Virus record (IMG/VR): IMGVR_UViG_3300037264_002513
Location: 1 to 61,600 of that record
From: a virus
DNA: 61,600 bases
Reading direction: 5' to 3' (one strand)
How positions within the stretch are numbered: the first letter of the stretch is position 1; every line of letters starts with the position of its first letter. A program made the position numbers and the translations under genes. Shown here piece by piece: positions 1 through 61,600 of this stretch. The notes under the pieces are model-generated. The model was not told the DNA's origin. It worked only from the letters and a program-made list of their open reading frames with translations, and did not search any database.

Positions 1-746
1 TCGTGGCCCTTTGGCAACGCGCACCGATAGGTCACCTCAAACGGTTCGTCGCGTGGCGGCGAGGTCTGCGGCACGGGATAACGACCCTCGCACCGCTGCT
101 CCCGCAGGGCGGCGAACTCTAACTCAGCAGTATCCAGTTCTTCGCGCAGCGACAGAATCGCCGTGGCGATTTCGTCGGGGAGGGATGGACCCCCAACCGT
201 ATAGCCAAACGCCGACCGTATGATCTCCAGGCCAGCTTCGCCCTCCGCACGGGCGGCGGCGAGGGCGGATTCGGCCTGCTCAGCGCGATCCACGAGGTCG
301 GGCACCTTCAGCAGCGCCGCCTTCACCGTATCAAGGCCGCAGGGTTGAGAAGTCGCTCGGGTCTGCCATCTTGAACCTTTCGGCGCACGGTACCACGCCA
401 CGTTCTCGGGCTTGAGCAGGCCGAGAGCGATGAGGTATTCGATCACGTCGTCCAGGCCGCCCGTCACGTAGTGGACGAGGAAGGGCTCCTCGCAGGCGAG
501 GCACTGGTCCCCGAACTGCTCCTGCTCGGGGCTCAGCCGGCCGCCGGGGGCCTTGACCTCGATCGCGAGCATCCCCATGCCGCGAGGCAAGAAGGCGAGC
601 ACGTCGGGCAGCCCAGGCGCCTGCATCGTGCCTTGGTAGTCGCCGCGGCGCCGGTGGGTGCCCAGCGGGTAGACCTGGCAGCCCACGGTGCAGAGCAGCT
701 TGATGATGGCGGCCTGCTCAGCTTTCTCGGGTTGCCGGCGCTTCAT
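1..746 (-). CDS. VRR-NUC-type nuclease, C-terminus cut by window edge
   Basis: Translating from the ATG at 746 gives an open frame of 248 codons to the left edge with no stop. The first ~110 residues look like a VRR-NUC domain (PD-(D/E)XK fold): LPDVLAFLPRG supplies the catalytic Asp, and AIEVKAPGGRLSPEQ supplies the E-x-K pair and the usual following LSPEQ. VRR-NUC domains act as structure-specific nucleases in phage replication or recombination modules. The ATG overlaps the upstream stop as ATGA. About residues 115-248 are not part of the known domain; they contain an Ala/Glu-rich helical stretch and end near a C-x5-GH motif (CALPKGH) of a kind often seen in small metal-binding phage proteins. 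The unusual length may reflect a fusion, or a frameshift near 360 where an ATG opens in another frame. The nuclease domain is well supported; the rest is unknown. Confidence 0.75.
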   Translation of the reverse strand, partial: MKRRQPEKAEQAAIIKLLCTVGCQVYPLGTHRRRGDYQGTMQAPGLPDVLAFLPRGMGMLAIEVKAPGGRLSPEQEQFGDQCLACEEPFLVHYVTGGLDDVIEYLIALGLLKPENVAWYRAPKGSRWQTRATSQPCGLDTVKAALLKVPDLVDRAEQAESALAAARAEGEAGLEIIRSAFGYTVGGPSLPDEIATAILSLREELDTAELEFAALREQRCEGRYPVPQTSPPRDEPFEVTYRCALPKGH

Positions 747-937
747 GTGGAGTCCCTCCTCGCCTGGGCCCGCCGATCGGCAGGCGTGTAGCCTTGAGCG
801 TCGTAGACGCCGGCTTTCACGTTCTCCTGGAAGAGCGCGCGGAGGCGGCAGGCTTCGGCCTCGCAGAGCGGGTGAGCGCCAAAGAACGGCTCCCCGAACG
901 CACAGACCAGGGCCGGCTCTGGTTGCCGGCGCTTCAT
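743..937 (-). CDS. Small hypothetical protein, 64 aa
   Basis: This 64-residue frame starts with ATG overlapping the upstream stop (ATGA), and its own stop overlaps the start of the nuclease gene, so it sits inside a coupled array. It starts with MKRRQPEPA, almost the same as the nuclease start (MKRRQPEKA), which suggests a small duplication around the translation start. Two cysteines (CAFGEPFF and LCEAEACRL) could bind a metal. I do not recognise a family. The reading frame is supported by position and coupling, not by homology. Confidence 0.6.
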   Translation of the reverse strand: MKRRQPEPALVCAFGEPFFGAHPLCEAEACRLRALFQENVKAGVYDAQGYTPADRRAQARRDST

Positions 938-1509
938 GCCTCCGACTCCTCCAGTGCCTTTTGCGCCCGCCGCACGCTGTCACAGGTCGCTAAACAACAC
1001 TCGCGAGGGAGCTCGTCCATCGGGATATACCGAAAGGACGCGCGGGCGCGGCCATTCTGATTCACATTATTCCGCCAGCACAAACGGCCCTCTTCCGTCG
1101 CGAGGACGACGCGGGGCCAATCCAGCAACACCCACGGCTCCATCGCGTCACCATCGCCATACCCGACAAAGTAGAACTGGCACGCGAGGCGGAACCAGTC
1201 GCCCGGTTCGTGGGTCGCGGGGTCTTGCCAATACTCAACCGTCACGGTTCGGAAAGAGGCGTACTGGGCGCGGAGGAACTTCTCTTGCCCCAAGATCGCC
1301 ATGCCAGAGGCGGGCAAGGTAAGCTGCACGTCAATCGCGAACGCCTGGTCGAGGATGTGCGGGGCGCCATCCTCGCGGTCAAAGCGCTGAATCTCGATGT
1401 GTTGGCCAAAGACACGCCGATAGACCTGGTCGGCAACCGGCCGCATCCGGAGTTCTTGCTGCTTACGCGGGTCGGCGAGAAATCGAGAGGCGTTGTTCGA
1501 TGATGGCAA
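934..1509 (-). CDS. Hypothetical phage protein, about 191 aa
   Basis: A globular mixed alpha/beta protein with motifs such as MRPVADQVYRRVFG, QEKFLRAQYASFRTVTVEY, DWFRLACQFYFVGYG and WVLLDWPRVVLAT. The aromatic content looks like a folded soluble protein. From memory it resembles a family of hypothetical proteins seen in phage and mobile-element genomes, with no function I can name; the acidic and charged residues do not form a pattern I can assign. The start is uncertain. A TTG at 1509 has a good GGAGG-type ribosome site just upstream and overlaps the end of the methyltransferase gene; the first ATG is at 1446 and has a weak site. Its stop overlaps the next start as ATGA. Confidence 0.7.
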   Translation of the reverse strand: MPSSNNASRFLADPRKQQELRMRPVADQVYRRVFGQHIEIQRFDREDGAPHILDQAFAIDVQLTLPASGMAILGQEKFLRAQYASFRTVTVEYWQDPATHEPGDWFRLACQFYFVGYGDGDAMEPWVLLDWPRVVLATEEGRLCWRNNVNQNGRARASFRYIPMDELPRECCLATCDSVRRAQKALEESEA

Positions 1510-2638
1510 GATATTCCTCCTCTTGTTCGATGAGCACGCAGGCACGATCCGACGCCGCCTGTCCCGTCGTGCCACTACCAGCAAACGGGTCAAGCACGCG
1601 GGCGCCGGGGAGAGATCCGAACTCGACAAACCGCCGAATCAGCGCGAGCGGCTTCTGCGTCGGGTGCAACTTGGTGTCAGCGAAGTTCGTCTGCGGGACC
1701 GCGAACGTCTGAACATCGAACCGCCCGTCGTCCCACTCCGCCGGGAAGTAGAGGTCGGTGTTCCCGCTATGAAAGACCATCTCCCAGCTGTCGATGAACT
1801 TCCCGCGGGCATCGCTGCCAAGTGCCATGTTGCGGCGATGCCACACGATCCGGCTCTGGATGGGCAGCCCGCAGTCGCGGAAGATCATCTCAATGTCGGC
1901 CGCGAAGGACGGCGAACAGAACCAGAACAGATGAGACTGGGGGGCGAGCGCCGCTTGACAGGTTTCGAGCCAGCATCGACAGCGCGACAGAAAGTCGTCG
2001 CCTTGCCTGTCCCACGCCCAGTCGGTCACATTGTACGGCGGGTCGGCGATGACGAGGTCGAACGTCCCGAGGGTGGGGACGACCTTCAGCATGTCACCGT
2101 GGATGAGGCTGACGCCGGAGACGCCGTCGCCGCCGGTGCTCGTGCTAGCGATAAGGCGCGGAGCACGTCGCGCGAGAAGGGCGAACTCGAGGTCGCGTAC
2201 GCTCCACTGCTTGTCGTGCGCCTCCTCGATCGCGCGCAGAGCCTGCGCCGGGGTTTCAGTGTACGCAGCCGCCACCGCGTAGTGCTTGAACGCGATCGGT
2301 GGACCCATGCAGGTGAACCCGGGTGCACCAGCAAACGTGCGATGCGTGCGGCCCAACACCATCACCCACCGCTTCGAGCACCCAACATCGTGGGCGAATC
2401 GCTGGAGATCCGTCGTCTCCTCGCCGTGCCACTGATTCACCTGGCGCTCCAGCGAGGCCGCGACCGCCGCCTTCGCCCACAGATGCCGTTGCTCTGACAG
2501 GTCGACGACGGACCAAGCCGCCACATGGTCCTCGTAGGTCGTGCCGACAAACTCAGGTAAGCCGTCGCGGTCCACGAAGAGGGTGAGCGCGTACTGCTCA
2601 TGCGACGGAGCGGCGGACCTCTTGTTCGTGTGCTTCAC
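1463..2638 (-). CDS. DNA adenine-N6/cytosine-N4 methyltransferase, beta-type order
   Basis: A 391-residue protein with a GTG start overlapping the upstream stop as GTGA. The catalytic DPPY is at residues 199-202 (IADPPYNVTDW) and the SAM-binding DPFAGSGTT is at 350-358, preceded by the conserved LHPTQKPLALI. That order, catalytic motif before SAM motif, is the beta class of the N6/N4 DNA methyltransferase family (PF01555). The enzyme should methylate adenine or cytosine amino groups in phage DNA, probably to escape host restriction. Residues 1-175 form an extra helical N-terminal region of unknown role, possibly DNA binding. No endonuclease partner lies nearby, so it looks like an orphan enzyme. 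Target sequence cannot be predicted here. Confidence 0.9.
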   Translation of the reverse strand: MKHTNKRSAAPSHEQYALTLFVDRDGLPEFVGTTYEDHVAAWSVVDLSEQRHLWAKAAVAASLERQVNQWHGEETTDLQRFAHDVGCSKRWVMVLGRTHRTFAGAPGFTCMGPPIAFKHYAVAAAYTETPAQALRAIEEAHDKQWSVRDLEFALLARRAPRLIASTSTGGDGVSGVSLIHGDMLKVVPTLGTFDLVIADPPYNVTDWAWDRQGDDFLSRCRCWLETCQAALAPQSHLFWFCSPSFAADIEMIFRDCGLPIQSRIVWHRRNMALGSDARGKFIDSWEMVFHSGNTDLYFPAEWDDGRFDVQTFAVPQTNFADTKLHPTQKPLALIRRFVEFGSLPGARVLDPFAGSGTTGQAASDRACVLIEQEEEYLAIIEQRLSISRRPA

Positions 2639-2844
2639 TCTGCGGGCCCCTCCTTGAGCGGGGCGGTGATGCGAAGCGATGTCGGAGCGACGTGAAACTC
2701 CCTCACGCAACTGTCGCAGATGTACTGCTCGTCGTCGGTGTCGCCATCCACCACGAGCACCCAGAGCTGCGTCGCCCCGCCGCCGCAGCGATAGCAGCCC
2801 ACTTCGTGGCTGAACTCCAAGTAACCCGTGCACTCAACGGCCAC
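2635..2844 (-). CDS. Small zinc-ribbon-like protein, 69 aa
   Basis: The 69-residue product has a GTG start preceded by a GGAGGGG ribosome site, and its stop overlaps the methyltransferase start as GTGA. Two Cys pairs, CYRC and CDSC, about 25 residues apart, are arranged like a zinc ribbon. The coupling to the methyltransferase gene suggests co-expression. No specific family is recognised; it could be a small nucleic-acid or protein-binding adaptor. The 232 bases upstream of this gene (2845-3076) hold no convincing gene. Confidence 0.65.
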   Translation of the reverse strand: MAVECTGYLEFSHEVGCYRCGGGATQLWVLVVDGDTDDEQYICDSCVREFHVAPTSLRITAPLKEGPAE

Positions 2845-3076
2845 AACCCCTCCGTTCTGAGGTAGACCGACTCTATTCCCGCGATCTTCAGAAGACCGCA
2901 GCCCCCATCCCCCGGCATGACGCAGCAGGCCCGCTCGTCTCTGCTGCTCGGTTCTCAGGACACCAGCCTCTCGGCCGTCGCTACGGTCGGGGTCGTCAGT
3001 CGGCGACGTTGCCCCTAGCCCCGAACCTCGTCATGCGTTCCGCCTTCATGAACCCGGCGTAGGTATCGGCCGCGAG

Positions 3077-3493
3077 CTACAGTCCAGCCCCGGCACCGTC
3101 GCGCTCGGCGAGAATGCGCCGCACATGATCCATATCGGTGTCGCACATCGGCTCGTGGGCACACCACTGGTGCCCGTCCGGGATGCGTCCGCCGGTCGCC
3201 TGCGAGGGCCGCCAGCGATTCGCGGGGGGATCAGGGCCCGCGCCGCCCGTCGGTCCGGTTTCGTCGTCGTAGCGCCCGCCGCGCAGGTACGTCGCCGGGA
3301 GCGGGATGTATTTCTTCTCGGTCGGCCAGCGGCGCGTCTCGAGGTCCGCCAGGATGCGGGCGACGAGCGCGGCGTCGGGGCGGATCTGGGACCAGGCACG
3401 CTTCGCGTCCTGCTTGGCGTCGTGGCGCGGGTACGCAGCCCAGAAGCGGTCGAAGTCGGCCGGATCGTCGAGGCTGAACAGGGTTGGTGTCAT
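3077..3493 (-). CDS. Replication initiation-like protein, C-terminal-domain type, 138 aa
   Basis: The protein begins with TPTLFSLDDPADFDRFWAAYPR and continues with KRAWSQIRPDAALVARIL, then YIPLPATYLRGGRYDDE. The FxxFWxxYP start, the K-A-W helix and the P-A-T-Y/W-L end are the hallmark of the C-terminal domain of phage replication initiators of the lambda O/DnaT-like kind. Here the domain stands almost alone, without the usual N-terminal winged helix, so it may act as a helicase-loading or origin accessory factor. The residues after about 95 are Gly/Pro-rich, then carry a His/Cys cluster. It is the first gene downstream of the promoter at 3595-3623, with a leader of roughly 95 bases. The start chosen is the ATG at 3493; an upstream in-frame extension looks like leader sequence. 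Confidence 0.7.
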   Translation of the reverse strand: MTPTLFSLDDPADFDRFWAAYPRHDAKQDAKRAWSQIRPDAALVARILADLETRRWPTEKKYIPLPATYLRGGRYDDETGPTGGAGPDPPANRWRPSQATGGRIPDGHQWCAHEPMCDTDMDHVRRILAERDGAGAGL

Positions 3494-3594
3494 AGGCGCT
3501 CTACACAGCAAAGAGAGTGTGGCCGGCCCCGAGCGTGGTGTAGCACCCCGAGCTTGATCGGCCGCTCCGTCGAGCGACACCGACCACGCGGCGG

Positions 3595-3623
3595 ATAGTA
3601 ACGCCGGACCGGCGGGATGTCAA
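3595..3623 (-). promoter_or_regulatory. Sigma70-type promoter for the replication gene
   Basis: On the minus strand, TTGACA (3623-3618) is followed after exactly 17 bases by TACTAT (3600-3595). This is a full-consensus -35 element and a 4-of-6 -10 element. It overlaps the end of the small membrane protein gene and points at the replication-type gene starting at 3493; transcription should begin near 3588. Confidence 0.75.
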
Positions 3624-3844
3624 GGCCCGCATGGTCCGCCATCCTTCCGCATCAGCTCGTCGTTGAGGTGCTTCAGCCCCTCGAGCCGGTCCTCGAGGTC
3701 GCGCACCGTGCGCTTCATGGCGGCGAGCTCGAGGCGCGGGTTCGTGAGTCTCCGCCAGAAGATGATGAGCAGGCAGGCCCACGCGAAGGCGTAGCCCGCC
3801 ATGAAGCCGATGATCGCCGACTTCCAGGAACACAGCTCGATCAT
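3620..3844 (-). CDS. Small single-span membrane protein, 74 aa
   Basis: A hydrophobic segment at about residues 9-31 (AIIGFMAGYAFAWACLLIIF) is followed by WRRL, which fits an N-out or N-in inner-membrane anchor with positive residues after it, and then by a helical tail (LEDRLEGLKHLNDELMRK) likely to form a short coiled coil. The start overlaps the upstream stop as ATGA. Function is unknown; phage genomes carry many such small membrane proteins in early regions. Confidence 0.6.
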   Translation of the reverse strand: MIELCSWKSAIIGFMAGYAFAWACLLIIFWRRLTNPRLELAAMKRTVRDLEDRLEGLKHLNDELMRKDGGPCGP

Positions 3845-4110
3845 CGCAACCTCCAGACGCGCGTAGACTGACCATCCACCTTCCTAGTCGCGAATCTCCC
3901 GCGCGAGGGTGGACACGCGGTGCTGATGTGGTTCCACGTCGCGTACCGAGTTGGCAGCACAACAGACTGCCCAGGCTCGAGGCTGGCAAGCGCTGTGTGG
4001 GCCCGCACCGACTCCGAACACTTAGCCGGCAAAGCCGGTAGTGGCACGTTGTCTTCAATGACGTATGCCTCGTCGTCCATCCCTGGTGCGTCCGTTGCTT
4101 CATTGATCAT
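3841..4110 (-). CDS. Hypothetical early protein, 89 aa
   Basis: The ATG at 4110 overlaps the stop of the upstream zinc-finger-like gene as ATGA. The product has an acidic N-terminus, then LASLEPGQSVVLP, then GRFATRKVDGQSTRVWRL. The last element (F-x-T/V-R-K plus V-W-R-L) is a pattern I have seen in small phage proteins of the DUF7303 kind, possibly a nucleic-acid-binding beta domain. That match is from memory and not certain. Its stop overlaps the start of the membrane protein gene. Confidence 0.6.
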   Translation of the reverse strand: MINEATDAPGMDDEAYVIEDNVPLPALPAKCSESVRAHTALASLEPGQSVVLPTRYATWNHISTACPPSRGRFATRKVDGQSTRVWRLR

Positions 4111-4331
4111 CGCTTGCTCCAGTGCTTGGCCTGGGGACAGGTGGCGAAGTGGCTGTCGGCGGCGAAGAACTCGGCGACCTGGGAGAACCCCGCGACGCGC
4201 GCCACCTCGGCGGCCCCGGCATTCATCGGGATCTTCTTCCCGGCCGTCGTCTCGTACCAGTCGATGGCGGCCCCGCAGCTGCGACACACCGAGGTGTTGA
4301 GCATCGGGAGCTTGAGGTCGATGGTTCGCAT
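4107..4331 (-). CDS. Small Cys/His protein, zinc-finger-like, 74 aa
   Basis: The ATG at 4331 has a strong GAGGAGG ribosome site just upstream. The product has CRSCGAAIDWYET near residues 16-28 and a later HFATCPQAKHW, a plausible Cys2-His-Cys metal site. The first part resembles the small phage proteins that read C-x2-C followed by I-x-W/F and G-K-K-x-P-M/V. It lies in a coupled group with the two following genes. Function is unknown. Confidence 0.6.
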   Translation of the reverse strand: MRTIDLKLPMLNTSVCRSCGAAIDWYETTAGKKIPMNAGAAEVARVAGFSQVAEFFAADSHFATCPQAKHWSKR

Positions 4332-4341
4332 GGTTGCCTCC

Positions 4342-5301
4342 TCAGCGCGCAACTGCGTACACCTCGGGCAATACCCGCAAGGGTTTATCTGCGGGCCCCT
4401 TGATGTAGGGGTGGATCCACACAGGAACATGGGCACTTCGCAGCGGGAACCACTGCTTTCGCCAGTGTCCTCGAACAATCCAACGATGGGACCATTCCAC
4501 GTCGGTTTCGCCAGGCTGGCGGGCCAAGTCACAAGACAGTTGGTGCCGCAAGGTGATGACATGACACGTCGGATCGATCTGATCACGGCTCGCCCGCTTC
4601 CCCACCTGTCCCCCAACGCGGGCTGTCGCGGTGTGTACGAGTTCCTGTTGAAGGAACATCGCGGCGGCACAGACCCATTTGATTAGGCGAAGTCGTTCAC
4701 CACTGAAGAGGTGGGCTTCATCACCAACGTCGGCAATCTTGTCTTCAGTCGCGCCATCACACCACCACGTAGGTAAATTGATCCCGCCTGGCAACCAGGT
4801 CAGCAGGCGCACGGCCAGCCGAACCTCATGCGTCGTGAGTTCGAGATAGATCCGCCATGCCAAGGCGGAGAAGTGGTGCGTCTGTCCTGCCACAGTGATC
4901 GTCGTCCAGGGACGTTCAAACACGCAGAACGCCGTCATCAGATGAGGAAGATAGGCGGGCTTGGACAGCGGAGCCTTCGTCTCAATGTCGTTCATCACCG
5001 TTGACAGACTTAGGGCCGCCTGGTGTTCGAGTGGATATGTCTCGCTCGCCTCAAGCACCATCTGGGTGGGCCCAGAGGCCCAGAAGAATATTGGCGTACC
5101 GTCAAAGAACTTCACTTCATCTAAGGGCCGTGGCCCGTACAGGCTTTTGAGATCCTTCAGCAACGAGGGATCGATCCCGGCGAGTTCCCCATTCATGTAA
5201 CGCTCAGCAACGAGCGCGATTCCCTTGCGCGCTTCGAGATACGCCTGGATGGCGTCTGCCGGTGTTTTGGCGAAGAGTAATTCCGGTGGGTTGGTTCGCA
5301 T
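4342..5301 (-). CDS. Conserved hypothetical protein, 319 aa
   Basis: A single 319-residue protein with no transmembrane segment. The most telling part is near the C-terminus: EWSHRWIVRGHWRKQWFP, then VWIHPYIKGPADKPLRV. I recall this W-x-V-x-G-H-W-R-x-Q-x-y-P ... I-x-P-y-x-K-G-P pattern from hypothetical proteins in actinobacteria and their mobile elements, where it has no known function. The conserved His, Arg and Trp residues could be a nucleic-acid or catalytic site, but that is a guess. The gene sits in the early region next to ninB. Start ATG at 5301 has a GAG-rich ribosome site. Confidence 0.7.
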   Translation of the reverse strand: MRTNPPELLFAKTPADAIQAYLEARKGIALVAERYMNGELAGIDPSLLKDLKSLYGPRPLDEVKFFDGTPIFFWASGPTQMVLEASETYPLEHQAALSLSTVMNDIETKAPLSKPAYLPHLMTAFCVFERPWTTITVAGQTHHFSALAWRIYLELTTHEVRLAVRLLTWLPGGINLPTWWCDGATEDKIADVGDEAHLFSGERLRLIKWVCAAAMFLQQELVHTATARVGGQVGKRASRDQIDPTCHVITLRHQLSCDLARQPGETDVEWSHRWIVRGHWRKQWFPLRSAHVPVWIHPYIKGPADKPLRVLPEVYAVAR

Positions 5302-5305
5302 CTTC

Positions 5306-5725
5306 TCACTCGATGGGATCGGGGATGACGACGCCGAGCGTGTCGGCCGCCCACTCGCGGAAGCGGTCGGTGTACTCGGCGAAGGCCGCGGGGCCGAGCG
5401 CCACCGTCGACCCGCCCACGACTACGTTGTCGACCACCTCGCCGTTCGCGTCCACGATCGCGAGCGCCTTGGGCAAGAGGATGCGCTTGGCTAGGTCGTG
5501 GACCTCTTCGGGCGTGTATCCGGTCTGCTCGGCCACCAGCTGGACGCAGCTGCCCCAGTAGTAGGCGTTCTGCGCGAGGCTACGCGCCCGGGTGGACGGC
5601 CGGATGCTGATGAGCACGTCGCCGTCGGGCCAGCCCTGGACGTACCGGCGGAGCAGGTCCACCGGCACGTCCAGGCTGCCGCCCTTGATGTGCGCCACGA
5701 TCAGAGCTGATCGCGTCGTTCCCAT
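5306..5725 (-). CDS. ninB: NinB-like recombination protein
   Basis: A 139-residue protein with the NinB signature (PF05772): an N-terminal beta strand region, ISIRPSTRARSLAQNAYYWG with the R-S-x-x-Q-N-x-x-Y/W motif, then EEVHDLAKRILLP and a C-terminal helix (EYTDRFREWAADTLGVVIPDP). In lambda and P22 NinB/Orf is a mediator that helps load the annealing protein onto SSB-coated single-stranded DNA. It lies directly after the gene whose product ends in an SSB-like tip and close to the FEN/RecT-like gene, so the context is a recombination operon. Length fits the family. Confidence 0.88.
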   Translation of the reverse strand: MGTTRSALIVAHIKGGSLDVPVDLLRRYVQGWPDGDVLISIRPSTRARSLAQNAYYWGSCVQLVAEQTGYTPEEVHDLAKRILLPKALAIVDANGEVVDNVVVGGSTVALGPAAFAEYTDRFREWAADTLGVVIPDPIE

Positions 5726-5730
5726 GGCGC

Positions 5731-6207
5731 TCAGAACCCAATGTCGTCCGCCGTGAGTGGCGCATCCGGCGGGGGCTCGTCGAAGTCGCCCGCGTCGGTC
5801 GAGAACTCCGGCGGCGCGGCCGTCGCCGGCCGGGTGGGACGCACCCAGCCCGCGCGCAGCCGGCGCGCCCAGCCCCGGGCACGGGCAGCGTCTGCCCGGT
5901 TGTAGAAGGCCCTCGGCTTGCCTGACGAGGTGAGCTCCTTGTTGGCCTCCGCCTTGTCGGCCCAGTACTCGTACTGCTCAACGGCGAGGTCGAGTAGCTC
6001 GGGCGGGCAGCTCGAGAGCGGCAAGCCCTTGAAGTTGCCCCCCGTCCAGTCCCGCGGCACGTTCGTGAGCACCGGGTCGCCGTGGGGGCCGTCCAGATCG
6101 GCGTCGGTCGCCACCCGCTTGGGCAGGCCCTCCTTGGCCATCCTGACGATGGCCTTGAGGCTGTCGTCGATCGAGCGCAGCAGGACGACCGCTTCATTCT
6201 CAGCCAT
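5731..6207 (-). CDS. Recombination-module protein with SSB-like acidic tip, 158 aa
   Basis: The product ends in an acidic proline-rich tail closing with TADDIGF, like the D-D-I-P-F tip that bacterial SSB uses to recruit partners. The middle has LTNVPRDWTGGNFKGLPLS and YNRADAARARGWARRLR, the last part strongly basic and suited to nucleic-acid contact. The N-terminus is a short amphipathic helix (RSIDDSLKAIVRMAKEGL). I do not recognise the fold and do not see a clear OB domain. The ATG at 6207 overlaps the upstream stop as TGATG. It may be the phage single-strand binding protein or a partner that mimics the SSB tip. Confidence 0.6.
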   Translation of the reverse strand: MAENEAVVLLRSIDDSLKAIVRMAKEGLPKRVATDADLDGPHGDPVLTNVPRDWTGGNFKGLPLSSCPPELLDLAVEQYEYWADKAEANKELTSSGKPRAFYNRADAARARGWARRLRAGWVRPTRPATAAPPEFSTDAGDFDEPPPDAPLTADDIGF

Positions 6208-7199
6208 CACGCCCTCCCCGCCAGCGCCTCGGCGGCATGTTTCATGCGGTCCACCGCCTCCGTCACGTCCGCGACGGCTTCGACGAGCACCTCCCGGAGT
6301 TCCTCGGCCTTCACCCCCGGCGCCTCGCACAGGCAGCTGAGGATGCGGAGACGGAAGGCGACCACCTTGTCGAGGTCGGGCAGCACCTCCTGCCGCGCCT
6401 TCTCCCGGCGCTCAGCGGCGAGCTTGGCCTGCTGCGCCGCTTCCTCGCGCCGCAGCCGCTCCTGGCGCTCGCGCTCGACCGCTTCGTTCAGCCGGCGCTG
6501 CTCCTCAAGAGCCTTGCGCTCGGCCTCCAGGCGCGCGGCCTCCGCCCGCTGCTCCGCCGCGATCTTGGCGAGCTCGGCCTCCTTGGCCCGCTGCTGCTCC
6601 GCCTCGAACTGCTGGCGCGCCTTCTCGGCCGCTACCCGCTCGGCCTCCCACACCCGCTGGCGCTCAGCCTCCTCCTGGCGGGCCTTCTCCTGCGCGGCTT
6701 CGAGGGCCTTGCGCTCCTCCGCCAGCTTGGCCCGCTCCTCGGCGAGGCGCTTCTCCTCCGCCTCGCGCTGGGCGCGTGCCTCCGCCTCCTGGGCGGCCCT
6801 ACGCGCGGCGATCTCCTCTTCGAGCGCCTTCACCCTCGCCGCTTCCTCCGCGGCCTTCTGGCGGGCAGCCTCGTCGTCGACCGCCTGCTTCTTAACCCGT
6901 AGCGGATCCTCGATGCCAGCCACGAGCGCGGTGAGGCGCTGGGCCTCGGAGTCGACCAGACGCCCGAACCGGAGTGCGTCCGCCTTCAGCAGCGTTCGGC
7001 GCTTCTCGATCGCCGTGCGGGTCGACCGCAGCTTGCCGATGGCCACCCGGATCTCTTCGTAGCCATCGGGGGTGTCGGCCGACATGGCCGCGCAGACCTC
7101 GCGCATCTGGGCGAGCGCCGCCTCGTTGACATCGTAGACAACGAGCGCCGCGGCGGCATCCGGCACCGGCGTGATGATGAGAGGGGTATCGGCGCTCAT
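6207..7199 (-). CDS. Long coiled-coil protein of the recombination module, 330 aa
   Basis: Residues ~100-275 are an almost unbroken run of Glu, Lys, Ala, Arg and Gln with heptad spacing, clearly a long coiled coil. Both ends are more globular: the start (SADTPLIITPVPDAAAALVVYD) with a following K-x-R-T-A-I-E-K-R-R-x-x-L-K-A-D-A helix, and a C-terminal helical segment ending ALAGRA. The start part resembles the N-terminus of RecT-associated phage proteins of the DUF1351 kind, which follow or precede annealing proteins. It starts inside the stop of the FEN/RecT-like gene (ATGA), so the two are translated together. A role as scaffold or partner of the annealing protein is inferred. Confidence 0.65.
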   Translation of the reverse strand: MSADTPLIITPVPDAAAALVVYDVNEAALAQMREVCAAMSADTPDGYEEIRVAIGKLRSTRTAIEKRRTLLKADALRFGRLVDSEAQRLTALVAGIEDPLRVKKQAVDDEAARQKAAEEAARVKALEEEIAARRAAQEAEARAQREAEEKRLAEERAKLAEERKALEAAQEKARQEEAERQRVWEAERVAAEKARQQFEAEQQRAKEAELAKIAAEQRAEAARLEAERKALEEQRRLNEAVERERQERLRREEAAQQAKLAAERREKARQEVLPDLDKVVAFRLRILSCLCEAPGVKAEELREVLVEAVADVTEAVDRMKHAAEALAGRA

Positions 7200-8725
7200 C
7201 GGCCATGCTCCAGTTCCTCCGGCGCGTAGAGCCCGTGCACTACGTCCGGGTAGACCAAGCGGGCCAGCTTCGCGCTGGCGCGGGCCACGCACATATCGGC
7301 CGGGTTCTTCGCCCAGGCTGAGGCGCTCCAGGCTTTCTGCCGTGCGCCGTCTGAGGGGTTGTCTCCAAACCAGGCCTGTCGGCCCTCGGCGAGGGTGAAG
7401 GTCAGGGCGATCTCAGGATCGCCGACGCGCTTGGTCGCGAAGGTCGCGCGCTCAGCCGTGCGCTCAGTGCAGCGGAAGTACTCCGCCAGACCGGAGCGGA
7501 GCACCATCGCCCGCAGGAGGTCAGCGGACAGCGTCGCCTTGCCTTCGATGATATGCACGGCTCTCACTGACGCGAACACCGTGAGTCCGAGCTCGCGACC
7601 GGCGAGGAAGGTCATCAGAAGGGCCTGCCACGTCGTGTAGGAACCACCCCAGAGCCGCGAATCGAACGCCGCCTGTGCGAGCCAGGTCGCCTGCGTCATC
7701 GTGTTCGGCTCGAACTTACGCTCGAACTCGACATCGACGACGTTGGTCGCTACGCGCGCCAGCTCCGTCGTCGTCGGCAGCGGTGGGAGCGGCTTCAAGA
7801 CGGCTGCGTCGGACACGGGAGGGGCCTCCGGGAACGTGATCGTCAGTTCGCCCCCGTTTGGCGTCTGGACAACCGGCGGCGCGACCGGCGCGCTGGCCTC
7901 CTCCTCCGGTGGCGGCGGCGTGGGCCGGGAGGCCGGCGGCTTCTCGAGCTCCGCGATCGGGAGCTTCACATCGGTGCGAAGCGCGATGAGGGCCCGCACC
8001 AGCGGCAGCCGCAGCTTGAACCCAACCAGGGCCTGGACGATGGCCGGCGTCAGGCCGCGCGCGACGCCGCGGTCGAGGTCCACGTACATGTCGTCGAGCG
8101 ACTTCCAGGCCTTCAGGATCTGCACAGCCCGCACGGGGCCGCAGCCCTTCAGGCCCTGGATGTTGTCCGACGCGTCGCCGACGAGGGCGAGGTAGTCACG
8201 CATCTGGTACGGCATGACCCCGAACTTCTCGAAGGCCGCCGCCTCGTCATAGACTTCGCCCTGCCGCGGCGTCTTGACTTTCACGCGGTCGGTGACCAGC
8301 TGGAGGAGATCCTTGTCGCCCGACACGATGAGGACGGACGTGGTCGGCGGCAGCTGGGCCACCAACGAGGCGATGATGTCGTCCGCTTCGAAGCCGGGGA
8401 CCGCCCACACCGGCCAGCCGTCGGCCCGCAACAGATCCTGCGCGAGCTGCAGCTGGTGGAGCAGTGAGGCATCCTTGTCCCGGCGGTTCGCCTTGTAGCT
8501 GGGGTCCAGCTCGTGGCGGAACGTCTGCCCCGGGGAGTCGCAGCAGACCACCACGCGCCGCTCGCCCTCACCGAGGGCCAGCTGGTGGACCTTTGCCGCC
8601 GTCGCGTTCGCGACGTGGTTGAGCTCGGCGTTGTCCGCCGAGGTCATGTAGATGGGATACAAGATCGAGGAGAGGTCGACGGCCACCACGAGGGGCGGCG
8701 TCTCGGGTACAATAGGTTCTGGCAT
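7196..8725 (-). CDS. 5'-3' exonuclease (FEN/PIN) fused to a RecT-like annealing domain
   Basis: Residues ~10-235 are a flap endonuclease/T5-type exonuclease: VAVDLSS (Asp17), CCDSPGQTFRHELDPSYKANR, GFEADD (113-116), VSGDKDLLQLV (Asp137, Asp139) and the helix-3-turn-helix LVGDASDNIQGLKGCGP. A Pro/Glu-rich linker (~250-330) leads to a second domain, ~340-505, with LAGRELGLTVFASVR, IIEGKATLSADLLRAMV and VYPDVVHGLYAPEEL. That layout matches RecT-type single-strand annealing proteins that read G-R-E-x-G, G-K-x-x-x-x-A-D and P-D-V-x-x-G-x-Y-x-x-E-E. The exonuclease makes 3' single strands and the annealing domain would pair them, which two phage proteins usually do separately. The frame is continuous across the linker. 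The exonuclease call is very safe; the RecT-like call is from motif memory. Confidence 0.82.
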   Translation of the reverse strand: MPEPIVPETPPLVVAVDLSSILYPIYMTSADNAELNHVANATAAKVHQLALGEGERRVVVCCDSPGQTFRHELDPSYKANRRDKDASLLHQLQLAQDLLRADGWPVWAVPGFEADDIIASLVAQLPPTTSVLIVSGDKDLLQLVTDRVKVKTPRQGEVYDEAAAFEKFGVMPYQMRDYLALVGDASDNIQGLKGCGPVRAVQILKAWKSLDDMYVDLDRGVARGLTPAIVQALVGFKLRLPLVRALIALRTDVKLPIAELEKPPASRPTPPPPEEEASAPVAPPVVQTPNGGELTITFPEAPPVSDAAVLKPLPPLPTTTELARVATNVVDVEFERKFEPNTMTQATWLAQAAFDSRLWGGSYTTWQALLMTFLAGRELGLTVFASVRAVHIIEGKATLSADLLRAMVLRSGLAEYFRCTERTAERATFATKRVGDPEIALTFTLAEGRQAWFGDNPSDGARQKAWSASAWAKNPADMCVARASAKLARLVYPDVVHGLYAPEELEHGR

Positions 8726-8736
8726 CGCGGTCCTCT

Positions 8737-8766
8737 GGGGCTGGGCGATCTAGGGCGCTCAGCCCC
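8737..8766. other. RNA hairpin, possible bidirectional terminator or processing site
   Basis: GGGGCTG (8737-8743) pairs perfectly with CAGCCCC (8760-8766), with three more inner pairs, just upstream of the exonuclease gene. A T-rich tract (GCTTTT) follows on the plus strand only, where no gene ends, so on the coding strand it is more likely a leader structure than a terminator. Confidence 0.4.
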
Positions 8767-8832
8767 GCTTTTGTGTCTGCCTGGTGTGATGCCCTCCGCG
8801 AGCATGTCCTCGGCAGCGGTTCTGGGTCGTGG

Positions 8833-9009
8833 TCACGCGCGCGCGCGCGTCTTCCGGGTCAACGCTTCCTGCCTCTTCGCGGCGCGGACCTTCTTCCAGC
8901 GGGCGTTGATCGCCTTTCGAGCCGCCGCTGACCTCTCTTCGGGCGTGCGCTTCGCCTGGCACGCCAGCCCGCCCATGCGCGCGAATTCGCCGATGGTGAG
9001 TTCTCGCAT
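8833..9009 (-). CDS. Small basic protein with GG-x-A-x-A-K ... ARKAINARW motif, 58 aa
   Basis: A 58-residue frame starting at ATG 9009. It reads ELTIGEFARMGGLACQAKR, then TPEERSAAARKAINARWKK, and ends in a basic tail. The G-G-x-A-x-x-K-x-T-P-E-x-R-x-x-x-A-x-K-A-x-x-A-R-W pattern is widespread in very small proteins of phages and mobile elements and is probably a DNA-binding helical hairpin. The gene is short but the motif makes it convincing. There is no room for a ribosome site between the -10-like TAAGTT (9021-9016) and the ATG, which suggests either a leaderless message or read-through translation from upstream. Confidence 0.7.
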   Translation of the reverse strand: MRELTIGEFARMGGLACQAKRTPEERSAAARKAINARWKKVRAAKRQEALTRKTRARA

Positions 9010-9015
9010 GTGCGT

Positions 9016-9044
9016 AACTTACTTGCCGGCGCGAAGCCTGTCAA
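9016..9044 (-). promoter_or_regulatory. Possible promoter just upstream of the small basic protein gene
   Basis: TTGACA (9044-9039) is followed after 17 bases by TAAGTT (9021-9016). The -35 element is perfect, the -10 element is only a partial match. The predicted start of transcription falls on or next to the ATG at 9009, which would give a leaderless message. Confidence 0.45.
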
Positions 9045-9093
9045 GCGCCGACTTACCCGCCCGCTCGCGCGCCATGATGAGCGGCTTTTCCAT
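9019..9093 (-). CDS. Possible 24-residue leader peptide
   Basis: The ATG at 9093 has a textbook AGGAGG ribosome site seven bases upstream. The 24-residue product is basic and helical (MEKPLIMARERAGK, then SALDRLRAGK). Its stop lies nine bases before the start of the 58-residue gene, so it may be a real microprotein or a leader that feeds ribosomes to that gene. No homology is recognised. Confidence 0.4.
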   Translation of the reverse strand: MEKPLIMARERAGKSALDRLRAGK

Positions 9094-9180
9094 GTGACCT
9101 CCTGTTGCAAGCATCTGAGGCTTAACCCGTGGACCCGCTGTCACTTCCCTCCGCCTGGCGTCCAACCCGTGTGCTCGATT

Positions 9181-9199
9181 GAGCCGCCCGATGCGGCTC
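9181..9199. other. Perfect 7-bp hairpin in a gene gap
   Basis: GAGCCGC (9181-9187) and GCGGCTC (9193-9199) form a perfect stem with a five-base loop right after the stop of the 96-residue gene. There is no T-tract on either side, so it is not a classical terminator; it may stabilise or process the message. Confidence 0.35.
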
Positions 9200-9214
9200 T
9201 CGGAGCACAGGAGT

Positions 9215-9505
9215 CTACCGCTGTTCGCTAGCGTTCGGCTGGCCCAGCCCCTGCTTCACGCGGTCGTCGTCGCCCTCGTACTCGTCGCACCAGCACACCC
9301 GGCCCTGCGTGTCGTGCCAGATGGCGAAGTGGCGGTCGAGGTGGTCGTAGGCCACGCAGCCCTTGGCCTCATCGAGGGTGGCGTAGCGCCCGTGGGACTC
9401 GTCGGTCGTGAGGTTGATCACCTCGTAGGGAAGCTCAGGATTCCCCTCAATCGACTCGCGCGCCTCGATGGCGTGGAACTCGGAGAGCGTCATCGTCTTC
9501 TTCAT
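9215..9505 (-). CDS. Small hypothetical early protein, 96 aa
   Basis: The ATG at 9505 has a GAGGTCACC ribosome site upstream and is preferred over a non-ATG extension. The product reads MTLSEFHAIEARESIEG, then YEVINLTTDESHGRYATLDEAK, then HFAIWHDTQGRVCWCDEYEG. The alternating hydrophobic and charged residues suggest a compact beta domain. Function is unknown. It lies in the early operon below the promoter at 10026-10054. Confidence 0.6.
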   Translation of the reverse strand: MKKTMTLSEFHAIEARESIEGNPELPYEVINLTTDESHGRYATLDEAKGCVAYDHLDRHFAIWHDTQGRVCWCDEYEGDDDRVKQGLGQPNASEQR

Positions 9506-9516
9506 GGTGACCTCCT

Positions 9517-9759
9517 CTAGGAAACAGAGCGACCGCATGTCTCGCAGTGGAACGAATCGCAGTCGAACCCGTTCGCGACGATCAGGTCAGCTGTGAGCTC
9601 CAAGACCTCCTGCCCGCTGATGTCGCGCCCAGTGTAGGCGGCGCTCATGCCGGCGTGCGCGCCGCAGTAGCACCGCCCGTTGTCGCCCAGGTAGAGGGCG
9701 GTGGGCTTGAGGACCGGTTCACGCCGAGCGTTCGCCGCGATGAGGCTTGCCTGTTTCAT
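9517..9759 (-). CDS. Small Cys-rich protein, 80 aa
   Basis: The 80-residue product carries CYCGAH in the middle and DSFHCETCGRSVS at the C-terminus, that is, two C-x-C or C-x2-C pairs that could hold a zinc ion. DNGRCYCGAHAGMSAAYTGRD resembles a recurring phage pattern with a G-R-C-x-C-G start. The gene is nine bases below the previous one in the early operon. Function is unknown. Confidence 0.6.
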   Translation of the reverse strand: MKQASLIAANARREPVLKPTALYLGDNGRCYCGAHAGMSAAYTGRDISGQEVLELTADLIVANGFDCDSFHCETCGRSVS

Positions 9760-9768
9760 CGCGGCCCC

Positions 9769-10008
9769 CTACCACTCACCGAACGTGCAGACGATGCCGC
9801 AGCCACCGCTGCGGTGCCGCTCGCTCGCGAAGTGTGCCTGGATCTCGGCCACGCGCTGGGCATCCAGCGTGCGCCAGGAGTGCGCCCAACGGCGCGGCGG
9901 GGCGCCGGCCAGGAGCTCCGCGCAACGCGGGCACCCGGTCGGCTTGGGACGACCGAACGCCATCTGGCATCGGCCGTCGTGTTTCGTGGGGATGGGCGGA
10001 AAGGACAT
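9769..10008 (-). CDS. Small Cys/His protein, first gene of the early operon, 79 aa
   Basis: This is the first gene after the promoter at 10026-10054. Its ATG is preceded by GGAGG six bases upstream and a message leader of about 11 bases. The product reads MSFPPIPTKHDGRCQMAFGRP, then GCPRCAELLAGA, with a last CGIVC. GCPRC-x-E-L-x-x-G is common in small hypothetical phage proteins of GC-rich phages. A zinc site is likely. Function is unknown, but first place behind a strong promoter suggests an early role such as host takeover. Confidence 0.65.
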   Translation of the reverse strand: MSFPPIPTKHDGRCQMAFGRPKPTGCPRCAELLAGAPPRRWAHSWRTLDAQRVAEIQAHFASERHRSGGCGIVCTFGEW

Positions 10009-10025
10009 TCAGACCTCCGCCACAC

Positions 10026-10054
10026 AATATACGCGCTTGTTCCTATCTTGTCAA
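10026..10054 (-). promoter_or_regulatory. Strong sigma70-type promoter of the early operon
   Basis: TTGACA (10054-10049) and TATATT (10031-10026) are separated by exactly 17 bases on the minus strand. This is a perfect -35 and a 5-of-6 -10 element, the best promoter in the window. Transcription should start near 10019, just before the GGAGG ribosome site of the gene starting at 10008. It separates the lysis region from the recombination and replication genes. Confidence 0.85.
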
Positions 10055-10088
10055 TAGGGGCTGGTGCGTATTCGTAGAGAGGCCCGCC

Positions 10089-10102
10089 GTCAAGACGTTG
10101 AC
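10089..10102. promoter_or_regulatory. Candidate operator, inverted repeat GTCAA-N4-TTGAC
   Basis: GTCAA GACG TTGAC is a perfect 5-bp inverted repeat 35 bases upstream of the early promoter's -35 element. Its position fits an activator or repressor site. Short palindromes arise by chance, and no repressor gene is seen in this window. Confidence 0.3.
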
Positions 10103-10190
10103 AACCGTGCGATACTGGGCTTGGCGCCAACCTGGGGCTGAGACAAGCCCTGGCCGGGGGCCGCGGCCGGAACCCGCGAGCCCCCAGCCC

Positions 10191-10280
10191 CTACCGCATC
10201 CAACGCCAGCACGCCATCGCCAGCAACATAGCCAGCACGGTCGCGAGGATGAGGGCGGCATCCTCCTTGTCATCAGTCAC
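10191..10280 (-). CDS. 29-residue membrane peptide, possible lysis accessory
   Basis: A GTG at 10280 overlaps the stop of the papain-like gene (GTGA). The peptide begins TDDKEDAALILATVLA and continues MLLAMACWRWMR: an acidic start, one hydrophobic helix and a basic end, as in single-span holins and other tiny phage membrane proteins. The coupling to an enzyme gene in the probable lysis region supports it. Another ATG frame over the same bases looks like a shadow. Confidence 0.5.
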   Translation of the reverse strand: MTDDKEDAALILATVLAMLLAMACWRWMR

Positions 10281-10762
10281 GCCGCATCACTCCATACGAC
10301 CGAGAAGCCCTCGGCGCGGGTGACGAAGTAGTGCGGGGGCACCAGCCCAGCGGGGAAGTCCTCGAAGAGCGGCACGCCCCCCGCCGCATAGAAGTTCGCC
10401 GCGAACTGTGAGCAGAACTGCTGGCCGACGAGCGTTACGGGGTCGGGCGTGGCGAAGCTCAGCAACGCCCAGAACGCGTACGGCTGGCCTTTTACCTTCT
10501 GGAAGTAGGCCAGTGCGTCCGACCAGGAGAACCCCGAGGGCGGGCGCAGCGCTATCCCCGGCTTCGGCCAGTCCCACCTGTACCGGTTCACCCCCCGGTC
10601 AGCCCGCGCCGTGAGCGTGCTCACCCCAGGCACCTCCACGACTTCGACGTGGCTCCATCGGTGCCCCGTCCGCAGTGAGATCGCCCAGCCCAGCAGCTCG
10701 AAGGGCCGGTAGACGACGATGTCGCCGGGACGCAGTAGCGCCGGGTCGAGGATGGGGCGCAT
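10277..10762 (-). CDS. Permuted papain-like (NlpC/P60 superfamily, YiiX type) enzyme
   Basis: The 161-residue protein reads LRPGDIVVYRP, the usual first strand of NlpC/P60 enzymes, then HRWSHVEVVEVPG with the catalytic His, and later QQFCSQFAANFY with the catalytic Cys. The order His then Cys is the permuted form found in YiiX/YaeF and LRAT-like proteins. Such enzymes cleave peptide or acyl bonds and in phages can be wall-acting peptidases. There is no signal peptide. Neighbours are small membrane proteins, so an endolysin or accessory peptidoglycan role is likely, but a protein-modifying role cannot be excluded. Confidence 0.75.
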   Translation of the reverse strand: MRPILDPALLRPGDIVVYRPFELLGWAISLRTGHRWSHVEVVEVPGVSTLTARADRGVNRYRWDWPKPGIALRPPSGFSWSDALAYFQKVKGQPYAFWALLSFATPDPVTLVGQQFCSQFAANFYAAGGVPLFEDFPAGLVPPHYFVTRAEGFSVVWSDAA

Positions 10763-10764
10763 GG

Positions 10765-11256
10765 CTACACGCTGCTGAGTACCGCGCCCGCTTGCTGCAT
10801 CTTCGTCTCGATGCGGAGGACGCGCGTTTCGAGGTCGGCGACCCGCGCTTCGAGGTCGCCCGTGGGCGGCGGCAGCGGGTCAGGCGGGGGCGTCGTCGTG
10901 CCGGGGTTGATCGGAGCTTTCCACGGTCGCGCTGGGTCGTTCAGGACGCCCTGCGGCTGCCAGGCCGGCGTGGCGGGTCCGTACCGGTTCTCGTCTTCGT
11001 CCCACCCAGCACCGACGAGACAGTCGAAGTGTTCGAGTGTCACCTTGTGCTGGATGATGTCCGCCGCAACGTACGACCCGTCCGACAGGATGCCATAGCT
11101 GCCGGAGGTTTTCGTCGACAGACCCCACCCCTCGGCGCGGTGTATCCAGGCCGCCTCGTTGCAGATCGCCGCGCACTGGCTGGCGGTTGGCCCGAGATCG
11201 CGGTCGTGGGTGTACTTCTTTCGAACGTCCGCCACCGTCTCCTGAATCGTCGCCAT
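10765..11256 (-). CDS. Hypothetical protein with C-terminal coiled coil, 163 aa
   Basis: The start at ATG 11256 is chosen because it follows the zinc-ribbon stop by one base with a ribosome site inside that gene. The N-terminal part (ETVADVRKKY, then PTASQCAAICNEAAWIHRAEGWG) holds two cysteines. The centre reads DCLVGAGWDEDENRYGPATPAWQ, then a Pro/Thr linker and a C-terminal helix (LEARVADLETRVLRIETKMQQAG) with heptads typical of a trimeric coil. Pattern GWDEDENRYGPAxPxWQ is familiar from phage hypothetical proteins. Function is unknown; it may be a minor virion or lysis-linked protein. Confidence 0.65.
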   Translation of the reverse strand: MATIQETVADVRKKYTHDRDLGPTASQCAAICNEAAWIHRAEGWGLSTKTSGSYGILSDGSYVAADIIQHKVTLEHFDCLVGAGWDEDENRYGPATPAWQPQGVLNDPARPWKAPINPGTTTPPPDPLPPPTGDLEARVADLETRVLRIETKMQQAGAVLSSV

Positions 11257-11257
11257 G

Positions 11258-11374
11258 TCACTTCTCCTTCGGCGGACGACCGTTCCACCAGCGCCCGCAC
11301 GTTGCACACTCCCAGCGCCGGAGCGCCGGATCGTACTCGATCTGTGCTGTCTCGCCGCAGTGCGGGCACCTCAT
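11258..11374 (-). CDS. 38-residue zinc ribbon protein
   Basis: The ATG at 11374 directly follows the upstream TAG. The product contains CPHCGETAQIEYDP and WECATCGRWWNGRPP: two C-x2-C knuckles 17 residues apart, a classical zinc ribbon. The gene is only 117 bases long but is framed tightly by its neighbours. A role in nucleic-acid or protein binding is likely. Confidence 0.7.
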   Translation of the reverse strand: MRCPHCGETAQIEYDPALRRWECATCGRWWNGRPPKEK

Positions 11375-11716
11375 CTACTTCTCGCGGCCGATACAGCGGT
11401 TCCAGGCTTCTTCCGGGTTTGGATTCCTACGCGCGTTGTTGAGGCATTCCGCGAGCACGATGCGGTTCGTTTCCTTCGCGGCGGCTAGGATCTGCGCGTC
11501 CAGCATCTCGTCCCGCTGGTAGTGCTTCACTCCTTCGTCCCGCATCTCTTCTATGAGCTTGGCGTGCGCGTCGAGGCGCGTGATGAGGTGCGTACGGTCG
11601 GACCAGACCATGTAGCCCGCAAGGGACCACGCCGCGCCAACCGCCGCGACGAACCGCATCCATGCCGGCAGCCCGCGCGTGCCGTTCCCGCCGTTCTCGA
11701 TGTCGTTCGCCATCAT
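11375..11716 (-). CDS. Small membrane protein with cytoplasmic/periplasmic helix, 113 aa
   Basis: The start at 11716 has a GAGGAG ribosome site; an upstream ATG at 11767 does not. One hydrophobic segment (MRFVAAVGAAWSLAGYMVW) is followed by a long charged helical region (RLDAHAKLIEEMRDEGVKHY, then EMLDAQILAAAKETNR). The layout, N-terminal anchor plus long helix, fits an inner-membrane spanin or holin-associated protein. Position beside the papain-like enzyme supports a lysis role. No strict family match is recognised. Confidence 0.6.
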   Translation of the reverse strand: MMANDIENGGNGTRGLPAWMRFVAAVGAAWSLAGYMVWSDRTHLITRLDAHAKLIEEMRDEGVKHYQRDEMLDAQILAAAKETNRIVLAECLNNARRNPNPEEAWNRCIGREK

Positions 11717-11777
11717 CAGACTCCTCGCCGCCAGCGCCGATCCGGTCGGAGGATCGAAACGAAACATGGGATTCTCG

Positions 11778-13055
11778 TCACCTGGTCGCTGTGATGCCGA
11801 CCGCGTGAGACGGGCTGCTCGAGAGAGTCAGCAAGGGTCGATCGAGCCCAGCCCGACGCGCGAGGCCTTCGAGGCCATCGGGCTGGAGGTTGTCGCTGTA
11901 GGCATACAACAGGAGCGTGCGCCACGGCGCGAGGCAGTGTTCGCGCACCACTGCGGCGCGCTCCGGCGGCAGCTCGAGGAGCCGCCCCGGCATCAACAGT
12001 ACTGTGTCGGGGCTCCACTCGGCCCACGGCACATGTCCGATGTCGCCCGTCATCCACTCCCCGCCAGCGAGTCGGATGATGTCAGGCTCGCGCTCCACAC
12101 CCAGCGTCTCGATGGCGCCGACATCCCGCAGGATGCGGTCGAGGAGCATCCCGTTTCCGGCCCCCAGGTCGACGACGCGAGATTGACCCGGCACGAGGCG
12201 GCCCCGCAGGGCGGCGACAATCGCGCGGTGGGCAGCCCGCATCGGCCCGGGGGCCGAAAACCCGTTCTCCGTCCACCACCTGGCATCCGCCGGTCGGTAC
12301 GCGCCATCGCGGGCCAGCCGGTCAGTGTGCAGGGTGTGGTCAGTGCGCGTCGAGATCCGCATGGCCGGCGTCGAGATCCACGCGATGCCGTGCAGCCGGC
12401 TCCACTCCATCGGCCAGGCCAGCATCTCGACCGCCTCGTCCGTTTCCCACCGATAGCCCAGTCGCCTTGCCGCCTTGAGCGCGTCAGAGGCGAGCGCCTT
12501 CGACATCATGCAGGCGGAATCGCAGGGAAGATGTGGGACGAGGCGGACGCCAGCCCATCGCAACCAGATGTTGATGAGGGGTGGCCCAGACGCGCCGGCT
12601 TCGAAGGTGCTGTCGACTTGGCCCTTGCCCCATGTCTGACAGAACGCCCCGCGACAGCACACGGGGTAGCCCAGGAGTTGCCCGACCTTGCCGTCGTCGC
12701 GCACCGCGAGGGCGTTGAGTAGGGCCCGCGCGTTCTCCGGCGCAGCGACGATGACCCGGTATTGCCAAGGCCCGCCAGGCACGAGCGCGCCCTCGCAGGA
12801 CGTGTAAGGCTGCGCTGACACGGGCACCTGGCGCGGCACCACGGCGAGCCCGTGCCGCACGCCCCACTCCGCCAGCGCCGGGAGCTCGTCGGGCGAGCAG
12901 TGCTGGTACGCCGCCTGGCGCACACCATCCACCACCAGTTGGCGCTCGACCTCGAGCCAGGCGCGCCCCCAATCCTGCCGCACCGCTTCCCACCAGGCGC
13001 GAGACGCCTGGTCGCGATACGCGATGCGCGTGAAGTCAGGCAGCTGTGGGCTCAT
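11778..13055 (-). CDS. DUF483-like Cys domain fused to SAM-dependent methyltransferase
   Basis: 425 residues in two parts. Residues ~1-235 resemble DUF483-type proteins: LLGYPVCC (127-134) with a following FC, and HLPCDSAC (175-182); the paired Cys motifs suggest a metal or Fe-S site. Residues ~270-425 are a class I SAM methyltransferase with VDLGAGNG (295-302), the acidic loop VEREPD and a downstream TGDIGHVPW. The start overlaps the stop of the radical SAM gene as ATGA, so the two enzymes are made together. Between the parts lies TRTDHTLHTD, a small echo of the His-x-Asp pattern. I infer a partner enzyme in the modification of the repeat protein encoded at 14309-15544. The methyltransferase fold is safe, the DUF483 link is from motif memory and the role is inferred. 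Confidence 0.75.
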   Translation of the reverse strand: MSPQLPDFTRIAYRDQASRAWWEAVRQDWGRAWLEVERQLVVDGVRQAAYQHCSPDELPALAEWGVRHGLAVVPRQVPVSAQPYTSCEGALVPGGPWQYRVIVAAPENARALLNALAVRDDGKVGQLLGYPVCCRGAFCQTWGKGQVDSTFEAGASGPPLINIWLRWAGVRLVPHLPCDSACMMSKALASDALKAARRLGYRWETDEAVEMLAWPMEWSRLHGIAWISTPAMRISTRTDHTLHTDRLARDGAYRPADARWWTENGFSAPGPMRAAHRAIVAALRGRLVPGQSRVVDLGAGNGMLLDRILRDVGAIETLGVEREPDIIRLAGGEWMTGDIGHVPWAEWSPDTVLLMPGRLLELPPERAAVVREHCLAPWRTLLLYAYSDNLQPDGLEGLARRAGLDRPLLTLSSSPSHAVGITATR

Positions 13056-14308
13056 CGGCCGGAATCTCCATGACTGTCACCGTGCGGCGAGTCCCCGTGC
13101 CCAGAGTCCCCGTGGCGCGGACGGGTGTGGTCGGTGTGATCGCCGTGGCCGTCGCCGTGGCCGCCATCCCGCGGTGCCCGTCGTGTGCCGCAGCTCGAGC
13201 CCAGCACCGCGTCTGATAGGCGGGGCGTGTCGCCGCGCGCCCACGCTTCGTGCATGTACCGTTCGTAGAGCGCCCGGTGCGGATGCTGAGTCACCGGCAC
13301 GATGCCGGCGCGGCGGAGCCGCCGCTCGCCCTCCGCGTAGAGGTGTTTCCACACCGCGCAGTACGCGTCTTTGTTGCGCCAGTCACCGTCGATGGCCCCG
13401 CCAGGGCACGCCCCGGTGCAACAGATCCAGTAGGGGCAGCCTTGGCAGCCGCCGTGATCTTGCGGGGTGACTTCCAGCGCGAGCTGCCGCTCGTAGGAGT
13501 GGCCGTCGGCGGGGGTCCACGGTCCACCCGTGAGGACGCGTCCGCACATCGAGGGTTCGCCGTCAGGCTCGATGCCGTTGCAGCTGGGCGTATTCCATGG
13601 GTCACAAGACCGATGGTGGCACAGCACATGATCGTCTTGACCCTGCAGGACGCGCAGCACATCGCTGAAGATCGACAGCGTGAGGTCGGGGCTCTCGTCC
13701 TGTAGGGCCCAGAGCGCGTCAAGCACCGACATCAGATCCGAGTCTGGCAAGACAAGCTCAGGGGGGCCGTGCCGCTCAAGTAGGTGCGGGTTGATATGTC
13801 GGATGCCGCGATGGCGGAGGCCACGAACCCACTCGAGGAACCGCGCCACGCGCTCGCTGGTCCCCACGTTCGCCGCAGAGAGCGTGATGATGAACGAGGG
13901 CACCACGCCAGCCTCAAGGAGCGCATCGATCGCCGCCTCGGTCTTTGCCGTCTGCTGCACGCCACATCGGGCGGCGTTGAGGTCGCCAGGGCCGTCGATG
14001 CTGACACCTACCCCGACGCAGTACCGCTGGAAGAGCACGATGTGCGCGGGCGTGATCAAGGTGCCGTTGGTCTGGATGCCGGAGTGCCCGAACTTCTGGT
14101 GACCGTACGCGAAGAACTCCTCGAGCTCAGCCAGCGACGAGAGCAACGGCTCGCCGCCAAACAGATGGAAGCTCCCGCCCAACCGGTCGATCTGCCGGAA
14201 CATCGCGGCCTTGTCGAGCGGGATGCGCTCCCGGCGGTCGTGCTGTTCATAGCAGTACGCGCAGGCGAGGTTACATCGATGCCCGACGAGTTTGATCTCG
14301 ACTGTCAT
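13052..14308 (-). CDS. Radical SAM/SPASM maturase-type enzyme with His-Gly-Asp tail
   Basis: 418 residues. CNLACAYC (Cys12, Cys16, Cys19) is the C-x3-C-x2-C motif for the radical SAM iron-sulfur cluster; FGGEPLL (50-56) is the GGE motif, SIDGPG (103-108) a further core strand. A SPASM-type auxiliary cluster region follows with CGRV (255), CQGCPYWICC (288-297), C301 and C317. SPASM enzymes mature ribosomal peptides and proteins (sactionine, cyclophane and other crosslinks, anSME). The last 36 residues (383-418) are low complexity with seven His-x-Asp motifs, mostly HGD, the same motif as in the protein encoded just upstream. The ATG follows the TAG of that gene without a gap. I infer that the repeat protein is the substrate. 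An alternative is a general SPASM enzyme acting on another target. Confidence 0.9.
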   Translation of the reverse strand: MTVEIKLVGHRCNLACAYCYEQHDRRERIPLDKAAMFRQIDRLGGSFHLFGGEPLLSSLAELEEFFAYGHQKFGHSGIQTNGTLITPAHIVLFQRYCVGVGVSIDGPGDLNAARCGVQQTAKTEAAIDALLEAGVVPSFIITLSAANVGTSERVARFLEWVRGLRHRGIRHINPHLLERHGPPELVLPDSDLMSVLDALWALQDESPDLTLSIFSDVLRVLQGQDDHVLCHHRSCDPWNTPSCNGIEPDGEPSMCGRVLTGGPWTPADGHSYERQLALEVTPQDHGGCQGCPYWICCTGACPGGAIDGDWRNKDAYCAVWKHLYAEGERRLRRAGIVPVTQHPHRALYERYMHEAWARGDTPRLSDAVLGSSCGTRRAPRDGGHGDGHGDHTDHTRPRHGDSGHGDSPHGDSHGDSGR

Positions 14309-15544
14309 CTACGCTCCTATCAGGCTGGGGTTCGCTACGGCCTCGGCATCGGCGTGGTCGATGTCGGCGTGATCCGTGTCAGCGTGCGTATTCGCGTGGT
14401 CGGCATCGGAGTGGGCAGAGTCGGTGTGGGGCACAAGGTCGCCGTGCGCGTCAGAGTGGGTGTTCTGATGGTCGATATCTCCATGCGCTTCGTCCTGGTA
14501 CAGCTGGTCTTGGTGCAGCGTATCTGCGTGGGTGTTCGAATGCGCGTCGGTGTGCACGTTCAGGTGGTCGCTGTCGAGGTGCTCCTGGTCCACATGGGTC
14601 ACGTCCCCGTGCGTGTTCTGGTGCAGCGTATCAGTGTGGGTGTTGAGGTGCGGCCAGTTTTCGTGGGATACGTCGTCGTGATCAGTGTAGGTGTCGGACC
14701 AGTCATCATGGGTGTTCAGGTGGTCGCTGTCGAGGTGGCCGACGCCCTGGTTGGTATGCTCGTCCTGGTGACCGGAGTCCTCATGGGAGTCCGTCCAGTC
14801 GGTGTAGTCCGCGTAGTTCCCATGGAGGACATCCTCGTGGATGTTGGTGTGCCCATCGAGGTGATCGGTGTGGTCCGTATAGAGCTTCCCCCCGCCCAGA
14901 TCGATGTAGCCCACGTTCGCCCAGTCTCCGTACGTGTCCTGATGCTCAAACACCGGAGGCGTGTCGGTGTGCGTGTTCGTATGGGTGTCGGTGTGGTCGC
15001 GGTCAGCGTGGGGGACATTGGTGTGCACCGCATCCGTCCACGCGCTATACGTGTCAGCGTGGAGGACGTTGGCATGGCTCTGGTCCTGGTGCTGCGTGTC
15101 GACGTGTTCGGCATCCGTGTGGCTGGCATCACTATGGGCGTCGCTGTAGATGTCTCCATGTTCGATGTCAGCGTGCGCGACGTTTCCATGGGTATTCTCA
15201 TGGACGTTATCTTGATGGTCGACGTTGCCGTGCGCCACATCCTGGTGACCCCAGAACTCCTCGTGGTCGCTCTCCGCCAGCCAGTGCAGCTGCGCGCCCT
15301 CGATCCAGAGGGATCCCGCCGCGCCCGCTGGGGTGCCCAGCGAGGGGCCGTAGGCTCTGTATTCGTTTGAGGCGCTCTCGTTGATCCAGTGGAGGTAGTC
15401 GCCCTCGATCCAGAGGCTCCCCGGGGCCGCCGTCGCGACCGCCGCAGCGACCCATTCCCCAGCCAGTCGCCACTCGATGCGGGAGGCGTCGATGTAGTGG
15501 AGGTTGTTCCCCTCCACCCAAAGGGAGCCGGGGCGTTTCGCCAC
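14309..15544 (-). CDS. His-x-Asp/Asn repeat protein with fibre-like N-terminus, probable substrate of the radical SAM enzyme
   Basis: 411 residues, GTG start directly after the TAA of the previous gene. The N-terminus has three copies of GSLW(I/V)EG-x2-LH(W/Y)I starting at residues 6, 42 and 77, a strand-turn repeat like those at the start of phage fibre proteins. From residue 100 to about 402 it carries roughly fifty His-x-Asp or His-x-Asn motifs every four or five residues (HQDVAHGNVDHQDN, HADTDHADIDHADA), almost free of Cys, Lys and Arg. A non-repeat island around VGYIDLGGGKLYTD breaks the array. Such density of His and Asp suggests a metal-binding or regularly modified solenoid. Placed after a fibre-like gene and before a radical SAM/SPASM maturase, it is most likely a virion surface protein that is modified after translation. 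No described family is recognised. Confidence 0.85.
   Translation of the reverse strand: MAKRPGSLWVEGNNLHYIDASRIEWRLAGEWVAAAVATAAPGSLWIEGDYLHWINESASNEYRAYGPSLGTPAGAAGSLWIEGAQLHWLAESDHEEFWGHQDVAHGNVDHQDNVHENTHGNVAHADIEHGDIYSDAHSDASHTDAEHVDTQHQDQSHANVLHADTYSAWTDAVHTNVPHADRDHTDTHTNTHTDTPPVFEHQDTYGDWANVGYIDLGGGKLYTDHTDHLDGHTNIHEDVLHGNYADYTDWTDSHEDSGHQDEHTNQGVGHLDSDHLNTHDDWSDTYTDHDDVSHENWPHLNTHTDTLHQNTHGDVTHVDQEHLDSDHLNVHTDAHSNTHADTLHQDQLYQDEAHGDIDHQNTHSDAHGDLVPHTDSAHSDADHANTHADTDHADIDHADAEAVANPSLIGA
14339..15247 (-). repeat. Degenerate tandem repeat coding for H-x-(D/N)-x(1-2)
   Basis: The DNA follows a 12- or 15-base rhythm, His codon, variable codon, Asp or Asn codon, then one or two more. Copies differ at the wobble and variable positions, so the motif is kept at the protein level and not by recent DNA copying. 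The array is broken near its middle by a ~20-codon non-repeat island. Confidence 0.85.
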
Positions 15545-16366
15545 TTAGATCTCCGCGTACTTGTCCGCACCAACAGGAATCACAAGGCGGTTGCCCGCGT
15601 TGGACAGCCGCACGATCGGCGACCGCGCAAACTGCGTCGCCGACGTGGCCATCAGCATGTCTCCCGCCGCTTGCCCGACCAACGCCAGGCCCCCGGCGCG
15701 CACGGCCGCGATCTCGACGTTCGTCGGCTGCACCACGAGGCTCGAACTCAAGTCCGCGACGCCCACCAGCCGCCGATACGTGGGCGCGGTCGACGTGATG
15801 GCCCCCACCGTCGCGGAGACATAATACGCCACCCCGGGACTCAGTCCAACAAACCCCGTGACACGCCCTTGGAGCCGAACGGCCCCCGTCGCTGCAGAGG
15901 CGATAGCCGTCGGCGCCAGGCCCACCATCCCCGCCTCGCTCGAGCTCGCCAGCACATCCGCATCGGCACGGTACCACCGCCCCGCCGTCGTGCCGCCCGC
16001 CCCCGCACTGAGATAGACGACATCGCGCGCGGCGATGGCCTCACCGGCAATTCCCTCGATGTCCACGTTCGCGTCCCACGAGGCCGGCGCGATCAGGTTG
16101 TCTTGCGTCCGCAACACCACATCGTTGGCGTTCGCGAAGATGAGCTTGTAGCTGGTCGGGAGCCAGAACATGACGCACCGGCCGGCGGCGTCGCAGATCA
16201 CGGGGTTCGGGTTCGGGATCGTCCCCGCCGCATCTGAGTACGTCGGCAACGCGTTGGCGGGCCAGGTGCCGCCCGCCGACAGCGTGTAGATACGCGCCCC
16301 AGCGATCGTGTTGCCGTTGCTGTCAAGCGCCGTGAACCACGGCGAGGGGGCGACCATGAGCTGCAT
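15545..16366 (-). CDS. Fibre/tailspike-type head-binding protein, 273 aa
   Basis: The first ~100 residues read WFTALDSNGNTIAGARIYTL, PTYSDAAGTIPNPNPVICD, GRCVMFWLPTSYKLIF and NANDVVLRTQDN, a common N-terminal module of podovirus tail fibres and spikes (F-x-x-x-D-x-x-G-x-P-L/I-x-G-a-k-v-y-T-y ... N-P-V-v-l-D-x-x-G-R). The rest is Ala/Gly/Thr-rich beta sequence with GAVRLQGRVTGFVGLSPGVAYYVS, a repeat-type structural fold. The ATG overlaps the stop of the giant gene as TGATG. It may attach the next gene's His-x-Asp protein to the particle, an inference from order. Confidence 0.75.
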   Translation of the reverse strand: MQLMVAPSPWFTALDSNGNTIAGARIYTLSAGGTWPANALPTYSDAAGTIPNPNPVICDAAGRCVMFWLPTSYKLIFANANDVVLRTQDNLIAPASWDANVDIEGIAGEAIAARDVVYLSAGAGGTTAGRWYRADADVLASSSEAGMVGLAPTAIASAATGAVRLQGRVTGFVGLSPGVAYYVSATVGAITSTAPTYRRLVGVADLSSSLVVQPTNVEIAAVRAGGLALVGQAAGDMLMATSATQFARSPIVRLSNAGNRLVIPVGADKYAEI

Positions 16367-19300
16367 CAGCGTCCTCCTTCAGCTGCCGGCTCCGCAGCCC
16401 GCGTAAGCCGGGGTTTCGTCACCCACCCGTGCATCGTCGAGGGCACCTTCACCAGCAACCCCGGGCTGACCGGCGGGTGCCGCTCGGGCAACGACGCCTC
16501 GCCGTTGGCGTAGCGAGCCATGTCGATCACGGCATCGTACAGGCGGTCGTAGATCTCGCGCTTCTCAGCAGGCGTGAGGTCAAACCGCTGGCGCACGAGG
16601 CGGATCTGCTGGGTCACGAGCCGAATCTGAGCATCCGCCCGACGCAGCCCGCTCAATTCCTGCGCGGCCTTGGCGTTCTTGGTGAGAAGGGCTTGTGCCT
16701 TGGGAATCTGGCCCTCCCGCACATACCGATTGACCATGCGCGAGTACTGCTCGAGCGACGCCTTCCGCTGCCGGAACCGTTCCAGGCTGGTCGCCTGTCC
16801 CGTCGCCTTCTGCCCGACAAACGCGCCGATGCCAGGCACGTCACGGAGCCCGCGCGAGGCCGACGGCGGCGCCCAGCCCGCCTTTTCCTCCGCCTTCGAG
16901 ACGAGGCTGGAGATGAATTGGCCGGTCGCCGAGGTGTAGCCGTAGATGATGTGGTCGAGCATCGCCGGCGCCAACCCGATGGCCGGTCCAACCTGCTTCG
17001 AGAATGTCGAGGTCCACTGTGAGTACTGCTGCTCCAGCGGGAGGTCGAGGTCGAACGGGCTGACAATCGGCCGCTTGCGGAACGTGTCGTAGTTCGCCGC
17101 CGCTTCCAGCACCGGCAAGACGGCTGTTGGAGCCAGCGCCAGGAACGCCTTGAGGAGGTCCGCGTCGCCGACGCCGGCAAACGGCAACCGCTGGATCGCT
17201 TCGGGGTCGTTGTCGACCGCCCAATCCAGGTAGGTTTCGAGCACGTTGCCGATATCGCCCACATCGAAGGGTCGAGGGATGCGGACCCACCCGCCTCGCC
17301 CATTCGGGATGTGCCAGAAGGCCGCGCGCTCCCATCCCGCCAGCTCGCGGTATTCGGGATCTTCGCGGTTCAGGAGCCACAACAACAGCCCCGGCAGGAG
17401 CCCATAGAGGAACGCCTTGAAGGCGTAGGCCGCGCGCTTGTCGGGGTCGCCCAACTCGGTGGCGATGCGCGTCCACCCGCCGATCCTCGCGCCGAGGAAG
17501 GCTTCGTAGCGGTTGTAGCGCCGCACGACAGACCCCATCTTGGCGAAGTCCTGCGTGGACTCACGCGCGGTAAACGCGGCGCGGGCTTCCCGCTCGGCCC
17601 CACCGATGCCCTGCGCGGCCAGCTTCTTCTCGGTTTCGCGGAAAGCCTGGAGGCGCGTGGCGTTGTCGCTCAGCTCGGCCAGGGCCCGCAGCCCCTCGAA
17701 CGGATTGAACACGGTCTTGTCGAGGGTGCGGCGGAGGCGGCCGTGCTGGAACTTCTTGATTTCGTTCTTCGCGTAGTCCCGGTCGACCGCAACGATGCTC
17801 GCCTGGGCCGCCTTTGCGGCACGGAACCGCTGCCAGGACTCATCGTTCTTGATGATCAGGCCCGCCGCCGCCAGCGTCTTCAGGAACGAGTGATGATAGG
17901 CGGCCTTCGTTTTGGCGTCGATGGTGTCGCGGATCGGGTTCCGCATCGCGAAGGACAGCGTTGAGGTCGCCGCGCGGCGCAGCAACGATGCCGCGCCCAC
18001 CGCGAACTTGGTGATCCAGTTCCGCGGCTGCTGCGGCTGCGCGTTGACGAGCAGCTCCCAGATCGCGTCATCGTGGACTTCGTACCATTCCCGCTTGCCG
18101 TCACGCAGGACCGTCACAATACGGGCGTCGCCCTGCGCGATGATAGCCGGCGTGAACACCGTGACCAGCGCATCGAACTCGATGTCGTTGGGAATCTCCT
18201 CGCCGACCGTAACCCCGTTCGCCGCGAGCACCGCGAGGATGGCCGACCGGACCCGATCCAGGTTGAACCGCGTCGCCACCTGTTTCATGCTGACCCGCTC
18301 GAGGAAGCGCGCGCCGCCCTCGTCGTGGATCAGGTCCACCAGTTTCAGCCTGGCGGTGTTTTCCTCGACCGTCCGCACGAAGGTAAACGTGTTCTTGATG
18401 GAGGTCACGATCGGGTCGACGATCCGGCGGGCGCTACCCGTGCGGGCCTTGATGGCCTGCGGCGTGTTCTGCTTCTTCGTCCCAGGCCCCCGGAAGGCCG
18501 CGTCGGCCGCGTCCATGACCCGCTCCCACGGCACGTAGCGGGTATTGCGCGCCCGCATCGCTTCCGCCGAGTCACGCGACAGGTAGTCGTGCTCCACCGC
18601 CCACTGGAGCAGCGTGTCCCAGTAGGCCGTCACCCGCTCGGCCGCGGTGACGAATCGCTCCGGCACCTCGGCCGCCATTGCAGCCTCGACCGTCGATGGT
18701 CGGATCCCCGTCTCGAGGCCCTGTTCGTGGTACTCCTGCGCACGGCGCGCCACGAGATAGGCCACGAACGGTCTGTAGTCCTTTCGGTTGAGCACCTCCC
18801 TGACGGCCGTGAGGAACCCCGGCCCCATGATGGTGCCGTCCGCGCGCCGAATATGGTCTTCGAGAAAGGTTTGCGCCTCGCCCGAAGTGCCGGCCAACGT
18901 GCGGAACGCCACGTAGGCGCTGCTGCCGTAGTCCTTGACCGGCAACCCCTTCTCCATCGCCTGTTCCACGCGCAGGATCGGCAGGTTGTCGTCGTTCAGC
19001 GCGTCGTTGAGCTTCTGGAGGGCATCCCTGGGGTCTGACGTGGTGCCCAGCACCCAGTCGCGGAAGCGGCTCCACCGGCCAGGCTCGCCGTTCCAGTCGA
19101 TGCGCTCCTCGAGCTCCTGTTCCGGCGTCATCGCCAGAAGGCCCTGAATCTGGGCCTGCTGCTCGCGGAAGAAGGCCCCGAGGGCCTTGTCCGAGTTGAG
19201 ATACGCCTCGAACAGGGCGGTAAACGCCGGGGCCTGCGTCGCCGCGGCCTCGGGCTCGGTGAACCAGAGGCGGAGGTATTCGGCCGCGCCTTCCTTCCGC

Positions 19301-22300
19301 TTGTACTGGCGGTCTTTCAGCTTGCTCGGCGGCGTCGTCACCTCGCCGAGGGCTTCGAGCTCGACGGCCACCGCCCGGTTGGCGCCCGCGGCGCGCGCCG
19401 GCCGGATCTGCATCACGGCCTTGTCGACGTGGTGTCCCAGCTCGTGCAGGATGACCTGGAGATCCTTCGACACCTTCGTACGAATCGCCCACACATCCGG
19501 CTTGTAGATGCCGCCGGCGCGCTGCTGGAACCGCCGCACGCTCATGGGCACGTCGGCAAAGAACTTCTGGAACGCGGCCAGGATCTCGTCCCGGTTCATC
19601 TGGGGCCCCGCCGGCCCGGGGGCGGAGGCACGCGTCGGCAACGCTGACCGGGCTGGCAAGGGCATCATGTGGCGCCGCGGGGCCCCGCCGCCCATCGGCA
19701 TCGCGTCCTCGTCGTCCTCGTCGCTCGGGGGTTCCTCGGCTGCTGGCTCCCGACCCGGCGTCTCAGGCGCTTCGTCCTGCCCAACCGACACGCGCAGCCG
19801 GCGCACCTCAGCCTCCAGGGCCTCGAGCTCCGCATCTTGGCCGAACTGCTTACCGAGCACTTCGAGGTGGCCCTTACGGTCCTCAGCCCACTGCGCCAGG
19901 CTCTTGCGGGAGAACCCGCCGAGCTTCTCCAGGGCCTCTCGCTTGGTGTGCGCGTCGAGGCTCCGGCGGTAGTCGGGCGGCACCTTCTCATCCCACTCGG
20001 GCAGCGAGGCGAACGGCAGCACCGTGCGGAGCGGCCCCCGGCGCTTCTCGCCGATCGTCGTGTCGTTCGAGAGGAACAGCTGCGGCGCCTGGATCTGAAT
20101 CCGGTCGGTGGTCGGTTCGCCGTTGACGACCTTGAACTCGTCGCGGCCGTAGGCCTGGATGACCAGCACATAGGGGCCGACGCGGCCCACGACCACGGGA
20201 TCGCTTCGATAGCTGGCGTAGCCGCTCTGCAGGATCGCCTCGAGCTTGGCCTGGAACGCCTTGCGCGCGTCCGTATCCTTCAGGTCGAAGGTCAGCGGCG
20301 TGTCCAGTTCCTCTAGGTAGAACCGTGACGGGTTGTGCGTGATGATGGCCGTCGGCTTCTTGGCCCACTCGTCCAGCACCGCGAGGTCCGCGTCGTTCTG
20401 CGCGATGCGCTCCTCGTCGCGCTTGGCCTCGGCGTCGCCGGAGTCGATCGCCCGACGGGCCTTGCGCTGCCGCTGCAGAAAGTTGACCCGCCGGCCGCGA
20501 AGCGACCTCAGCTCCCGGTCCTTGTGGACGAGCGTGAGGGCGTCGGGATTGCCGCTCGCCAGCGCCGCGGCCGTCTTCTGATCCATCTGCGCCGGGTCGA
20601 GGTCTTCCATGCTGTCGAGCTCGCCGCGATAGAACTTCGTCAGAAAGTCCTGTTTGGTGGCCAGAAGGCCCCAGCGGTATTCCTCGAACGAGCCCTTCGT
20701 GACGTACCGGACGATCTCGACCTCCTTGTTGGTGTTGCCCTGCCGGATGCCCCGCGCTTCCTGCTGCTCCAGCCAGTCTGGCCGCCAGGGCGCGTCGAGC
20801 TCATGCACCGCCACCACGCGGGTCTGCACGTTCATGCCCGTGCCCATCTTGGCGCCCGTGCCGATGAGCACCCGGACGCGACCTTCGCGCACCGCCCGGA
20901 AGAGCCGGATCTTGTCGCCTGGCTCGGGCGCCTGGTGAATGAACGCGATTTCCTGGGGCTTGATGCCCTTGGCGATGAGCTTCCGTTTCAGATCCTTGTA
21001 GAGGTCACGGCCGGTTTCGAGCGAGGCGACGGCGTCGAGCACGGTCTGTTCCTCTTCCTCGTCCGTCACGATCTCGCCCTGATCCTCGTCGACTACCATC
21101 TTGTCGGCGTCGTCGAACGCCTCGACTCTTTGCCCTCCGAGGTTGAGCGGTTCCACCGTGCGCGGAGCCCCGGCGTTGAGGAAGACGAGCTGCGTGCCCA
21201 GGTCGTCCTGGGACGCCCGGTAGATGTCCGCGATCTTGTCAGCCGCCGCCACCAGCCGGCCCTGCGGGTTCTCCGGCGCCTCCGGGTCAATGAGGCGCAT
21301 GTCGATCGCTTCGAGGCTGGCCTGCGTGTAGATCTTGAGGTGGTTGTCGTCCTTCGGGTCGACCTTCCCACCCTTCAGGGCCTCCAGGCGATCCCGAATC
21401 TCGGCCATGAACTCTTCGTGTCCGGGCGGCGGGGGCGTGGTGATGACCGTCGGGCGGCCGTTCTTGATCGCCGGCAGCGTCACCACGGGCGTCCCGTCGG
21501 GGTTCTTCGCCTCAATGAGTTGCTGCGTCGTGAAGACATCCGCGAAGCGCCAGAAGAGGCCCGTGAGCTCGCGCAGGTTCACCCAGTACCGCAACCGTGT
21601 CCGCTCCTTGTAGCCGCCCCCCGGCTTCGGCTCGCTCTCCGGCGCGGCCACCGCGAAGGCATTGGCCCAGGCGTCGAACCCGGCCATCCCGACATCAGCG
21701 AGCTGCGGTTGCGCGAGATAGCGGAAGACGGTGTAGACCTCGCTCATGGTGTTCGTGACCGGCGTGCCCGTCATGAACACGAGATTACGACTCTTCGACT
21801 GCTCGTTCAGGTAGCGGGCCTTCAAGAACATATCCATCGACCGTGCGGCGTCGCTGCCCTTGAGCCCGACGATGTCGTTCTTCCCGGTCGAGAAGTAGAG
21901 GTTCTTGAACATGTGGGCTTCGTCGACAATCAGCCCATCCACGCCGAGCTCCTCGAAGGTGACCGGCGAGCTCTTCTTCTGCTGGTCGAGGCGCTTCCGC
22001 AGCCGCGCCCGCAGATTCAGGATGGCGCGGACGATGTCCTTCACGCTGGCCGTCGTGCCACGCCCGAACAGCCCTTTCTTCCCAGCCTCCTTCGCGTCGA
22101 CCTGATCCTTGAAGTCCTCCCGCGACACGTCCGCCTGTTCGGCGCCGTTGGCGATGAGTTCGTCTTCCTGCTGCTGAATGAACGCCTTGAGCGTCGCCAG
22201 CTTGACGGAAATCCGCAGGTACTGTGACTGCGCCATCACGATCGCGTCCCAGTCCTGGTTGGTGATACGGGCGATGAGCTCCTGGCGCCGGTCTTTCTGG

Positions 22301-25300
22301 AAATCGCTCTCATCGGGCACCAGCACGCGGGCGCCGGGGTAGACGTACTGGAAGTCTGCCCGCCACTGTTCAACCAGGTGGTTCGGGACCACGATCATCG
22401 GCTTGCGGGCGAGCCCGAGGCGCTTCCATTCTCCGGCAATCGCGATGCCGGCGAACGTCTTGCCGGCGCCCACCGCGTGGGCGATCATCGTGTTTCCGCC
22501 CTGGAGCGTGCGCCAGACCACGTTCTTCTGCCACGGGTGCCACCGCAGCTCGGGGTTGGCCCCGACGATCAGTATCCGCGAGCCGTCGAACTTCCTGGGC
22601 ACCTCGCGATTCAGCAGGGCGTTGTAGATGTTCGTCAGCGTCTCGGCGGCCTTGTCGTTGTTCTTCCACCACAAGGCCCACTGTTCGCGGAGCTGCTTCA
22701 AGGACTCCCGGTACTGGTCGGTTTTCTCCTGGCTGAAGATCTTGATCGTCTCGCCATCGACCTTTTCCTCGTTGTAGATGCGCGGGAGCCTGTTGTTCAA
22801 CGCCTCGTAGGCCCACTCGACGAAGTTCGTCCCTTCGGGCATGAACTCATGCGTCCCCCCGAAGCCGTCGACGTGGAACTCCGTCCGATGCTCGTTGTTC
22901 GAGAGCTTCACGGTGAGGCTGCTCGTGTTTCCCACGGCACGCAAGAAGGACTCATAGATGTCGTCGGGCACCCACGTCGCCCCGAACGGCGCCTCGAAGG
23001 TTTCCGGCGTCTTCGGCGCCGGCTGGACCTTCTCTAGGGCCTCGACGTTCGGCTTGAACGCGGGGTCGAGCTCGGCCGCGAACTGCGCCTGCTCCAGCTT
23101 CGTAACCACGTCCCCGGAGAGATATTCCTCGCGCGTGACCCAGACCTTCGTTTTCGGCTCGAAGAAGAGCTCGCCGGTGAGGCCCTTGGTCACGGCATCG
23201 GGCGTGCTCTCGAGCAAGCCGGCCATGTATTCGAGGTCGACGTGCCCCTTCCAGGCCAGGCTTTGCACGAGGGCGTCTTGTGGCGAGGCGGCCTTCGTGG
23301 GCTCCTCGACCTTGTCCACGACGCGCTTCGAGAAGATGTCGGCGAGGCCGATGAAGTCGACGACGCGCTTCTTCCGCCCGCTGGCGTCCTTCTCGCTGTA
23401 GGTTTCCGTGACCTCCAGCGTGATGATGCGCGACGCGTTCGGGTCGGCCTTGATCGCCCGCTTGTTCTCGGTCAGCGCGATACGCCCGAACCCGGCCACG
23501 AACGCCTCGTAGGTCTTGCGGAGCTCGGCCTGCGCGGCCTTCAGCGTGGCATCGTCCTGTCCGGTGGTCATCGCGTCGAGGACGACCTGGTAGGCGTCGC
23601 GCAGCGGGATGAACGCCTTGACGCGCGCAGCGGTCTTGCCGGTCAGCGGCACCCGCTCGGTCGTCCCGTTGTTGTAGACGGCGATGTGCTTACCGTCCAT
23701 GACGTAGGAGCCGTTCTTCGAGTCGAGCGGAACGTCCTTCGCGAACTTCCGCCGGTCAGGCCGCAGCGTGGCCTTGTAGGTGTTCTTCGGGAAGCTGTCC
23801 ACGACGCGCGCCAGGTCGTCAGGCGTCATCACCCCGGTGACGTTGTAGCCGGTCGCGCGGTAGTTCATCTTCCCGCTGCGGTCCTCCTCGCCAAGGATGT
23901 TCTCAGGATGCGCGACGAAGTACTCGTTCGTGTGGATGAACTCGTCGCGGCCTTTGTCCTCGTTCCACTCCTTACCCAGATCCTCGCGCTTGACCGACTC
24001 GATCCACCCCGGGATGCCCTGCGCGAGCGTGGCGCCAGGCTCCTTCTTCTGGAGCACGATCACGTCCGTCACGACCTCGGTGCCCGCGGTTGTCTTGAAC
24101 GCGGACGAGGGCATCCTGAACGCGCCCAGGAAATGCGCGCGGTCAGCGATGTAGGCTCGTACGGAGTCGTTCTGGCTATCCATCGTGTAGCGCGACGTGA
24201 CGAAGATCACGAGCCCGCCAGGTCGAACGGCGTCAAGAGCCTTGCCGAAGTAGTAGTTGTGAATCGACCGCGTCATCAGCGCGCGCGCGGGCGACACGAA
24301 GGCCGGGTCGAACACCTCAACCTTGCCGAACGGCACGTTCGAGATCACGAAGTCGTAGAACTCGTCGGGCACGCGGGCCTCTTCCAGGGGGCTGGCCTGG
24401 ACGATGGCGCCCTGGTAGAGCTGCTGCGCGATGGCCGCGGCGACCGGCTCCTTGTCGACGCCGAAGAGGACCGTCCGCGGGTGTTCCACGATGGCGGGCG
24501 GCATGGTCCCGAAGAAGTGGCCGGTCCCGATGGCCGGCTCGAGGATGCGCCCGCCCTTGAACCCCAACCGCTCGGCCAGGCTCCACAGCGCCCGCGGAAT
24601 GTCGGAGAACGAGTAGTGCGCGTTGATGACCGATTCGCCGAGATCCTTGAGCTCCGCTGGCGTGAGCAGCCGTTCGAGCTCTTCGCGGGCCTTGCCGAGC
24701 CGGGGGTCTTTCCCGGCAAGGTCGGCCGCCTTCTTCGAGGCGACGACCGGGGCGAGGTTGGTGTGCCCCCAGCCGATGTACTTGGCGAGGACGGCCTGCT
24801 CGTCGGCGGTCGCGGGGCGCTTCTGCGCGTCGAGTTGCTTGAGCAACCGGAGCGCCGCCATGTTGTTTTCGAGTTTGCCGATCCAGCTTCCGCCGGTGGT
24901 CAGCTCTTCGACATCGCTGATACGGAAGTGCTTGGGCCGCTCGCCGCGCGCGTGGGCGGTGACCACGTTCGGATCGTCGACATCGTCGGCGGTGTCCACA
25001 TCGCTGGCATCACCAGCTCGCTCACCTGGGCTGGGCTGGCGCCCTCCCCCAACATCAGCGCCTCCTCGCCGAGGGCCGCGTCGACCGCCTCGCGGACGGC
25101 CTGCTCCACCTTCAGCTTGCCCTCCGGCTGCTGGTGCAGCTTCCGCAGCGGCGGGCTGTTCGCCAGCCACACCTTCAGCACCTTCAGCTCGAGGCCCTCC
25201 AGGGGGTTGACCGGTGACACCGGCTTCGACGGCTGGCCTTCCTCGTACACCCGCTCCCGTGGTAGACGCTGCATCGGTGCCTTCTTCCTGTACTGTCGGC

Positions 25301-28300
25301 TCCGCCGGCAGGGTTGTCAAGACCTGGTGCGTGGACACCTCCTCGGCCTCGGGGTGGAGCAGGCTCCAGCCGGCGTCGAGGTAGATGGCCATCCGTTCCA
25401 CGGTCGGTCGGCCCAGCTGGTCGATCGCCTGCCGAACGGCCTCCCCGAACTCGTTGATGCCCTTGCGCGCGTAGACGCCCAGCAATTGCACGGCGAGCCC
25501 CGCCATCTCGGGGTCGATGCCGACGTTGAGCTGGTTCATCTTGGCGCGGATCTTCGCCAGGATGGCGGCTTCCTCGGCGTCGAGGGCGGCCTTGGTCGCC
25601 TCGTACTTCGTCGGAGCGGCCTTCGTCTGAGCCGTGGTCGGCGGCTTGAACTCGGCCGGCTTGGCGGGTTCCTCCGCCTTCTCGAAGTCGATGCGCTGCT
25701 GCCCCGCGGCCTCGAGGGCGTCCCGGCGCAGCCTGGTGATGGCTCGGTCGAGCTCGGTGCTCGGCTCCAGCTCGACGCCGAGGTGACCCTCGAGGAGCGC
25801 CGAGGCGAAGCTGAGCTCGTCCTGCGTCATCACGTCCACCGCGGCGTGGTAGGCGCGGACGTACGAGTGCCCGAGCACGTCGATGATGATCTGGCCCTCG
25901 GCCTCAAGCAGCTCGCGGCCCTTCTGGCTGGTCGCGTCGGCGTTCTTGTCCCAGGACTCGATGTGCGTCAGGAGGTCGTGCAGGGCCTCATTGGTGGCGC
26001 TGTCGTAGACGAGCGTGTTCTCGCGCCAGCCGAGCTCGGCCTCCATGGAAGCGAGGTCGTCCTGCTCGTACTTGGTCAGCCCAACATTCGTCTGCGAGTT
26101 CAAGAGTCCCTTGATGTCATCCTCGAGGCCCTTGTCGCTCGTCTCGAAGTGCTCGAAGTTCGGTCGGGTGGAGGCGGGGGAGGGGACGTGCTTGGCCACC
26201 GGGGCCTTGGACTCTTCCTCTTCCCGGCTTACCGTCGGTTCGATGCGCTCGAGGCCCGAGAGGTTTGTCCACTTCCCGTAGGTCTTCGTCGAGTCGAGCA
26301 TGAGCCGGGCCGCTGGCGGGTCTTCGGTGCGGATCTGCGTGATGATGCCGCTTCCCTCGAACCCGGTGACATGGTCCCCGACCTTGAACCCGCCGACCTC
26401 CGTAACCTCCGTCTTCACGCCCTCGCGGGTCGGGATAATCGTCGCCTTCGTGAAGGTGACCGCTGGCGCCTCGGCCTTCGTTTCCTGGCGCGTAACGTCG
26501 CGGGCATCCACCCCCATCGCCAGCCCGTCGGCGTCCCTCAGTGTGAGCAGGTCGCCCCTTCTAGCCGGCTTACCAACCGTGTAGGGTTTCCCGTTGTAGG
26601 TGACGGCATCGCCAGGCTCGAACTGGTCAGCCGCAGCCCCCTTGCTGATGATCTGGTCGATGGCAGGGCCGCGTTCTACCGGCGCCGTCTCCGTCTTCCT
26701 CGGCCGCTGCACGCCCGTCACGTTGTAGACCGTGTCCTCCACGCCAGGGCCAGGCTTGTGATACCAGACCTTCGACGGCGGGCTCCAGCGCCAGCCGGCC
26801 TTCTTGAGGCCGTCGAGGACGTTCGGCGCCGGCTTGCCAGGGAACTTCAGCTCGTAGTTCCCGGCCACCGTGCGGCGGACGCCGGCCTTCGGCCCCTCGT
26901 ACCAGGTGCCGTCCGAGGCCAACATGCCGGTCGACGTGGGCGGAGGGGCGGAAGAAGGAGCCGAGGGGGCTACTTCTTCCGTGACAGACGCCTCCGCGTT
27001 TGTGAGCTGGCCCGGGAGCAGCTCATAGAGCGCCTGTCCACCTGGACTGTTTCTCGTGTGTACGTCGCGGACGCGGACGCGGACCCACTTCCCGGCGACA
27101 CCCACGACCTCGCCAGTGCGAGTGTAGGAGGCTTCGCCAGGCCGCTGGTCAATCACCGACTTGAACGTAACCCGCGTGCCAACTGCGAACTCAGCAGGCT
27201 TGACCGGCGCTGGCTCTTCGGCCTCGGCCACCTCCGCTGGCGCTTCGCCACCGACCACGCGGATCTGATGCGGTTTTGCCCGCATCGTTTCTCGATACGA
27301 TCTGGCCCCTGGCGGCCACATGGGCTGCATCACCAGCGACGGGTGCTGGACCTTCGTGCGGCCCTCGGCGTCGGTGTCCTCGAGCACGTCGGTTTTCTTC
27401 CACTCGCCGTCGAAGTCGAGGACTTCAACCTCCTGGCCCTTCGTGAATCTCCCGGGTTCGCCGGCAGGAGTGGTCGGCTCGGCTACTTCTTCTGCGGCGG
27501 GGCCTTCGGCTTGACGTGCTGCGGGAGGTGCTTCGGGAGCTCGTACTCCCGGTCCCACCGCGCCGCGATCTTCGGGTGCTTCGCGTGCATCAGGCGGAGC
27601 TGCGCTAGGCTCTTGTACGGCATCGGGTTTCTCCTGCGGGACGACATCGGGCGGCAGCAGCCCCGCCTCCTGCATCCGGCGCTTCATCTCGGCCTTGGCG
27701 GCGGCCTTCTCCTCGGCGGTCGGGGGCTCGGCCGCCGGTGGGCCAGGCGTAGCAGCGACGGGCGGAGCGACCGCCGCGGAGGAGGGCGGCGGGGGTGGGC
27801 TCGGCGGCGCGGCCGCGGGGCCACGCGGAGGCTGCTGCTGGCGGCCAGCGGGCGGAACGTGCAGCTCCCGGCCGACCATCGGGACCGGCTCGGGACCGGG
27901 CTCTCGCGGGGGCCGTCCAGACGTGGCGAGCTCGGCAAGCCCTCTGACGGTCCCAGGAACGGCGAACGCCGCGGCCTCCACCACAAGCTGCCGGCCGAAC
28001 TCGCGCATCGCCTGCGCCCGCGCAGACTCCCCATGGACCGTTTCTGCCGTCGGCTCGCCCGTGACCATGCGAAGCATCGCCGGCTGCGGCTGACCTGGCT
28101 CGCGCAGGTAGGGCTGGGCGGCGCGCATCACCTCGCCGACCCGCTCCTCGAACATCTCGCCGATGATGCCGTTCCAACCCGACTTCGTCCGCACCTGGTC
28201 GAAGAAGTCGCGGACGCCCCGATCCGGGTGCAGCTGCAGCCAGCGCGAGAGCACGGCCTCCTTGAGCGCCACGATGCGGTTGGCGACCGGGAGTTTGGCG

Positions 28301-29817
28301 AGCTTCCCGCCGACGCCTTCGACGAGGCCACCCGTGCGCTCCGAGAAGATTTCGACAAACTGGTCGGGGATGGCCTTCGCCAACGCCGGCACGAAGTCGT
28401 CGTCCCAGTCGCGGAGAGCGTCCGCGCCGCCGGCCGCCTCGTCCGTAGTCGGGGCCTGGCGCCGAGCCGCTTCGGCCAGGATGCGATGGGGGAGCACGGC
28501 CGTCTGCGCCAGGGCTCCCGCCGTGTAGCCGACCGCCTTGGTGGCAAACCGTTCTGCGGCCCGCTCAGCGGCCGTCGTGGCGCCAGACGTGGCGAGGCGC
28601 TTGACGACCGCCTCGGTGACGAGTGCCTTGGCGCCGGTGAAGAAGCCGCCGGTCGCCATGAACTCCACACCGAACGCCGGGATCTGGCTGGCGACGTTGG
28701 CGATATCGTAGAGGATCGACGTGCCACGCCGCCTGGCTTCCGCCTCCTTGGCGATGTAGTTGTCGAGCACCTGGTTGTCGGCTTCCGTGTTCTTTCCGTC
28801 CCGCACCCGTCGGGCTGCTCGGATGAGGTTGTAGCCCTCCGCGATCGCGGGAATGGACCCGATGAACGGCAGCTTCGACACGCCTTCCGCGCTGAGGCTG
28901 GTCCTGGGGAGTTCCACTTCGGGGTGCATCGCAAACGGCGCCTCGGAGGGCATACCGCCGGCGCCAGGCGTCGCCGTGGTAAGGCTCGCCAGGAAATCGG
29001 CCAATCCGAGCGGCCCTTCAAGGTCTGAGGGCGGCGGCGGGGCCTTCGGCTTAATCGTCGGCAGCTTGAGGGGCCCGACTCCAGGCGTCCGCTTCTCGGC
29101 AAACGACATCGGGCTCTGTTGCGCGGCGACAAGAGCCTGCTCCACGCCGGCCGCCATCGTCGGCGCGCCAACCCTCACGCCCATGATGATCGGCTCGAGC
29201 CCCGCGAACCGCGGCGGATTGAACGGCGTCGGCGTCCGCGTCGCCAACGCCGCGAGCGCCTCGTGCGTGGGCTTCCACACAGCGGGGGGCCCGACAGCGG
29301 TGGTCACCCCGTGGGCCACCATCGGCGTCGCCGGCCGCGGGGGCTCAGGCGTGGCCGCGAGCTCGGCGGCGGCCTCGGGCGACCATCCGACATCGAGAAG
29401 ATCTTGGTAGTCGCCGCGGGGCAGGGCGGGGTGGCGCTCGCGCGTGCGGGTGCTGAACCCGCCGGCAAACTCATTCGGGTGTCCGCGGAGCTTGAAGTCC
29501 GACGGCAACCGCCCCGTGACCGGATCGGGCTGCGCGCCCGATTGCACGGCCAGCTCGGACAGATAGTACTGCGGCTCATGCGAGGGGATCGGCTCCATCC
29601 TCGGGATAGCCGGCGGCGACGGGACAGGCGGGGGCGTCAGTTCATGCGAGGGCTGCGGCGGAGGGATGTCGGCCATCGCCTCCCGCTGACGCAGGAACCC
29701 CATGGCGCCCCCTCGCCAATCGTCGACGGCCGGGGGCGGGGTGATAGCGTCCAGCGAGGCCGCCGTTGGGGCCCGCTGCTCGAGGAACTTCACGATGGAG
29801 TCGCGCCAGTCGGCCAC
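16366..29817 (-). CDS. Giant polyvalent protein: methylase, SNF2-like helicase, HELGHH motif, LPD-type C-terminus (DarB-like)
   Basis: One uninterrupted frame of 4,483 residues with a GTG start. Order: N-terminal virion-type module (YYLSELAVQSGAQPDPVTG, FKLRGHPNEFAGG, ~80-130); hydrophobic Ala/Gly region (~360-460); SH3/Tudor-like strands plus a KAGWRWSPPSKVWY element (~790-1200); N6 DNA methylase, ILEPAIGTGHFF (1758-1769) and catalytic SNVPFG (~1826); superfamily 2 helicase, GAGKT (2450-2454), VDEAH (2631-2635), MTGTPVTNT, GTGAKMGTG (~2986) and EQQEARGIRQGN (~3016); HELGHH (3458-3463), a zinc-metallopeptidase motif; C-terminal helical part with FAMRNPIRD (~3958), like LPD38 of polyvalent proteins. 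Phage P1 DarB, also methylase plus helicase, is packed in the head and injected to block restriction. Location after ejection-type genes supports the same route. Individual activities are inferred from motifs; SNVPFG replaces the usual NPPF. Confidence 0.9.
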   Translation of the reverse strand: MADWRDSIVKFLEQRAPTAASLDAITPPPAVDDWRGGAMGFLRQREAMADIPPPQPSHELTPPPVPSPPAIPRMEPIPSHEPQYYLSELAVQSGAQPDPVTGRLPSDFKLRGHPNEFAGGFSTRTRERHPALPRGDYQDLLDVGWSPEAAAELAATPEPPRPATPMVAHGVTTAVGPPAVWKPTHEALAALATRTPTPFNPPRFAGLEPIIMGVRVGAPTMAAGVEQALVAAQQSPMSFAEKRTPGVGPLKLPTIKPKAPPPPSDLEGPLGLADFLASLTTATPGAGGMPSEAPFAMHPEVELPRTSLSAEGVSKLPFIGSIPAIAEGYNLIRAARRVRDGKNTEADNQVLDNYIAKEAEARRRGTSILYDIANVASQIPAFGVEFMATGGFFTGAKALVTEAVVKRLATSGATTAAERAAERFATKAVGYTAGALAQTAVLPHRILAEAARRQAPTTDEAAGGADALRDWDDDFVPALAKAIPDQFVEIFSERTGGLVEGVGGKLAKLPVANRIVALKEAVLSRWLQLHPDRGVRDFFDQVRTKSGWNGIIGEMFEERVGEVMRAAQPYLREPGQPQPAMLRMVTGEPTAETVHGESARAQAMREFGRQLVVEAAAFAVPGTVRGLAELATSGRPPREPGPEPVPMVGRELHVPPAGRQQQPPRGPAAAPPSPPPPPSSAAVAPPVAATPGPPAAEPPTAEEKAAAKAEMKRRMQEAGLLPPDVVPQEKPDAVQEPSAAPPDAREAPEDRGAVGPGVRAPEAPPAARQAEGPAAEEVAEPTTPAGEPGRFTKGQEVEVLDFDGEWKKTDVLEDTDAEGRTKVQHPSLVMQPMWPPGARSYRETMRAKPHQIRVVGGEAPAEVAEAEEPAPVKPAEFAVGTRVTFKSVIDQRPGEASYTRTGEVVGVAGKWVRVRVRDVHTRNSPGGQALYELLPGQLTNAEASVTEEVAPSAPSSAPPPTSTGMLASDGTWYEGPKAGVRRTVAGNYELKFPGKPAPNVLDGLKKAGWRWSPPSKVWYHKPGPGVEDTVYNVTGVQRPRKTETAPVERGPAIDQIISKGAAADQFEPGDAVTYNGKPYTVGKPARRGDLLTLRDADGLAMGVDARDVTRQETKAEAPAVTFTKATIIPTREGVKTEVTEVGGFKVGDHVTGFEGSGIITQIRTEDPPAARLMLDSTKTYGKWTNLSGLERIEPTVSREEEESKAPVAKHVPSPASTRPNFEHFETSDKGLEDDIKGLLNSQTNVGLTKYEQDDLASMEAELGWRENTLVYDSATNEALHDLLTHIESWDKNADATSQKGRELLEAEGQIIIDVLGHSYVRAYHAAVDVMTQDELSFASALLEGHLGVELEPSTELDRAITRLRRDALEAAGQQRIDFEKAEEPAKPAEFKPPTTAQTKAAPTKYEATKAALDAEEAAILAKIRAKMNQLNVGIDPEMAGLAVQLLGVYARKGINEFGEAVRQAIDQLGRPTVERMAIYLDAGWSLLHPEAEEVSTHQVLTTLPAEPTVQEEGTDAASTTGAGVRGRPAVEAGVTGQPPGGPRAEGAEGVAGEQPAAAEAAPAAGGQAEGGAGRPRGGRRGPRRGGADVGGGRQPSPGERAGDASDVDTADDVDDPNVVTAHARGERPKHFRISDVEELTTGGSWIGKLENNMAALRLLKQLDAQKRPATADEQAVLAKYIGWGHTNLAPVVASKKAADLAGKDPRLGKAREELERLLTPAELKDLGESVINAHYSFSDIPRALWSLAERLGFKGGRILEPAIGTGHFFGTMPPAIVEHPRTVLFGVDKEPVAAAIAQQLYQGAIVQASPLEEARVPDEFYDFVISNVPFGKVEVFDPAFVSPARALMTRSIHNYYFGKALDAVRPGGLVIFVTSRYTMDSQNDSVRAYIADRAHFLGAFRMPSSAFKTTAGTEVVTDVIVLQKKEPGATLAQGIPGWIESVKREDLGKEWNEDKGRDEFIHTNEYFVAHPENILGEEDRSGKMNYRATGYNVTGVMTPDDLARVVDSFPKNTYKATLRPDRRKFAKDVPLDSKNGSYVMDGKHIAVYNNGTTERVPLTGKTAARVKAFIPLRDAYQVVLDAMTTGQDDATLKAAQAELRKTYEAFVAGFGRIALTENKRAIKADPNASRIITLEVTETYSEKDASGRKKRVVDFIGLADIFSKRVVDKVEEPTKAASPQDALVQSLAWKGHVDLEYMAGLLESTPDAVTKGLTGELFFEPKTKVWVTREEYLSGDVVTKLEQAQFAAELDPAFKPNVEALEKVQPAPKTPETFEAPFGATWVPDDIYESFLRAVGNTSSLTVKLSNNEHRTEFHVDGFGGTHEFMPEGTNFVEWAYEALNNRLPRIYNEEKVDGETIKIFSQEKTDQYRESLKQLREQWALWWKNNDKAAETLTNIYNALLNREVPRKFDGSRILIVGANPELRWHPWQKNVVWRTLQGGNTMIAHAVGAGKTFAGIAIAGEWKRLGLARKPMIVVPNHLVEQWRADFQYVYPGARVLVPDESDFQKDRRQELIARITNQDWDAIVMAQSQYLRISVKLATLKAFIQQQEDELIANGAEQADVSREDFKDQVDAKEAGKKGLFGRGTTASVKDIVRAILNLRARLRKRLDQQKKSSPVTFEELGVDGLIVDEAHMFKNLYFSTGKNDIVGLKGSDAARSMDMFLKARYLNEQSKSRNLVFMTGTPVTNTMSEVYTVFRYLAQPQLADVGMAGFDAWANAFAVAAPESEPKPGGGYKERTRLRYWVNLRELTGLFWRFADVFTTQQLIEAKNPDGTPVVTLPAIKNGRPTVITTPPPPGHEEFMAEIRDRLEALKGGKVDPKDDNHLKIYTQASLEAIDMRLIDPEAPENPQGRLVAAADKIADIYRASQDDLGTQLVFLNAGAPRTVEPLNLGGQRVEAFDDADKMVVDEDQGEIVTDEEEEQTVLDAVASLETGRDLYKDLKRKLIAKGIKPQEIAFIHQAPEPGDKIRLFRAVREGRVRVLIGTGAKMGTGMNVQTRVVAVHELDAPWRPDWLEQQEARGIRQGNTNKEVEIVRYVTKGSFEEYRWGLLATKQDFLTKFYRGELDSMEDLDPAQMDQKTAAALASGNPDALTLVHKDRELRSLRGRRVNFLQRQRKARRAIDSGDAEAKRDEERIAQNDADLAVLDEWAKKPTAIITHNPSRFYLEELDTPLTFDLKDTDARKAFQAKLEAILQSGYASYRSDPVVVGRVGPYVLVIQAYGRDEFKVVNGEPTTDRIQIQAPQLFLSNDTTIGEKRRGPLRTVLPFASLPEWDEKVPPDYRRSLDAHTKREALEKLGGFSRKSLAQWAEDRKGHLEVLGKQFGQDAELEALEAEVRRLRVSVGQDEAPETPGREPAAEEPPSDEDDEDAMPMGGGAPRRHMMPLPARSALPTRASAPGPAGPQMNRDEILAAFQKFFADVPMSVRRFQQRAGGIYKPDVWAIRTKVSKDLQVILHELGHHVDKAVMQIRPARAAGANRAVAVELEALGEVTTPPSKLKDRQYKRKEGAAEYLRLWFTEPEAAATQAPAFTALFEAYLNSDKALGAFFREQQAQIQGLLAMTPEQELEERIDWNGEPGRWSRFRDWVLGTTSDPRDALQKLNDALNDDNLPILRVEQAMEKGLPVKDYGSSAYVAFRTLAGTSGEAQTFLEDHIRRADGTIMGPGFLTAVREVLNRKDYRPFVAYLVARRAQEYHEQGLETGIRPSTVEAAMAAEVPERFVTAAERVTAYWDTLLQWAVEHDYLSRDSAEAMRARNTRYVPWERVMDAADAAFRGPGTKKQNTPQAIKARTGSARRIVDPIVTSIKNTFTFVRTVEENTARLKLVDLIHDEGGARFLERVSMKQVATRFNLDRVRSAILAVLAANGVTVGEEIPNDIEFDALVTVFTPAIIAQGDARIVTVLRDGKREWYEVHDDAIWELLVNAQPQQPRNWITKFAVGAASLLRRAATSTLSFAMRNPIRDTIDAKTKAAYHHSFLKTLAAAGLIIKNDESWQRFRAAKAAQASIVAVDRDYAKNEIKKFQHGRLRRTLDKTVFNPFEGLRALAELSDNATRLQAFRETEKKLAAQGIGGAEREARAAFTARESTQDFAKMGSVVRRYNRYEAFLGARIGGWTRIATELGDPDKRAAYAFKAFLYGLLPGLLLWLLNREDPEYRELAGWERAAFWHIPNGRGGWVRIPRPFDVGDIGNVLETYLDWAVDNDPEAIQRLPFAGVGDADLLKAFLALAPTAVLPVLEAAANYDTFRKRPIVSPFDLDLPLEQQYSQWTSTFSKQVGPAIGLAPAMLDHIIYGYTSATGQFISSLVSKAEEKAGWAPPSASRGLRDVPGIGAFVGQKATGQATSLERFRQRKASLEQYSRMVNRYVREGQIPKAQALLTKNAKAAQELSGLRRADAQIRLVTQQIRLVRQRFDLTPAEKREIYDRLYDAVIDMARYANGEASLPERHPPVSPGLLVKVPSTMHGWVTKPRLTRAAEPAAEGGR

Positions 29818-29820
29818 GGG

Positions 29821-31290
29821 CTACCTCGCGAGAAGGCGTCGGAGTTCTGCCACTTTCTGGGTGTGCATCGGCGACCCCTGCTGCCCTTGCCGTTCGAGGC
29901 TGACGATCTCGTTCATCAGCCGTTCCGCCTGTGCACGGACCTGTTCGTCGGCCGCGGCGGCCATTGTCGGGGCGGGCAACGGCCCAGCCGGCGCCGCAGG
30001 CGCAGCCGGTGGCATCGGACCCGCTGGTGGCGGAGGCGGCGCAGCCGGAAGCGCAGCCTGGGGCATCGCAGAACTCGGCCGAGCCAATGAGGCCAGTCCT
30101 GGCGCGGCGCCGGCAGGATTCACGGGCGGCTTGAGTTCCGTCGTGCCCTTCACCGGGTTGCCGGCGAGGTCGTAGACGGGCGGCCGGATCGGCCAGTACA
30201 CGTCCAGGGCCTTCTGGACCTCGATGCCGCTGAGATTCGGATGCGCAGCCTGCAGCTCAGGCATGGCCCGCGCGAGCTCGGATTCGGCCTGCTCCCGCGT
30301 GTAGCCGCTGTTCCTCATCTTGGTGAGGTAATGGTCGACGCCGGTGGGGAACTTCGGGTTGTCCTTGAAGGGCTCCTCGCCCTTCTCCGGCTTTTCCGGC
30401 GCCCGCTGCGAGGCGCTGAAGGCCGAAATCAACGCGGCGCTCTCCTTTGCGGTCTTCGGCGGCCCATGCTCCGCCACCCAGCCCGCGTGAAACACCGCGA
30501 ACTCGTTGATCGCGGGCTTGGCTTCGTCCATCCACTGCAATGCCGCCCTCCGCTCCGTCTCGGTATTCACGGGGTCGAACGTCGGTGAAAACGCCTGGGC
30601 GAACACATCCTGGAGGCCACCCATCTTTGCGTACGGCTCGATCGCTTTTCGCCGTGCATCGAGGTCAGCCTGGTCCCTGATGGGGGTCTTCAAGACCCGC
30701 ATCCCGGCACTAAAGACCGCCGGCAGCGAGGTCACCTGTCGGTAACCTCTGGCCTCTTTCCGCTCCTCCTCCTCTGCGCGTTCTCGGAGAAACTTGCCGG
30801 TCATCTCCGGCTCGACGGCCATGCCCTGGCGTCGCACCTCGTCAGGATCGTCCTCGCCGTAGATGCCGATGAGTGCACCGACCTGTTGCTTGTTCGACCG
30901 GTCGGTGGCGGCGTTCGTCCGTCGCGTGATCTCGTCAGCCTTGTCATCGAAGCCGTGGGTGGCGTAGACCTCCGCGCGTGCCGCGGGGGGGAGGTCGCGC
31001 GCCGTGACGGCCAGCGTATCCAGCAGCTTCGCCTTGTCCTCTTCCCGCATCAGGCGCGCTGTTTGGGCATCGGCGAGCTTGCGCCCCGACTCTCCGGCCT
31101 TGTACTTGATGAGGTCGCTCATCGTGTCCCCGGCCGTGTTAATGATGTTGCCCCACATCCAGGCGTTGGCTGCGCCCTCTTGCCGCATCCGATCTCCGGC
31201 GACAAGCCCCCGCCGCCGGATGAGGTCCGACATGCGCGCCGTCGAGGCGCTTGAGTCGTACGGGGGGCGTGCGTAAGGAATGTTGGCCAT
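29821..31290 (-). CDS. Probable internal/ejection protein, 489 aa
   Basis: The ATG at 31290 overlaps the upstream stop as TAATG. The N-terminus (MANIPYARPPYDSS, then AGDRMRQEGAANAWMWGNII) is followed by a mainly helical body rich in Glu, Lys and Ala, then a Pro/Ala linker (ALPAAPPPPPAGPMPPAAPA) and a last helix (AQAERLMNEIVSLERQGQQG). It lies between two helical virion-type proteins and the giant polyvalent protein. In P22-like phages this position holds the ejected proteins gp7, gp20 and gp16. The helical, Ala-rich make-up fits a protein that unfolds through the tail. No direct family match is recognised. Confidence 0.65.
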   Translation of the reverse strand: MANIPYARPPYDSSASTARMSDLIRRRGLVAGDRMRQEGAANAWMWGNIINTAGDTMSDLIKYKAGESGRKLADAQTARLMREEDKAKLLDTLAVTARDLPPAARAEVYATHGFDDKADEITRRTNAATDRSNKQQVGALIGIYGEDDPDEVRRQGMAVEPEMTGKFLRERAEEEERKEARGYRQVTSLPAVFSAGMRVLKTPIRDQADLDARRKAIEPYAKMGGLQDVFAQAFSPTFDPVNTETERRAALQWMDEAKPAINEFAVFHAGWVAEHGPPKTAKESAALISAFSASQRAPEKPEKGEEPFKDNPKFPTGVDHYLTKMRNSGYTREQAESELARAMPELQAAHPNLSGIEVQKALDVYWPIRPPVYDLAGNPVKGTTELKPPVNPAGAAPGLASLARPSSAMPQAALPAAPPPPPAGPMPPAAPAAPAGPLPAPTMAAAADEQVRAQAERLMNEIVSLERQGQQGSPMHTQKVAELRRLLAR

Positions 31291-32357
31291 TATGCCTGTG
31301 CTCCCAATTCTGCCAGCCAGCGCCGACGTTCCTCGAACATCAACTCGCGCTTCCACAGATCCGACTCAGCCTCCACCGCCTTGCGGAACGCATCGTCGGT
31401 GCCGTAGACGACCTTGCGGAAGTCGTCGTCGTTCTTGTAGACGTACTCCTGCCAGTCGCGATCGAAGTTGAGCTCGGCGGCGCGCTGGCCGGCGTTGGTC
31501 TGCGTCTGCCAGCCCAGCAACCCCGGGGCGTACTCGGCCCCGCTGCCCTCGAAGGCCCGATCCCACACGTCCTTGTCAGCGCCCCAGTTCCGCTCCCAGG
31601 CTTCGCCCTTGCGTTTGTCGGCCGCCGCCCACTCCTGCGACGCCAGGCCCTGCCCGAACGCCGTGAGGTCGGCCATGTGGCCCCCGGTTCTCACGGTGCC
31701 TTTCGCCGCCGCGCCCATGTCCGCGGCACGCACGCCCTGGCTGAGCCGCCAGTCGTAGCCGGGGTCAGCGAGCAACTCCTCCTGCGTCAGCGGCGTATAC
31801 CGCGCGGGCGGCGTCAGCGTCGGAGCCGTATAGGCTGGCGGCGCGACGTACGGCGGGGCCTGGAAGTTGCCAGCCGTGGTGGAGGGCCCCAGCGACTCTG
31901 GCAAGGACAGACCACCCCATGGCGCCGGGGTCGCCGCCGGTACTGGAGATGCTGGCGCTGGAGACGCCACAGCTGGCGCTGGAGACGCCACAGCTGCCGG
32001 TGTCGTGCCGGCGGGGACCGCAGATGCCGGCAACGTCGCGGCGACCTCCGGGGTCATCGCGGGCGCAGCCGCAGGGGCCACCCCGGGTGTCTGCAGTTGC
32101 TGGTCTGGCCCGATGTCGGTCGGATCCCAGACCAGCTGGCCCGCTCCGTTGTCCTTCCACCGGCCTGGTTGCCCCGGCACGTTCACTTGAGGGCCGGGGC
32201 CGGCGGGATGAGTACCGCCGGTCGGCAGAATACTCTGAGCCGCGTCCCCGCCAGGCGCACCGGGCGCACCGATCTTCCAGGCCTCAGCGACCTCGTCCTC
32301 GGTCAGGTCGCGGCCGAGCGCCTCGCTCAGACCGTCGTACGGATATCCGCTGGCCAT
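31290..32357 (-). CDS. Probable internal virion protein, 355 aa
   Basis: The middle is a Pro/Ala-rich low-complexity stretch with a duplicated VASPAPA unit; the C-terminal third reads ADPGYDWRLSQGVRAADMGAA, AKGTVRTGGHMADLTAFGQG and RKGEAWERNWGADKDVWDRA. The D-P-G-Y-x-W/F-R-L-x-Q-G ... A-A-x-K-G-x-x-x-G-G pattern is common in podovirus internal or connector-associated proteins of P22-like clusters. The N-terminus, with ALGRDLTEDEVAEAWKIG, looks like a short helical module. Neighbours on both sides are of the same kind. Role: ejection or tail-plug component, inferred. Confidence 0.65.
   Translation of the reverse strand: MASGYPYDGLSEALGRDLTEDEVAEAWKIGAPGAPGGDAAQSILPTGGTHPAGPGPQVNVPGQPGRWKDNGAGQLVWDPTDIGPDQQLQTPGVAPAAAPAMTPEVAATLPASAVPAGTTPAAVASPAPAVASPAPASPVPAATPAPWGGLSLPESLGPSTTAGNFQAPPYVAPPAYTAPTLTPPARYTPLTQEELLADPGYDWRLSQGVRAADMGAAAKGTVRTGGHMADLTAFGQGLASQEWAAADKRKGEAWERNWGADKDVWDRAFEGSGAEYAPGLLGWQTQTNAGQRAAELNFDRDWQEYVYKNDDDFRKVVYGTDDAFRKAVEAESDLWKRELMFEERRRWLAELGAQA
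31951..31992 (-). repeat. Perfect 21-bp tandem duplication
   Basis: GCTGGCGCTGGAGACGCCAC plus one A is repeated twice without a mismatch (31951-31971 and 31972-31992), adding one VASPAPA unit to the linker of the 355-residue protein. The identity of the copies implies a recent slippage event. Confidence 0.8.
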
Positions 32358-32361
32358 GGTG

Positions 32362-33234
32362 CTACCTCTTCGTCAATGAGCTCATGGGCATCTGCGTCGC
32401 CCCCTGCGCCAGGAGCCTGTAGGCTTCAGGCGACATCGTCGCGTAGGGATCCAGAGGCGCGAAGGCGGGCGGGGGGCCGTAGTCGCGCGGGGTGTAGGTC
32501 GTCGGCGGGACGTTGGCCGCCGTGAATCCCGCGAACGCTGCAGGCGGCGTCACCGTGGAAGCCGGAGGTGCCACTTCGGGCTTATACCCGGGGCCTCCCG
32601 AGGGTTGCCAGCCCCAGCCCCTCCACCCCGCGCCCGCGCCGAGGCCGACATCGAACTGGTTGATGCCTTCGAACTTGGGGTCGATCTCGGTGCCGAGGTA
32701 CAGCTGATCGCCCTTCGGACCCACCAGCGTGGCGTTCTTGAAGTAGCCCGACGGGTCCATCCGCAGCATCTGCAGCATCGCCTGTCGCTGCGCGGGGTCT
32801 GCTTGATTGAAGTTCGACGCGATCCTAGCAAACACGTACTTCGGACTCCGGTGCGACAAATCCGCGAGCTTCCCCGCATCGAAGCCCTCGAGCCGGCCTC
32901 GAGTACCCGTAGGCACATCGCGTGTGGCCATGCCCGACGACCCAGTGGCCAGCTGGTACTTGACCAGGTCAGCCCACCGCGCATCGCTGACCGCTTCGAC
33001 CTTGCCCTTGCCGGCGAGCACGTAGACCTTCGCCGCTGACACTTCAGATGGTTGCAGCCAGCGGTAGTTCCCGTCCTCGTAGAGCATCGCCCCGCCCTTC
33101 TCGTTGGTATAGAGGGCGAGCGTCGCGGGCGCGGGGCCACCGCCACCGGTGATCGGATCGGCCTGGGGCGGCGTGTAGGGATAATCCCCCTGGTACGCCG
33201 AGGGAGCCGACGCGTCGACGAACTGGGTTGCCAT
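32362..33234 (-). CDS. Probable virion structural or ejection protein, 290 aa
   Basis: The ATG overlaps the upstream stop as TAATG. The protein has a Pro/Gly N-terminus, a central folded part (WADLVKYQLATGSSGM, HRSPKYVFARIASNFNQ, MLRMDPSGYFKNATLVGPKG) and GLGAGAGWRGWGWQP, then a Pro-rich tail. SPKYVFARIASNF and the P-K-F-x-G-I-N-Q-F-D-V segment look like a family of hypothetical proteins in P22-like and related metagenomic phages, always in the tail-ejection block. It has no clear enzyme motif. Confidence 0.6.
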   Translation of the reverse strand: MATQFVDASAPSAYQGDYPYTPPQADPITGGGGPAPATLALYTNEKGGAMLYEDGNYRWLQPSEVSAAKVYVLAGKGKVEAVSDARWADLVKYQLATGSSGMATRDVPTGTRGRLEGFDAGKLADLSHRSPKYVFARIASNFNQADPAQRQAMLQMLRMDPSGYFKNATLVGPKGDQLYLGTEIDPKFEGINQFDVGLGAGAGWRGWGWQPSGGPGYKPEVAPPASTVTPPAAFAGFTAANVPPTTYTPRDYGPPPAFAPLDPYATMSPEAYRLLAQGATQMPMSSLTKR

Positions 33235-33935
33235 TATGCCACCTGAGTCTTTCTCCGCCGCACGAGGGAGGCGAGCGAGGAGCCGAAGCCGGCGGACTTC
33301 ATCAGAGTAGAGATGTCCGCTGGCGTCAGCGTTGGCGGCGGCGCGGCCAGGGTGTCGTACGCCGCCGTCGTCATCGTGGGCGGCACACTTCGATCCGCAG
33401 GCGGACCCGCGGCCTGCCCAGCCGGCGCGGGAGCCAACGTCGGGGGCAGGATGTTCGGGTCGGACAAGTACGGATGCTGGGGAGCGGCCGGGGCCGGGGC
33501 CGGGGCCGCAGCCACAGGCTCAGCGGTCGTCGGTGGCGGAGCCGCCGGGGCCGCGGCAGGCGCGGAGAGGCCAGCCAAGGTAGCCAGCTGCGCGAGGGCC
33601 CCGGCACCCGCCGCTCGGTACGGGGCCATCTGTCTCTCGCGGTTGGCGTACTTCTCCCGCGCGAAGCCGATGGTGTCTTCGCGGTTGAGGTCGAAACGAC
33701 GCGTCTCTTCAGCCTGGCTTATTTCCCATTGGGTCTTGGCTTCTTCCTGCGCCCGCTCCCATTCGGCTTTACGTTCGGCCTCCTTCTCACGCTCGAACGC
33801 GAGCTGCTTGTCGAGGGCCGCTTCATCAGCTGCCGCGGCACGCTGGGACGCCCCCTTCTGGCTCTTCGAGGCAACGACCGTGGAGGCGGTCGTCGCCACC
33901 GCCGAGATGATGGCCGCCGCAACCATGTATGGCAT
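33234..33935 (-). CDS. Internal virion protein with N-terminal hydrophobic helix, 233 aa
   Basis: The start, MPYMVAAAIISAVATTASTVVAS, is a hydrophobic helix. It is followed by a long charged helix (QLAFEREKEAERKAEWERAQ and the next ~25 residues) and then Pro/Ala linkers. The A-A-A-I-I-S-A-v-A/T-T/G-A-x-S-x-x-x-a motif at the start of a protein with a long charged helix is typical of podovirus internal core proteins that enter or span the cell envelope during DNA ejection (gp7-type). The assignment rests on layout and place. Confidence 0.6.
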   Translation of the reverse strand: MPYMVAAAIISAVATTASTVVASKSQKGASQRAAAADEAALDKQLAFEREKEAERKAEWERAQEEAKTQWEISQAEETRRFDLNREDTIGFAREKYANRERQMAPYRAAGAGALAQLATLAGLSAPAAAPAAPPPTTAEPVAAAPAPAPAAPQHPYLSDPNILPPTLAPAPAGQAAGPPADRSVPPTMTTAAYDTLAAPPPTLTPADISTLMKSAGFGSSLASLVRRRKTQVA

Positions 33936-33946
33936 GGGATCTTCTC

Positions 33947-34321
33947 CTAGTTCTCGCGCATCGGCAGCGCGTAACCGGTGCCAGGCACCGGGACACCACC
34001 GAGCTTGCGACAGAGCCCTTTGACCGCGTCTGTCGTGGCGGTCGTGAGCACCACGCGCACGCCCCAGTCAAACGCAATGCGTTGCATCCCGCGCACCAGG
34101 CGGCTGACCACACCGACCGCGTGCCGGTGTGATTCGGCAATCCAGACACACTCCCCGTGTACCACGCGTATCGCCACCCAGACGCCCACGATCTGCTCAT
34201 CCTCCTCGACCACCAGCACGCGCGTATTCAGCGGGTCCAGCTGCGATCGGATCGGTCCCGCCTCGGTGGCGTCCAGGCGCGGCCATTCGTCGAACGGGAG
34301 GATGCGAGAGCGATAGCTCAT
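33947..34321 (-). CDS. GNAT-like acetyltransferase-fold protein, 124 aa
   Basis: Residues 1-124 follow the strand order of a small GNAT: LDPLNTRVLVVEEDEQIVGVW (beta2-beta4, the D-x-x-I-V-G pattern), AESHRHAVGVVSRLVRGMQRIA (pyrophosphate loop and helix region, but the usual R/Q-x-x-G-x-G/A is degenerate), VLTTATTDAVKGLCRKLGGVPV (the beta5/alpha4 part with the K-L-G-G turn). Such proteins occur in podovirus tail clusters, sometimes as structural parts that may have lost enzyme activity. The ATG overlaps the upstream stop as ATGA. The weak acetyl-CoA loop leaves activity open. Confidence 0.6.
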   Translation of the reverse strand: MSYRSRILPFDEWPRLDATEAGPIRSQLDPLNTRVLVVEEDEQIVGVWVAIRVVHGECVWIAESHRHAVGVVSRLVRGMQRIAFDWGVRVVLTTATTDAVKGLCRKLGGVPVPGTGYALPMREN

Positions 34322-34815
34322 GTCGCCACTCCCGGCAGCAGCTCGACGACGAGGTCGAGCGCGAACCGCATCGAGGTGCCACCCACGCTGCTGTAGGCCA
34401 CCCCGTAGGTGATCGGGCCGTCCTTGTCGACACGCATGAGGACCGTGCCCGTTTGCACCGTCGCGGGCGTGTTCCCCGTCGCCGCGGGCCAGGTCTGACT
34501 ACAGGCCACCCCGCTGTCAGTCCACCCCAGCGTCACCGCCGCGGAGCTGCTCGTCGAGGCGGCCCGCAAGATCCGCAGCGTGAACGTGACCCGGTACAGC
34601 GCCGCCGGGATGCCAGACACCGGCACAGCCGTCGGCGGGATGGCCGCTTCCGCCTGTACGCTGACGGTCTGCACACGACGCGTCGCGGCGTCTAGCTCAG
34701 ACACCACCGCCTGGAGCCACGAAATCCAAGGCCGCGTGAGGAAGCCGACGCGCTCGACCGGATTGACAGACACCATCGCGTCGCGTGGCAGCCCGGACAG
34801 ACGTTGTCGCAACAT
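34318..34815 (-). CDS. Tail-associated structural protein, 165 aa
   Basis: The ATG at 34815 overlaps the stop of the gp10-like gene as TGATG. The product has NPVERVGFLTRPWISWLQAVV near residues 18-38, then a beta-rich body ending RFALDLVVELLPGV. Thr-R-P-W-x-x-W-x-Q/L in the first 40 residues, followed by a beta domain of ~120 residues, is a common phage protein next to tail-hub genes. It may be a small tail or fibre adaptor. Function is inferred from place only. Confidence 0.6.
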   Translation of the reverse strand: MLRQRLSGLPRDAMVSVNPVERVGFLTRPWISWLQAVVSELDAATRRVQTVSVQAEAAIPPTAVPVSGIPAALYRVTFTLRILRAASTSSSAAVTLGWTDSGVACSQTWPAATGNTPATVQTGTVLMRVDKDGPITYGVAYSSVGGTSMRFALDLVVELLPGVAT

Positions 34816-36269
34816 CACCCACCTCCGCGGATCATGATATTGCAACCGATGATGCGCCACGGCACCGGATCCGTGACGACGAACTCGCCGACGATGTCCT
34901 CGCCAGACCCGCAGGCCCACCACCGGACGCGCTTCTCGTACTCCCAGATTTGTCCGATGCTGCGCGCCCGCGCCGGCCCCCAGGTTTTCCCGCCGTTCTT
35001 CGAGATCCGCATCGACATCACGGGGTCACTGCCGACCCCGCTGTAGGTCGCCACGCCGGCCTCGAGGAACACCTCGACGGAATCGAGCACGACGGTGTCG
35101 TGGTCCCGCCAGACCGAGGGCGTGACGCGGACCCGTCGGATCGGGAGTCCGTCGACATCCAGACCGAACGCCTCGGACACCTCGTAGATGGTGCCCGTCG
35201 TGCTGTCGAGCGCCAGGTGCTGGCCGAACGCGTGCACATGGTAGCGAGGCCGCCAGGCCACGAAGGTGTTGGACCCGCTGACCCAGGTGCCGCGCCGCGC
35301 CCAGGTCTGTGTGGACAAGTCGAGCGCCCACGTTACGTTCTGCGTCGGGAACGTGAGCAGATAGAACCAGTGCCCCGCCGACGCGTAGCTCGAGCCGTAG
35401 GCGTCGGTGATGACCGGGTACTGGTGCGTCGCCCACGCGAGCGCGTACGTGGAGACGACGTTGGGCGTGCCGCCGTTGACCATGACGATGCGGCCCTGGC
35501 CGTCGGCCGTCCGCTCCACCCAGAGGATGCCACCGCCGACCTCGCGCGCGGAGAACGGCGCCGCGCAGCCGAACGGCAGCAGGGCGCTGGGGATTGGCGC
35601 GAACGGGAAGGGGTAGGTGCCCGCGTTGTTCCAGACCTCAGAGGTTTCCTGGCCGAGCAGCCAGATCTCCCGCGAGGCCTTCGGGACGATCAGGCTCACC
35701 CACCGGTCTGGGGCCGTCGACCGCTGTGCGTACTGCGTCGGATCCCACGTTGTGGCGTCGCCCAGATCGCTCACGTAGAAGGTCGATGTCGCGGAGTCGA
35801 GAACGATGAAGTAGCCGTCCAGCATCGCGCACATCGTGTTGCCGATCTGCCGTTCGACCGTCAGCACGTTCGTCGTGAGGTCGTAGCTGTAGCCCACATC
35901 GCCGCTCGTGATGAAGAGCTGGCCGGCGAAGTCGCCGCCCCCGGCAATCGTGGCCGGGTTCGCGCCCACCTGGACCGTGCCGCGCGCGACGAGCGTGATC
36001 CCGCCACCCGTCACCGAGAGCGCCTCGTAGAACGTGCCGCCGATCACCGCGAAGGCGCGTCCGTTCTGCTCGAAGAACGCGCGGCCGGGTGTTTCCACTG
36101 GGGTCACGCGCGCCTCGACACCAGGCGTCGGGTACAGCGAGAACGGCGTCTTGCCGCCGATGACCTGGCGGGGCTCGGGATACCAGTTCACGCAGTCCTG
36201 CCCGTCGGCAATCACCGACTGGGACACGTTCGAGCCGCCGCAGTACATCGGCCAGGGGATAGAGGGCAT
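34815..36269 (-). CDS. Packaged-DNA stabilisation/tail hub protein, P22 gp10-like
   Basis: 484 residues from ATG 36269, which follows a GGGGAG ribosome site. The start IPWPMYCGGSNVSQSVIADG, then DCVNWYPEPR and YPTPGVE, is a hallmark of P22 gp10 and its relatives (N-W-Y-P-E plus L-x-P-T-P-G). The body is a beta-propeller-like series of strands with FYVSDLGDATTWDPTQYAQ, LLPFGCAAPFS and TWARRGTW. In P22 gp10 forms the hexameric plug below gp4. It follows the gp4-like gene here as in P22-like phages. Confidence 0.85.
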   Translation of the reverse strand: MPSIPWPMYCGGSNVSQSVIADGQDCVNWYPEPRQVIGGKTPFSLYPTPGVEARVTPVETPGRAFFEQNGRAFAVIGGTFYEALSVTGGGITLVARGTVQVGANPATIAGGGDFAGQLFITSGDVGYSYDLTTNVLTVERQIGNTMCAMLDGYFIVLDSATSTFYVSDLGDATTWDPTQYAQRSTAPDRWVSLIVPKASREIWLLGQETSEVWNNAGTYPFPFAPIPSALLPFGCAAPFSAREVGGGILWVERTADGQGRIVMVNGGTPNVVSTYALAWATHQYPVITDAYGSSYASAGHWFYLLTFPTQNVTWALDLSTQTWARRGTWVSGSNTFVAWRPRYHVHAFGQHLALDSTTGTIYEVSEAFGLDVDGLPIRRVRVTPSVWRDHDTVVLDSVEVFLEAGVATYSGVGSDPVMSMRISKNGGKTWGPARARSIGQIWEYEKRVRWWACGSGEDIVGEFVVTDPVPWRIIGCNIMIRGGG

Positions 36270-36270
36270 C

Positions 36271-37290
36271 TCAACTCCCCGAGTAAAGGTCGAAGCGTCC
36301 ACCGCCACGCAGCCCCGGCATCATCGGGTCCAGCGAGGCATCGACCGGGCGCCAGTTCGCCCGCTTGACCGCCGCCAGCGACTCCTTCGCCTTGCGCTCG
36401 ACGCGTGGTGACAGCGGGATGGCCGGGAAGTCGTCGGCCAGCTCCACCGCTAGGTTGTATCGCAACATGCGAGCCCACCCCTGCGGCAGCGCGTAGACCG
36501 TCGTGAGGTCCACGAACGTGCTGGGCGCCTCGGGCGTGTAGAGCACGAGGTCGGAGAGGTTGTTGTCGGGAACCGGGTCCAGATAGATCGTGCCCAGCCC
36601 AGCCGAGTGGGCCTGGTCATAGTAAATCTGGAACGGGTGCGACCCGGACGCGCCCTTCACTTGCAGCCCTTGCCACTGGGCAATCGTCATCGGGCGCCCG
36701 ATCGACATCTCCATCACGGGCGATGCCGAACGATTCGGCCGCACGCTGGCGCGGTCAATCCAGACCGGCCGCACCTGGTTGAAGTCGCCGCCCAGCCCGA
36801 TCGTGTAGGACGCCACGCCCGTCGAGAGCGGGTAGACGTGCCGGCCGATGGTGAAGATCGCGGCCCGCTCGAGGCCCAGGCTGTCGACGAAGTCGTCGAG
36901 CGCCACCTTGCCGGCGGCGAGATACTCGGCCTCCGGGGTGTCGATGACGCTCACCACGCCGAGCAGGCGCAGGGCCCGGGTGATGAGGTCGGTGGCGGAG
37001 GCGCCGGTCGGGCCTGGTACCGCGAGCTGCGATACGAGGATGGTGAATGACCGGTCGCCCGTGCGCCCGAGGTTCGTCACGATGTTATTCGTGCAGGTGT
37101 ACTCGATGCCGCTGGTCCCGGCGCTCAGCCACTGCGTAGTCGTGGTGTTGTCGTAGGACGCCACGCCTGCCGTGATGCCATCCGGCACGTCCCAGGTTGA
37201 GCTCGCAATCGTTTCGCCAGGCCCCAGCCACCCGGACCAGTCGAATCCGTAGTCGAGGTTGTCTGACGGGTCTTTCGTGAACAGGCTCAT
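36271..37290 (-). CDS. P22 gp4-like head completion protein fused to an N-terminal structural domain
   Basis: 339 residues; the ATG overlaps the upstream stop as ATGA. Residues ~1-85 (FTKDPSDNLDYGFDWSGWLG, IASSTWDVPDG) form a small beta domain of the kind found in phage head and tail proteins. Residues ~93-315 match P22 gp4: ATDLITRALRLLGVV, ALDDFVDSLGLERA, YTIGLGGDFNQVRP, IYLDPVPDNNLSDLVLYTP and YALPQGWARMLRYNLAVEL. gp4 sits under the portal and starts tail assembly. The N-terminal beta domain is an addition compared with P22 (gp4 is about 166 residues). The genes after it encode gp10 and tail parts. Confidence 0.85.
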   Translation of the reverse strand: MSLFTKDPSDNLDYGFDWSGWLGPGETIASSTWDVPDGITAGVASYDNTTTTQWLSAGTSGIEYTCTNNIVTNLGRTGDRSFTILVSQLAVPGPTGASATDLITRALRLLGVVSVIDTPEAEYLAAGKVALDDFVDSLGLERAAIFTIGRHVYPLSTGVASYTIGLGGDFNQVRPVWIDRASVRPNRSASPVMEMSIGRPMTIAQWQGLQVKGASGSHPFQIYYDQAHSAGLGTIYLDPVPDNNLSDLVLYTPEAPSTFVDLTTVYALPQGWARMLRYNLAVELADDFPAIPLSPRVERKAKESLAAVKRANWRPVDASLDPMMPGLRGGGRFDLYSGS

Positions 37291-39296
37291 GGCTCTTCCT
37301 CAACGATGACGATCCGGTCAGTGGGGCCGATCTCCAGCCGCCGCGAGTCCGGGGACACGACCACGATCCGCGTCGCGTCCGATACATAGGCGGAACGCAC
37401 CCCAGCCACCACGCGACCACCCGCGACCTTCCAGTGCGCGACGGCCGCGGTCGCGGTCGCGAACTGCTCGTGCGCGGAACTGGCATGACGCACCACCCAG
37501 TGTGCGACGGCCGCCGTGGCGATGCGCGTGATGTTTCCAGCCGCCGCCGTGGCGCTTGGCACGGCCCACACTGCAACCGCCGCCGTCGCGGCGCTGTCTG
37601 CCAAGTCCGCCGCGCTCGCCGCCGGCACCGTCCACGCGGCACTCACCATGGTCGCCGTGGCCGTCACGACCTGGGCGCTCAGCGTCGGCGGGTACAACTG
37701 CGCGGTGCTGGCGATCGGGGCCAGCATCGTCGTCCCGCCATGCTCGAGCGTCGGGGCGTACAGCTGCGCGCCCGAGGGGATCTGCGGCGGGAAGAGCGGG
37801 GCCTGCCCAGGAGCCTTGAACTTGATCCAGGACACTTGGACCTGTTCCCCGTTGGCAACGATGGCGACGTTCACGGCGCCCCAGTTACCGATAACGGTCC
37901 ACAGGGACTCGGGCATGACCAGGGGCAGCGAGGCAAGGTCGGGGGTCAGCCCCAGCGCCCAAGTGGCCCGCACCTCCTCCCCCTCAAGCAGCTGGGCGTA
38001 TGACCCAATCGGGGGCAGGGAGGGCGCATAGAGCACGGCCGTCGACGGCAGATGCGGCATCTCGATGATCGCCACGCCCATCGACGGGGCGAACATCTGC
38101 GCGCCCGACGCCAGGAACGGGAAGGCCAGGCCGGTGGCCGGGGCGGCCGGGGGCACCTCCACTTCGGTCCAGTCGAAATCCACCCGATCGCCGTCCGCGG
38201 TGACGCTCCCAGACAACGCGCCCCAGTCGGTAACGAGGGCCCGCTCCTCAAGCGAGAGCGTGACGGCATCAATCGCCCACGCGCTGCTCATGGGCAGCGT
38301 CCGGGCGAACACCAGTGCACCGGCGCTGTACATCTTCCCCACGTAGGCCGGCACGCTGGGCGCGAAGAGTTCGGCCAGAGACGCGATGTGCGGCAGGGTG
38401 ATGGCCTGCAGCCCAGGCCCCGCATGAGCCAGGGTGGGCGCGAAGAGTTCGGGCTGCCCGCTGATCAGAGGCAGGGCCAGCACCTGGGTCGACCCCGTCG
38501 CCGGCAACTCCACGGCAAACCAGTCCAGCTCGACCACGACCGACTCGTTGGCAATCCACGAGGCGCGGAGGACTGTCCAGTCGGTGATGCTGTCGCGCTC
38601 TGCCTGGGTGAGTTGCAGCGCCCCCAGCGTCAGCGTGTCGGCGAGGAGGACATCACGCGTGGCCCGCAACGTCGTGCTCTCGCGGAACTCGAGGACCGCT
38701 TTAGGCATCGACGGGGCGTAGACCTGTGACGCGGAGCTCAGGAACGGCAGCGAGATCCCAGCCGCCGGCTCCCCGGCTGCGGCGGAAGGAACCACCCAGT
38801 TGGCCGCTGCGGCGGTCGCTGTGGCGGTGATGGCCCCGATGACGATGCTGGCCGCGATGGTCTGCCACCACGCCACGCCCTTGCCATACGAGGGCTCGAC
38901 CGTCGCCGTGACGCCGCCAGGCGTGGCTGGGGCGGGCGGCACGACGTAGTGGGCGTCAACGGCGGTCGTCGCGCGCGTCACGCCGCCAGGCGTGGCCGTC
39001 GCCGACCGCACCACCCACGGGGCACTCGCCGCCGTGGCGCTGACCGTGATGACGTTCGCCGCCGACGCCGCCGGGACGACGTAGTGAGCGTCCACCGCCG
39101 TGGTGGACCGCGTCACTCCCCCGACCGCCGCCGACGCCGCCGGCACGACATAGTGCGAGGCGACCGCCGTCGCCGCGTGTGTCACCGCTCCTGGCGTCGC
39201 AGTCGCACTGGGCGCCACATAGGGCGCCATCGCCGCCGTCGCGGTGGCTTGCTGCGACCCCGCGCCGCTCGACTGCAGGAGGGTGAGGATACTCAT
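37287..39296 (-). CDS. Repeat-rich structural protein, fibre-like, 669 aa
   Basis: The N-terminal ~140 and C-terminal ~90 residues are copies of a ~22-residue Ala/Thr/Val unit with HYVVPAASA, APWVVRSATA or VAVWAVPSATA. The centre has seven units with (L/V)(Y/F)AP(S/T) followed by a strand (SQVYAPSM, ELFAPTL, ELFAPSV, QMFAPSM, VLYAPSL, QLYAPTL, QLYPPTL). Three copies of a longer element with ITDWTVLRASWIANESVVVELDW, VTDWGALSGSVTADG and IGNWGAVNVAIVANG sit between them. Tandem beta units of this kind are typical of phage fibres and decoration proteins. Function is a virion structure; the exact place is unknown. Confidence 0.7.
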   Translation of the reverse strand: MSILTLLQSSGAGSQQATATAAMAPYVAPSATATPGAVTHAATAVASHYVVPAASAAVGGVTRSTTAVDAHYVVPAASAANVITVSATAASAPWVVRSATATPGGVTRATTAVDAHYVVPPAPATPGGVTATVEPSYGKGVAWWQTIAASIVIGAITATATAAAANWVVPSAAAGEPAAGISLPFLSSASQVYAPSMPKAVLEFRESTTLRATRDVLLADTLTLGALQLTQAERDSITDWTVLRASWIANESVVVELDWFAVELPATGSTQVLALPLISGQPELFAPTLAHAGPGLQAITLPHIASLAELFAPSVPAYVGKMYSAGALVFARTLPMSSAWAIDAVTLSLEERALVTDWGALSGSVTADGDRVDFDWTEVEVPPAAPATGLAFPFLASGAQMFAPSMGVAIIEMPHLPSTAVLYAPSLPPIGSYAQLLEGEEVRATWALGLTPDLASLPLVMPESLWTVIGNWGAVNVAIVANGEQVQVSWIKFKAPGQAPLFPPQIPSGAQLYAPTLEHGGTTMLAPIASTAQLYPPTLSAQVVTATATMVSAAWTVPAASAADLADSAATAAVAVWAVPSATAAAGNITRIATAAVAHWVVRHASSAHEQFATATAAVAHWKVAGGRVVAGVRSAYVSDATRIVVVSPDSRRLEIGPTDRIVIVEEEP

Positions 39297-39299
39297 CCG

Positions 39300-40094
39300 T
39301 TACCCCATGATCCGACGACGAGACAGGTACCGGCCGGGAGAGTGCGAGAGGGCGCAGAACGGGATGTACCCACGGATCGAGCACCGGTTCGTCTGCGAGC
39401 CCGTGGTGCTGAAGAACGTCGAGTTCGTCACGGTCTGCCCGAAATAGTTGACGGCAGCTCCAGAGGTGCTCGCGTTCCTGAACCCCGCCCAGACGTTGTA
39501 ACTGGGCGCGGCGGAGACGCCGTTGTCAAGCAGTTCGCTGTATCCGGTGGGCGCGGTCGCGGTCGGTACGGTGCCGCCGTTGGAACAGCCACACGCGATG
39601 ATCTCGACGCCTTGCGCGCCGTTGCCGCCGTTGCCCCAGCCGTTCTTCCAGGGGTCCCAGGTCATCGACCGCACATCGGTGAGGTCGACCCACATGTTGC
39701 CCGCCCCGCACCGAGCGCCCAGGTCGAACTGGATGGGCGCCTGTTGCCTGGCGGTATCGAGCCCCATCGTCAAGATGCCCGTGGCGCTGACCCAGTTCCC
39801 GGCGGTCGGGAGCGTGATGCCAACGCGGGTCGCGCCGGGACGCCGAGCGATGACAAAGTAGATCGCAAGGCCGATGTTGTTCGTCGCGTCGAACTGGCTC
39901 TCAACCTGCACCCAGCCTTCACCGGTATCGACCGCCCCCAGTTGATCGACGTTGGCATAGACCACCATCACCAGGGCCTGACCGACCGCGGTCTGTGCGG
40001 TCGTCGCAGAGGTCACTGCCGTAGACGCCGTCCCAGATTGGACGGCGCCCTCGGACAGCCTGATGCCGGGTGGGCCGTTCCAGTAGTAACTCAT
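39300..40094 (-). CDS. Virion structural protein, beta-rich, 264 aa
   Basis: A Thr/Ser/Gly-rich protein with many alternating strands: SATTAQTAVGQALVMVVYAN, IGLAIYFVIARRPGATRVG, VDLTDVRSMTWDPWKNGW, GVEIIACGCSNGG. GIRLSEGAVQSGTASTAVTS is the kind of start seen in phage proteins of the lectin/jelly-roll type found near fibres. Four cysteines may be incidental. No enzyme motif is seen. It is placed among structural genes and likely forms part of the particle. Confidence 0.6.
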   Translation of the reverse strand: MSYYWNGPPGIRLSEGAVQSGTASTAVTSATTAQTAVGQALVMVVYANVDQLGAVDTGEGWVQVESQFDATNNIGLAIYFVIARRPGATRVGITLPTAGNWVSATGILTMGLDTARQQAPIQFDLGARCGAGNMWVDLTDVRSMTWDPWKNGWGNGGNGAQGVEIIACGCSNGGTVPTATAPTGYSELLDNGVSAAPSYNVWAGFRNASTSGAAVNYFGQTVTNSTFFSTTGSQTNRCSIRGYIPFCALSHSPGRYLSRRRIMG

Positions 40095-40096
40095 CC

Positions 40097-40837
40097 TCAG
40101 TCCTGCAAGATACAGAGGGTCAGCGTCAGGTCACTCGAGGCGACGTACGTCGGGGTGCCGCGCGTCACCATCACCACATAGAGGCTCGTCCCGTTGCAGA
40201 CGATCGGCAACCCGACGTTCGTGAGCGTCGAGATCGAGTTGAGCGCGGTGGCGGGAAACGCGACGTTGTAGGCCCCGATGCTCACGATCCCCAGGCAGTA
40301 CGCCATGTCGGCATCGGAAATCGCCACGGGGGCCTGGTCCGCCTGGGCCGTGATCTGTCGGTCGAAGAACAGGAGGTCGAACGGCTGCCGCACCGCCGCG
40401 GTCTTGTCGAGCAGCAGGATGCTCTGGATCATGCCGCTGCCGCCGGCCACCCGCACGGCGTTGGCGAACTCGAGCGCGTTGCTACTCCCGCCGACCACGT
40501 CGCCCGACGCGTAGATGCTGGTCGAGATCGTCGGCGTGACCTGGATGCGCGTGACGACCGGCGCAGGACGCACCCAGGCGCGGCCCACGGCGTCGACCTC
40601 GAGTGGGGCGTAGTCAGCATCTGCGTCCGCGAGGGCCGCCGGGTTGTCCTTGCGGACGGCGAGCGCCATGATGCCGCCGTCGCCGGTGGTGTGCGCCACA
40701 TCTTCCGCGTGGCCGATCCCGGCCGTCGCGTCCGCGAGGGCCACGGCGAGCTTCATCCGCTGGTAGTGCGCCCCAGAGATGTCGTCGGTCGCGATGTTGG
40801 TGCCAGAACCTGCCGTGATCGGTACGTTGTCAGCCAT
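40097..40837 (-). CDS. Conserved phage structural protein, 246 aa
   Basis: The start, ADNVPITAGSGTNIATDD, ISGAHYQRMKLAVA, is a well-known beginning of phage structural proteins (V-x-I/L-x-x-G-x-G-x-x-v-A-t-D-x-I-x-G-v-x-Y/h-Q-R-v/m-K-L) that occur in podovirus and siphovirus metagenomic clusters. The C-terminal half has MIQSILLLDKTAAVRQPFDL and VGLPIVCNGTSLYVVMVTRG. Ribosome site GGAGGCAGGG precedes the ATG. A tail or decoration role is likely, family function unproven. Confidence 0.7.
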   Translation of the reverse strand: MADNVPITAGSGTNIATDDISGAHYQRMKLAVALADATAGIGHAEDVAHTTGDGGIMALAVRKDNPAALADADADYAPLEVDAVGRAWVRPAPVVTRIQVTPTISTSIYASGDVVGGSSNALEFANAVRVAGGSGMIQSILLLDKTAAVRQPFDLLFFDRQITAQADQAPVAISDADMAYCLGIVSIGAYNVAFPATALNSISTLTNVGLPIVCNGTSLYVVMVTRGTPTYVASSDLTLTLCILQD

Positions 40838-40893
40838 CCCTGCCTCCTACACACACCACCCAAGCGCCCGGTAGAGCCACCGCCAGGGCGGGG

Positions 40894-41295
40894 CTACTTC
40901 TTCACAACAGGGACGCCCCCCGGTGACCCCGGCACACGCACGAAAGGGTTGCTGGGCAAGCTCCACTCCGAGTAGAGCGTCCCCGCGCGCGCCCGCACCT
41001 TCGCGGTGTACTCCGCGAAGGGGAGCGGCATCACGTTGATCGACGCCTCGACACACGGGACGGGCGACGAGCAGGTCGGGACGGTATCGGGGGCCGGCTT
41101 CCCCAGGTCAGTCGTGCCGACCGGGCTGGTCGCCCCCGACAGGAACCACCCGACCTCGTAGACCGTGATGCTCTGGTGGTCGGGGCTCGCCGTGAAGTTG
41201 ATGAGACGAGGGTTCGGCACGCTCTGCGCGAACGCCGCCGCCGCGAGCAGCCCCAAGACCAGTGCCAACAGGCCGATGAACAGTGGTCGCTTCAT
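40894..41295 (-). CDS. Secreted protein with Sec signal peptide and Fn3-like domain, 133 aa
   Basis: The N-terminus, MKRPLFIGLLALVLGLLAAAAFA/Q, is a typical signal peptide with an AFA cleavage site near residue 23. The mature part reads PRLINFTASPDHQSITVYEV and PLPFAEYTAKVRARAGTLY, a fibronectin-III-like strand pattern. It stands among virion genes, where signal peptides are rare. It may be exported to the host envelope (receptor masking, superinfection exclusion) or be a structural protein taken from a host gene. Two Cys in the mature part (CSSPVPC) could form a disulfide. Confidence 0.7.
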   Translation of the reverse strand: MKRPLFIGLLALVLGLLAAAAFAQSVPNPRLINFTASPDHQSITVYEVGWFLSGATSPVGTTDLGKPAPDTVPTCSSPVPCVEASINVMPLPFAEYTAKVRARAGTLYSEWSLPSNPFVRVPGSPGGVPVVKK

Positions 41296-41304
41296 CGCGA
41301 CTCC

Positions 41305-41748
41305 CTATGGCTGCTGGTCGAGATAGAACCAGGCCGTGAACGGCGAGGTCGGACAGGTCACGGTGATGTTGCCCCCGTTGGGCGTCACCTCGGTGATCTC
41401 GACACACGCCAGGGGGAGGCAGTTCGCGTCGCCACCCGCGACGTACTTGTAGATCGCCATCCGGTTGCACGCCCCCGCCCCGATCTCCGCCGCCGTGAAG
41501 AGCGCGTCGGAGCTGGCGTACTTGATGACATCGTAGGTGTTGTCCTGCGTCGGCCCCGACTTGCCACCCAGCGTACAGGTGCAGTTGGGATAGGTGCCGA
41601 TGACCACCCCGATGCCAGACATCGTGGCCGCATCGACACTGGGCGCCCCGGCCGCGGTGGTGATGAGGCGGGCGTTGATGGTATCGCTGCCCCAGTTCGT
41701 GGAGCCGGTCAGCTGGAACGCGCCGGTGTTGAAAAGAAATCCCGCCAT
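41305..41748 (-). CDS. Small structural protein, paralogue-like to the 135-aa protein at 47824-48231, 147 aa
   Basis: The product starts MAGFLFNTGAFQLTGSTNWG, SDTINARLITTAAGAPSVDA, and ends with VTPNGGNITVTCPTSPFTAW FYL. The end pattern T-P-N-G-G-(D/N)-I-x-x-T-x(5)-W-F-x-L also closes the 135-residue protein encoded at 47824-48231, so the two share a fold. Members of this family sit in phage structural clusters; the start D-T-I-x-a-x-L/T is typical. Five Cys are unusual for it. The role is unknown. Confidence 0.65.
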   Translation of the reverse strand: MAGFLFNTGAFQLTGSTNWGSDTINARLITTAAGAPSVDAATMSGIGVVIGTYPNCTCTLGGKSGPTQDNTYDVIKYASSDALFTAAEIGAGACNRMAIYKYVAGGDANCLPLACVEITEVTPNGGNITVTCPTSPFTAWFYLDQQP

Positions 41749-41803
41749 CGCTCACTCCTTGCGCCGCCGCGGGCGCGATGTCTGGCCTCAGGCCAGCCCG
41801 TCG

Positions 41804-41998
41804 TTACCGGCCCTTCTTGGCCTTCTTCTTCGCCTCGCCGTTGTCCTCGAGCTCGTCCTCGTCCACCGCCGCGACGTAGGCGTCGGCCTCCGCCTGGTTG
41901 TCGAACCACCCCGGCCCCAGCAGTTGCGCCTCGACCTCATCGACGACTTTGGCCGGCTCCGTCTTGTGATACCGCCAACTCGGGAACTTCACCACCAT
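41804..41998 (-). CDS. Small hypothetical protein, 64 aa
   Basis: The start is ATG 41998, preceded by GGAGGATGTC. The product reads MVVKFPSWRYHKTEPAKVVD, then LLGPGWFDNQAEADAYVAAV, and ends in an acidic then basic tail (AKKKAKKGR). FPSWRYHK-x-x-x-A and L-G-x-G-W are common in tiny phage proteins next to structural genes, where they may be adaptor or regulatory proteins. Function is unknown. Confidence 0.6.
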   Translation of the reverse strand: MVVKFPSWRYHKTEPAKVVDEVEAQLLGPGWFDNQAEADAYVAAVDEDELEDNGEAKKKAKKGR

Positions 41999-42007
41999 GA
42001 CATCCTC

Positions 42008-45000
42008 CTACACTGTGATCGTCTGATTCGTCGCCTGCGCCAGCGCGGTTTCGACCGTGCCGCTGGGATAGATGACCTTCACGTCGACCGATGTCGCCGG
42101 CCCCAGGCCGACATGGATCGGCAGCTTGCCGCCGACCGACGTGCCCTCGCCGCCCACGGACATGTGAACCGGTGAACCCGGGGTGTTGTTGACCGTGACG
42201 CCGAGCAAATACGCGGCCTCCCCGATGTGCCCCGCCGTGTAGACCTCGACACGCGCGTCGATGCCGACCTTGTTCTGCGTGTCGCCCGACAGGTGGACGT
42301 TGATCCAGTTCCCCGCCGCGGGCGTCTTGTTGAGCCAGACCTTGATGATGCCGAGCGTGCCGGTGTCCAGGCCGATGAGGTCGAGGCGCCCATCGCCGTC
42401 GACATCGACCGGCACCCAGCACTCGATGTAGCCGGGGCCAGAGGGGCGCAGCGCCCTGACGTACTGGTCGTTCTGGTTCTGATAGAGGCAGGAGTTGTAC
42501 CCGAACCTTCCGCCCTTGAGCAGGATCTCAACCTTGCCGTCCTCATCGAAGTCGGCCACATCTGAGAGCGTGTCTTCCGGCCGCACCTGTGCAGCCAGGT
42601 CGTTCGCGAGCTGGTCGACCTGGCGGGTCAGGGCCGCGGCGCCCGTGTTGCGGTAGATGCCTCCGGTTGGGCAGTCGGTCAGCAAGAGGTCGGGGTAGCC
42701 GTTGCGGTTGAAGTCGTACACGCCCGCCAAGTACCAGCGGTAGGTCGGCAACCCGAGTTCCGCCGTGACATCCGACCACAGGCCACCCACAAGGCGCAGC
42801 GCATAACTCAGCTGGGGGTGCTCATGGAACGTGTAGCCCTCGCCAAAGGAGACGAAGACGATCTCCCCGATGGCGCCGCCCATGGCGACCTTGCGACAGG
42901 TCGGGTAGGTCAGCTGGCCGTAGCACAGTATGTCCTGGGTGCCCGCCTCAACGAAGGCGATAGCAGAACCGCCTTGGGTGAGCGCCAGCCGGAACGTCCC
43001 GAGCCCGTACGCGTTCTTGTCCCGCACCCAGTAGTCGGTCCCGGCGCTGATGTTCGAGGGAAGCGCCCCCCCGCCGCCCGCGCGGAACCGGACCTTCTTG
43101 TTGTTCGCCATCTGGGTACCGGGCCAGGTGACGAGCAGGGTGCCCGCTTGGTCGGAGAACGTCACCATGCCGACGTACTCCATGACCGAGAGCCGCATCG
43201 CTTCGGTGAAGGGAATCCACTCTCCCGACCCCGGACTGGTCGACTCGGTGAACGTGCCGTCCTGGTCGTTCTGGTAGACACTGAAGCTGTCGCCAAGGGT
43301 CAGCAGCCCCACGATGTCGATCCACCCGTCGCTCGTGGTGTCATGCTGGCGGATCTGGGAGTAGCCGATGTCGAGGGCCTGGATGTTGAACCGGCCGGTC
43401 CCGTCATTCAGCGCCACCCTGGCCGTGCCCTCGTCGGTCGGCGAGATGATGTCCGGGTACCCGTCGTTGTTGACATCACCAACGTGGGGCGACCCGTCCG
43501 CGATGATGTCGAGGAAGCTCCCGACGAGCTCGCGCGTGGGCGTCTCGTTGGCCCAGCGAGGGAAACCGAGTCCGTCGAGGCCCTGATGGATGAGCACGGC
43601 CGACCCCGGCACGCCGTGGTGCGCCACCACGAGGTCGGCACGGCCGCTGCCGGTGAGATCCGCCGCGCAGACCGCCGCCGGCCACCAACGGTACGGGCGC
43701 GTCGGGTCACCCGGGTAGGGGTCCACCAACGCCCTGGCGTCGTACCACGCCTGCATGATCTCGGTCAGCCCCGTCAGGCCGGTGATCTCTTCGAAGACGA
43801 GCGGACCCGGGGGCAGCGGCGTCGTCGTCCGCGCGCGTACCGTGAGGACGCAGTCGCCGGGAAGCGGGCGGTTGAGGCCCGGGAGCGTCATCACCACCGC
43901 TTCGCCCACCGGGTAAGCCGGCGAGGTGATGAAGTCCGCGTCTGATGGGGTGTCTGGCTCATCGACGAGCGCCGACAGGTCGCCGCCCACGCTGCCCGTC
44001 CAGCCGCCGTCAGACACATCGTCGCCGGGATAGACCACCTGGTCGTTCGCGGGAGTTGGCACCTCGACCCAGCCGCGGATGATCGTGGGCAGCGAGAAGT
44101 TCGCCGCCTGCATCAACCCGAACTGGTACATCGAGTGGTTGAACATCCAGCTGACGCGGCGCGAGTTCAAGCCGTGCGCCGCCGCCTTGGAGTGACCCAC
44201 GGTGGTGCTGGCGATGTAGGAGTCGATGGACGCCTGTCCGCCCGCGTATGCCACCGCCAATCGAGATTGGATATGGTAGGTGCCGGGAGGGCGCGACGGG
44301 TCAGTGTAGATCCAGTCGTCGGTGAAGGTGGTCATGAAGCTCTTCGACACGTACGACAGCTCATGGTGCATCGCCTCGACGCACTCACGCTCTGTATCGA
44401 AGGGCGTCATCGCCCCCTCGTCGAGCTCCGGCCGACGCACGAGGCTCCGCTGGGCCGCGGCGGTCAACGCGCTGTTGTCCGGGGCGTGCTGATCCTCCGC
44501 CCCGTCGGGCGCCCGGTTGAACCCGCTGGCCTTCGCCGCCTCGTAGGCGGCGGTCCTCGCCGCCCCAAACGCAGCGAGGTACCAGTCCGGGGTCGGTTGC
44601 ACGGTGACGGCGTTGTCGATGAACTTCCCCACCCCATAGAGCCCCACGGCGATGCGTCCCACCGGAGGGGCATCGGGCTCGAGCTTCGGCGCGAGGAAGG
44701 TGTCGTTCCCCCAGGTGGTGTACGCCTTGTACGTGAGGCCGGAATCGCGCATCCCCCGTCCGAGCCTGATGAAGATCTCGTCGACGCGCGGATCGTTGCT
44801 CTGCTCTTGGTACGACAGCAGCGGCGCGACGACCAGAGAACTCATCCAGGGCGACCAGTGCGGGTGCATCGCGTTGGACTCGGCAGCCTGGGCTCCGTTC
44901 TTGATCCATGCGTTCTGGGGCGGATGCCGATATGTCACCCCGTTGTACACGTAGGGCACGGTGATCGCGTCGAGCGTCGCCTGGTCTTGGGTGCTGATGT

Positions 45001-46132
45001 GTGTGTACGCGGTGCTGAGCAGGGCGAGAAACGCCTGGAGATAGGAGTCGTTGCCCGTCGCCATGAAGCCGTAGAGCGTGCCGCACCAGGCCGCCGCGAG
45101 GAGGCGCTCCGTCCACACCTTGTCGTACCCGCGCATCTTGCCCTGGCCGAGCGGCGGGGCCATGTAGGGGACCGCGAAGAGCGTGTCGGCCTTCCACCCG
45201 TCAGCCAGAGCTGTAATCGCCGCGAGCCCGCCCTCGTCCCCCGTCAACGCGTAGTAGTAGTAGAGGCCCCTCGTCTGGTTGTACTTGCCGTCCCACACGA
45301 AGGCCCCTGCGTCGTAGTCCCACTTCCCCTTCCACCACCCGCGGTACAGGCCGGACATCTCGATGCCGTGGCCCACCCCTTGGCCCCCGTCCATGTACCA
45401 CCACGCGTACTGATAGGCGGCGCGCAGGAAGTCGGGTTCGTTCGTGTGAACGTAGGCCAGGAAGTAGGTGGCGTGCCGGTCGTACAACCAGGACTCCACG
45501 CCGTTCGCTCCACCGTACGGCAGCTCGGGGCTCGCGTACGCCTTCTCGACCGCCCAGGTGTCGGCGTAGATTGAGGCACGCGCCACAACGCGAAACGCAT
45601 CGCTGAGGAACTTCACCCCAGCCAGGTCGGGATCCGCCGCCACATCGGTCGCGCTCAGCATCGGGCCGAACACGTTGGTTGAGGCCAGATACCCGTCCTC
45701 GAAGTGCGCGAGCACGTTGGGCTCGCGAGTGGGGGTGTCGAAGACCTGAAGATCCTCGGGGTTAATCGCTGCGAACTCGTAGACGGATCCGTTCTGAACG
45801 ATGGTGTAGTCCGCAGACGGGATGGTTGGCGTGACCGAGTGGCTGACGCTCGAGAAGGGCGTGTCCGCCAGGGGCCAATCGACCGGCATGGGGATCGAGG
45901 TGCTCAGGACCAGCGTGAGGGCGTCCTCGGGCATCGCGAACTGGAGCCGCACCGCCTTGATGCTCGTCGGCACACCCAGCGCGTCGTACCAGTACAGGGT
46001 CGGGGTAACGAACAGCGAGAGCCCTCCGGCGGTGAGTTGCCGCGTCTCCGTCAGCACCCCGCGCGCGAACGGCACCCCGATCGAGGCCAGACTCCCCGGG
46101 GCGATACGCGTGAGGGTGATGGTGATCGCCAT
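42008..46132 (-). CDS. Very large virion surface protein with FG-GAP/VCBS repeats and ASPIC/UnbV-like C-terminus, 1374 aa
   Basis: Residues ~150-650 are a long helix-rich part with many Trp and Tyr (EMSGLYRGWWKGKWDYDA, YNQTRGLYYYYALTGDEG), similar to alpha/alpha-toroid hydrolases and lyases; the active site cannot be read safely. From ~815 come calcium-binding FG-GAP/VCBS units: DLTGSGRADLVV, DVNNDGYPDIIS (~885), DTTSDGWIDIVG (~930), DFNRNGYPDLLL (~1138), DFDEDGKVEILL (~1194), DVDGDGRLDLIG (~1242). The end (PVHMSVGGEG, HVGLGPATSVDVKVIYPSG) resembles the ASPIC/UnbV domain that follows such repeats in bacterial secreted proteins. This looks like a bacterial adhesin or polysaccharide enzyme put to use as a phage receptor-binding or depolymerase protein. 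Start ATG overlaps the upstream stop as ATGA. Confidence 0.8.
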   Translation of the reverse strand: MAITITLTRIAPGSLASIGVPFARGVLTETRQLTAGGLSLFVTPTLYWYDALGVPTSIKAVRLQFAMPEDALTLVLSTSIPMPVDWPLADTPFSSVSHSVTPTIPSADYTIVQNGSVYEFAAINPEDLQVFDTPTREPNVLAHFEDGYLASTNVFGPMLSATDVAADPDLAGVKFLSDAFRVVARASIYADTWAVEKAYASPELPYGGANGVESWLYDRHATYFLAYVHTNEPDFLRAAYQYAWWYMDGGQGVGHGIEMSGLYRGWWKGKWDYDAGAFVWDGKYNQTRGLYYYYALTGDEGGLAAITALADGWKADTLFAVPYMAPPLGQGKMRGYDKVWTERLLAAAWCGTLYGFMATGNDSYLQAFLALLSTAYTHISTQDQATLDAITVPYVYNGVTYRHPPQNAWIKNGAQAAESNAMHPHWSPWMSSLVVAPLLSYQEQSNDPRVDEIFIRLGRGMRDSGLTYKAYTTWGNDTFLAPKLEPDAPPVGRIAVGLYGVGKFIDNAVTVQPTPDWYLAAFGAARTAAYEAAKASGFNRAPDGAEDQHAPDNSALTAAAQRSLVRRPELDEGAMTPFDTERECVEAMHHELSYVSKSFMTTFTDDWIYTDPSRPPGTYHIQSRLAVAYAGGQASIDSYIASTTVGHSKAAAHGLNSRRVSWMFNHSMYQFGLMQAANFSLPTIIRGWVEVPTPANDQVVYPGDDVSDGGWTGSVGGDLSALVDEPDTPSDADFITSPAYPVGEAVVMTLPGLNRPLPGDCVLTVRARTTTPLPPGPLVFEEITGLTGLTEIMQAWYDARALVDPYPGDPTRPYRWWPAAVCAADLTGSGRADLVVAHHGVPGSAVLIHQGLDGLGFPRWANETPTRELVGSFLDIIADGSPHVGDVNNDGYPDIISPTDEGTARVALNDGTGRFNIQALDIGYSQIRQHDTTSDGWIDIVGLLTLGDSFSVYQNDQDGTFTESTSPGSGEWIPFTEAMRLSVMEYVGMVTFSDQAGTLLVTWPGTQMANNKKVRFRAGGGGALPSNISAGTDYWVRDKNAYGLGTFRLALTQGGSAIAFVEAGTQDILCYGQLTYPTCRKVAMGGAIGEIVFVSFGEGYTFHEHPQLSYALRLVGGLWSDVTAELGLPTYRWYLAGVYDFNRNGYPDLLLTDCPTGGIYRNTGAAALTRQVDQLANDLAAQVRPEDTLSDVADFDEDGKVEILLKGGRFGYNSCLYQNQNDQYVRALRPSGPGYIECWVPVDVDGDGRLDLIGLDTGTLGIIKVWLNKTPAAGNWINVHLSGDTQNKVGIDARVEVYTAGHIGEAAYLLGVTVNNTPGSPVHMSVGGEGTSVGGKLPIHVGLGPATSVDVKVIYPSGTVETALAQATNQTITV

Positions 46133-47334
46133 CAGGGCACCCGACGCACCTTGAACCGCATCACGACGGGGCCGGCGGCCGGGGGGTTCACGGCTGACAG
46201 CCCAAACGTCAGCGTGTCGTTGACCGGCTGCGCTCCACTGCGGGCCACCTCGGCGCCATCGGGCGTCGTTTCATCGAGCGCGGTATAGATCCCGACGTTG
46301 TCCTGTTCGGTGAGTGGGTTGCCCGTCCAGCGTTTCCAGTTGCCATCCGCGATGTCGCTGGTGGGCCTGGCGAACTGCGAGGTGAGCGCGTACTCAAAGG
46401 GTCCGATGTCCCAGACGCCGGTGCGCTGCGCGCCCGTTACGTCGTGGGTGAATCCCGCCAGCGTGTTCGCGACATCGCGAAGCGCGGAGGCGCCCGTGAT
46501 GGTGAAGTCCTCGCTATCGACCGTGAGGTCGGTGAAGCACGCCCCAGAGCCAACCGCCGCGGCGATGTTCCGCAGCGTGGCGTCCGCCGATGAGTCGTCA
46601 GAGGTTGCGACCTTGGTCTGCGTGAGGGAGGCGCCGGTGCCACGGAGCACCGCCGCGGGTGAGGCGCAGTAGCAGTTGGTGACCACGATCGTCCCGCCGG
46701 CACGGTTCACGGCGCCCTGCGTGGCGTTCGGCATGTAGATGAGGCAGTTCTCGAGCACCATCGTCGTGCTGGTGAGCGTCGAGACGCCGCTGTTGTAGCC
46801 CTTGCCGTAGATGACACAGTTCCGCAGGGTCAGGTGCGCCCCGGCGGCGCTACAGCGCGCGGCGCCCGAAAAGCCCGTGTTCCCCGTGTCGCATCGCAAG
46901 ATACAGCGGTCGACGACGACGCCGGGGACGGACGCCGCGAGGGCCGAGTACCCGGTGGTTCCGGTGTAGAGCGAGGCGATCTGGATGCCAGTGACCCGCG
47001 TGTAGGGCACGTTGATAGCCATCGGGGCCTGGTAGCCGACAGTCCGCACGATGCGGAAGCGCCCAGTGTTCCAAACGCCCGTGGCAAGTCCGTTCCCAAC
47101 ACCGTAGATGTCGATGTACCGGTCGATATCCGTCCCGGTGAAGCTGCTGATGAGCGAGTTGAGGTTCTCTTCTGTCCCGATGGAAACCGGGAACCTGAGT
47201 CGCCCGTCAAAGCCCGTGGCGGCACTCAGGTCTGCGTGGTTCGCGAGGCCATGCGCGAGGGCGGCGTTCAACGAGACGAACCGGTGGTTGCCCGCGTCGT
47301 TGACGCCGTCGACGCTCAGCGTGATGTCGGCCAT
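46132..47334 (-). CDS. Parallel beta-helix-like surface protein, 400 aa
   Basis: The centre alternates short strands and turns in the manner of a right-handed beta-helix: RVTGIQIASLYTGTTGYSAL, VDRCILRCDTGNTGFSGA, LRNCVIYGKGYN, LENCLIYMPNATQG, VTNCYCASPAAVLRG. The N-C-x-I/L ladder is typical of pectate-lyase-like folds and of phage spikes. The C-terminal ~80 residues are a different beta domain. It lies next to the FG-GAP protein and may be another receptor- or sugar-binding part. No catalytic Asp/Arg set is evident. Confidence 0.7.
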   Translation of the reverse strand: MADITLSVDGVNDAGNHRFVSLNAALAHGLANHADLSAATGFDGRLRFPVSIGTEENLNSLISSFTGTDIDRYIDIYGVGNGLATGVWNTGRFRIVRTVGYQAPMAINVPYTRVTGIQIASLYTGTTGYSALAASVPGVVVDRCILRCDTGNTGFSGAARCSAAGAHLTLRNCVIYGKGYNSGVSTLTSTTMVLENCLIYMPNATQGAVNRAGGTIVVTNCYCASPAAVLRGTGASLTQTKVATSDDSSADATLRNIAAAVGSGACFTDLTVDSEDFTITGASALRDVANTLAGFTHDVTGAQRTGVWDIGPFEYALTSQFARPTSDIADGNWKRWTGNPLTEQDNVGIYTALDETTPDGAEVARSGAQPVNDTLTFGLSAVNPPAAGPVVMRFKVRRVP

Positions 47335-47358
47335 GTCCGCCCGCCTCCCCCACGATCG

Positions 47359-47817
47359 TTACTGCCCCCAGACCCGTGCCGTGCTCCCGATCGCCGGCAT
47401 CCCGAGCTCCTGCGCCAACGGCTTCCCCTGCAACGTGGTCCCGACCGGGAGAGCCGGGATGTCAATCCACTGCGAGCGCGGCTGGCCGTTTTCCGGGTTG
47501 CCGGCGAGCAGCCGCGGCGGGAACCAGACCAGACTCTGGAATCCCTTGAGCCAGATCGCCCGCACCGCCTTCAGGAGCTCGAGCTGAACATGCCGGCACC
47601 AGGCCGGGTCCAGCACCGAGCGCCCGCTCGTCTCAGCCTGGATCTCCACCTCGAAGAAGGCCTGGGTCACACGGGCGCGCATCCGCCCGTGCGACCCGAA
47701 CTCGGCCAGTGTGGCGCGTCGTAGATGATCGAGCGCCACGCGAAACGGTGGATGCTCCGCAGCGACGACGCGGAACTTCCACTCCGACCACTCCTGGTGC
47801 TGAGAGTTGGGGTCCAT
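47359..47817 (-). CDS. Hypothetical structural-cluster protein, 152 aa
   Basis: The 152-residue product starts MDPNSQHQEWSEWKFRVVAA and has VALDHLRRATLAEFGSHGRM, VQLELLKAVRAIWLKGF and a C-terminal part, WIDIPALPVGTTLQGKPLA. It reads as a compact alpha/beta protein without metal or nucleotide motifs. I do not recognise a family. Position between a beta-helix protein and a small tail-type protein suggests a virion or assembly role. Confidence 0.55.
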   Translation of the reverse strand: MDPNSQHQEWSEWKFRVVAAEHPPFRVALDHLRRATLAEFGSHGRMRARVTQAFFEVEIQAETSGRSVLDPAWCRHVQLELLKAVRAIWLKGFQSLVWFPPRLLAGNPENGQPRSQWIDIPALPVGTTLQGKPLAQELGMPAIGSTARVWGQ

Positions 47818-47823
47818 GATCTC

Positions 47824-48231
47824 CTACAGCGCGAACCAGCCGCTGGAGTGAACTGTGTAGTTTATGTCTCCACCGTTTGGCGTGATCGGGACACCCGTGA
47901 TGCCCTGGTCGAGCCAAGCGATCAGCGCATCGCTGGCGTGCGTGTCGTTCCAGAGGATGACGCCGTCGCACGGGTCGCCCGCCGGCACGGCCGCGAAGGT
48001 GCCGTTGTCACTGTCGAACACGCCCAGCGCGATCGTGGTGTTCGCCAGCGTCGCCACCGCCTTCTTCGCGGTGTCGTTGATGCCGTACGTCCCCTGCACG
48101 TACGTGTTGTCGGTCGCGGAGTACGACTCGTAGGCCCCGTCGAACAGCGTGATCTTGATCGTGTCGGTGTCCAGGTTGTGCTCTTTGCCGAGCAGCGCCT
48201 GCTTGAACGTCGGGTAGAGGGCGTTCGCCAT
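47824..48231 (-). CDS. Small structural protein of a common phage family, 135 aa
   Basis: The product starts ANALYPTFKQALLGKEHNLD, TDTIKITLFDGAYESYS, and ends PITPNGGDINYTVHSSGWFAL. The Y-x-x-F-K-x-A-L-L-x-G ... L-D-T-D-T-I-K ... P-N-G-G-D-I-x-x-x-x-x-x-x-G-W/I-F-x-L layout is frequent in phage structural clusters of many tailed phages. The 147-residue protein at 41305-41748 has the same end. Function is not established. Confidence 0.75.
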   Translation of the reverse strand: MANALYPTFKQALLGKEHNLDTDTIKITLFDGAYESYSATDNTYVQGTYGINDTAKKAVATLANTTIALGVFDSDNGTFAAVPAGDPCDGVILWNDTHASDALIAWLDQGITGVPITPNGGDINYTVHSSGWFAL

Positions 48232-48261
48232 GATGGCTCCTTCGCAGAAGGCCCGCGCCCT

Positions 48262-49392
48262 CTACTGCCTGGTGATCTCCCACCAGTTGATGCGGATGTT
48301 GGCGTCCGTCGTGCCTGCGGCCAGGTAGCTGATGAACGGGTTCATCCCGATGTCGGCGGTCTTCGCCACGCCACTGTTCGTCATCGTGATCGGGTTCCCG
48401 TTGAGGAACGCCGTGGGCACCCGCGTGACTGAGATGCAGGACTTCAAGGTGTAGGTGCCGGCGTTCGCCGTGTTCACCCCGCTGTCGTCGCTCAGGGTGC
48501 CGCCCCCGGCCACCTCGCCCAGGCTGAAGATGCTGCCATCCGCGTTGTTCTGGCCGACGACGGACCAGTCGGCATACCCGGTGTAGACGTTGCCGGCCTG
48601 AAACGCCTCGTGCTTCCGCCAGCCGATGACAAACTGCGCGGTGCCGGCGATCAGGCCGATGGTGTAGTTCACCGTGAAGCAGCCGCCGTGCTTGCCCGTC
48701 GTGATCCACGAGGTGGCATCGGTCACGATGCCGTCGCCGATGTAGATCTCGACACCCTCAGAGATGATCGTGTTATCGGCGGTGATGTCGAGCTTATTGT
48801 CGGCCACGATCCAGCTCGAGGCGGACTTGACGAGTTCCTCGCGATAGGTGATCAGGCCAACCGGGCTGCCCCAGACGTAGTTCGTGCCCGTCGCCGCCAG
48901 CGTCTTCGCGCCGGCCGCGGTGGTCGCGAGCACGAGCCGGGGACTCGAGAAGTCCTCGCGCGCGATCGTCGTCCACATGTTCGCCGGGGCGCCGGCCACG
49001 CTGCCAGGCGGGACCACGGCGGAGCCGCCCTTGATGGCGATCCGCGCCTGCCCGCTGGTGTAGGCCGACATGCGCGCCCGCAGCTGCGTGTAGCCCACGT
49101 TCGCGAGGAAGAACGCGTCGTTCGATGTCGTCGTGGCTGCGAGCCCGTACGTGGACTGGCGCACCAGGGGTACGGCCGTCCACTCGCCAGCGATGCTGGC
49201 CTCGAAGGTAATCGTCCCGCTCCAGGTGCCGGTAACCTGAATCACGGTGCTGGGGTCCACCCCGACGGCGGCGCTGACCACGGCATCGGCCGCGCCCAGG
49301 CTCCCCTGCGTGGTCGGCTGCGCCGACACCGAGATCACCGCCAGCAGGGTGATGAGGAGCGCCACCAAGCTGACTCGAATCGTTGTACGCAT
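48262..49392 (-). CDS. Secreted protein with Sec signal peptide in the head/tail cluster, 376 aa
   Basis: The ATG at 49392, not a longer extension, begins MRTTIRVSLVALLITLLAVISVSA/Q, a clean signal peptide with a cleavage site near residue 24. The mature part starts with a bacterial-type carbohydrate or cell-surface domain (VTGTWSGTITFEASIAGEWT, VGYTQLRARMSAYTSGQARI) and then a concanavalin-like beta sandwich (FVIGWRKHEAFQAGNVYTGY, INWWEITRQ end). The first part resembles phage decoration modules of the T-G-T-W-s-G-T-v-t-F-E-x-S type. A signal peptide on such a protein is unusual and hints at export or late acquisition. A terminator-like hairpin lies just upstream. Confidence 0.7.
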   Translation of the reverse strand: MRTTIRVSLVALLITLLAVISVSAQPTTQGSLGAADAVVSAAVGVDPSTVIQVTGTWSGTITFEASIAGEWTAVPLVRQSTYGLAATTTSNDAFFLANVGYTQLRARMSAYTSGQARIAIKGGSAVVPPGSVAGAPANMWTTIAREDFSSPRLVLATTAAGAKTLAATGTNYVWGSPVGLITYREELVKSASSWIVADNKLDITADNTIISEGVEIYIGDGIVTDATSWITTGKHGGCFTVNYTIGLIAGTAQFVIGWRKHEAFQAGNVYTGYADWSVVGQNNADGSIFSLGEVAGGGTLSDDSGVNTANAGTYTLKSCISVTRVPTAFLNGNPITMTNSGVAKTADIGMNPFISYLAAGTTDANIRINWWEITRQ

Positions 49393-49412
49393 CGGTCTTA
49401 CTCCTGCATCAC

Positions 49413-49450
49413 GAGGAAAAGGGCTGACCGCCCGCGTCGCCTGCGGGCGG
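49413..49450 (-). terminator. Rho-independent-type terminator after the coat operon
   Basis: On the minus strand CCGCCCGC and GCGGGCGG form a perfect 8-bp stem with a seven-base loop, followed by TCAGCCCTTTTCC. The stem is very GC-rich; the T-tract is short and starts six bases after the stem, so it may only partly stop transcription. It lies between the 200-residue gene and the signal-peptide gene. Confidence 0.6.
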
Positions 49451-49466
49451 CCAGCACATCCACGGT

Positions 49467-50069
49467 CTAGGTGATGGTGAACCCGTTGTTCGCCAGCACG
49501 GACCACTTGCCGCCCAACGCGATCAGCATGAGGCAGTTGCCGCGGAACGCCCCCGCGGAGGTGACGGTTGTGTGCGCGCCCGTCGTGCCATCGTGCAGGT
49601 TGACGGTGGTGAGAACGTGCAGGGCGTCTGTGGTCGTCACGAACTGCACCACCAGCCCGTCCTGGTCGGCCCTCGGGTCAGCGAAGGTCGAGCTCCCCAG
49701 AGCGGTGGCCTTGTTGATGTTGAAGATCGTGTTCTTCGCTGGGCAGGCGATGGCCCCGTCCGCGCCGACGTTCTTGATGTCCCACGCAAACCCGGGGACC
49801 GGGATGTCCATCCCCTCGCCGAGCGTCTGCATGTCCTCCGCCAGGCCGAACGTGACCGGCGCGAGGACGCCGTGCGCGGCAGCGGTGCCGCCCCGGTCGC
49901 CGCGCGAGCGCACATCGATGTAGCCGCTCTGCGGGATCGCGACGATCTGGCAGTACTCCTTGTCGATCCGCATGAACCCGCCGACGGTGGCGCCGGTCGA
50001 GCTCGTGACGTTGAACCGCAGCGTGTCCCTGGTGGCCGCAGCCGCGAGGGTAGTGACTGTGAGAGCCAT
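49467..50069 (-). CDS. Probable head decoration or small virion protein, 200 aa
   Basis: The 200-residue product is beta-rich: LTVTTLAAAATRDTLRFNVT, STGATVGGFMRIDKEYCQIV, GYIDVRSRGDRGGTAAAHGV, then CPAKNTIFNINKATALGSST and LHDGTTGAHTTVTSAGAFRG. In P22-like phages the place after coat is often taken by a decoration or unknown head protein. V-R-S-R-G-D-x-G-T-x-A-x-x-H is also found in phage head proteins. A strong hairpin lies between coat and this gene, so it may be made at a lower level than coat. Function is inferred. Confidence 0.65.
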   Translation of the reverse strand: MALTVTTLAAAATRDTLRFNVTSSTGATVGGFMRIDKEYCQIVAIPQSGYIDVRSRGDRGGTAAAHGVLAPVTFGLAEDMQTLGEGMDIPVPGFAWDIKNVGADGAIACPAKNTIFNINKATALGSSTFADPRADQDGLVVQFVTTTDALHVLTTVNLHDGTTGAHTTVTSAGAFRGNCLMLIALGGKWSVLANNGFTIT

Positions 50070-50109
50070 AGCTCTACCTTCCTTTGAAGCAAGCGCCTGT
50101 GTGGACTAG

Positions 50110-50145
50110 ACGGCGAGCGTGCCGGCGCGAACGCACGCTCGCCGT
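50110..50145 (-). other. Perfect 13-bp hairpin after the coat gene
   Basis: ACGGCGAGCGTGC (50110-50122) and GCACGCTCGCCGT (50133-50145) pair without mismatch around a ten-base loop, 20 bases after the coat stop. No T-tract follows on the coding strand. It is too good to be chance and probably protects or attenuates the coat message. Confidence 0.7.
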
Positions 50146-50164
50146 GACAACGACGCGTGCGCTG

Positions 50165-51424
50165 CTACGAGCAGATGCGAACGCCGAGCTCCTGCCGGGG
50201 GGTCGCCCAGCCGTACATGATGTCGACCCGAGCGGGGCTCTGGTCGGTCATGATCGAGTAGTCCTTCAGGAACCGCACGGCGATCCCGAGCGCCTTGTTC
50301 GAGATGCGCTCCGAGATCCAGAGGCCTCCGGGCTTCTCCAGGTCGGCGAAGACCAAGGCGTAGGCCCCCATCACGTAGATCAGGCCCTGCGGACTCACCT
50401 TGTTCGCGTGGCTGGAAGCGTGTCCAAAGATCGTGACGACCGCGGAGTCCGCAGGCGCGTTGCTGCAGTTCTGATCCGCCCCAGAGGTGACGATCGGCGG
50501 CGAGATCGGAATCGTGGCCGCGCCGCCAGACGTCGAGTACACATCCGCCGTGGCGACGAAGTCCTTGAGCGCCCCGGTGCTCGCGTACGTCATCGGGTTG
50601 ATCTCATAGCACCCGTCGAACTGGACCACATCGCCTTCGCTCAGGCGCTTCGCAGCGGCGGACGTCCAACTCTTCGTCAGAATCGCGGCCGACCCGTTCG
50701 CCGGCACACCATCGATGGCCGGCGCACCGCCCAGCGGCCCCACCGTGTGGGTGTAGGTGTTCTGGGTCTGGTACCACTCGCTGACCCCAAGAGCTTCACC
50801 GCTGAACTGCCCCGACCGGAAGATCTTTCCGACGAAGTTGGCCGGGTTGAACAGGGTGAAGTTGTTCGCGGTCAGGTAGGCGTGCATGTTCGCTTCCAGC
50901 ATCGCCTTCCGGCCTTCCTGGGGCACACCGATCTTGGTGAGCTTCACCCCGGCCAGCTGGTAGATGATGTTGGAGTTGTACGGCGACGGCGTACCCGTTG
51001 CCCCCGGAATCGTGCCCGGGGTGCCGACAACCATCGGTGTCTTCTTCGTACACCGCTGGAGCCCGTCGTAGTCGCACTGGTTGATGAGCGAGTCCACCGC
51101 GGGCTCGAGATACCGCTCGCGGTAGTTGTCGACTTCCATCGTGAGCGAAGCCATCGAGAACTCGAGCCCGATGTTGGCCTGATCCGTCAAGCTGATGGGC
51201 ACAACGGCGTCCTTCACCGGCTGCGGATTGAGGGCCTGGCCCTTGTTCACGATGTACCTTTGCGGCAACCTGCAGTTCACGGTGTAGCCGACCTTCGCGC
51301 CGGCCTGCTTGAACTCGTCGCTGTAGCTGCGGTCCACGTTGTTGGCGAACCGCATGTTGTTGACGAGACGGAGTCCGATCTGCTTCATGACCCACGACGG
51401 GGTCACAAGAACGTTTGCAGCCAT
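50165..51424 (-). CDS. Major coat protein, P22 coat-like
   Basis: 419 residues. The start ANVLVTPSWVMKQIGLRLVN, then FANNVDRSYSDEF, KVGYTVNCRLPQRYIV and SLTMEVDNYRERYLEPAVD, matches the N-terminal part of P22 coat (HK97 fold with an inserted domain, PF11651). The end (AVRFLKDYSIMTDQSPARVD, then IMYGWATPRQELGVRIC) is the typical last strand and C-terminus of that family. It follows portal and scaffold as expected. Coat subunits build the capsid around the scaffold before DNA packaging. Length is close to P22 coat (430). Confidence 0.9.
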   Translation of the reverse strand: MAANVLVTPSWVMKQIGLRLVNNMRFANNVDRSYSDEFKQAGAKVGYTVNCRLPQRYIVNKGQALNPQPVKDAVVPISLTDQANIGLEFSMASLTMEVDNYRERYLEPAVDSLINQCDYDGLQRCTKKTPMVVGTPGTIPGATGTPSPYNSNIIYQLAGVKLTKIGVPQEGRKAMLEANMHAYLTANNFTLFNPANFVGKIFRSGQFSGEALGVSEWYQTQNTYTHTVGPLGGAPAIDGVPANGSAAILTKSWTSAAAKRLSEGDVVQFDGCYEINPMTYASTGALKDFVATADVYSTSGGAATIPISPPIVTSGADQNCSNAPADSAVVTIFGHASSHANKVSPQGLIYVMGAYALVFADLEKPGGLWISERISNKALGIAVRFLKDYSIMTDQSPARVDIMYGWATPRQELGVRICS

Positions 51425-51455
51425 AGCACCACCCCCTGGTGGTTGTGCCGGCTAG

Positions 51456-52625
51456 CTAGCGTCGTTGGCGTGAGGCTCGAGCTGCGTTTTCAGCCGCGAC
51501 GTACTCGGGGCCAAAGTCCAGCTCGTCTGGATCACGCGTGCCACTACCAGCCGCTCGCGTTCCCCCGACTGGCCGGATCGGAGGCTTCGCCTGTGTAACC
51601 GGTGGTGTCACGCCAGAAGAGCCGTTCTTCGCATCTGGCTGAGACAGTGTGGCAGAGAGACGACCGAGCGCCATGAGTTGGCGGGGCGGATCGAGATGCG
51701 CGATGCGCGCGTGCTCCTTGGGATGATGCGCGAAGTAGAGGAGGAGCGGCGCGGGGTCAGTAGCTTCCTTTACAGCATCCATGATCGGACGCGTCATCTG
51801 GAGGGTCGCGAGAATCTTCGATTCCACCGGATGCTGCGCGAGCGTGTAGAGCAGCTCCATGCCGGCGGGATGGCGGCGCACCACCGTCTCCACGAAGGGC
51901 GTCAGCGGAACGTCCTCCAGGTTCTCCTTGATCGTCGCTTCCCAGTCTGGGTACTTCGCCATCGCGGCTTCGCGTCGGGCATCCTCACGCGCCACCTCAG
52001 CGATGGCGAGCTCGCGCTCACGCGCAGTAGACACAACTTCACTGGCCGTGCGCGAGGCCCGCGCGTCCGCCTCAGCCGCGATCACCTTCCGCAGCCAGGC
52101 TGCATGGTCGTGCTGGTACTCCTTGAACGTCTTGCCGGACGCCTCGTAGGCGTCCCAGTCCGGTTCCTCGCTGTCGACCGCGGCGGCGGCCTCGGGCGCC
52201 TTCTCGTCCTTGACGGGCGCGGCGGCTGCGGGGACCGGCTCGGGCACAGGCTTCTTCGGCGCCCGCTCAGCCTCGAGGGCTCGGCGCGTCTCTTCGCGCT
52301 CGCGCACCAGGGCGTTGATCTCCGCCCGCAGGACCGCCTTCCGTTCGGCCGCCGTCTCACGCTTCTTGGGCTTCGCCTCGTCACCCTTCGCCTCGGGCGC
52401 CTTGTCGTCGTCGTCGAGGTCGTCGTCCTCGGCCTTGGGTTCCACAACCGGCTTCGGCTCGTCGCCGGCCGACGGAGCCTCGCCGCGGATGCGCTCCTCG
52501 AGCTGCTCCTTCGTCGGCTGGTCGTGCGACGAGGACTCGGCGACCCATCCGTCGACCTCGGCCACCGTCGGCAATGCCGGGGCTCCCGAGCTGTCGTGCG
52601 TTTCGTTATCGGCCGAGACGGACAT
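51456..52625 (-). CDS. Scaffolding protein, P22-like position
   Basis: 389 residues, highly charged, mostly helical and disordered: EQLEERIRGEAPSAGDEP, an acidic patch EDDDLDDDDKAPEAKG, then KKRETAAERKAVLRAEINAL. The C-terminal region (PRQLMALGRLSATLSQ and on) is followed by PxP linkers and a basic end (ENAARASRQRR), similar to the helix-turn-helix coat-binding end of P22 scaffold. Place between portal and coat is the usual one. It should direct procapsid assembly and leave before DNA entry. Assignment rests on layout and place. Confidence 0.75.
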   Translation of the reverse strand: MSVSADNETHDSSGAPALPTVAEVDGWVAESSSHDQPTKEQLEERIRGEAPSAGDEPKPVVEPKAEDDDLDDDDKAPEAKGDEAKPKKRETAAERKAVLRAEINALVREREETRRALEAERAPKKPVPEPVPAAAAPVKDEKAPEAAAAVDSEEPDWDAYEASGKTFKEYQHDHAAWLRKVIAAEADARASRTASEVVSTARERELAIAEVAREDARREAAMAKYPDWEATIKENLEDVPLTPFVETVVRRHPAGMELLYTLAQHPVESKILATLQMTRPIMDAVKEATDPAPLLLYFAHHPKEHARIAHLDPPRQLMALGRLSATLSQPDAKNGSSGVTPPVTQAKPPIRPVGGTRAAGSGTRDPDELDFGPEYVAAENAARASRQRR

Positions 52626-52633
52626 ACACGCTC

Positions 52634-55021
52634 CTACGTCAGCGAGGTCGCGGGCGGGGTGAACTCTGCGGGCGCCGCCACCGGAGGATACGGGGGCTGA
52701 AGCACCGCATCGCGCACCGCCGCGTGATCGTCTTGCGCGGCCTCTTTCTTCTTCATGTCGCGGTCGTGGGCCCGCTCCTCAAGGCTGTCGGCGCGCTTCG
52801 TCTGCGCGTTGAGGACCGCGATCCCTTCCTTCGAACCGAGCTCGGCACTCGTCTCTGTCGCACTCGCGCGAATCTTCGCCGCCTCGATGCGTTCGCGGCT
52901 CTCGATCTCCAACCGCTTGATCCGTTCGTTGGAGGCGACGCGGAGTTCCTCGGCCGGCAGGCCACTCTTCGCCTTCGCGAGCTCCTGCTGGAGCACGGTG
53001 ATCTGCTGGGCCTGCATCTGCAGCTGCTGCTGCACCTGGGGCGGGATCTCCTGCTCGCTTTCCTCTTCCTCGTCGCGCAGCTGCGGGTTGACCTTCTGCA
53101 GGCGCTTCGCGACTCGGTCGCCGATGGTCCCGCCCGTGAGCTCGGCGTAGATGTCGAGCAGGTAGGGCACCAAGCTCGGCGCCGCCTTCATCGCGCCTTC
53201 CACGAACGCCGCGTCGGCCTCCTGCTGCGTCGCGAAGGCCTGGCCGACGTTCACGCTCACCGTGTAGTCGCCCTCGCGGAGGTCGTACAGGATGGGCTTG
53301 ACCGGCTTCTTCCCACGCAGCTTCTTCATGACCGTGGGAATCAGACCCTCAGTGCCAGGCTCGGTGAGCAGCGGCCCATCGGGCCCGGGGATAAATGGCC
53401 GTTGGAGAACGACCTGGCGCTCGTCCTTCGGGTCATCGCCGAGCAGCCTCACCACCCGGCCTGGTCGGTCGTAAACGATGGGCAGCAAGTCGAGCAGGAT
53501 GCGGCCCTCATGCACCATTGAGATGTACGCGAGGTTCTCGAGGTAGTTGCTGGCGCTTTGCTGGCCCTGCTCCTGGAGCTTCTGCACCGCCTTGCCCGAC
53601 CTATTCGTCGAGTCCTGCTTGCCCAAGCTGGGGTTGAACCGGTGCGTCGTGGCCTGGATGTCCATGTCGGCTTCGCGCGCGAGCAGGACCGAGGCGCTTA
53701 GGTTCGTCGAGCTCAGGTCGTTACGCTGCGGGGGCGGCACCAGGTGGCCTTCGAACGTCGTCGGTTTGTACTTGAGGCGGGTGAAGGCCCTGGTATTCGC
53801 TTCGTCCCACATGGCCTCATAGCCTTCGTCTTGACCTTCGGCCATGACCCAGGGCGCCAGGCTCTCGAGGCCGGAGCGGAGCGCCTGCGAGCTGCGCGCG
53901 TAGTTGTAGAGGCGCTGCGCGTCCTTCGCGTTCGAGACGATACCCTTCCAGCAGGACTCGCCGTCGACGTTGTATTCCTTGCCGACGACCGGCACGAGCG
54001 GAATGTACCGCCCCTCCCAATCTTCCTCGTCGAGCACCTCGACGGCGTTGATCACCGCCCACTTGATCTGGCGCTTCTGAACCGTGCGGCGAACCTCCAC
54101 GCCAGCCGGCTCCTGCTCGCCCTTCTTGAGCAGCCTCGATTCGCCGGAGGCCGGGTCCAGGATGAGCGTGCGCGCTTCGTACTCCGCCCAGAAGTACTCC
54201 GCAATCCTGATCGTGCCGGTGCCGTCGTCACCGCTGCCGGTCGTGACCCAGCCGGGTGACACATCGCAGACGCTTTGCAGCTCCTCCGCGCTCATCGCCG
54301 CCATCGCCGACTTGCCGTACTCGCGCCGATACTCGTCGGTCGGCATGTCGCTGGTGATGATCGCGAACTCGGCGTCGCTCCAGTCGGGCTCCTGCGCGTT
54401 CGGGTCCGCGTACACCGAACCCTGGTTCTTGATGCGGGCAACCACCAGGTCGAGGTCGAAGTCCCCGTCGTTCGCGTAGGTCTTCAGGATGCGGTACCAC
54501 CCCCTGCCGCACTTCGAGGCGCGCTCGAGCGCCCAGATCCGCGCGAGGTTGGCGCGGCTGTCGTGCTCGATCGTGCGGATCATGCCCTGCCGCACCTCCG
54601 CGCCGGCCTTGTTGGCCTTCGCCCCCCGCGGCTTGATGACGACGCCCAGCCGCGCCTTGCGGGCCTCATTGATGGTCTGCTGGACAGGCTGGTCGAGCTT
54701 GGGGATGACGAGGCAGGGGCGCTCGGGAATCACGCTGCCATCGGGCGCGATGCCCTTGGCCCGCGCCTTCCGCATGTCCTCCGGCCACTGGTCTTCCGGC
54801 AGGGCCCGGTCGAACCTGAGATCCTCGACCTCGCGGTCGCGTTGGTCGCCCTCGATCTCAACGACCATACGAAACCGGGCGAGCGCCCGCTTCACGATCG
54901 CGTCGCTTCTGGAGGTGTCTTTCTTCTCGGTGGGATCGGGCGGGTTGGCGAGGGCGGCGTCGTAATCCGCCGCCTCGTCGCGCGTCAGCTGACTGCTGAA
55001 GGGCCCCAGCTTCTTAGCCAT
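52634..55021 (-). CDS. Portal protein, P22-like
   Basis: 795 residues from ATG 55021. The N-terminal third (RFRMVVEIEGDQRDREVEDL, RFDRALPEDQWPEDMRKARA, CLVIPKLDQPVQQTINEARK) and the core (GWYRILKTYANDGDFDLDLV, YNYARSSQALRSGLESLAPW, SGKAVQKLQEQGQQSASNYL, then LENLAYISMVHEGRILLDLL) match P22-type portals (PF16510). The C-terminus has a Gln/Ala-rich barrel-like helix (QQLQMQAQQITVLQQELAKA) as in P22. The dodecamer forms the DNA entry point and docks the terminase and gp4. The start chosen overlaps the upstream stop by eight bases. Confidence 0.92.
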   Translation of the reverse strand: MAKKLGPFSSQLTRDEAADYDAALANPPDPTEKKDTSRSDAIVKRALARFRMVVEIEGDQRDREVEDLRFDRALPEDQWPEDMRKARAKGIAPDGSVIPERPCLVIPKLDQPVQQTINEARKARLGVVIKPRGAKANKAGAEVRQGMIRTIEHDSRANLARIWALERASKCGRGWYRILKTYANDGDFDLDLVVARIKNQGSVYADPNAQEPDWSDAEFAIITSDMPTDEYRREYGKSAMAAMSAEELQSVCDVSPGWVTTGSGDDGTGTIRIAEYFWAEYEARTLILDPASGESRLLKKGEQEPAGVEVRRTVQKRQIKWAVINAVEVLDEEDWEGRYIPLVPVVGKEYNVDGESCWKGIVSNAKDAQRLYNYARSSQALRSGLESLAPWVMAEGQDEGYEAMWDEANTRAFTRLKYKPTTFEGHLVPPPQRNDLSSTNLSASVLLAREADMDIQATTHRFNPSLGKQDSTNRSGKAVQKLQEQGQQSASNYLENLAYISMVHEGRILLDLLPIVYDRPGRVVRLLGDDPKDERQVVLQRPFIPGPDGPLLTEPGTEGLIPTVMKKLRGKKPVKPILYDLREGDYTVSVNVGQAFATQQEADAAFVEGAMKAAPSLVPYLLDIYAELTGGTIGDRVAKRLQKVNPQLRDEEEESEQEIPPQVQQQLQMQAQQITVLQQELAKAKSGLPAEELRVASNERIKRLEIESRERIEAAKIRASATETSAELGSKEGIAVLNAQTKRADSLEERAHDRDMKKKEAAQDDHAAVRDAVLQPPYPPVAAPAEFTPPATSLT

Positions 55022-55271
55022 GGCTGGCCTCCGCCGGGGGTGCCGTGTCCCGATCGGTATAGATGGGACGGCCGAACTGGTCGAGTAGGCGGGAGCCTGC
55101 CAACATGGCGTTCGCCGTCTTGAGCTGCGCCTGGATACGCTTGAGCCCATCCTGGACCAGCCAGCTCGCCAGCGCCGACACCGGCGACGCCCGCAGCCGT
55201 GCCCGCTCGACCTCGCCGGCCGGCTTCCAGCCGTCAGGGGAGCGCGGGTTGAGGCGGGCGAGGCGGCCCAT
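55014..55271 (-). CDS. Small hypothetical head-cluster protein, 85 aa
   Basis: The ATG overlaps the upstream stop as TGATG and the stop overlaps the portal start. The product reads MGRLARLNPRSPDGWKPAGE, then LASWLVQDGLKRIQAQLKTA, and ends in GRPIYTDRDTAPPAEASHG. Helical middle and flexible ends. No family is recognised; it may assist portal assembly, as small proteins coupled to portal sometimes do. Confidence 0.55.
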   Translation of the reverse strand: MGRLARLNPRSPDGWKPAGEVERARLRASPVSALASWLVQDGLKRIQAQLKTANAMLAGSRLLDQFGRPIYTDRDTAPPAEASHG

Positions 55272-55681
55272 CAGTGTATCCTCTTGATGAGCTCTTCCGG
55301 GTGGCCGTCGACGCCGTAGAAGAACCGGCGCCCTTCCTCGCTCGAGCTGCTGTCCACTTCCCAGGACTCGTCGATCTCGCGCTGTGTGGGCGGGCTCTTC
55401 ACCTCGAGCTTGTCGAGCACCGCGCCGGCCTGCTGCCCGCCGAACTCGTGGCGCACCTTCTGACGGAAGAACGCGAACATGCGATCGGCGATGTCGGCGT
55501 CGATCGCGAGCCCGCGAGTCTGAGAGAGGACGTAGTTGCGGAACTGCTGGGGACCGTTGGCGACCACCGTCAGTAAGGTCGGGGTGTGTGAGGCGACCTC
55601 AAGCATGATCGACCGGCAGGCGACCAGGCTGTCGTTCTTCAGCGTTTCGGCCTTCGTGCGCCTGTCGAACTTCAGCAGCAT
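55271..55681 (-). CDS. Hypothetical protein of the packaging cluster, 136 aa
   Basis: The ATG at 55681 overlaps the upstream stop as TGATG; an in-frame TTG one codon earlier is less likely. The product is mainly helical (FDRRTKAETLKNDSLVACRS, GLAIDADIADRMFAFFRQKV) with an acidic Ser-rich segment (ESWEVDSSSSEEGRRFFYG). No motif is recognised. It is coupled to genes on both sides between terminase and portal. Confidence 0.55.
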   Translation of the reverse strand: MLLKFDRRTKAETLKNDSLVACRSIMLEVASHTPTLLTVVANGPQQFRNYVLSQTRGLAIDADIADRMFAFFRQKVRHEFGGQQAGAVLDKLEVKSPPTQREIDESWEVDSSSSEEGRRFFYGVDGHPEELIKRIH

Positions 55682-55947
55682 CAACGTCCCCGGGCCAGCT
55701 GGCGCGTGTAGAAGTCCATGTATTCCGCGTGCGTGGGCTTGGTGTCGAGCGCCCAGGCCGGGTCAGCATGGGCCGGGTCGAGCTCGTGGGCCCGCACCCG
55801 GAGGTCGCGCGCGATCTCGAGCGAGGCGCGAGCGCCAACCGCGAGGCCCTGATGGCGTGCCTCGCGTGCGCGGTTATGCTGCGCGCGAGACGCCTCAAGC
55901 AGTTGGCTGACGCTCAACGCCTCGGTCATCGCCGGAGATTGTATCAT
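55681..55947 (-). CDS. Small helical protein, 88 aa
   Basis: The frame has start options at ATG 55947 and 55929 and a TTG at 55956; I use 55947 for its GGGG-type ribosome site. The product is a single charged helical domain (LLEASRAQHNRAREARHQGL, then ARASLEIARDLRVRAHELDP) with a final EYMDFYTRQLARGR. It is coupled to the next gene. Function is unknown. Confidence 0.55.
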   Translation of the reverse strand: MIQSPAMTEALSVSQLLEASRAQHNRAREARHQGLAVGARASLEIARDLRVRAHELDPAHADPAWALDTKPTHAEYMDFYTRQLARGR

Positions 55948-55965
55948 CCCCGTCAAGCAGAGCGC

Positions 55966-57471
55966 CTACCCCATCCACCCGGTGCCTGGCTTCGCCTGCC
56001 CCTGGAACGGCAGCCGCAGCTTCGGTTTCTGGATGCCGTCCTTGCCCCGCACCACCGCCGCGTGGGTCAGGGCGAGCGCGTCGCCGTCGTCAGGAGACGC
56101 CACGCCCCGCTTCTTCATGTGTTCCTTCGACTCGAGGAGCAGCTGGTCCCGCTTGTTGTGGTTATAGCCAGGGCCGGTGAGGTCGCTCTCGAGGCGCACG
56201 TCGGCGTCGACCGCGGCGCGCGGAAGCCAGTCCCGCATCTTGCCCCACATGTACGACCGCATGTTCGCGAACTTCGGGTCTGGACTGTCGGCCCCGAACT
56301 GGACCTCAGTGATGTTCTTGTGGCCGAGCTGCTTCAGCCGGTCCACGATGGGCCCGCCAACGCCCGTGCCGTCGACGAACAGCATCGCGACTTTGCGTGT
56401 GTCGTAGGTGCGACCCAGTACGTCAGCCGCCATGGTGACCAGGCGCATCGAGTCACGCGCCTCCGCTCCCGGCACCCGCAGCGGCGGGATGGACCGGGCG
56501 TCCGCCCCGCGACGGAACCGGAACACACAGCTGTCCTCTCCGCCCCTCGCGATGTCGAGGCCGCACACCAGCGGCTCGTCGGGCAGCACGATGGGCTCGC
56601 GCTTCTGCGCCTCGTAGACGAGCTCGGTCGAGATGTACTGGAGGTCGGACGCGCGAGGCGCGAGGCCGCGGACCCGGACCCGGAAGAAGTCGCTATCCTC
56701 GCCGTAGTCCTGCTCCCACTCCGCGATCTGCGCCTTGTTGGTGAACCGCGAGGTCCGGGAGTCGACGATCACCTGGTGCCACCGCTCGCGTTCACTCCCG
56801 AAACACACGCGATGGAACTTGCCCTGCGTGCGTGTCGGGTTGCCGAACAGGAAGATCATGGGCTCGCCGTCAGTCAGCCCACCCTCGGCCACCTCGTGGA
56901 TGGCATCCGGCACCGCAGAGTCCTCGTCGCAGATGTAGAAGCTCGTCGAGGTCGCCGCGTGCTGGCCGGCGAAGGCCTCGCTGTTGTCCTCTTTGCTCGA
57001 CTGGGGGGCGCAAAACCAGGACTCCTTGTGGGCCGGGTGATAGAGCCGGTTCGACGTGCAGACGAACCAATGCCCGGTGAGGCAGAGCTTGATCCACTTC
57101 TGGATCGACGCCCACGTCTTCGTCTCGAGCTGGGTGAAGGTGTTGGCCGTCACCGTGCCCTGGCAGTGCGGGCGCGTCGACATGATCCAGCAGACGAGCC
57201 AGCCGACCAACGTAGACTTCCCGACGCCGTGGCCGGAGCTCACCGCGCCCCGAATCGGCGCCACCGGCTGGATGCCGTCGAAGCCGCGCTCGCGGACCTC
57301 GGCCCCCAGCCACTCAAGGAACTCCCGCTGCCACTCATCGGGGCCGTCGTAAGGCTCGAGCGGACCCGGCTCGACCCACGGAAACATGTGCAGGACGAAT
57401 CCCAGCGGGTCATCGTAGTAGCTGGCGACATCGTCGTGCAGCTGGGCCTCGACGGTGGCGATGGCAGACAT
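55966..57471 (-). CDS. terL: Terminase large subunit
   Basis: 501 residues. ATPase: Walker A GHGVGKST (80-87), Walker B FYICDED (178-184), and GNPTRTQGKF, the coupling motif region. Nuclease (RNase H fold): GLDIARGGED (304-313), FVDGTGVGG (365-373) and DDGDAL (461-466), the three Asp-bearing motifs. TerL cuts and pumps phage DNA into the procapsid through the portal. Length fits the family. The sequence type is that of headful-packing phages with P22-like heads, but mode of packaging cannot be proven from this alone. Confidence 0.95.
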   Translation of the reverse strand: MSAIATVEAQLHDDVASYYDDPLGFVLHMFPWVEPGPLEPYDGPDEWQREFLEWLGAEVRERGFDGIQPVAPIRGAVSSGHGVGKSTLVGWLVCWIMSTRPHCQGTVTANTFTQLETKTWASIQKWIKLCLTGHWFVCTSNRLYHPAHKESWFCAPQSSKEDNSEAFAGQHAATSTSFYICDEDSAVPDAIHEVAEGGLTDGEPMIFLFGNPTRTQGKFHRVCFGSERERWHQVIVDSRTSRFTNKAQIAEWEQDYGEDSDFFRVRVRGLAPRASDLQYISTELVYEAQKREPIVLPDEPLVCGLDIARGGEDSCVFRFRRGADARSIPPLRVPGAEARDSMRLVTMAADVLGRTYDTRKVAMLFVDGTGVGGPIVDRLKQLGHKNITEVQFGADSPDPKFANMRSYMWGKMRDWLPRAAVDADVRLESDLTGPGYNHNKRDQLLLESKEHMKKRGVASPDDGDALALTHAAVVRGKDGIQKPKLRLPFQGQAKPGTGWMG

Positions 57472-57476
57472 GGCGG

Positions 57477-57809
57477 TCAGCAGGACGCCGGCGGCTGGCT
57501 CAACGCCTCCAGCTGGCGCAGCTGGATCGCTTCCTTCTCAGCCACATCCATGGCCGCCTGGAGTTCACGCTCAGCTGACTCATCAATCCGTTCGATGAAT
57601 TCCGAGGTGTCGAGGCCGGCCTGCACGAAGAATTCGCCTAAGACCTTGGTGAAATACTCGTTCTTGTCCGCCGCTGCCCGCATTTCGTCGAGGTCGACCG
57701 ATACGTGCCTATCGATCGTCTCGAGCAGCGCCGCCTGCATCACCGGCCGCTTCTCCTCGTCGCGATAGATGACTTGCACCACCAGCCTCACGCTCACCTT
57801 GCCGGCCAT
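57477..57809 (-). CDS. Hypothetical protein of the terminase operon, 110 aa
   Basis: The ATG at 57809 overlaps the upstream stop as TGATG. The product reads AGKVSVRLVVQVIYRDEEKR, then a helix with DRHVSVDLDEMRAAADKNEY and AERELQAAMDVAEKEAIQLR. It looks like a small alpha/beta protein with a coiled end. No family is recognised; it lies between a zinc-ribbon protein and TerL. Confidence 0.55.
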   Translation of the reverse strand: MAGKVSVRLVVQVIYRDEEKRPVMQAALLETIDRHVSVDLDEMRAAADKNEYFTKVLGEFFVQAGLDTSEFIERIDESAERELQAAMDVAEKEAIQLRQLEALSQPPASC

Positions 57810-58012
57810 CAGTCCTCGCTTTCTTCGCCGACCGGCACCGCCCTGACCTCGACGAGCTCTTTCCCGCAGTAGGGGCAGTGCTCGAACCCATGCGCGCATG
57901 GCCCCTCATCGTCGGGCGTCTCGAACGTGAACAGCCGGCCAGGCCGACACTCAGCTGCCCAGGCGTTCCAGTCGTCCATCTCGAGCGTCCACTCACAGGT
58001 GCTGCCTAGCAT
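57809..58012 (-). CDS. Small zinc-ribbon protein with CPYCGKEL motif, 67 aa
   Basis: The ATG overlaps the TerS stop as TGATG. The product starts STCEWTLEMDDWNAWAAEC and ends with HCPYCGKELVEVRAVPVGE. The last motif, C-x-x-C-G-K-x-L-x-E-V-k/r-A, is shared with the 64-residue protein encoded at 60797-60991 (CCYCGKPLTEVKA), and both have C-x-W early on, so the two are related. Four Cys suit one zinc ion. Function is unknown. Confidence 0.7.
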   Translation of the reverse strand: MLGSTCEWTLEMDDWNAWAAECRPGRLFTFETPDDEGPCAHGFEHCPYCGKELVEVRAVPVGEESED

Positions 58013-58584
58013 CAGGCCTTCTCCCTCGCCTTCCGCGCCTCGGCCACCCGCTGCCGGCCAGCCAGGAGCCGCTGCTCGAGGCTCGCCTGCTCCTCCACGC
58101 GCACCACCTCGGTCAGCAAGGCGAAGTGCTTCGCGGCCATCTCGACGTACCGTTCGCGGGGCGCCAGCTTCACCTTCAGCACCTCGGCCGCGGGGCCCCG
58201 CTCGCCAGGCGTCACGTCAGCCTGGGTCACATCGAAGCCCCCGATGAGCGCCGCGTCCTCGGCCGACAGCTTATGAATCGGCCGGAACCGCCCCCGCTTG
58301 TCGAACAGCCGACGCACGTCGCCATGGACCTGGCGGCGAATGGCCTCGAGGACGCTGGCGGCGGTGAGCTCGGCCGTCTGCAGCTGCTTCGCCTTGCCGG
58401 CGGCCACAGCGCGGGCAACCTTATGGAACCTTAAAAGCTGCGAAGCGCCCACTTCGGCATGGTTCGGCGAATACCCAGCCCTGATGTAGGCCTGCTTGCC
58501 GTTGAGGTCGACGAGGTATTCCGCGATGAACCGCCGCTGCCTCGGGGACAGCGGGCGCGGCTTCTTCGCGGGCTGCGGCGTCAT
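58012..58584 (-). CDS. terS: Terminase small subunit
   Basis: 190 residues from ATG 58584, which overlaps the upstream stop as ATGA. LSPRQRRFIAEYLVDLNGKQ, then AYIRAGYSPNHAEVGASQLL, is the standard DNA-binding helix-turn-helix of the terminase_2 family (PF03592). HGDVRRLFDKRGRFRPIHKL and then KVKLAPRERYVEMAAKHFAL are also family marks. The small subunit recognises the packaging site and hands DNA to TerL. The C-terminus is a charged helix. TerL lies two genes downstream. Confidence 0.92.
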   Translation of the reverse strand: MTPQPAKKPRPLSPRQRRFIAEYLVDLNGKQAYIRAGYSPNHAEVGASQLLRFHKVARAVAAGKAKQLQTAELTAASVLEAIRRQVHGDVRRLFDKRGRFRPIHKLSAEDAALIGGFDVTQADVTPGERGPAAEVLKVKLAPRERYVEMAAKHFALLTEVVRVEEQASLEQRLLAGRQRVAEARKAREKA

Positions 58585-58763
58585 GCTTGCGCTCTCCTTC
58601 TCGCCTGGAGAACGACATCGCGGCTGAACGAGAGGTCGTCCCAGGCGTCTGGCGGGACAGCCCGGTCGCCACGAATCTTGGCCTGCTTGGCCCCGCGAGG
58701 CCGGCGTATCCACAGGCGTCGAGGACACAGCCGCAGGAGGTCAGCGCGCTCTGTTCGGGCCAT
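58581..58763 (-). CDS. Small basic hypothetical protein, 60 aa
   Basis: The frame of 60 codons ends with a stop overlapping the TerS start (ATGA). The product is basic (ADLLRLCPRRLWIRRPRGAK) with a final DAWDDLSFSRDVVLQARRRA. Coupling to TerS supports it, but the composition is also that of a chance frame in GC-rich DNA. No family is recognised. The 109 bases before it hold a TATACT box (58852-58847) without a matching -35. Confidence 0.45.
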   Translation of the reverse strand: MARTERADLLRLCPRRLWIRRPRGAKQAKIRGDRAVPPDAWDDLSFSRDVVLQARRRAQA

Positions 58764-58872
58764 GGCCTTCTGACTGGTGGCCTCAGCCCTACCACCCTCG
58801 CCTGCCCTCCCTTAACCACGAGTTGCAGGTTCCGCCCTGTGCCGCTGAGTATACCGCCGCTGTCCAGCCGCG

Positions 58873-59091
58873 CTAGCCCTTGGCCCGAGACAGGTACTCG
58901 GCCTCGACCTCGGCTGGGCTGGAGAGATAGCGCCCGAGTTCGCTGAGCATGACCGACATGTCAACGAACACGACCTGCTGGCAGCCGACCTCGAGGATCC
59001 AGCCGTTCAGGACCGTCCAGATCGTAACTCTCCGCGATTGTGTGGGCCACGGCGGCCCCGGCGGGTCGTCAGGCCCGCGGGGAGTCGGCAC
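58873..59091 (-). CDS. Small phage protein with NGWILEVGCQQVVF motif, 72 aa
   Basis: Start ATG 59091 gives 72 residues. The core reads TVLNGWILEVGCQQVVFVD and SELGRYLSSPAEVEAEYLSR. The N-G-W-I-x-x-V/T-G-C-Q-x-x-V-F ... L-x-x-Y-L-x-x-P-x-x-V-E-x-x-Y-L layout is familiar from small hypothetical proteins of many phages. The N-terminal 20 residues are Pro-rich and may not be translated. Function is unknown. Confidence 0.65.
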   Translation of the reverse strand: MPTPRGPDDPPGPPWPTQSRRVTIWTVLNGWILEVGCQQVVFVDMSVMLSELGRYLSSPAEVEAEYLSRAKG

Positions 59092-59134
59092 CGGGCCGTC
59101 CTCGGCGCGTTGCGCCGCCCGCGTCTACCCGTAC

Positions 59135-59353
59135 TCACGCCGTCCTCCGCTTGACCATCTTCAGCGTCGGCACCTTGGGCTTGGGGAGCTTCCGGCTCCG
59201 CACCACCGGGGCCACCGAGGGCGAGATGGGGCCGCGCAACCCTACCGACCGGCGCCCGCAGACCTGGCACTGGCAGAACACGCGGCCGGGTTCCCAGGCC
59301 CTCATGTCATCATGTCCCCAGAGCGCACAGTGCAGGCGGGTGAGGAGGCTCAT
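59135..59353 (-). CDS. Small zinc-binding-type protein, 72 aa
   Basis: The ATG overlaps the stop of the cytosine methyltransferase gene as ATGA. The product starts MSLLTRLHCALWGHDDMRAW and has RVFCQCQVCGRRSVG, then a basic Pro-rich tail. The L-x-x-R/K-x-x-C-x-L-x-G-H-x ... C-Q-C-x-x-C-G pattern is common in tiny phage proteins and fits one zinc ion. It is made together with the methyltransferase. Function is unknown. Confidence 0.65.
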   Translation of the reverse strand: MSLLTRLHCALWGHDDMRAWEPGRVFCQCQVCGRRSVGLRGPISPSVAPVVRSRKLPKPKVPTLKMVKRRTA

Positions 59354-60702
59354 CGCTCCTGCTCCATCATCCAGTGTCCGATGAGGTACGGGACGTGCGG
59401 CGGATTCGCGTTCCCCAGAGCTTTAAGAGCGTGTCGTCGGGCAGATCTAACCAACCGTCGGGCAGTCCTTGCAGTTGCGTCACCCACGCCGGATTCAGTT
59501 GGCCCTTGGCCTGAGTCACAAGGCTGTGCTGTCCTGCTTTCGCGTCCGGACATGGATGCACGCCTCGCTCCATCGCTTCTGGGGTACGCCAGTCGCGGCG
59601 CTTCCCACTCGTGCTGCTCCTCGCCGGGGCGGGCGGGCCAGCGCAGCGATGGGCCTGCACCATCCCAGTGAGCAGCAACTCGTCCTTCCGTGCTCCACCC
59701 CGGCTTGTCTTGCCCCCGGCCATCCCTTCCGGTGTCGGCCAATCCAACCGCGCCTTGCTGGTCAGCGTGTCCGCCACCCCCGCGTGCGCCCCCGTCTGCT
59801 CGCTGTCCTCGCTGCGCGGCGTCGGCCAACTCTCGGGCGTGCCACAATCGGAGTCGGTCGGCCAGGGTTTCTGGCCCTTCCTCCTCCGCTCCTGAATCGC
59901 CGCCGGCATCTCGGGCCGCACCGCCAAGTCCAGCGGCGTCAGCCCAGGCTCGTGGTTCTTCTCGTCGCCCTTCGCGTAGTTCTGCGGCGTCGGCCAACTC
60001 GCCTGCACCGCCAGCGGCGGCATCAGTTGGTTGCCCTTCGCTAGACTCCCCGCGCCTCGCGTCACCTTCGCCAGCGACTCCGCATCCCGGCAGGTTGGAG
60101 AGGTCCACGCGGCTACATGATCCGGCAGGTTCCTCCCGCCGTGTTTCGTCCCGTACCGCCCATGCCTCGCCGCATCCGGCGTCCCCTGCGCGTCGTGACT
60201 CTGTGGACTCGTCCATCCGTCTGCCGACGATCCACACCCGGTCCCGCTTGTGCGGCGCCCCGACCGCCCAAGCACCCACCACGCACGGCCACCGGGCGTA
60301 CCCGAGTCCGTCCAGTTCAGCGAGAACCCGGTCAGCCCCTCGGCTGCGGAGCGCAGGGACGTTCTCAAGGAGGCACCAAGCCGGTCGGACTTCATCAAGC
60401 AGTCGGGCGAGTTCAAAGAAGAGCGCCGAGCGGTCACCGTGGAGTCCGTCTCCCTTCCCCGCCGCTGATATGTTTTGGCAGGGGAAGCCGCCAGTGATGA
60501 GGTCGATGCGTCCGCATCGTCGGGAAACATCGTCCCCTGTAACAACTCGGACATCAGTCCACCTCGGCACATCCGGCCAGTGCTTCTCCAGCACGGCCGC
60601 GCAGTAAGGATCGATCTCGATCTGGCCCGCGATGGTGATCCCCGCCCTCTGGAGGCCCAGGTCGTGCGCCCCGATCCCCGAGAAGACGGAGAGGCATCTC
60701 AT
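59350..60702 (-). CDS. C5 cytosine-specific DNA methyltransferase
   Basis: 450 residues from ATG 60702, coupled to the upstream stop as ATGA. Motif I LSVFSGIGAHDLG (4-16), motif IV GGFPCQ with catalytic Cys75, motif VI ENV (113-115), motif VIII HKRDRVWIVG (151-160), motif X ALGNANPPHVPYLIGHW near the end. Between VIII and X there is no normal target-recognition domain but a low-complexity region with LADAAELREGR, LADAAQRGQ, LADTGRDGRG units, a type known from other phage enzymes. The enzyme should methylate cytosine C5 in phage DNA against restriction. No restriction partner is seen. A second long frame lies inside it, which may explain the odd composition. Confidence 0.9.
   Translation of the reverse strand: MRCLSVFSGIGAHDLGLQRAGITIAGQIEIDPYCAAVLEKHWPDVPRWTDVRVVTGDDVSRRCGRIDLITGGFPCQNISAAGKGDGLHGDRSALFFELARLLDEVRPAWCLLENVPALRSRGADRVLAELDGLGYARWPCVVGAWAVGAPHKRDRVWIVGRRMDESTESRRAGDAGCGEAWAVRDETRREEPAGSCSRVDLSNLPGCGVAGEGDARRGESSEGQPTDAAAGGAGELADAAELREGRREEPRAWADAAGLGGAARDAGGDSGAEEEGPETLADRLRLWHARELADAAQRGQRADGGARGGGGHADQQGAVGLADTGRDGRGQDKPGWSTEGRVAAHWDGAGPSLRWPARPGEEQHEWEAPRLAYPRSDGARRASMSGRESRTAQPCDSGQGPTESGVGDATARTARRLVRSARRHALKALGNANPPHVPYLIGHWMMEQER
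59367..60554 (-). CDS. Overprinted reading frame inside the C5 methyltransferase gene, 395 aa
   Basis: A stop-free frame of 395 codons on the same strand, from ATG 60554 with AGGTGG just upstream, wholly inside the methyltransferase gene. Its product is not random: SLAASPAKTYQ, LTGFSLNWTDSGTPGGRAWW, repeated SWPTPQN, SWPTPRSED and DWPTPEG, and LNPAWVTQLQGLPDGWLDL. I recall many database proteins with this same series (S-P-A-K/R-T, L-T-G-y-S-x-x-W-x-x-S-x-T-P-x-G-R, W-P-T-P-T-A-R-D, L-N-P-x-W/F-V-E-W-L-M-G-x-P-x-G-W). LADA in one frame is WPTP in the other, so the series may be only a conserved shadow of the methyltransferase. Whether it is translated is unknown. Confidence 0.45.
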   Translation of the reverse strand: MSELLQGTMFPDDADASTSSLAASPAKTYQRRGRETDSTVTARRSSLNSPDCLMKSDRLGASLRTSLRSAAEGLTGFSLNWTDSGTPGGRAWWVLGRSGRRTSGTGCGSSADGWTSPQSHDAQGTPDAARHGRYGTKHGGRNLPDHVAAWTSPTCRDAESLAKVTRGAGSLAKGNQLMPPLAVQASWPTPQNYAKGDEKNHEPGLTPLDLAVRPEMPAAIQERRRKGQKPWPTDSDCGTPESWPTPRSEDSEQTGAHAGVADTLTSKARLDWPTPEGMAGGKTSRGGARKDELLLTGMVQAHRCAGPPAPARSSTSGKRRDWRTPEAMERGVHPCPDAKAGQHSLVTQAKGQLNPAWVTQLQGLPDGWLDLPDDTLLKLWGTRIRRTSRTSSDTG

Positions 60703-60800
60703 CGCTCCCCCGTGGCGGCCATCGCGCACAGGGCCGCGAGCAGCCAGCCGAGCAGCGCGCCGAGCCAGACGCCGGCTACGAACGCCAGCCAGGGGGTCAT
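60699..60800 (-). CDS. 33-residue membrane peptide
   Basis: The ATG at 60800 overlaps the upstream stop as ATGA and the stop overlaps the methyltransferase start. The product, MTPWLAFVAGVWLGALLGWL followed by LAALCAMAATGER, is one hydrophobic helix with a glycine zipper-like spacing. Too short to classify. The tight coupling on both sides supports it. Confidence 0.6.
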   Translation of the reverse strand: MTPWLAFVAGVWLGALLGWLLAALCAMAATGER

Positions 60801-60991
60801 GGCTCCCTCCGCTTCGCCTTCACCTCCGTGAGTGGCTTCCCGCAGTAACAGCAGAACTGCATCAGGTTGTCGGTCGGCCCGCCCTCGATGAAGCAGAACA
60901 TCTGCTCGCAGTCCGTCTCCCAGTTGCCGTTCTCGTCCTCGGTCCACCGGCACGGATGCTGTTCGTCTGGTTTGTTCTTACGGCGGCTCAT
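60797..60991 (-). CDS. Small zinc-ribbon protein with CCYCGKPL motif, 64 aa
   Basis: The product starts SRRKNKPDEQHPCRWTEDEN, has METDC-like CEQMFCF, and ends MQFCCYCGKPLTEVKAKRRE. The last part matches the end of the 67-residue protein encoded at 57809-58012, so the two form a paralogous pair. Cys positions suit a zinc ribbon. It is coupled to genes on both sides. Function is unknown. Confidence 0.7.
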   Translation of the reverse strand: MSRRKNKPDEQHPCRWTEDENGNWETDCEQMFCFIEGGPTDNLMQFCCYCGKPLTEVKAKRREP

Positions 60992-61035
60992 GGCTCCCTC
61001 CGCTCCTGCTGGTAGCGGGTCCAGGCGGCGGTCAT
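60988..61035 (-). CDS. Possible 15-residue coupling peptide
   Basis: An ATG overlaps the stop of the edge methyltransferase gene (ATGA) and the resulting stop overlaps the next ATG (ATGA). The 15-residue product, MTAAWTRYQQERREP, carries a GGAGG ribosome site near its end for the next gene. It may serve only to pass ribosomes on. Confidence 0.35.
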   Translation of the reverse strand: MTAAWTRYQQERREP

Positions 61036-61600
61036 GCGATGCCCTCCAAGGCCAACCCTGCTTGCCCCTTCAATCGATTCACCGCCAGCCCGACATACGC
61101 CGGGTTCAGTTCCACGCCCACAAACCGCCGTGCAAACCGGCGGCACACCACGCCCACCGTCCCGCTCCCCGCAAACGGATCCAACACCAGATCCCCCGGG
61201 CGGCTCCCCGCGAGGATGCACGGCTCCACCAGCTTCTCGGGGAAGGTCGCAAAGTGCGCCTCGGGATACGGCTGCGTGTTCACCGTCCAGACGGACCGGC
61301 GGTTGCGGGTGTCAGCCGCGCCCATCGTTCTCACGCCGCCCTTGCCACAGGACGTTTCTCCGTTGCCGCTGTTGTTGCGCGTCAGCCCATCTCGGTATGC
61401 TTTCGCCCACCCGCTGTCGCCGGCCCGCGACTCGCTCGGCTCCGCAATCGCCTCCGCGTCGTAGTAGTACCGCGCCGCCTTCGTCAGCAGGAACACATAC
61501 TCATGCGCCTTCGTACACCGATCCCGCACCGACTCCGGCATCGGGTTCGGCTTCGCCCAGATGATGTCCTGCCGCAGATACCACCCGTCCCCTTGCAGCG
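61032..61600 (-). CDS. Site-specific DNA methyltransferase (N4/N6 type), N-terminus cut by window edge
   Basis: The open frame reaches the right edge; the visible part is 188 codons. It reads GDGWYLRQDIIWAKPNPMPE, SVRDRCTKAHEYVFLLTKAA, YYYDAEAIAEP, then FPEKLVEPCILAGSRPGD, LVLDPFAGSGTVGVVCRRFA and RRFVGVELNPAYVGLA. W-x-K-P-N-x-M-P-E and D-P-F-A-G-S-G-T belong to the beta-type N4/N6 methyltransferase family (PF01555); the DPPY motif must lie outside the window. Apparent internal ATG starts are not the true start. Another methyltransferase of the same class is encoded at 1463-2638. Confidence 0.9.
   Translation of the reverse strand, partial: LQGDGWYLRQDIIWAKPNPMPESVRDRCTKAHEYVFLLTKAARYYYDAEAIAEPSESRAGDSGWAKAYRDGLTRNNSGNGETSCGKGGVRTMGAADTRNRRSVWTVNTQPYPEAHFATFPEKLVEPCILAGSRPGDLVLDPFAGSGTVGVVCRRFARRFVGVELNPAYVGLAVNRLKGQAGLALEGIA

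Follow-up and report, generated by a model that had tools for sequence, protein, structure and literature searches.

What does a radical SAM/SPASM enzyme act on when it is carried by a phage and its gene adjoins one for a protein rich in His-x-Asp repeats? The enzyme in question is encoded in the window, by which is meant the whole 61.6-kb virus record that was analysed. Genes for portal, terminase, major head, and scaffold proteins are present in this record. On the minus strand, from 16366 to 11778, there are four consecutive genes without gaps, encoding a fibre-like protein, a repeat protein, the radical SAM enzyme, and a DUF483-methyltransferase fusion (Table 1). The fibre-like gene is directly upstream of the repeat gene, and the two meet at TAA then GTG. 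The repeat and radical SAM genes meet at TAG then ATG, and the radical SAM and DUF483-methyltransferase genes overlap by 4 nt (ATGA). The original prediction had described the last three genes as abutting in this way, and all of the open reading frames and junctions were found to be present.

Table 1. Features of the modification locus, with positions counted over the whole window.
Feature	Coordinates	Strand	Evidence or remark
Putative tail-fibre-like gene, 273 aa	15545..16366	-	Weak PHROG match of unknown function; function suggested by sequence and context
Candidate substrate, Omega-x-D/N repeat protein, 411 aa, GTG start	14309..15544	-	Homologues in Thermus phages phiMa and Cumys
N-terminal domain of repeat protein, three GS-x-W-[IV]-[ED]-G elements	15251..15544	-	Alignment
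Repeat region, 65 Omega-x-[DN] triplets	14348..15247	-	Motif count
Radical SAM/SPASM enzyme, 418 aa, predicted triplet stapler	13052..14308	-	PF04055 1.6e-13; pLDDT 88.8; fold match ChlB 9gm3
CxxxCxxC radical SAM cluster motif, C12/C16/C19	14252..14275	-	Invariant in 47 relatives
SPASM cysteines C255, C288, C291, C297, C301, C317	13358..13546	-	Invariant in 47 relatives
Disordered C-terminal tail of enzyme, seven H-x-D motifs, substrate-like	13055..13168	-	pLDDT < 50
DUF483-methyltransferase fusion, 425 aa, putative partner protein	11778..13055	-	Model pLDDT 93.5
DUF483-like domain, invariant C133-C134 and C182	12321..13055	-	Alignment of 47 members
Class I SAM methyltransferase domain	11781..12263	-	Domain match; missing from several relatives

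About fifty H-x-D/N motifs over 300 residues had been predicted for the repeat protein, and 53 such units were counted. In the 300-residue repeat region, D or N is found at +2 of 53/53 His, 8/9 Tyr, and 4/5 Trp. The motif is wider than His-x-Asp and is written here as Omega-x-D/N, with Omega being H, F, Y, or W. The triplets of the window have 53 H, 8 Y, and 4 W at Omega and 47 D and 18 N at the third position. The 65 that were observed compare with 17.1 +/- 3.1 in shuffles (z = 15.4). The nine-base units encoding H-x-D/N are distinct in 44 of 53 cases and both the His and the Asp codons are mixed, so the repeat is not a DNA tandem-repeat artefact. Of 76 non-redundant repeat proteins, 42 have GS-x-W-like elements in the 120 aa that precede the repeat. 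This N-terminal domain could possibly be a docking or leader domain or could attach the protein to a fibre. Its alignment is too diverse to scan with, and a search of phage records for the domain returned none beyond phiMa and Cumys. Opposite the repeat gene, on the plus strand (13784-15370), there is an antisense open reading frame of 528 aa that is a trap for gene finders. It is probably open because H-x-D codons lack stops on the opposite strand.

The enzyme had been described as a SPASM-type radical SAM protein, and this was confirmed by its PF04055 match, its CxxxCxxC motif, and a full set of SPASM cysteines. By its cysteines, its domain match, and its fold, it has the features of a radical SAM/SPASM peptide maturase. 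The best PDB match of the predicted structure is ChlB (E 7.3e-15, about 22% identity), and the second fold match is an anaerobic sulfatase maturase (5e-14). The window enzyme scores far below the cutoffs of the named cyclophane families XyeB, GrrM/OscB, FxsB, YhhB, and AmcB, the best of these being AmcB with 63 bits (cutoff 425). It is also not a member of the anaerobic sulfatase maturases (TIGR03942, 60 bits, cutoff 349), and no sulfatase substrate was seen among the window genes examined. Its scores against the sulfatase maturase and DynA profiles are close to those against the cyclophane families. Given the low family scores and the nearly equal sulfatase maturase match, family membership cannot settle the chemistry. 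The claim made below is that the enzyme works like a three-residue cyclophane system, not that it belongs to a named cyclophane family.

The distribution of the gene set was explored through scans of viral records. Scanning viral and genome contigs with single sequences returned no relatives, and alignment-based scans were needed. Profile scans of IMG/VR identified 66 non-identical viral enzymes (loci are given as L numbers). A repeat open reading frame, called at a cutoff of 10 Omega-x-[DN] motifs within the fetched stretch, is near the enzyme in 61 of the 66. The five exceptions are L005, L138, L143, and L145, which are truncated at a contig end, and L163, which has 9/9 motifs and is just below the cutoff. 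When the same blind filter was applied to 78 distant radical SAM loci (1.08 Mb) as a control, a single open reading frame passed. This was GrrA/OscA beside GrrM/OscB (TIGR04261, 398 bits, cutoff 310), a known three-residue cyclophane system, which indicates that the detector finds such systems where they are present.

The pairing was also approached from the repeat, with two DNA scans for H-x-D runs (spacing 4 and spacing 5) that were blind to the enzyme, although some contigs are shared with the enzyme-first scans. Most raw hits were slippage repeats or were out of frame. The spacing-5 scan yielded 32 diverse repeat loci, of which 24 have the radical SAM or DUF483 gene in the stretch. Whole records added four with the enzyme and two with DUF483, for 30/32, and the two left over (L395 and L405) are partial records. 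The spacing-4 scan yielded 16 diverse repeat open reading frames with the enzyme in the stretch and two with it elsewhere in the record (L222 and L234). The enzyme was not found in records L280 (17.6 kb), L299 (19.0 kb), and L296 (40 kb), the last of which has a repeat of different make-up. The co-occurrence search proposed earlier has therefore been run, and repeat homologues commonly lacking a radical SAM gene, which the original prediction had named as the evidence against it, were not what was found, since the enzyme or DUF483 is recovered almost always. Tandem DNA can yield repeat-rich open reading frames, as many of the raw hits did, and it could be proposed that the repeat is low-complexity sequence from DNA slippage with the enzyme as a chance neighbour. 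The distinct units of the window repeat and a rule that is kept in 76 non-redundant proteins make this extremely improbable, and the chance-neighbour proposal is refuted by the co-occurrence in 61/66 enzymes.

There are some variations on this layout. Records L347 and L374 (64-78 kb) possess the repeat protein and a short DUF483 protein (304 aa), with no recognised enzyme of this radical SAM family. In L167, L169, L170, and L174, tandem repeat proteins, up to five, are upstream of one enzyme, and some of these have collagen-like GXY.

The repeat proteins indicate what the enzyme may require. In the 76 non-redundant proteins, D or N is at +2 of His in 97% of cases, a figure that is partly due to selection. 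Outside the HxD/N units, the fraction with D or N at +2 is 0.47 for W, 0.47 for F, and 0.37 for Y, as against 0.03-0.09 for all other residues, and the enrichment after aromatics is confined to offset +2. Because the scored positions are outside the HxD/N units, this test is not circular. W, F, and Y alone precede D/N in this way, so an aromatic residue, with His counted among these, is required at the first position. Two repeat proteins have switched wholesale to Phe. That of L118 uses Phe-x-Asn (37/42 Phe) and that of L186 uses Phe-x-Asn/Ser/Gln/Asp (99/103 Phe), and both keep the same N-terminal domain as the His users. The enzyme tree places L186 as sister to the His user L187, and L119, a stand-in for the L118 enzyme with equal bit score and length, groups with the His users L110 and L134. 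As the Phe users thus occupy two branches, both lying among His users, there seem to have been at least two such switches. A DNA scan for Phe-x-Asn recovered L118 as the sole real member. Between phiMa and Cumys, the Omega sites differ by a single change, Tyr to His, and the X3 sites differ by one D to N and by one D to P that is beside an alignment gap.

The HxH motifs in the tip of the T4 long tail fibre bind iron. The repeat could likewise be a metal-binding or charge-zipper fibre, with the enzyme's job unrelated to it. The dense His and Asp are in keeping with this, and stability would benefit the Thermus members. However, metal binding is not expected of Phe-x-Asn and Phe-x-Ser/Gln, the forms used by L118 and L186, and Trp, Phe, and Tyr all occupy the His position. 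The enzyme is also almost never missing. A metal or charge fibre is for these reasons highly unlikely.

The residue rule and the pairing strongly imply that the enzyme acts on the adjoining repeats, and the locus is very probably a phage protein-modification system. That SPASM enzymes act on repeat proteins encoded beside them was the core of the original prediction, and the comparative data support it. An Omega of H, F, Y, or W indicates three-residue cyclophanes in place of the hxs systems and metal binding that it had raised. The hxs (His-Xaa-Ser) systems are alike in having radical SAM enzymes that adjoin His-x-polar repeats. They differ in having two such enzymes (HxsB and HxsC) and Ser as the third residue. 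In the window, the third residue is D/N in 53/53 His units, and HxsB and HxsC are absent among the best 25 NCBIfam matches.

The closest precedent appears to be the triceptides, in which the ring of one residue (i) is linked to the C-beta of residue i+2 by an enzyme of the radical SAM/SPASM class (PMC11002830). The characterised pairs are Trp-Asn/Asp/Arg, Phe-Asn, Phe-Ser, Tyr-Asp/Arg, and His-Ala/Arg; a His-Asp cyclophane is not among these examples (PMC11002830). The Omega-x-D/N rule agrees with the i/i+2 substrate rule of these three-residue cyclophane-forming enzymes (3-CyFEs). As with the triceptide enzymes XncB, OscB/GrrM, MscB, YxdB, HaaB, and YhhB, the phage enzyme lies beside aromatic-x-X3 triplets with i to i+2 spacing. 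The substrates are unlike. Triceptides are made from small precursor peptides with a leader and a cleaved core, whereas the phage substrates are fibre-like, of 200-1400 aa with 10-100 triplets (411 aa in the window, and up to 1471 aa in others). Their triplet density, up to one per three residues, is far beyond that of known triceptides. The phage system further differs in its DUF483 partner, its substrate-like enzyme tail, and an enzyme that is below the family cutoffs. The title of reference 13 in PMC12636437 calls ChlB (PDB 9gm3, 9gmc), which is also the best fold match, a "multiple cyclophane synthase", and by that title ChlB would make several cyclophanes per substrate. Unlike the phage enzyme, ChlB-type enzymes act on RiPP precursors and are reported as fused to an aKG-HExxH hydroxylase, a type reported to act on a preinstalled cyclophane (PMC12636437).

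The most probable reading, at about 0.75, is that each triplet of a phage fibre-like protein is stapled through a bond from its aromatic ring to C-beta, giving a three-residue cyclophane. We infer the bond, the number of bonds, the order of the steps, the location in the virion, and the benefit to be as follows. The enzyme would reductively cleave SAM, and the 5'-deoxyadenosyl radical would remove the C-beta hydrogen of the i+2 residue (Asp or Asn). The carbon radical would add to the ring of the His, Tyr, Trp, or Phe at position i, with an electron passing to a SPASM cluster, so that the ring is bonded to the C-beta. Some 65 small cyclophanes could be formed per subunit, each with the loss of 2 H (2.016 Da), or about -131 Da in total. 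The DUF483 protein would be a partner that binds the substrate or the enzyme, and the fused methyltransferase, where present, would add an optional second modification. The otherwise disordered His/Asp-rich stretch would be stiffened within a tail- or baseplate-associated fibre.

The triplets might also be modified by other chemistry, such as a bond from the imidazole N to C-beta (as in dynobactin), an ether, epimerisation, or the C-beta oxidation of sulfatase maturases. The sulfatase maturase and DynA scores and the second fold match to the anaerobic sulfatase maturase are consistent with this. The strict i/i+2 spacing and the aromatic at i best fit a ring carbon to C-beta bond, however, and the wholesale use of Phe involves a residue without a ring nitrogen. 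Such chemistry is unlikely here, though it is the most credible of the alternatives.

The third gene had been predicted to be a DUF483-methyltransferase fusion. DUF483 (PF04467) scores 17 bits in the window against a Pfam cutoff of 25 and 26.8-27.7 bits in L135, L188, and L289, and the methyltransferase half is clear in relatives. The protein is without a PDB sequence match, and a fold search with its model matched only methyltransferases. C133, C134, and C182 of the DUF483-like domain are invariant. Support for a direct partnership comes from L016, L018, and L023, where DUF483 and the enzyme form one fused protein. The methyltransferase half is optional, as it is missing in the Thermus phages and in L015. 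Asn at position 3 was considered as its target and was rejected, as the fusion and the Asn content are uncorrelated (p = 0.39).

Searches with tblastn found all three genes, with their order unchanged, in the Thermus phages phiMa and Cumys. The phage phiLo has the enzyme and DUF483, and two very large repeat open reading frames are a few kb off on the other strand. The "rSAM module" of Cumys, phiMa, and prophages, consisting of rSAM, DUF483, and an unknown gene, was described by Kolesnik et al. (2024, PMC11437467), and DNA modification was proposed for it. Its three genes are homologous to those of the window, the difference being a DUF483 protein without the fused methyltransferase. The original prediction knew of no described system with this set; this does not hold for the gene trio, although the passages available from Kolesnik et al. 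(2024) leave the repeats unmentioned and give the third gene an unknown function. A role for the pair in modifying phage DNA would agree with the homologues that those passages place near deazapurine DNA-modification genes in some cyanobacteria. The SPASM peptide-maturase fold, the near-universal pairing with a repeat protein, and the relatives in peptide (RiPP) clusters all point away from DNA, and this role is about as improbable as the metal fibre or slightly more so.

The RiPP connection comes from the bacterial relatives. The RiPP cluster of L021 also encodes a RiPP C-methyltransferase and has an open reading frame of 78 aa ending VVHVDV, and small open reading frames are beside the enzyme only in some bacterial relatives (L016, L017, and L021). 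The L019 enzyme adjoins an aKG-HExxH hydroxylase (57.7 bits, cutoff 40). For four bacterial relatives (L018, L019, L023, and L024), the fetched stretch contained no repeat open reading frame. Three of these (L019, L023, and L024) possess the enzyme and DUF483 with no repeat protein detected within 8 kb.

The repeat protein is likely to be a fibre or tail-associated virion protein, judging from gene neighbours and attached domains. In Cumys, the genes that precede the set carry baseplate and tail collar fibre annotations. The domains joined to repeat stretches include Laminin_G_3 (L193) and glycine-rich and tail-fibre-assembly domains (L265), and in L174 the repeat is joined to collagen-like sequence. 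With confidence only a little above even, it can be proposed that phages build stapled fibres, in which a radical enzyme converts a long and otherwise disordered part of a structural protein into a rod made up of tens of cyclophanes in succession and also modifies its own substrate-like tail. To our knowledge, such a covalent rod has no counterpart, and three-residue ring stapling is known so far solely from small bacterial peptides. A literature search for phage cyclophanes or radical SAM modification of virions, covering few subscription journals, found none. In the papers searched, neither the repeats nor the aromatic rule nor the wide pairing seems to have been described. If the reading is correct, this would be, as far as was found, the first case of radical SAM crosslinking in a structural protein of a virus, with a poly-cyclophane protein rod as its product. 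It provides a substrate rule that is clear over about 66 viral enzymes, and it suggests a role for DUF483 partners. The two Thermus phages phiMa and Cumys are isolated and carry the set. The enzymes, some of which are from thermophile phages, come with a natural collection of substrates that is large and spans His, Phe, Tyr, and Trp.

In the model of the window enzyme, pLDDT is below 50 from residue 381 onward, and HGD is among the H-x-D motifs of the disordered C-terminal tail, a feature that the original prediction did not mention. A tail with at least two Omega-x-[DN] motifs is found in 59 of the 66 viral enzymes. It may be a tethered substrate that is self-modified or that serves processivity. 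In L099 (9508-11448), a 647-aa enzyme open reading frame bears 25 motifs and is an apparent enzyme-substrate fusion. The enzyme open reading frames of L138 and L145 each have one TAG that is read through, hinting at TAG recoding, sequencing error, or decay.

Two other open reading frames of the window may be mentioned. A single one of 4483 aa (16366-29817) is helicase/methylase-like and, when read by eye, resembles DarB-type virion proteins. Another (7196-8725) matches the N and C domains of 5'-3' exonucleases, and its C-terminus weakly resembles RecT (E 0.014), so that it could possibly encode an exonuclease-annealase fusion.
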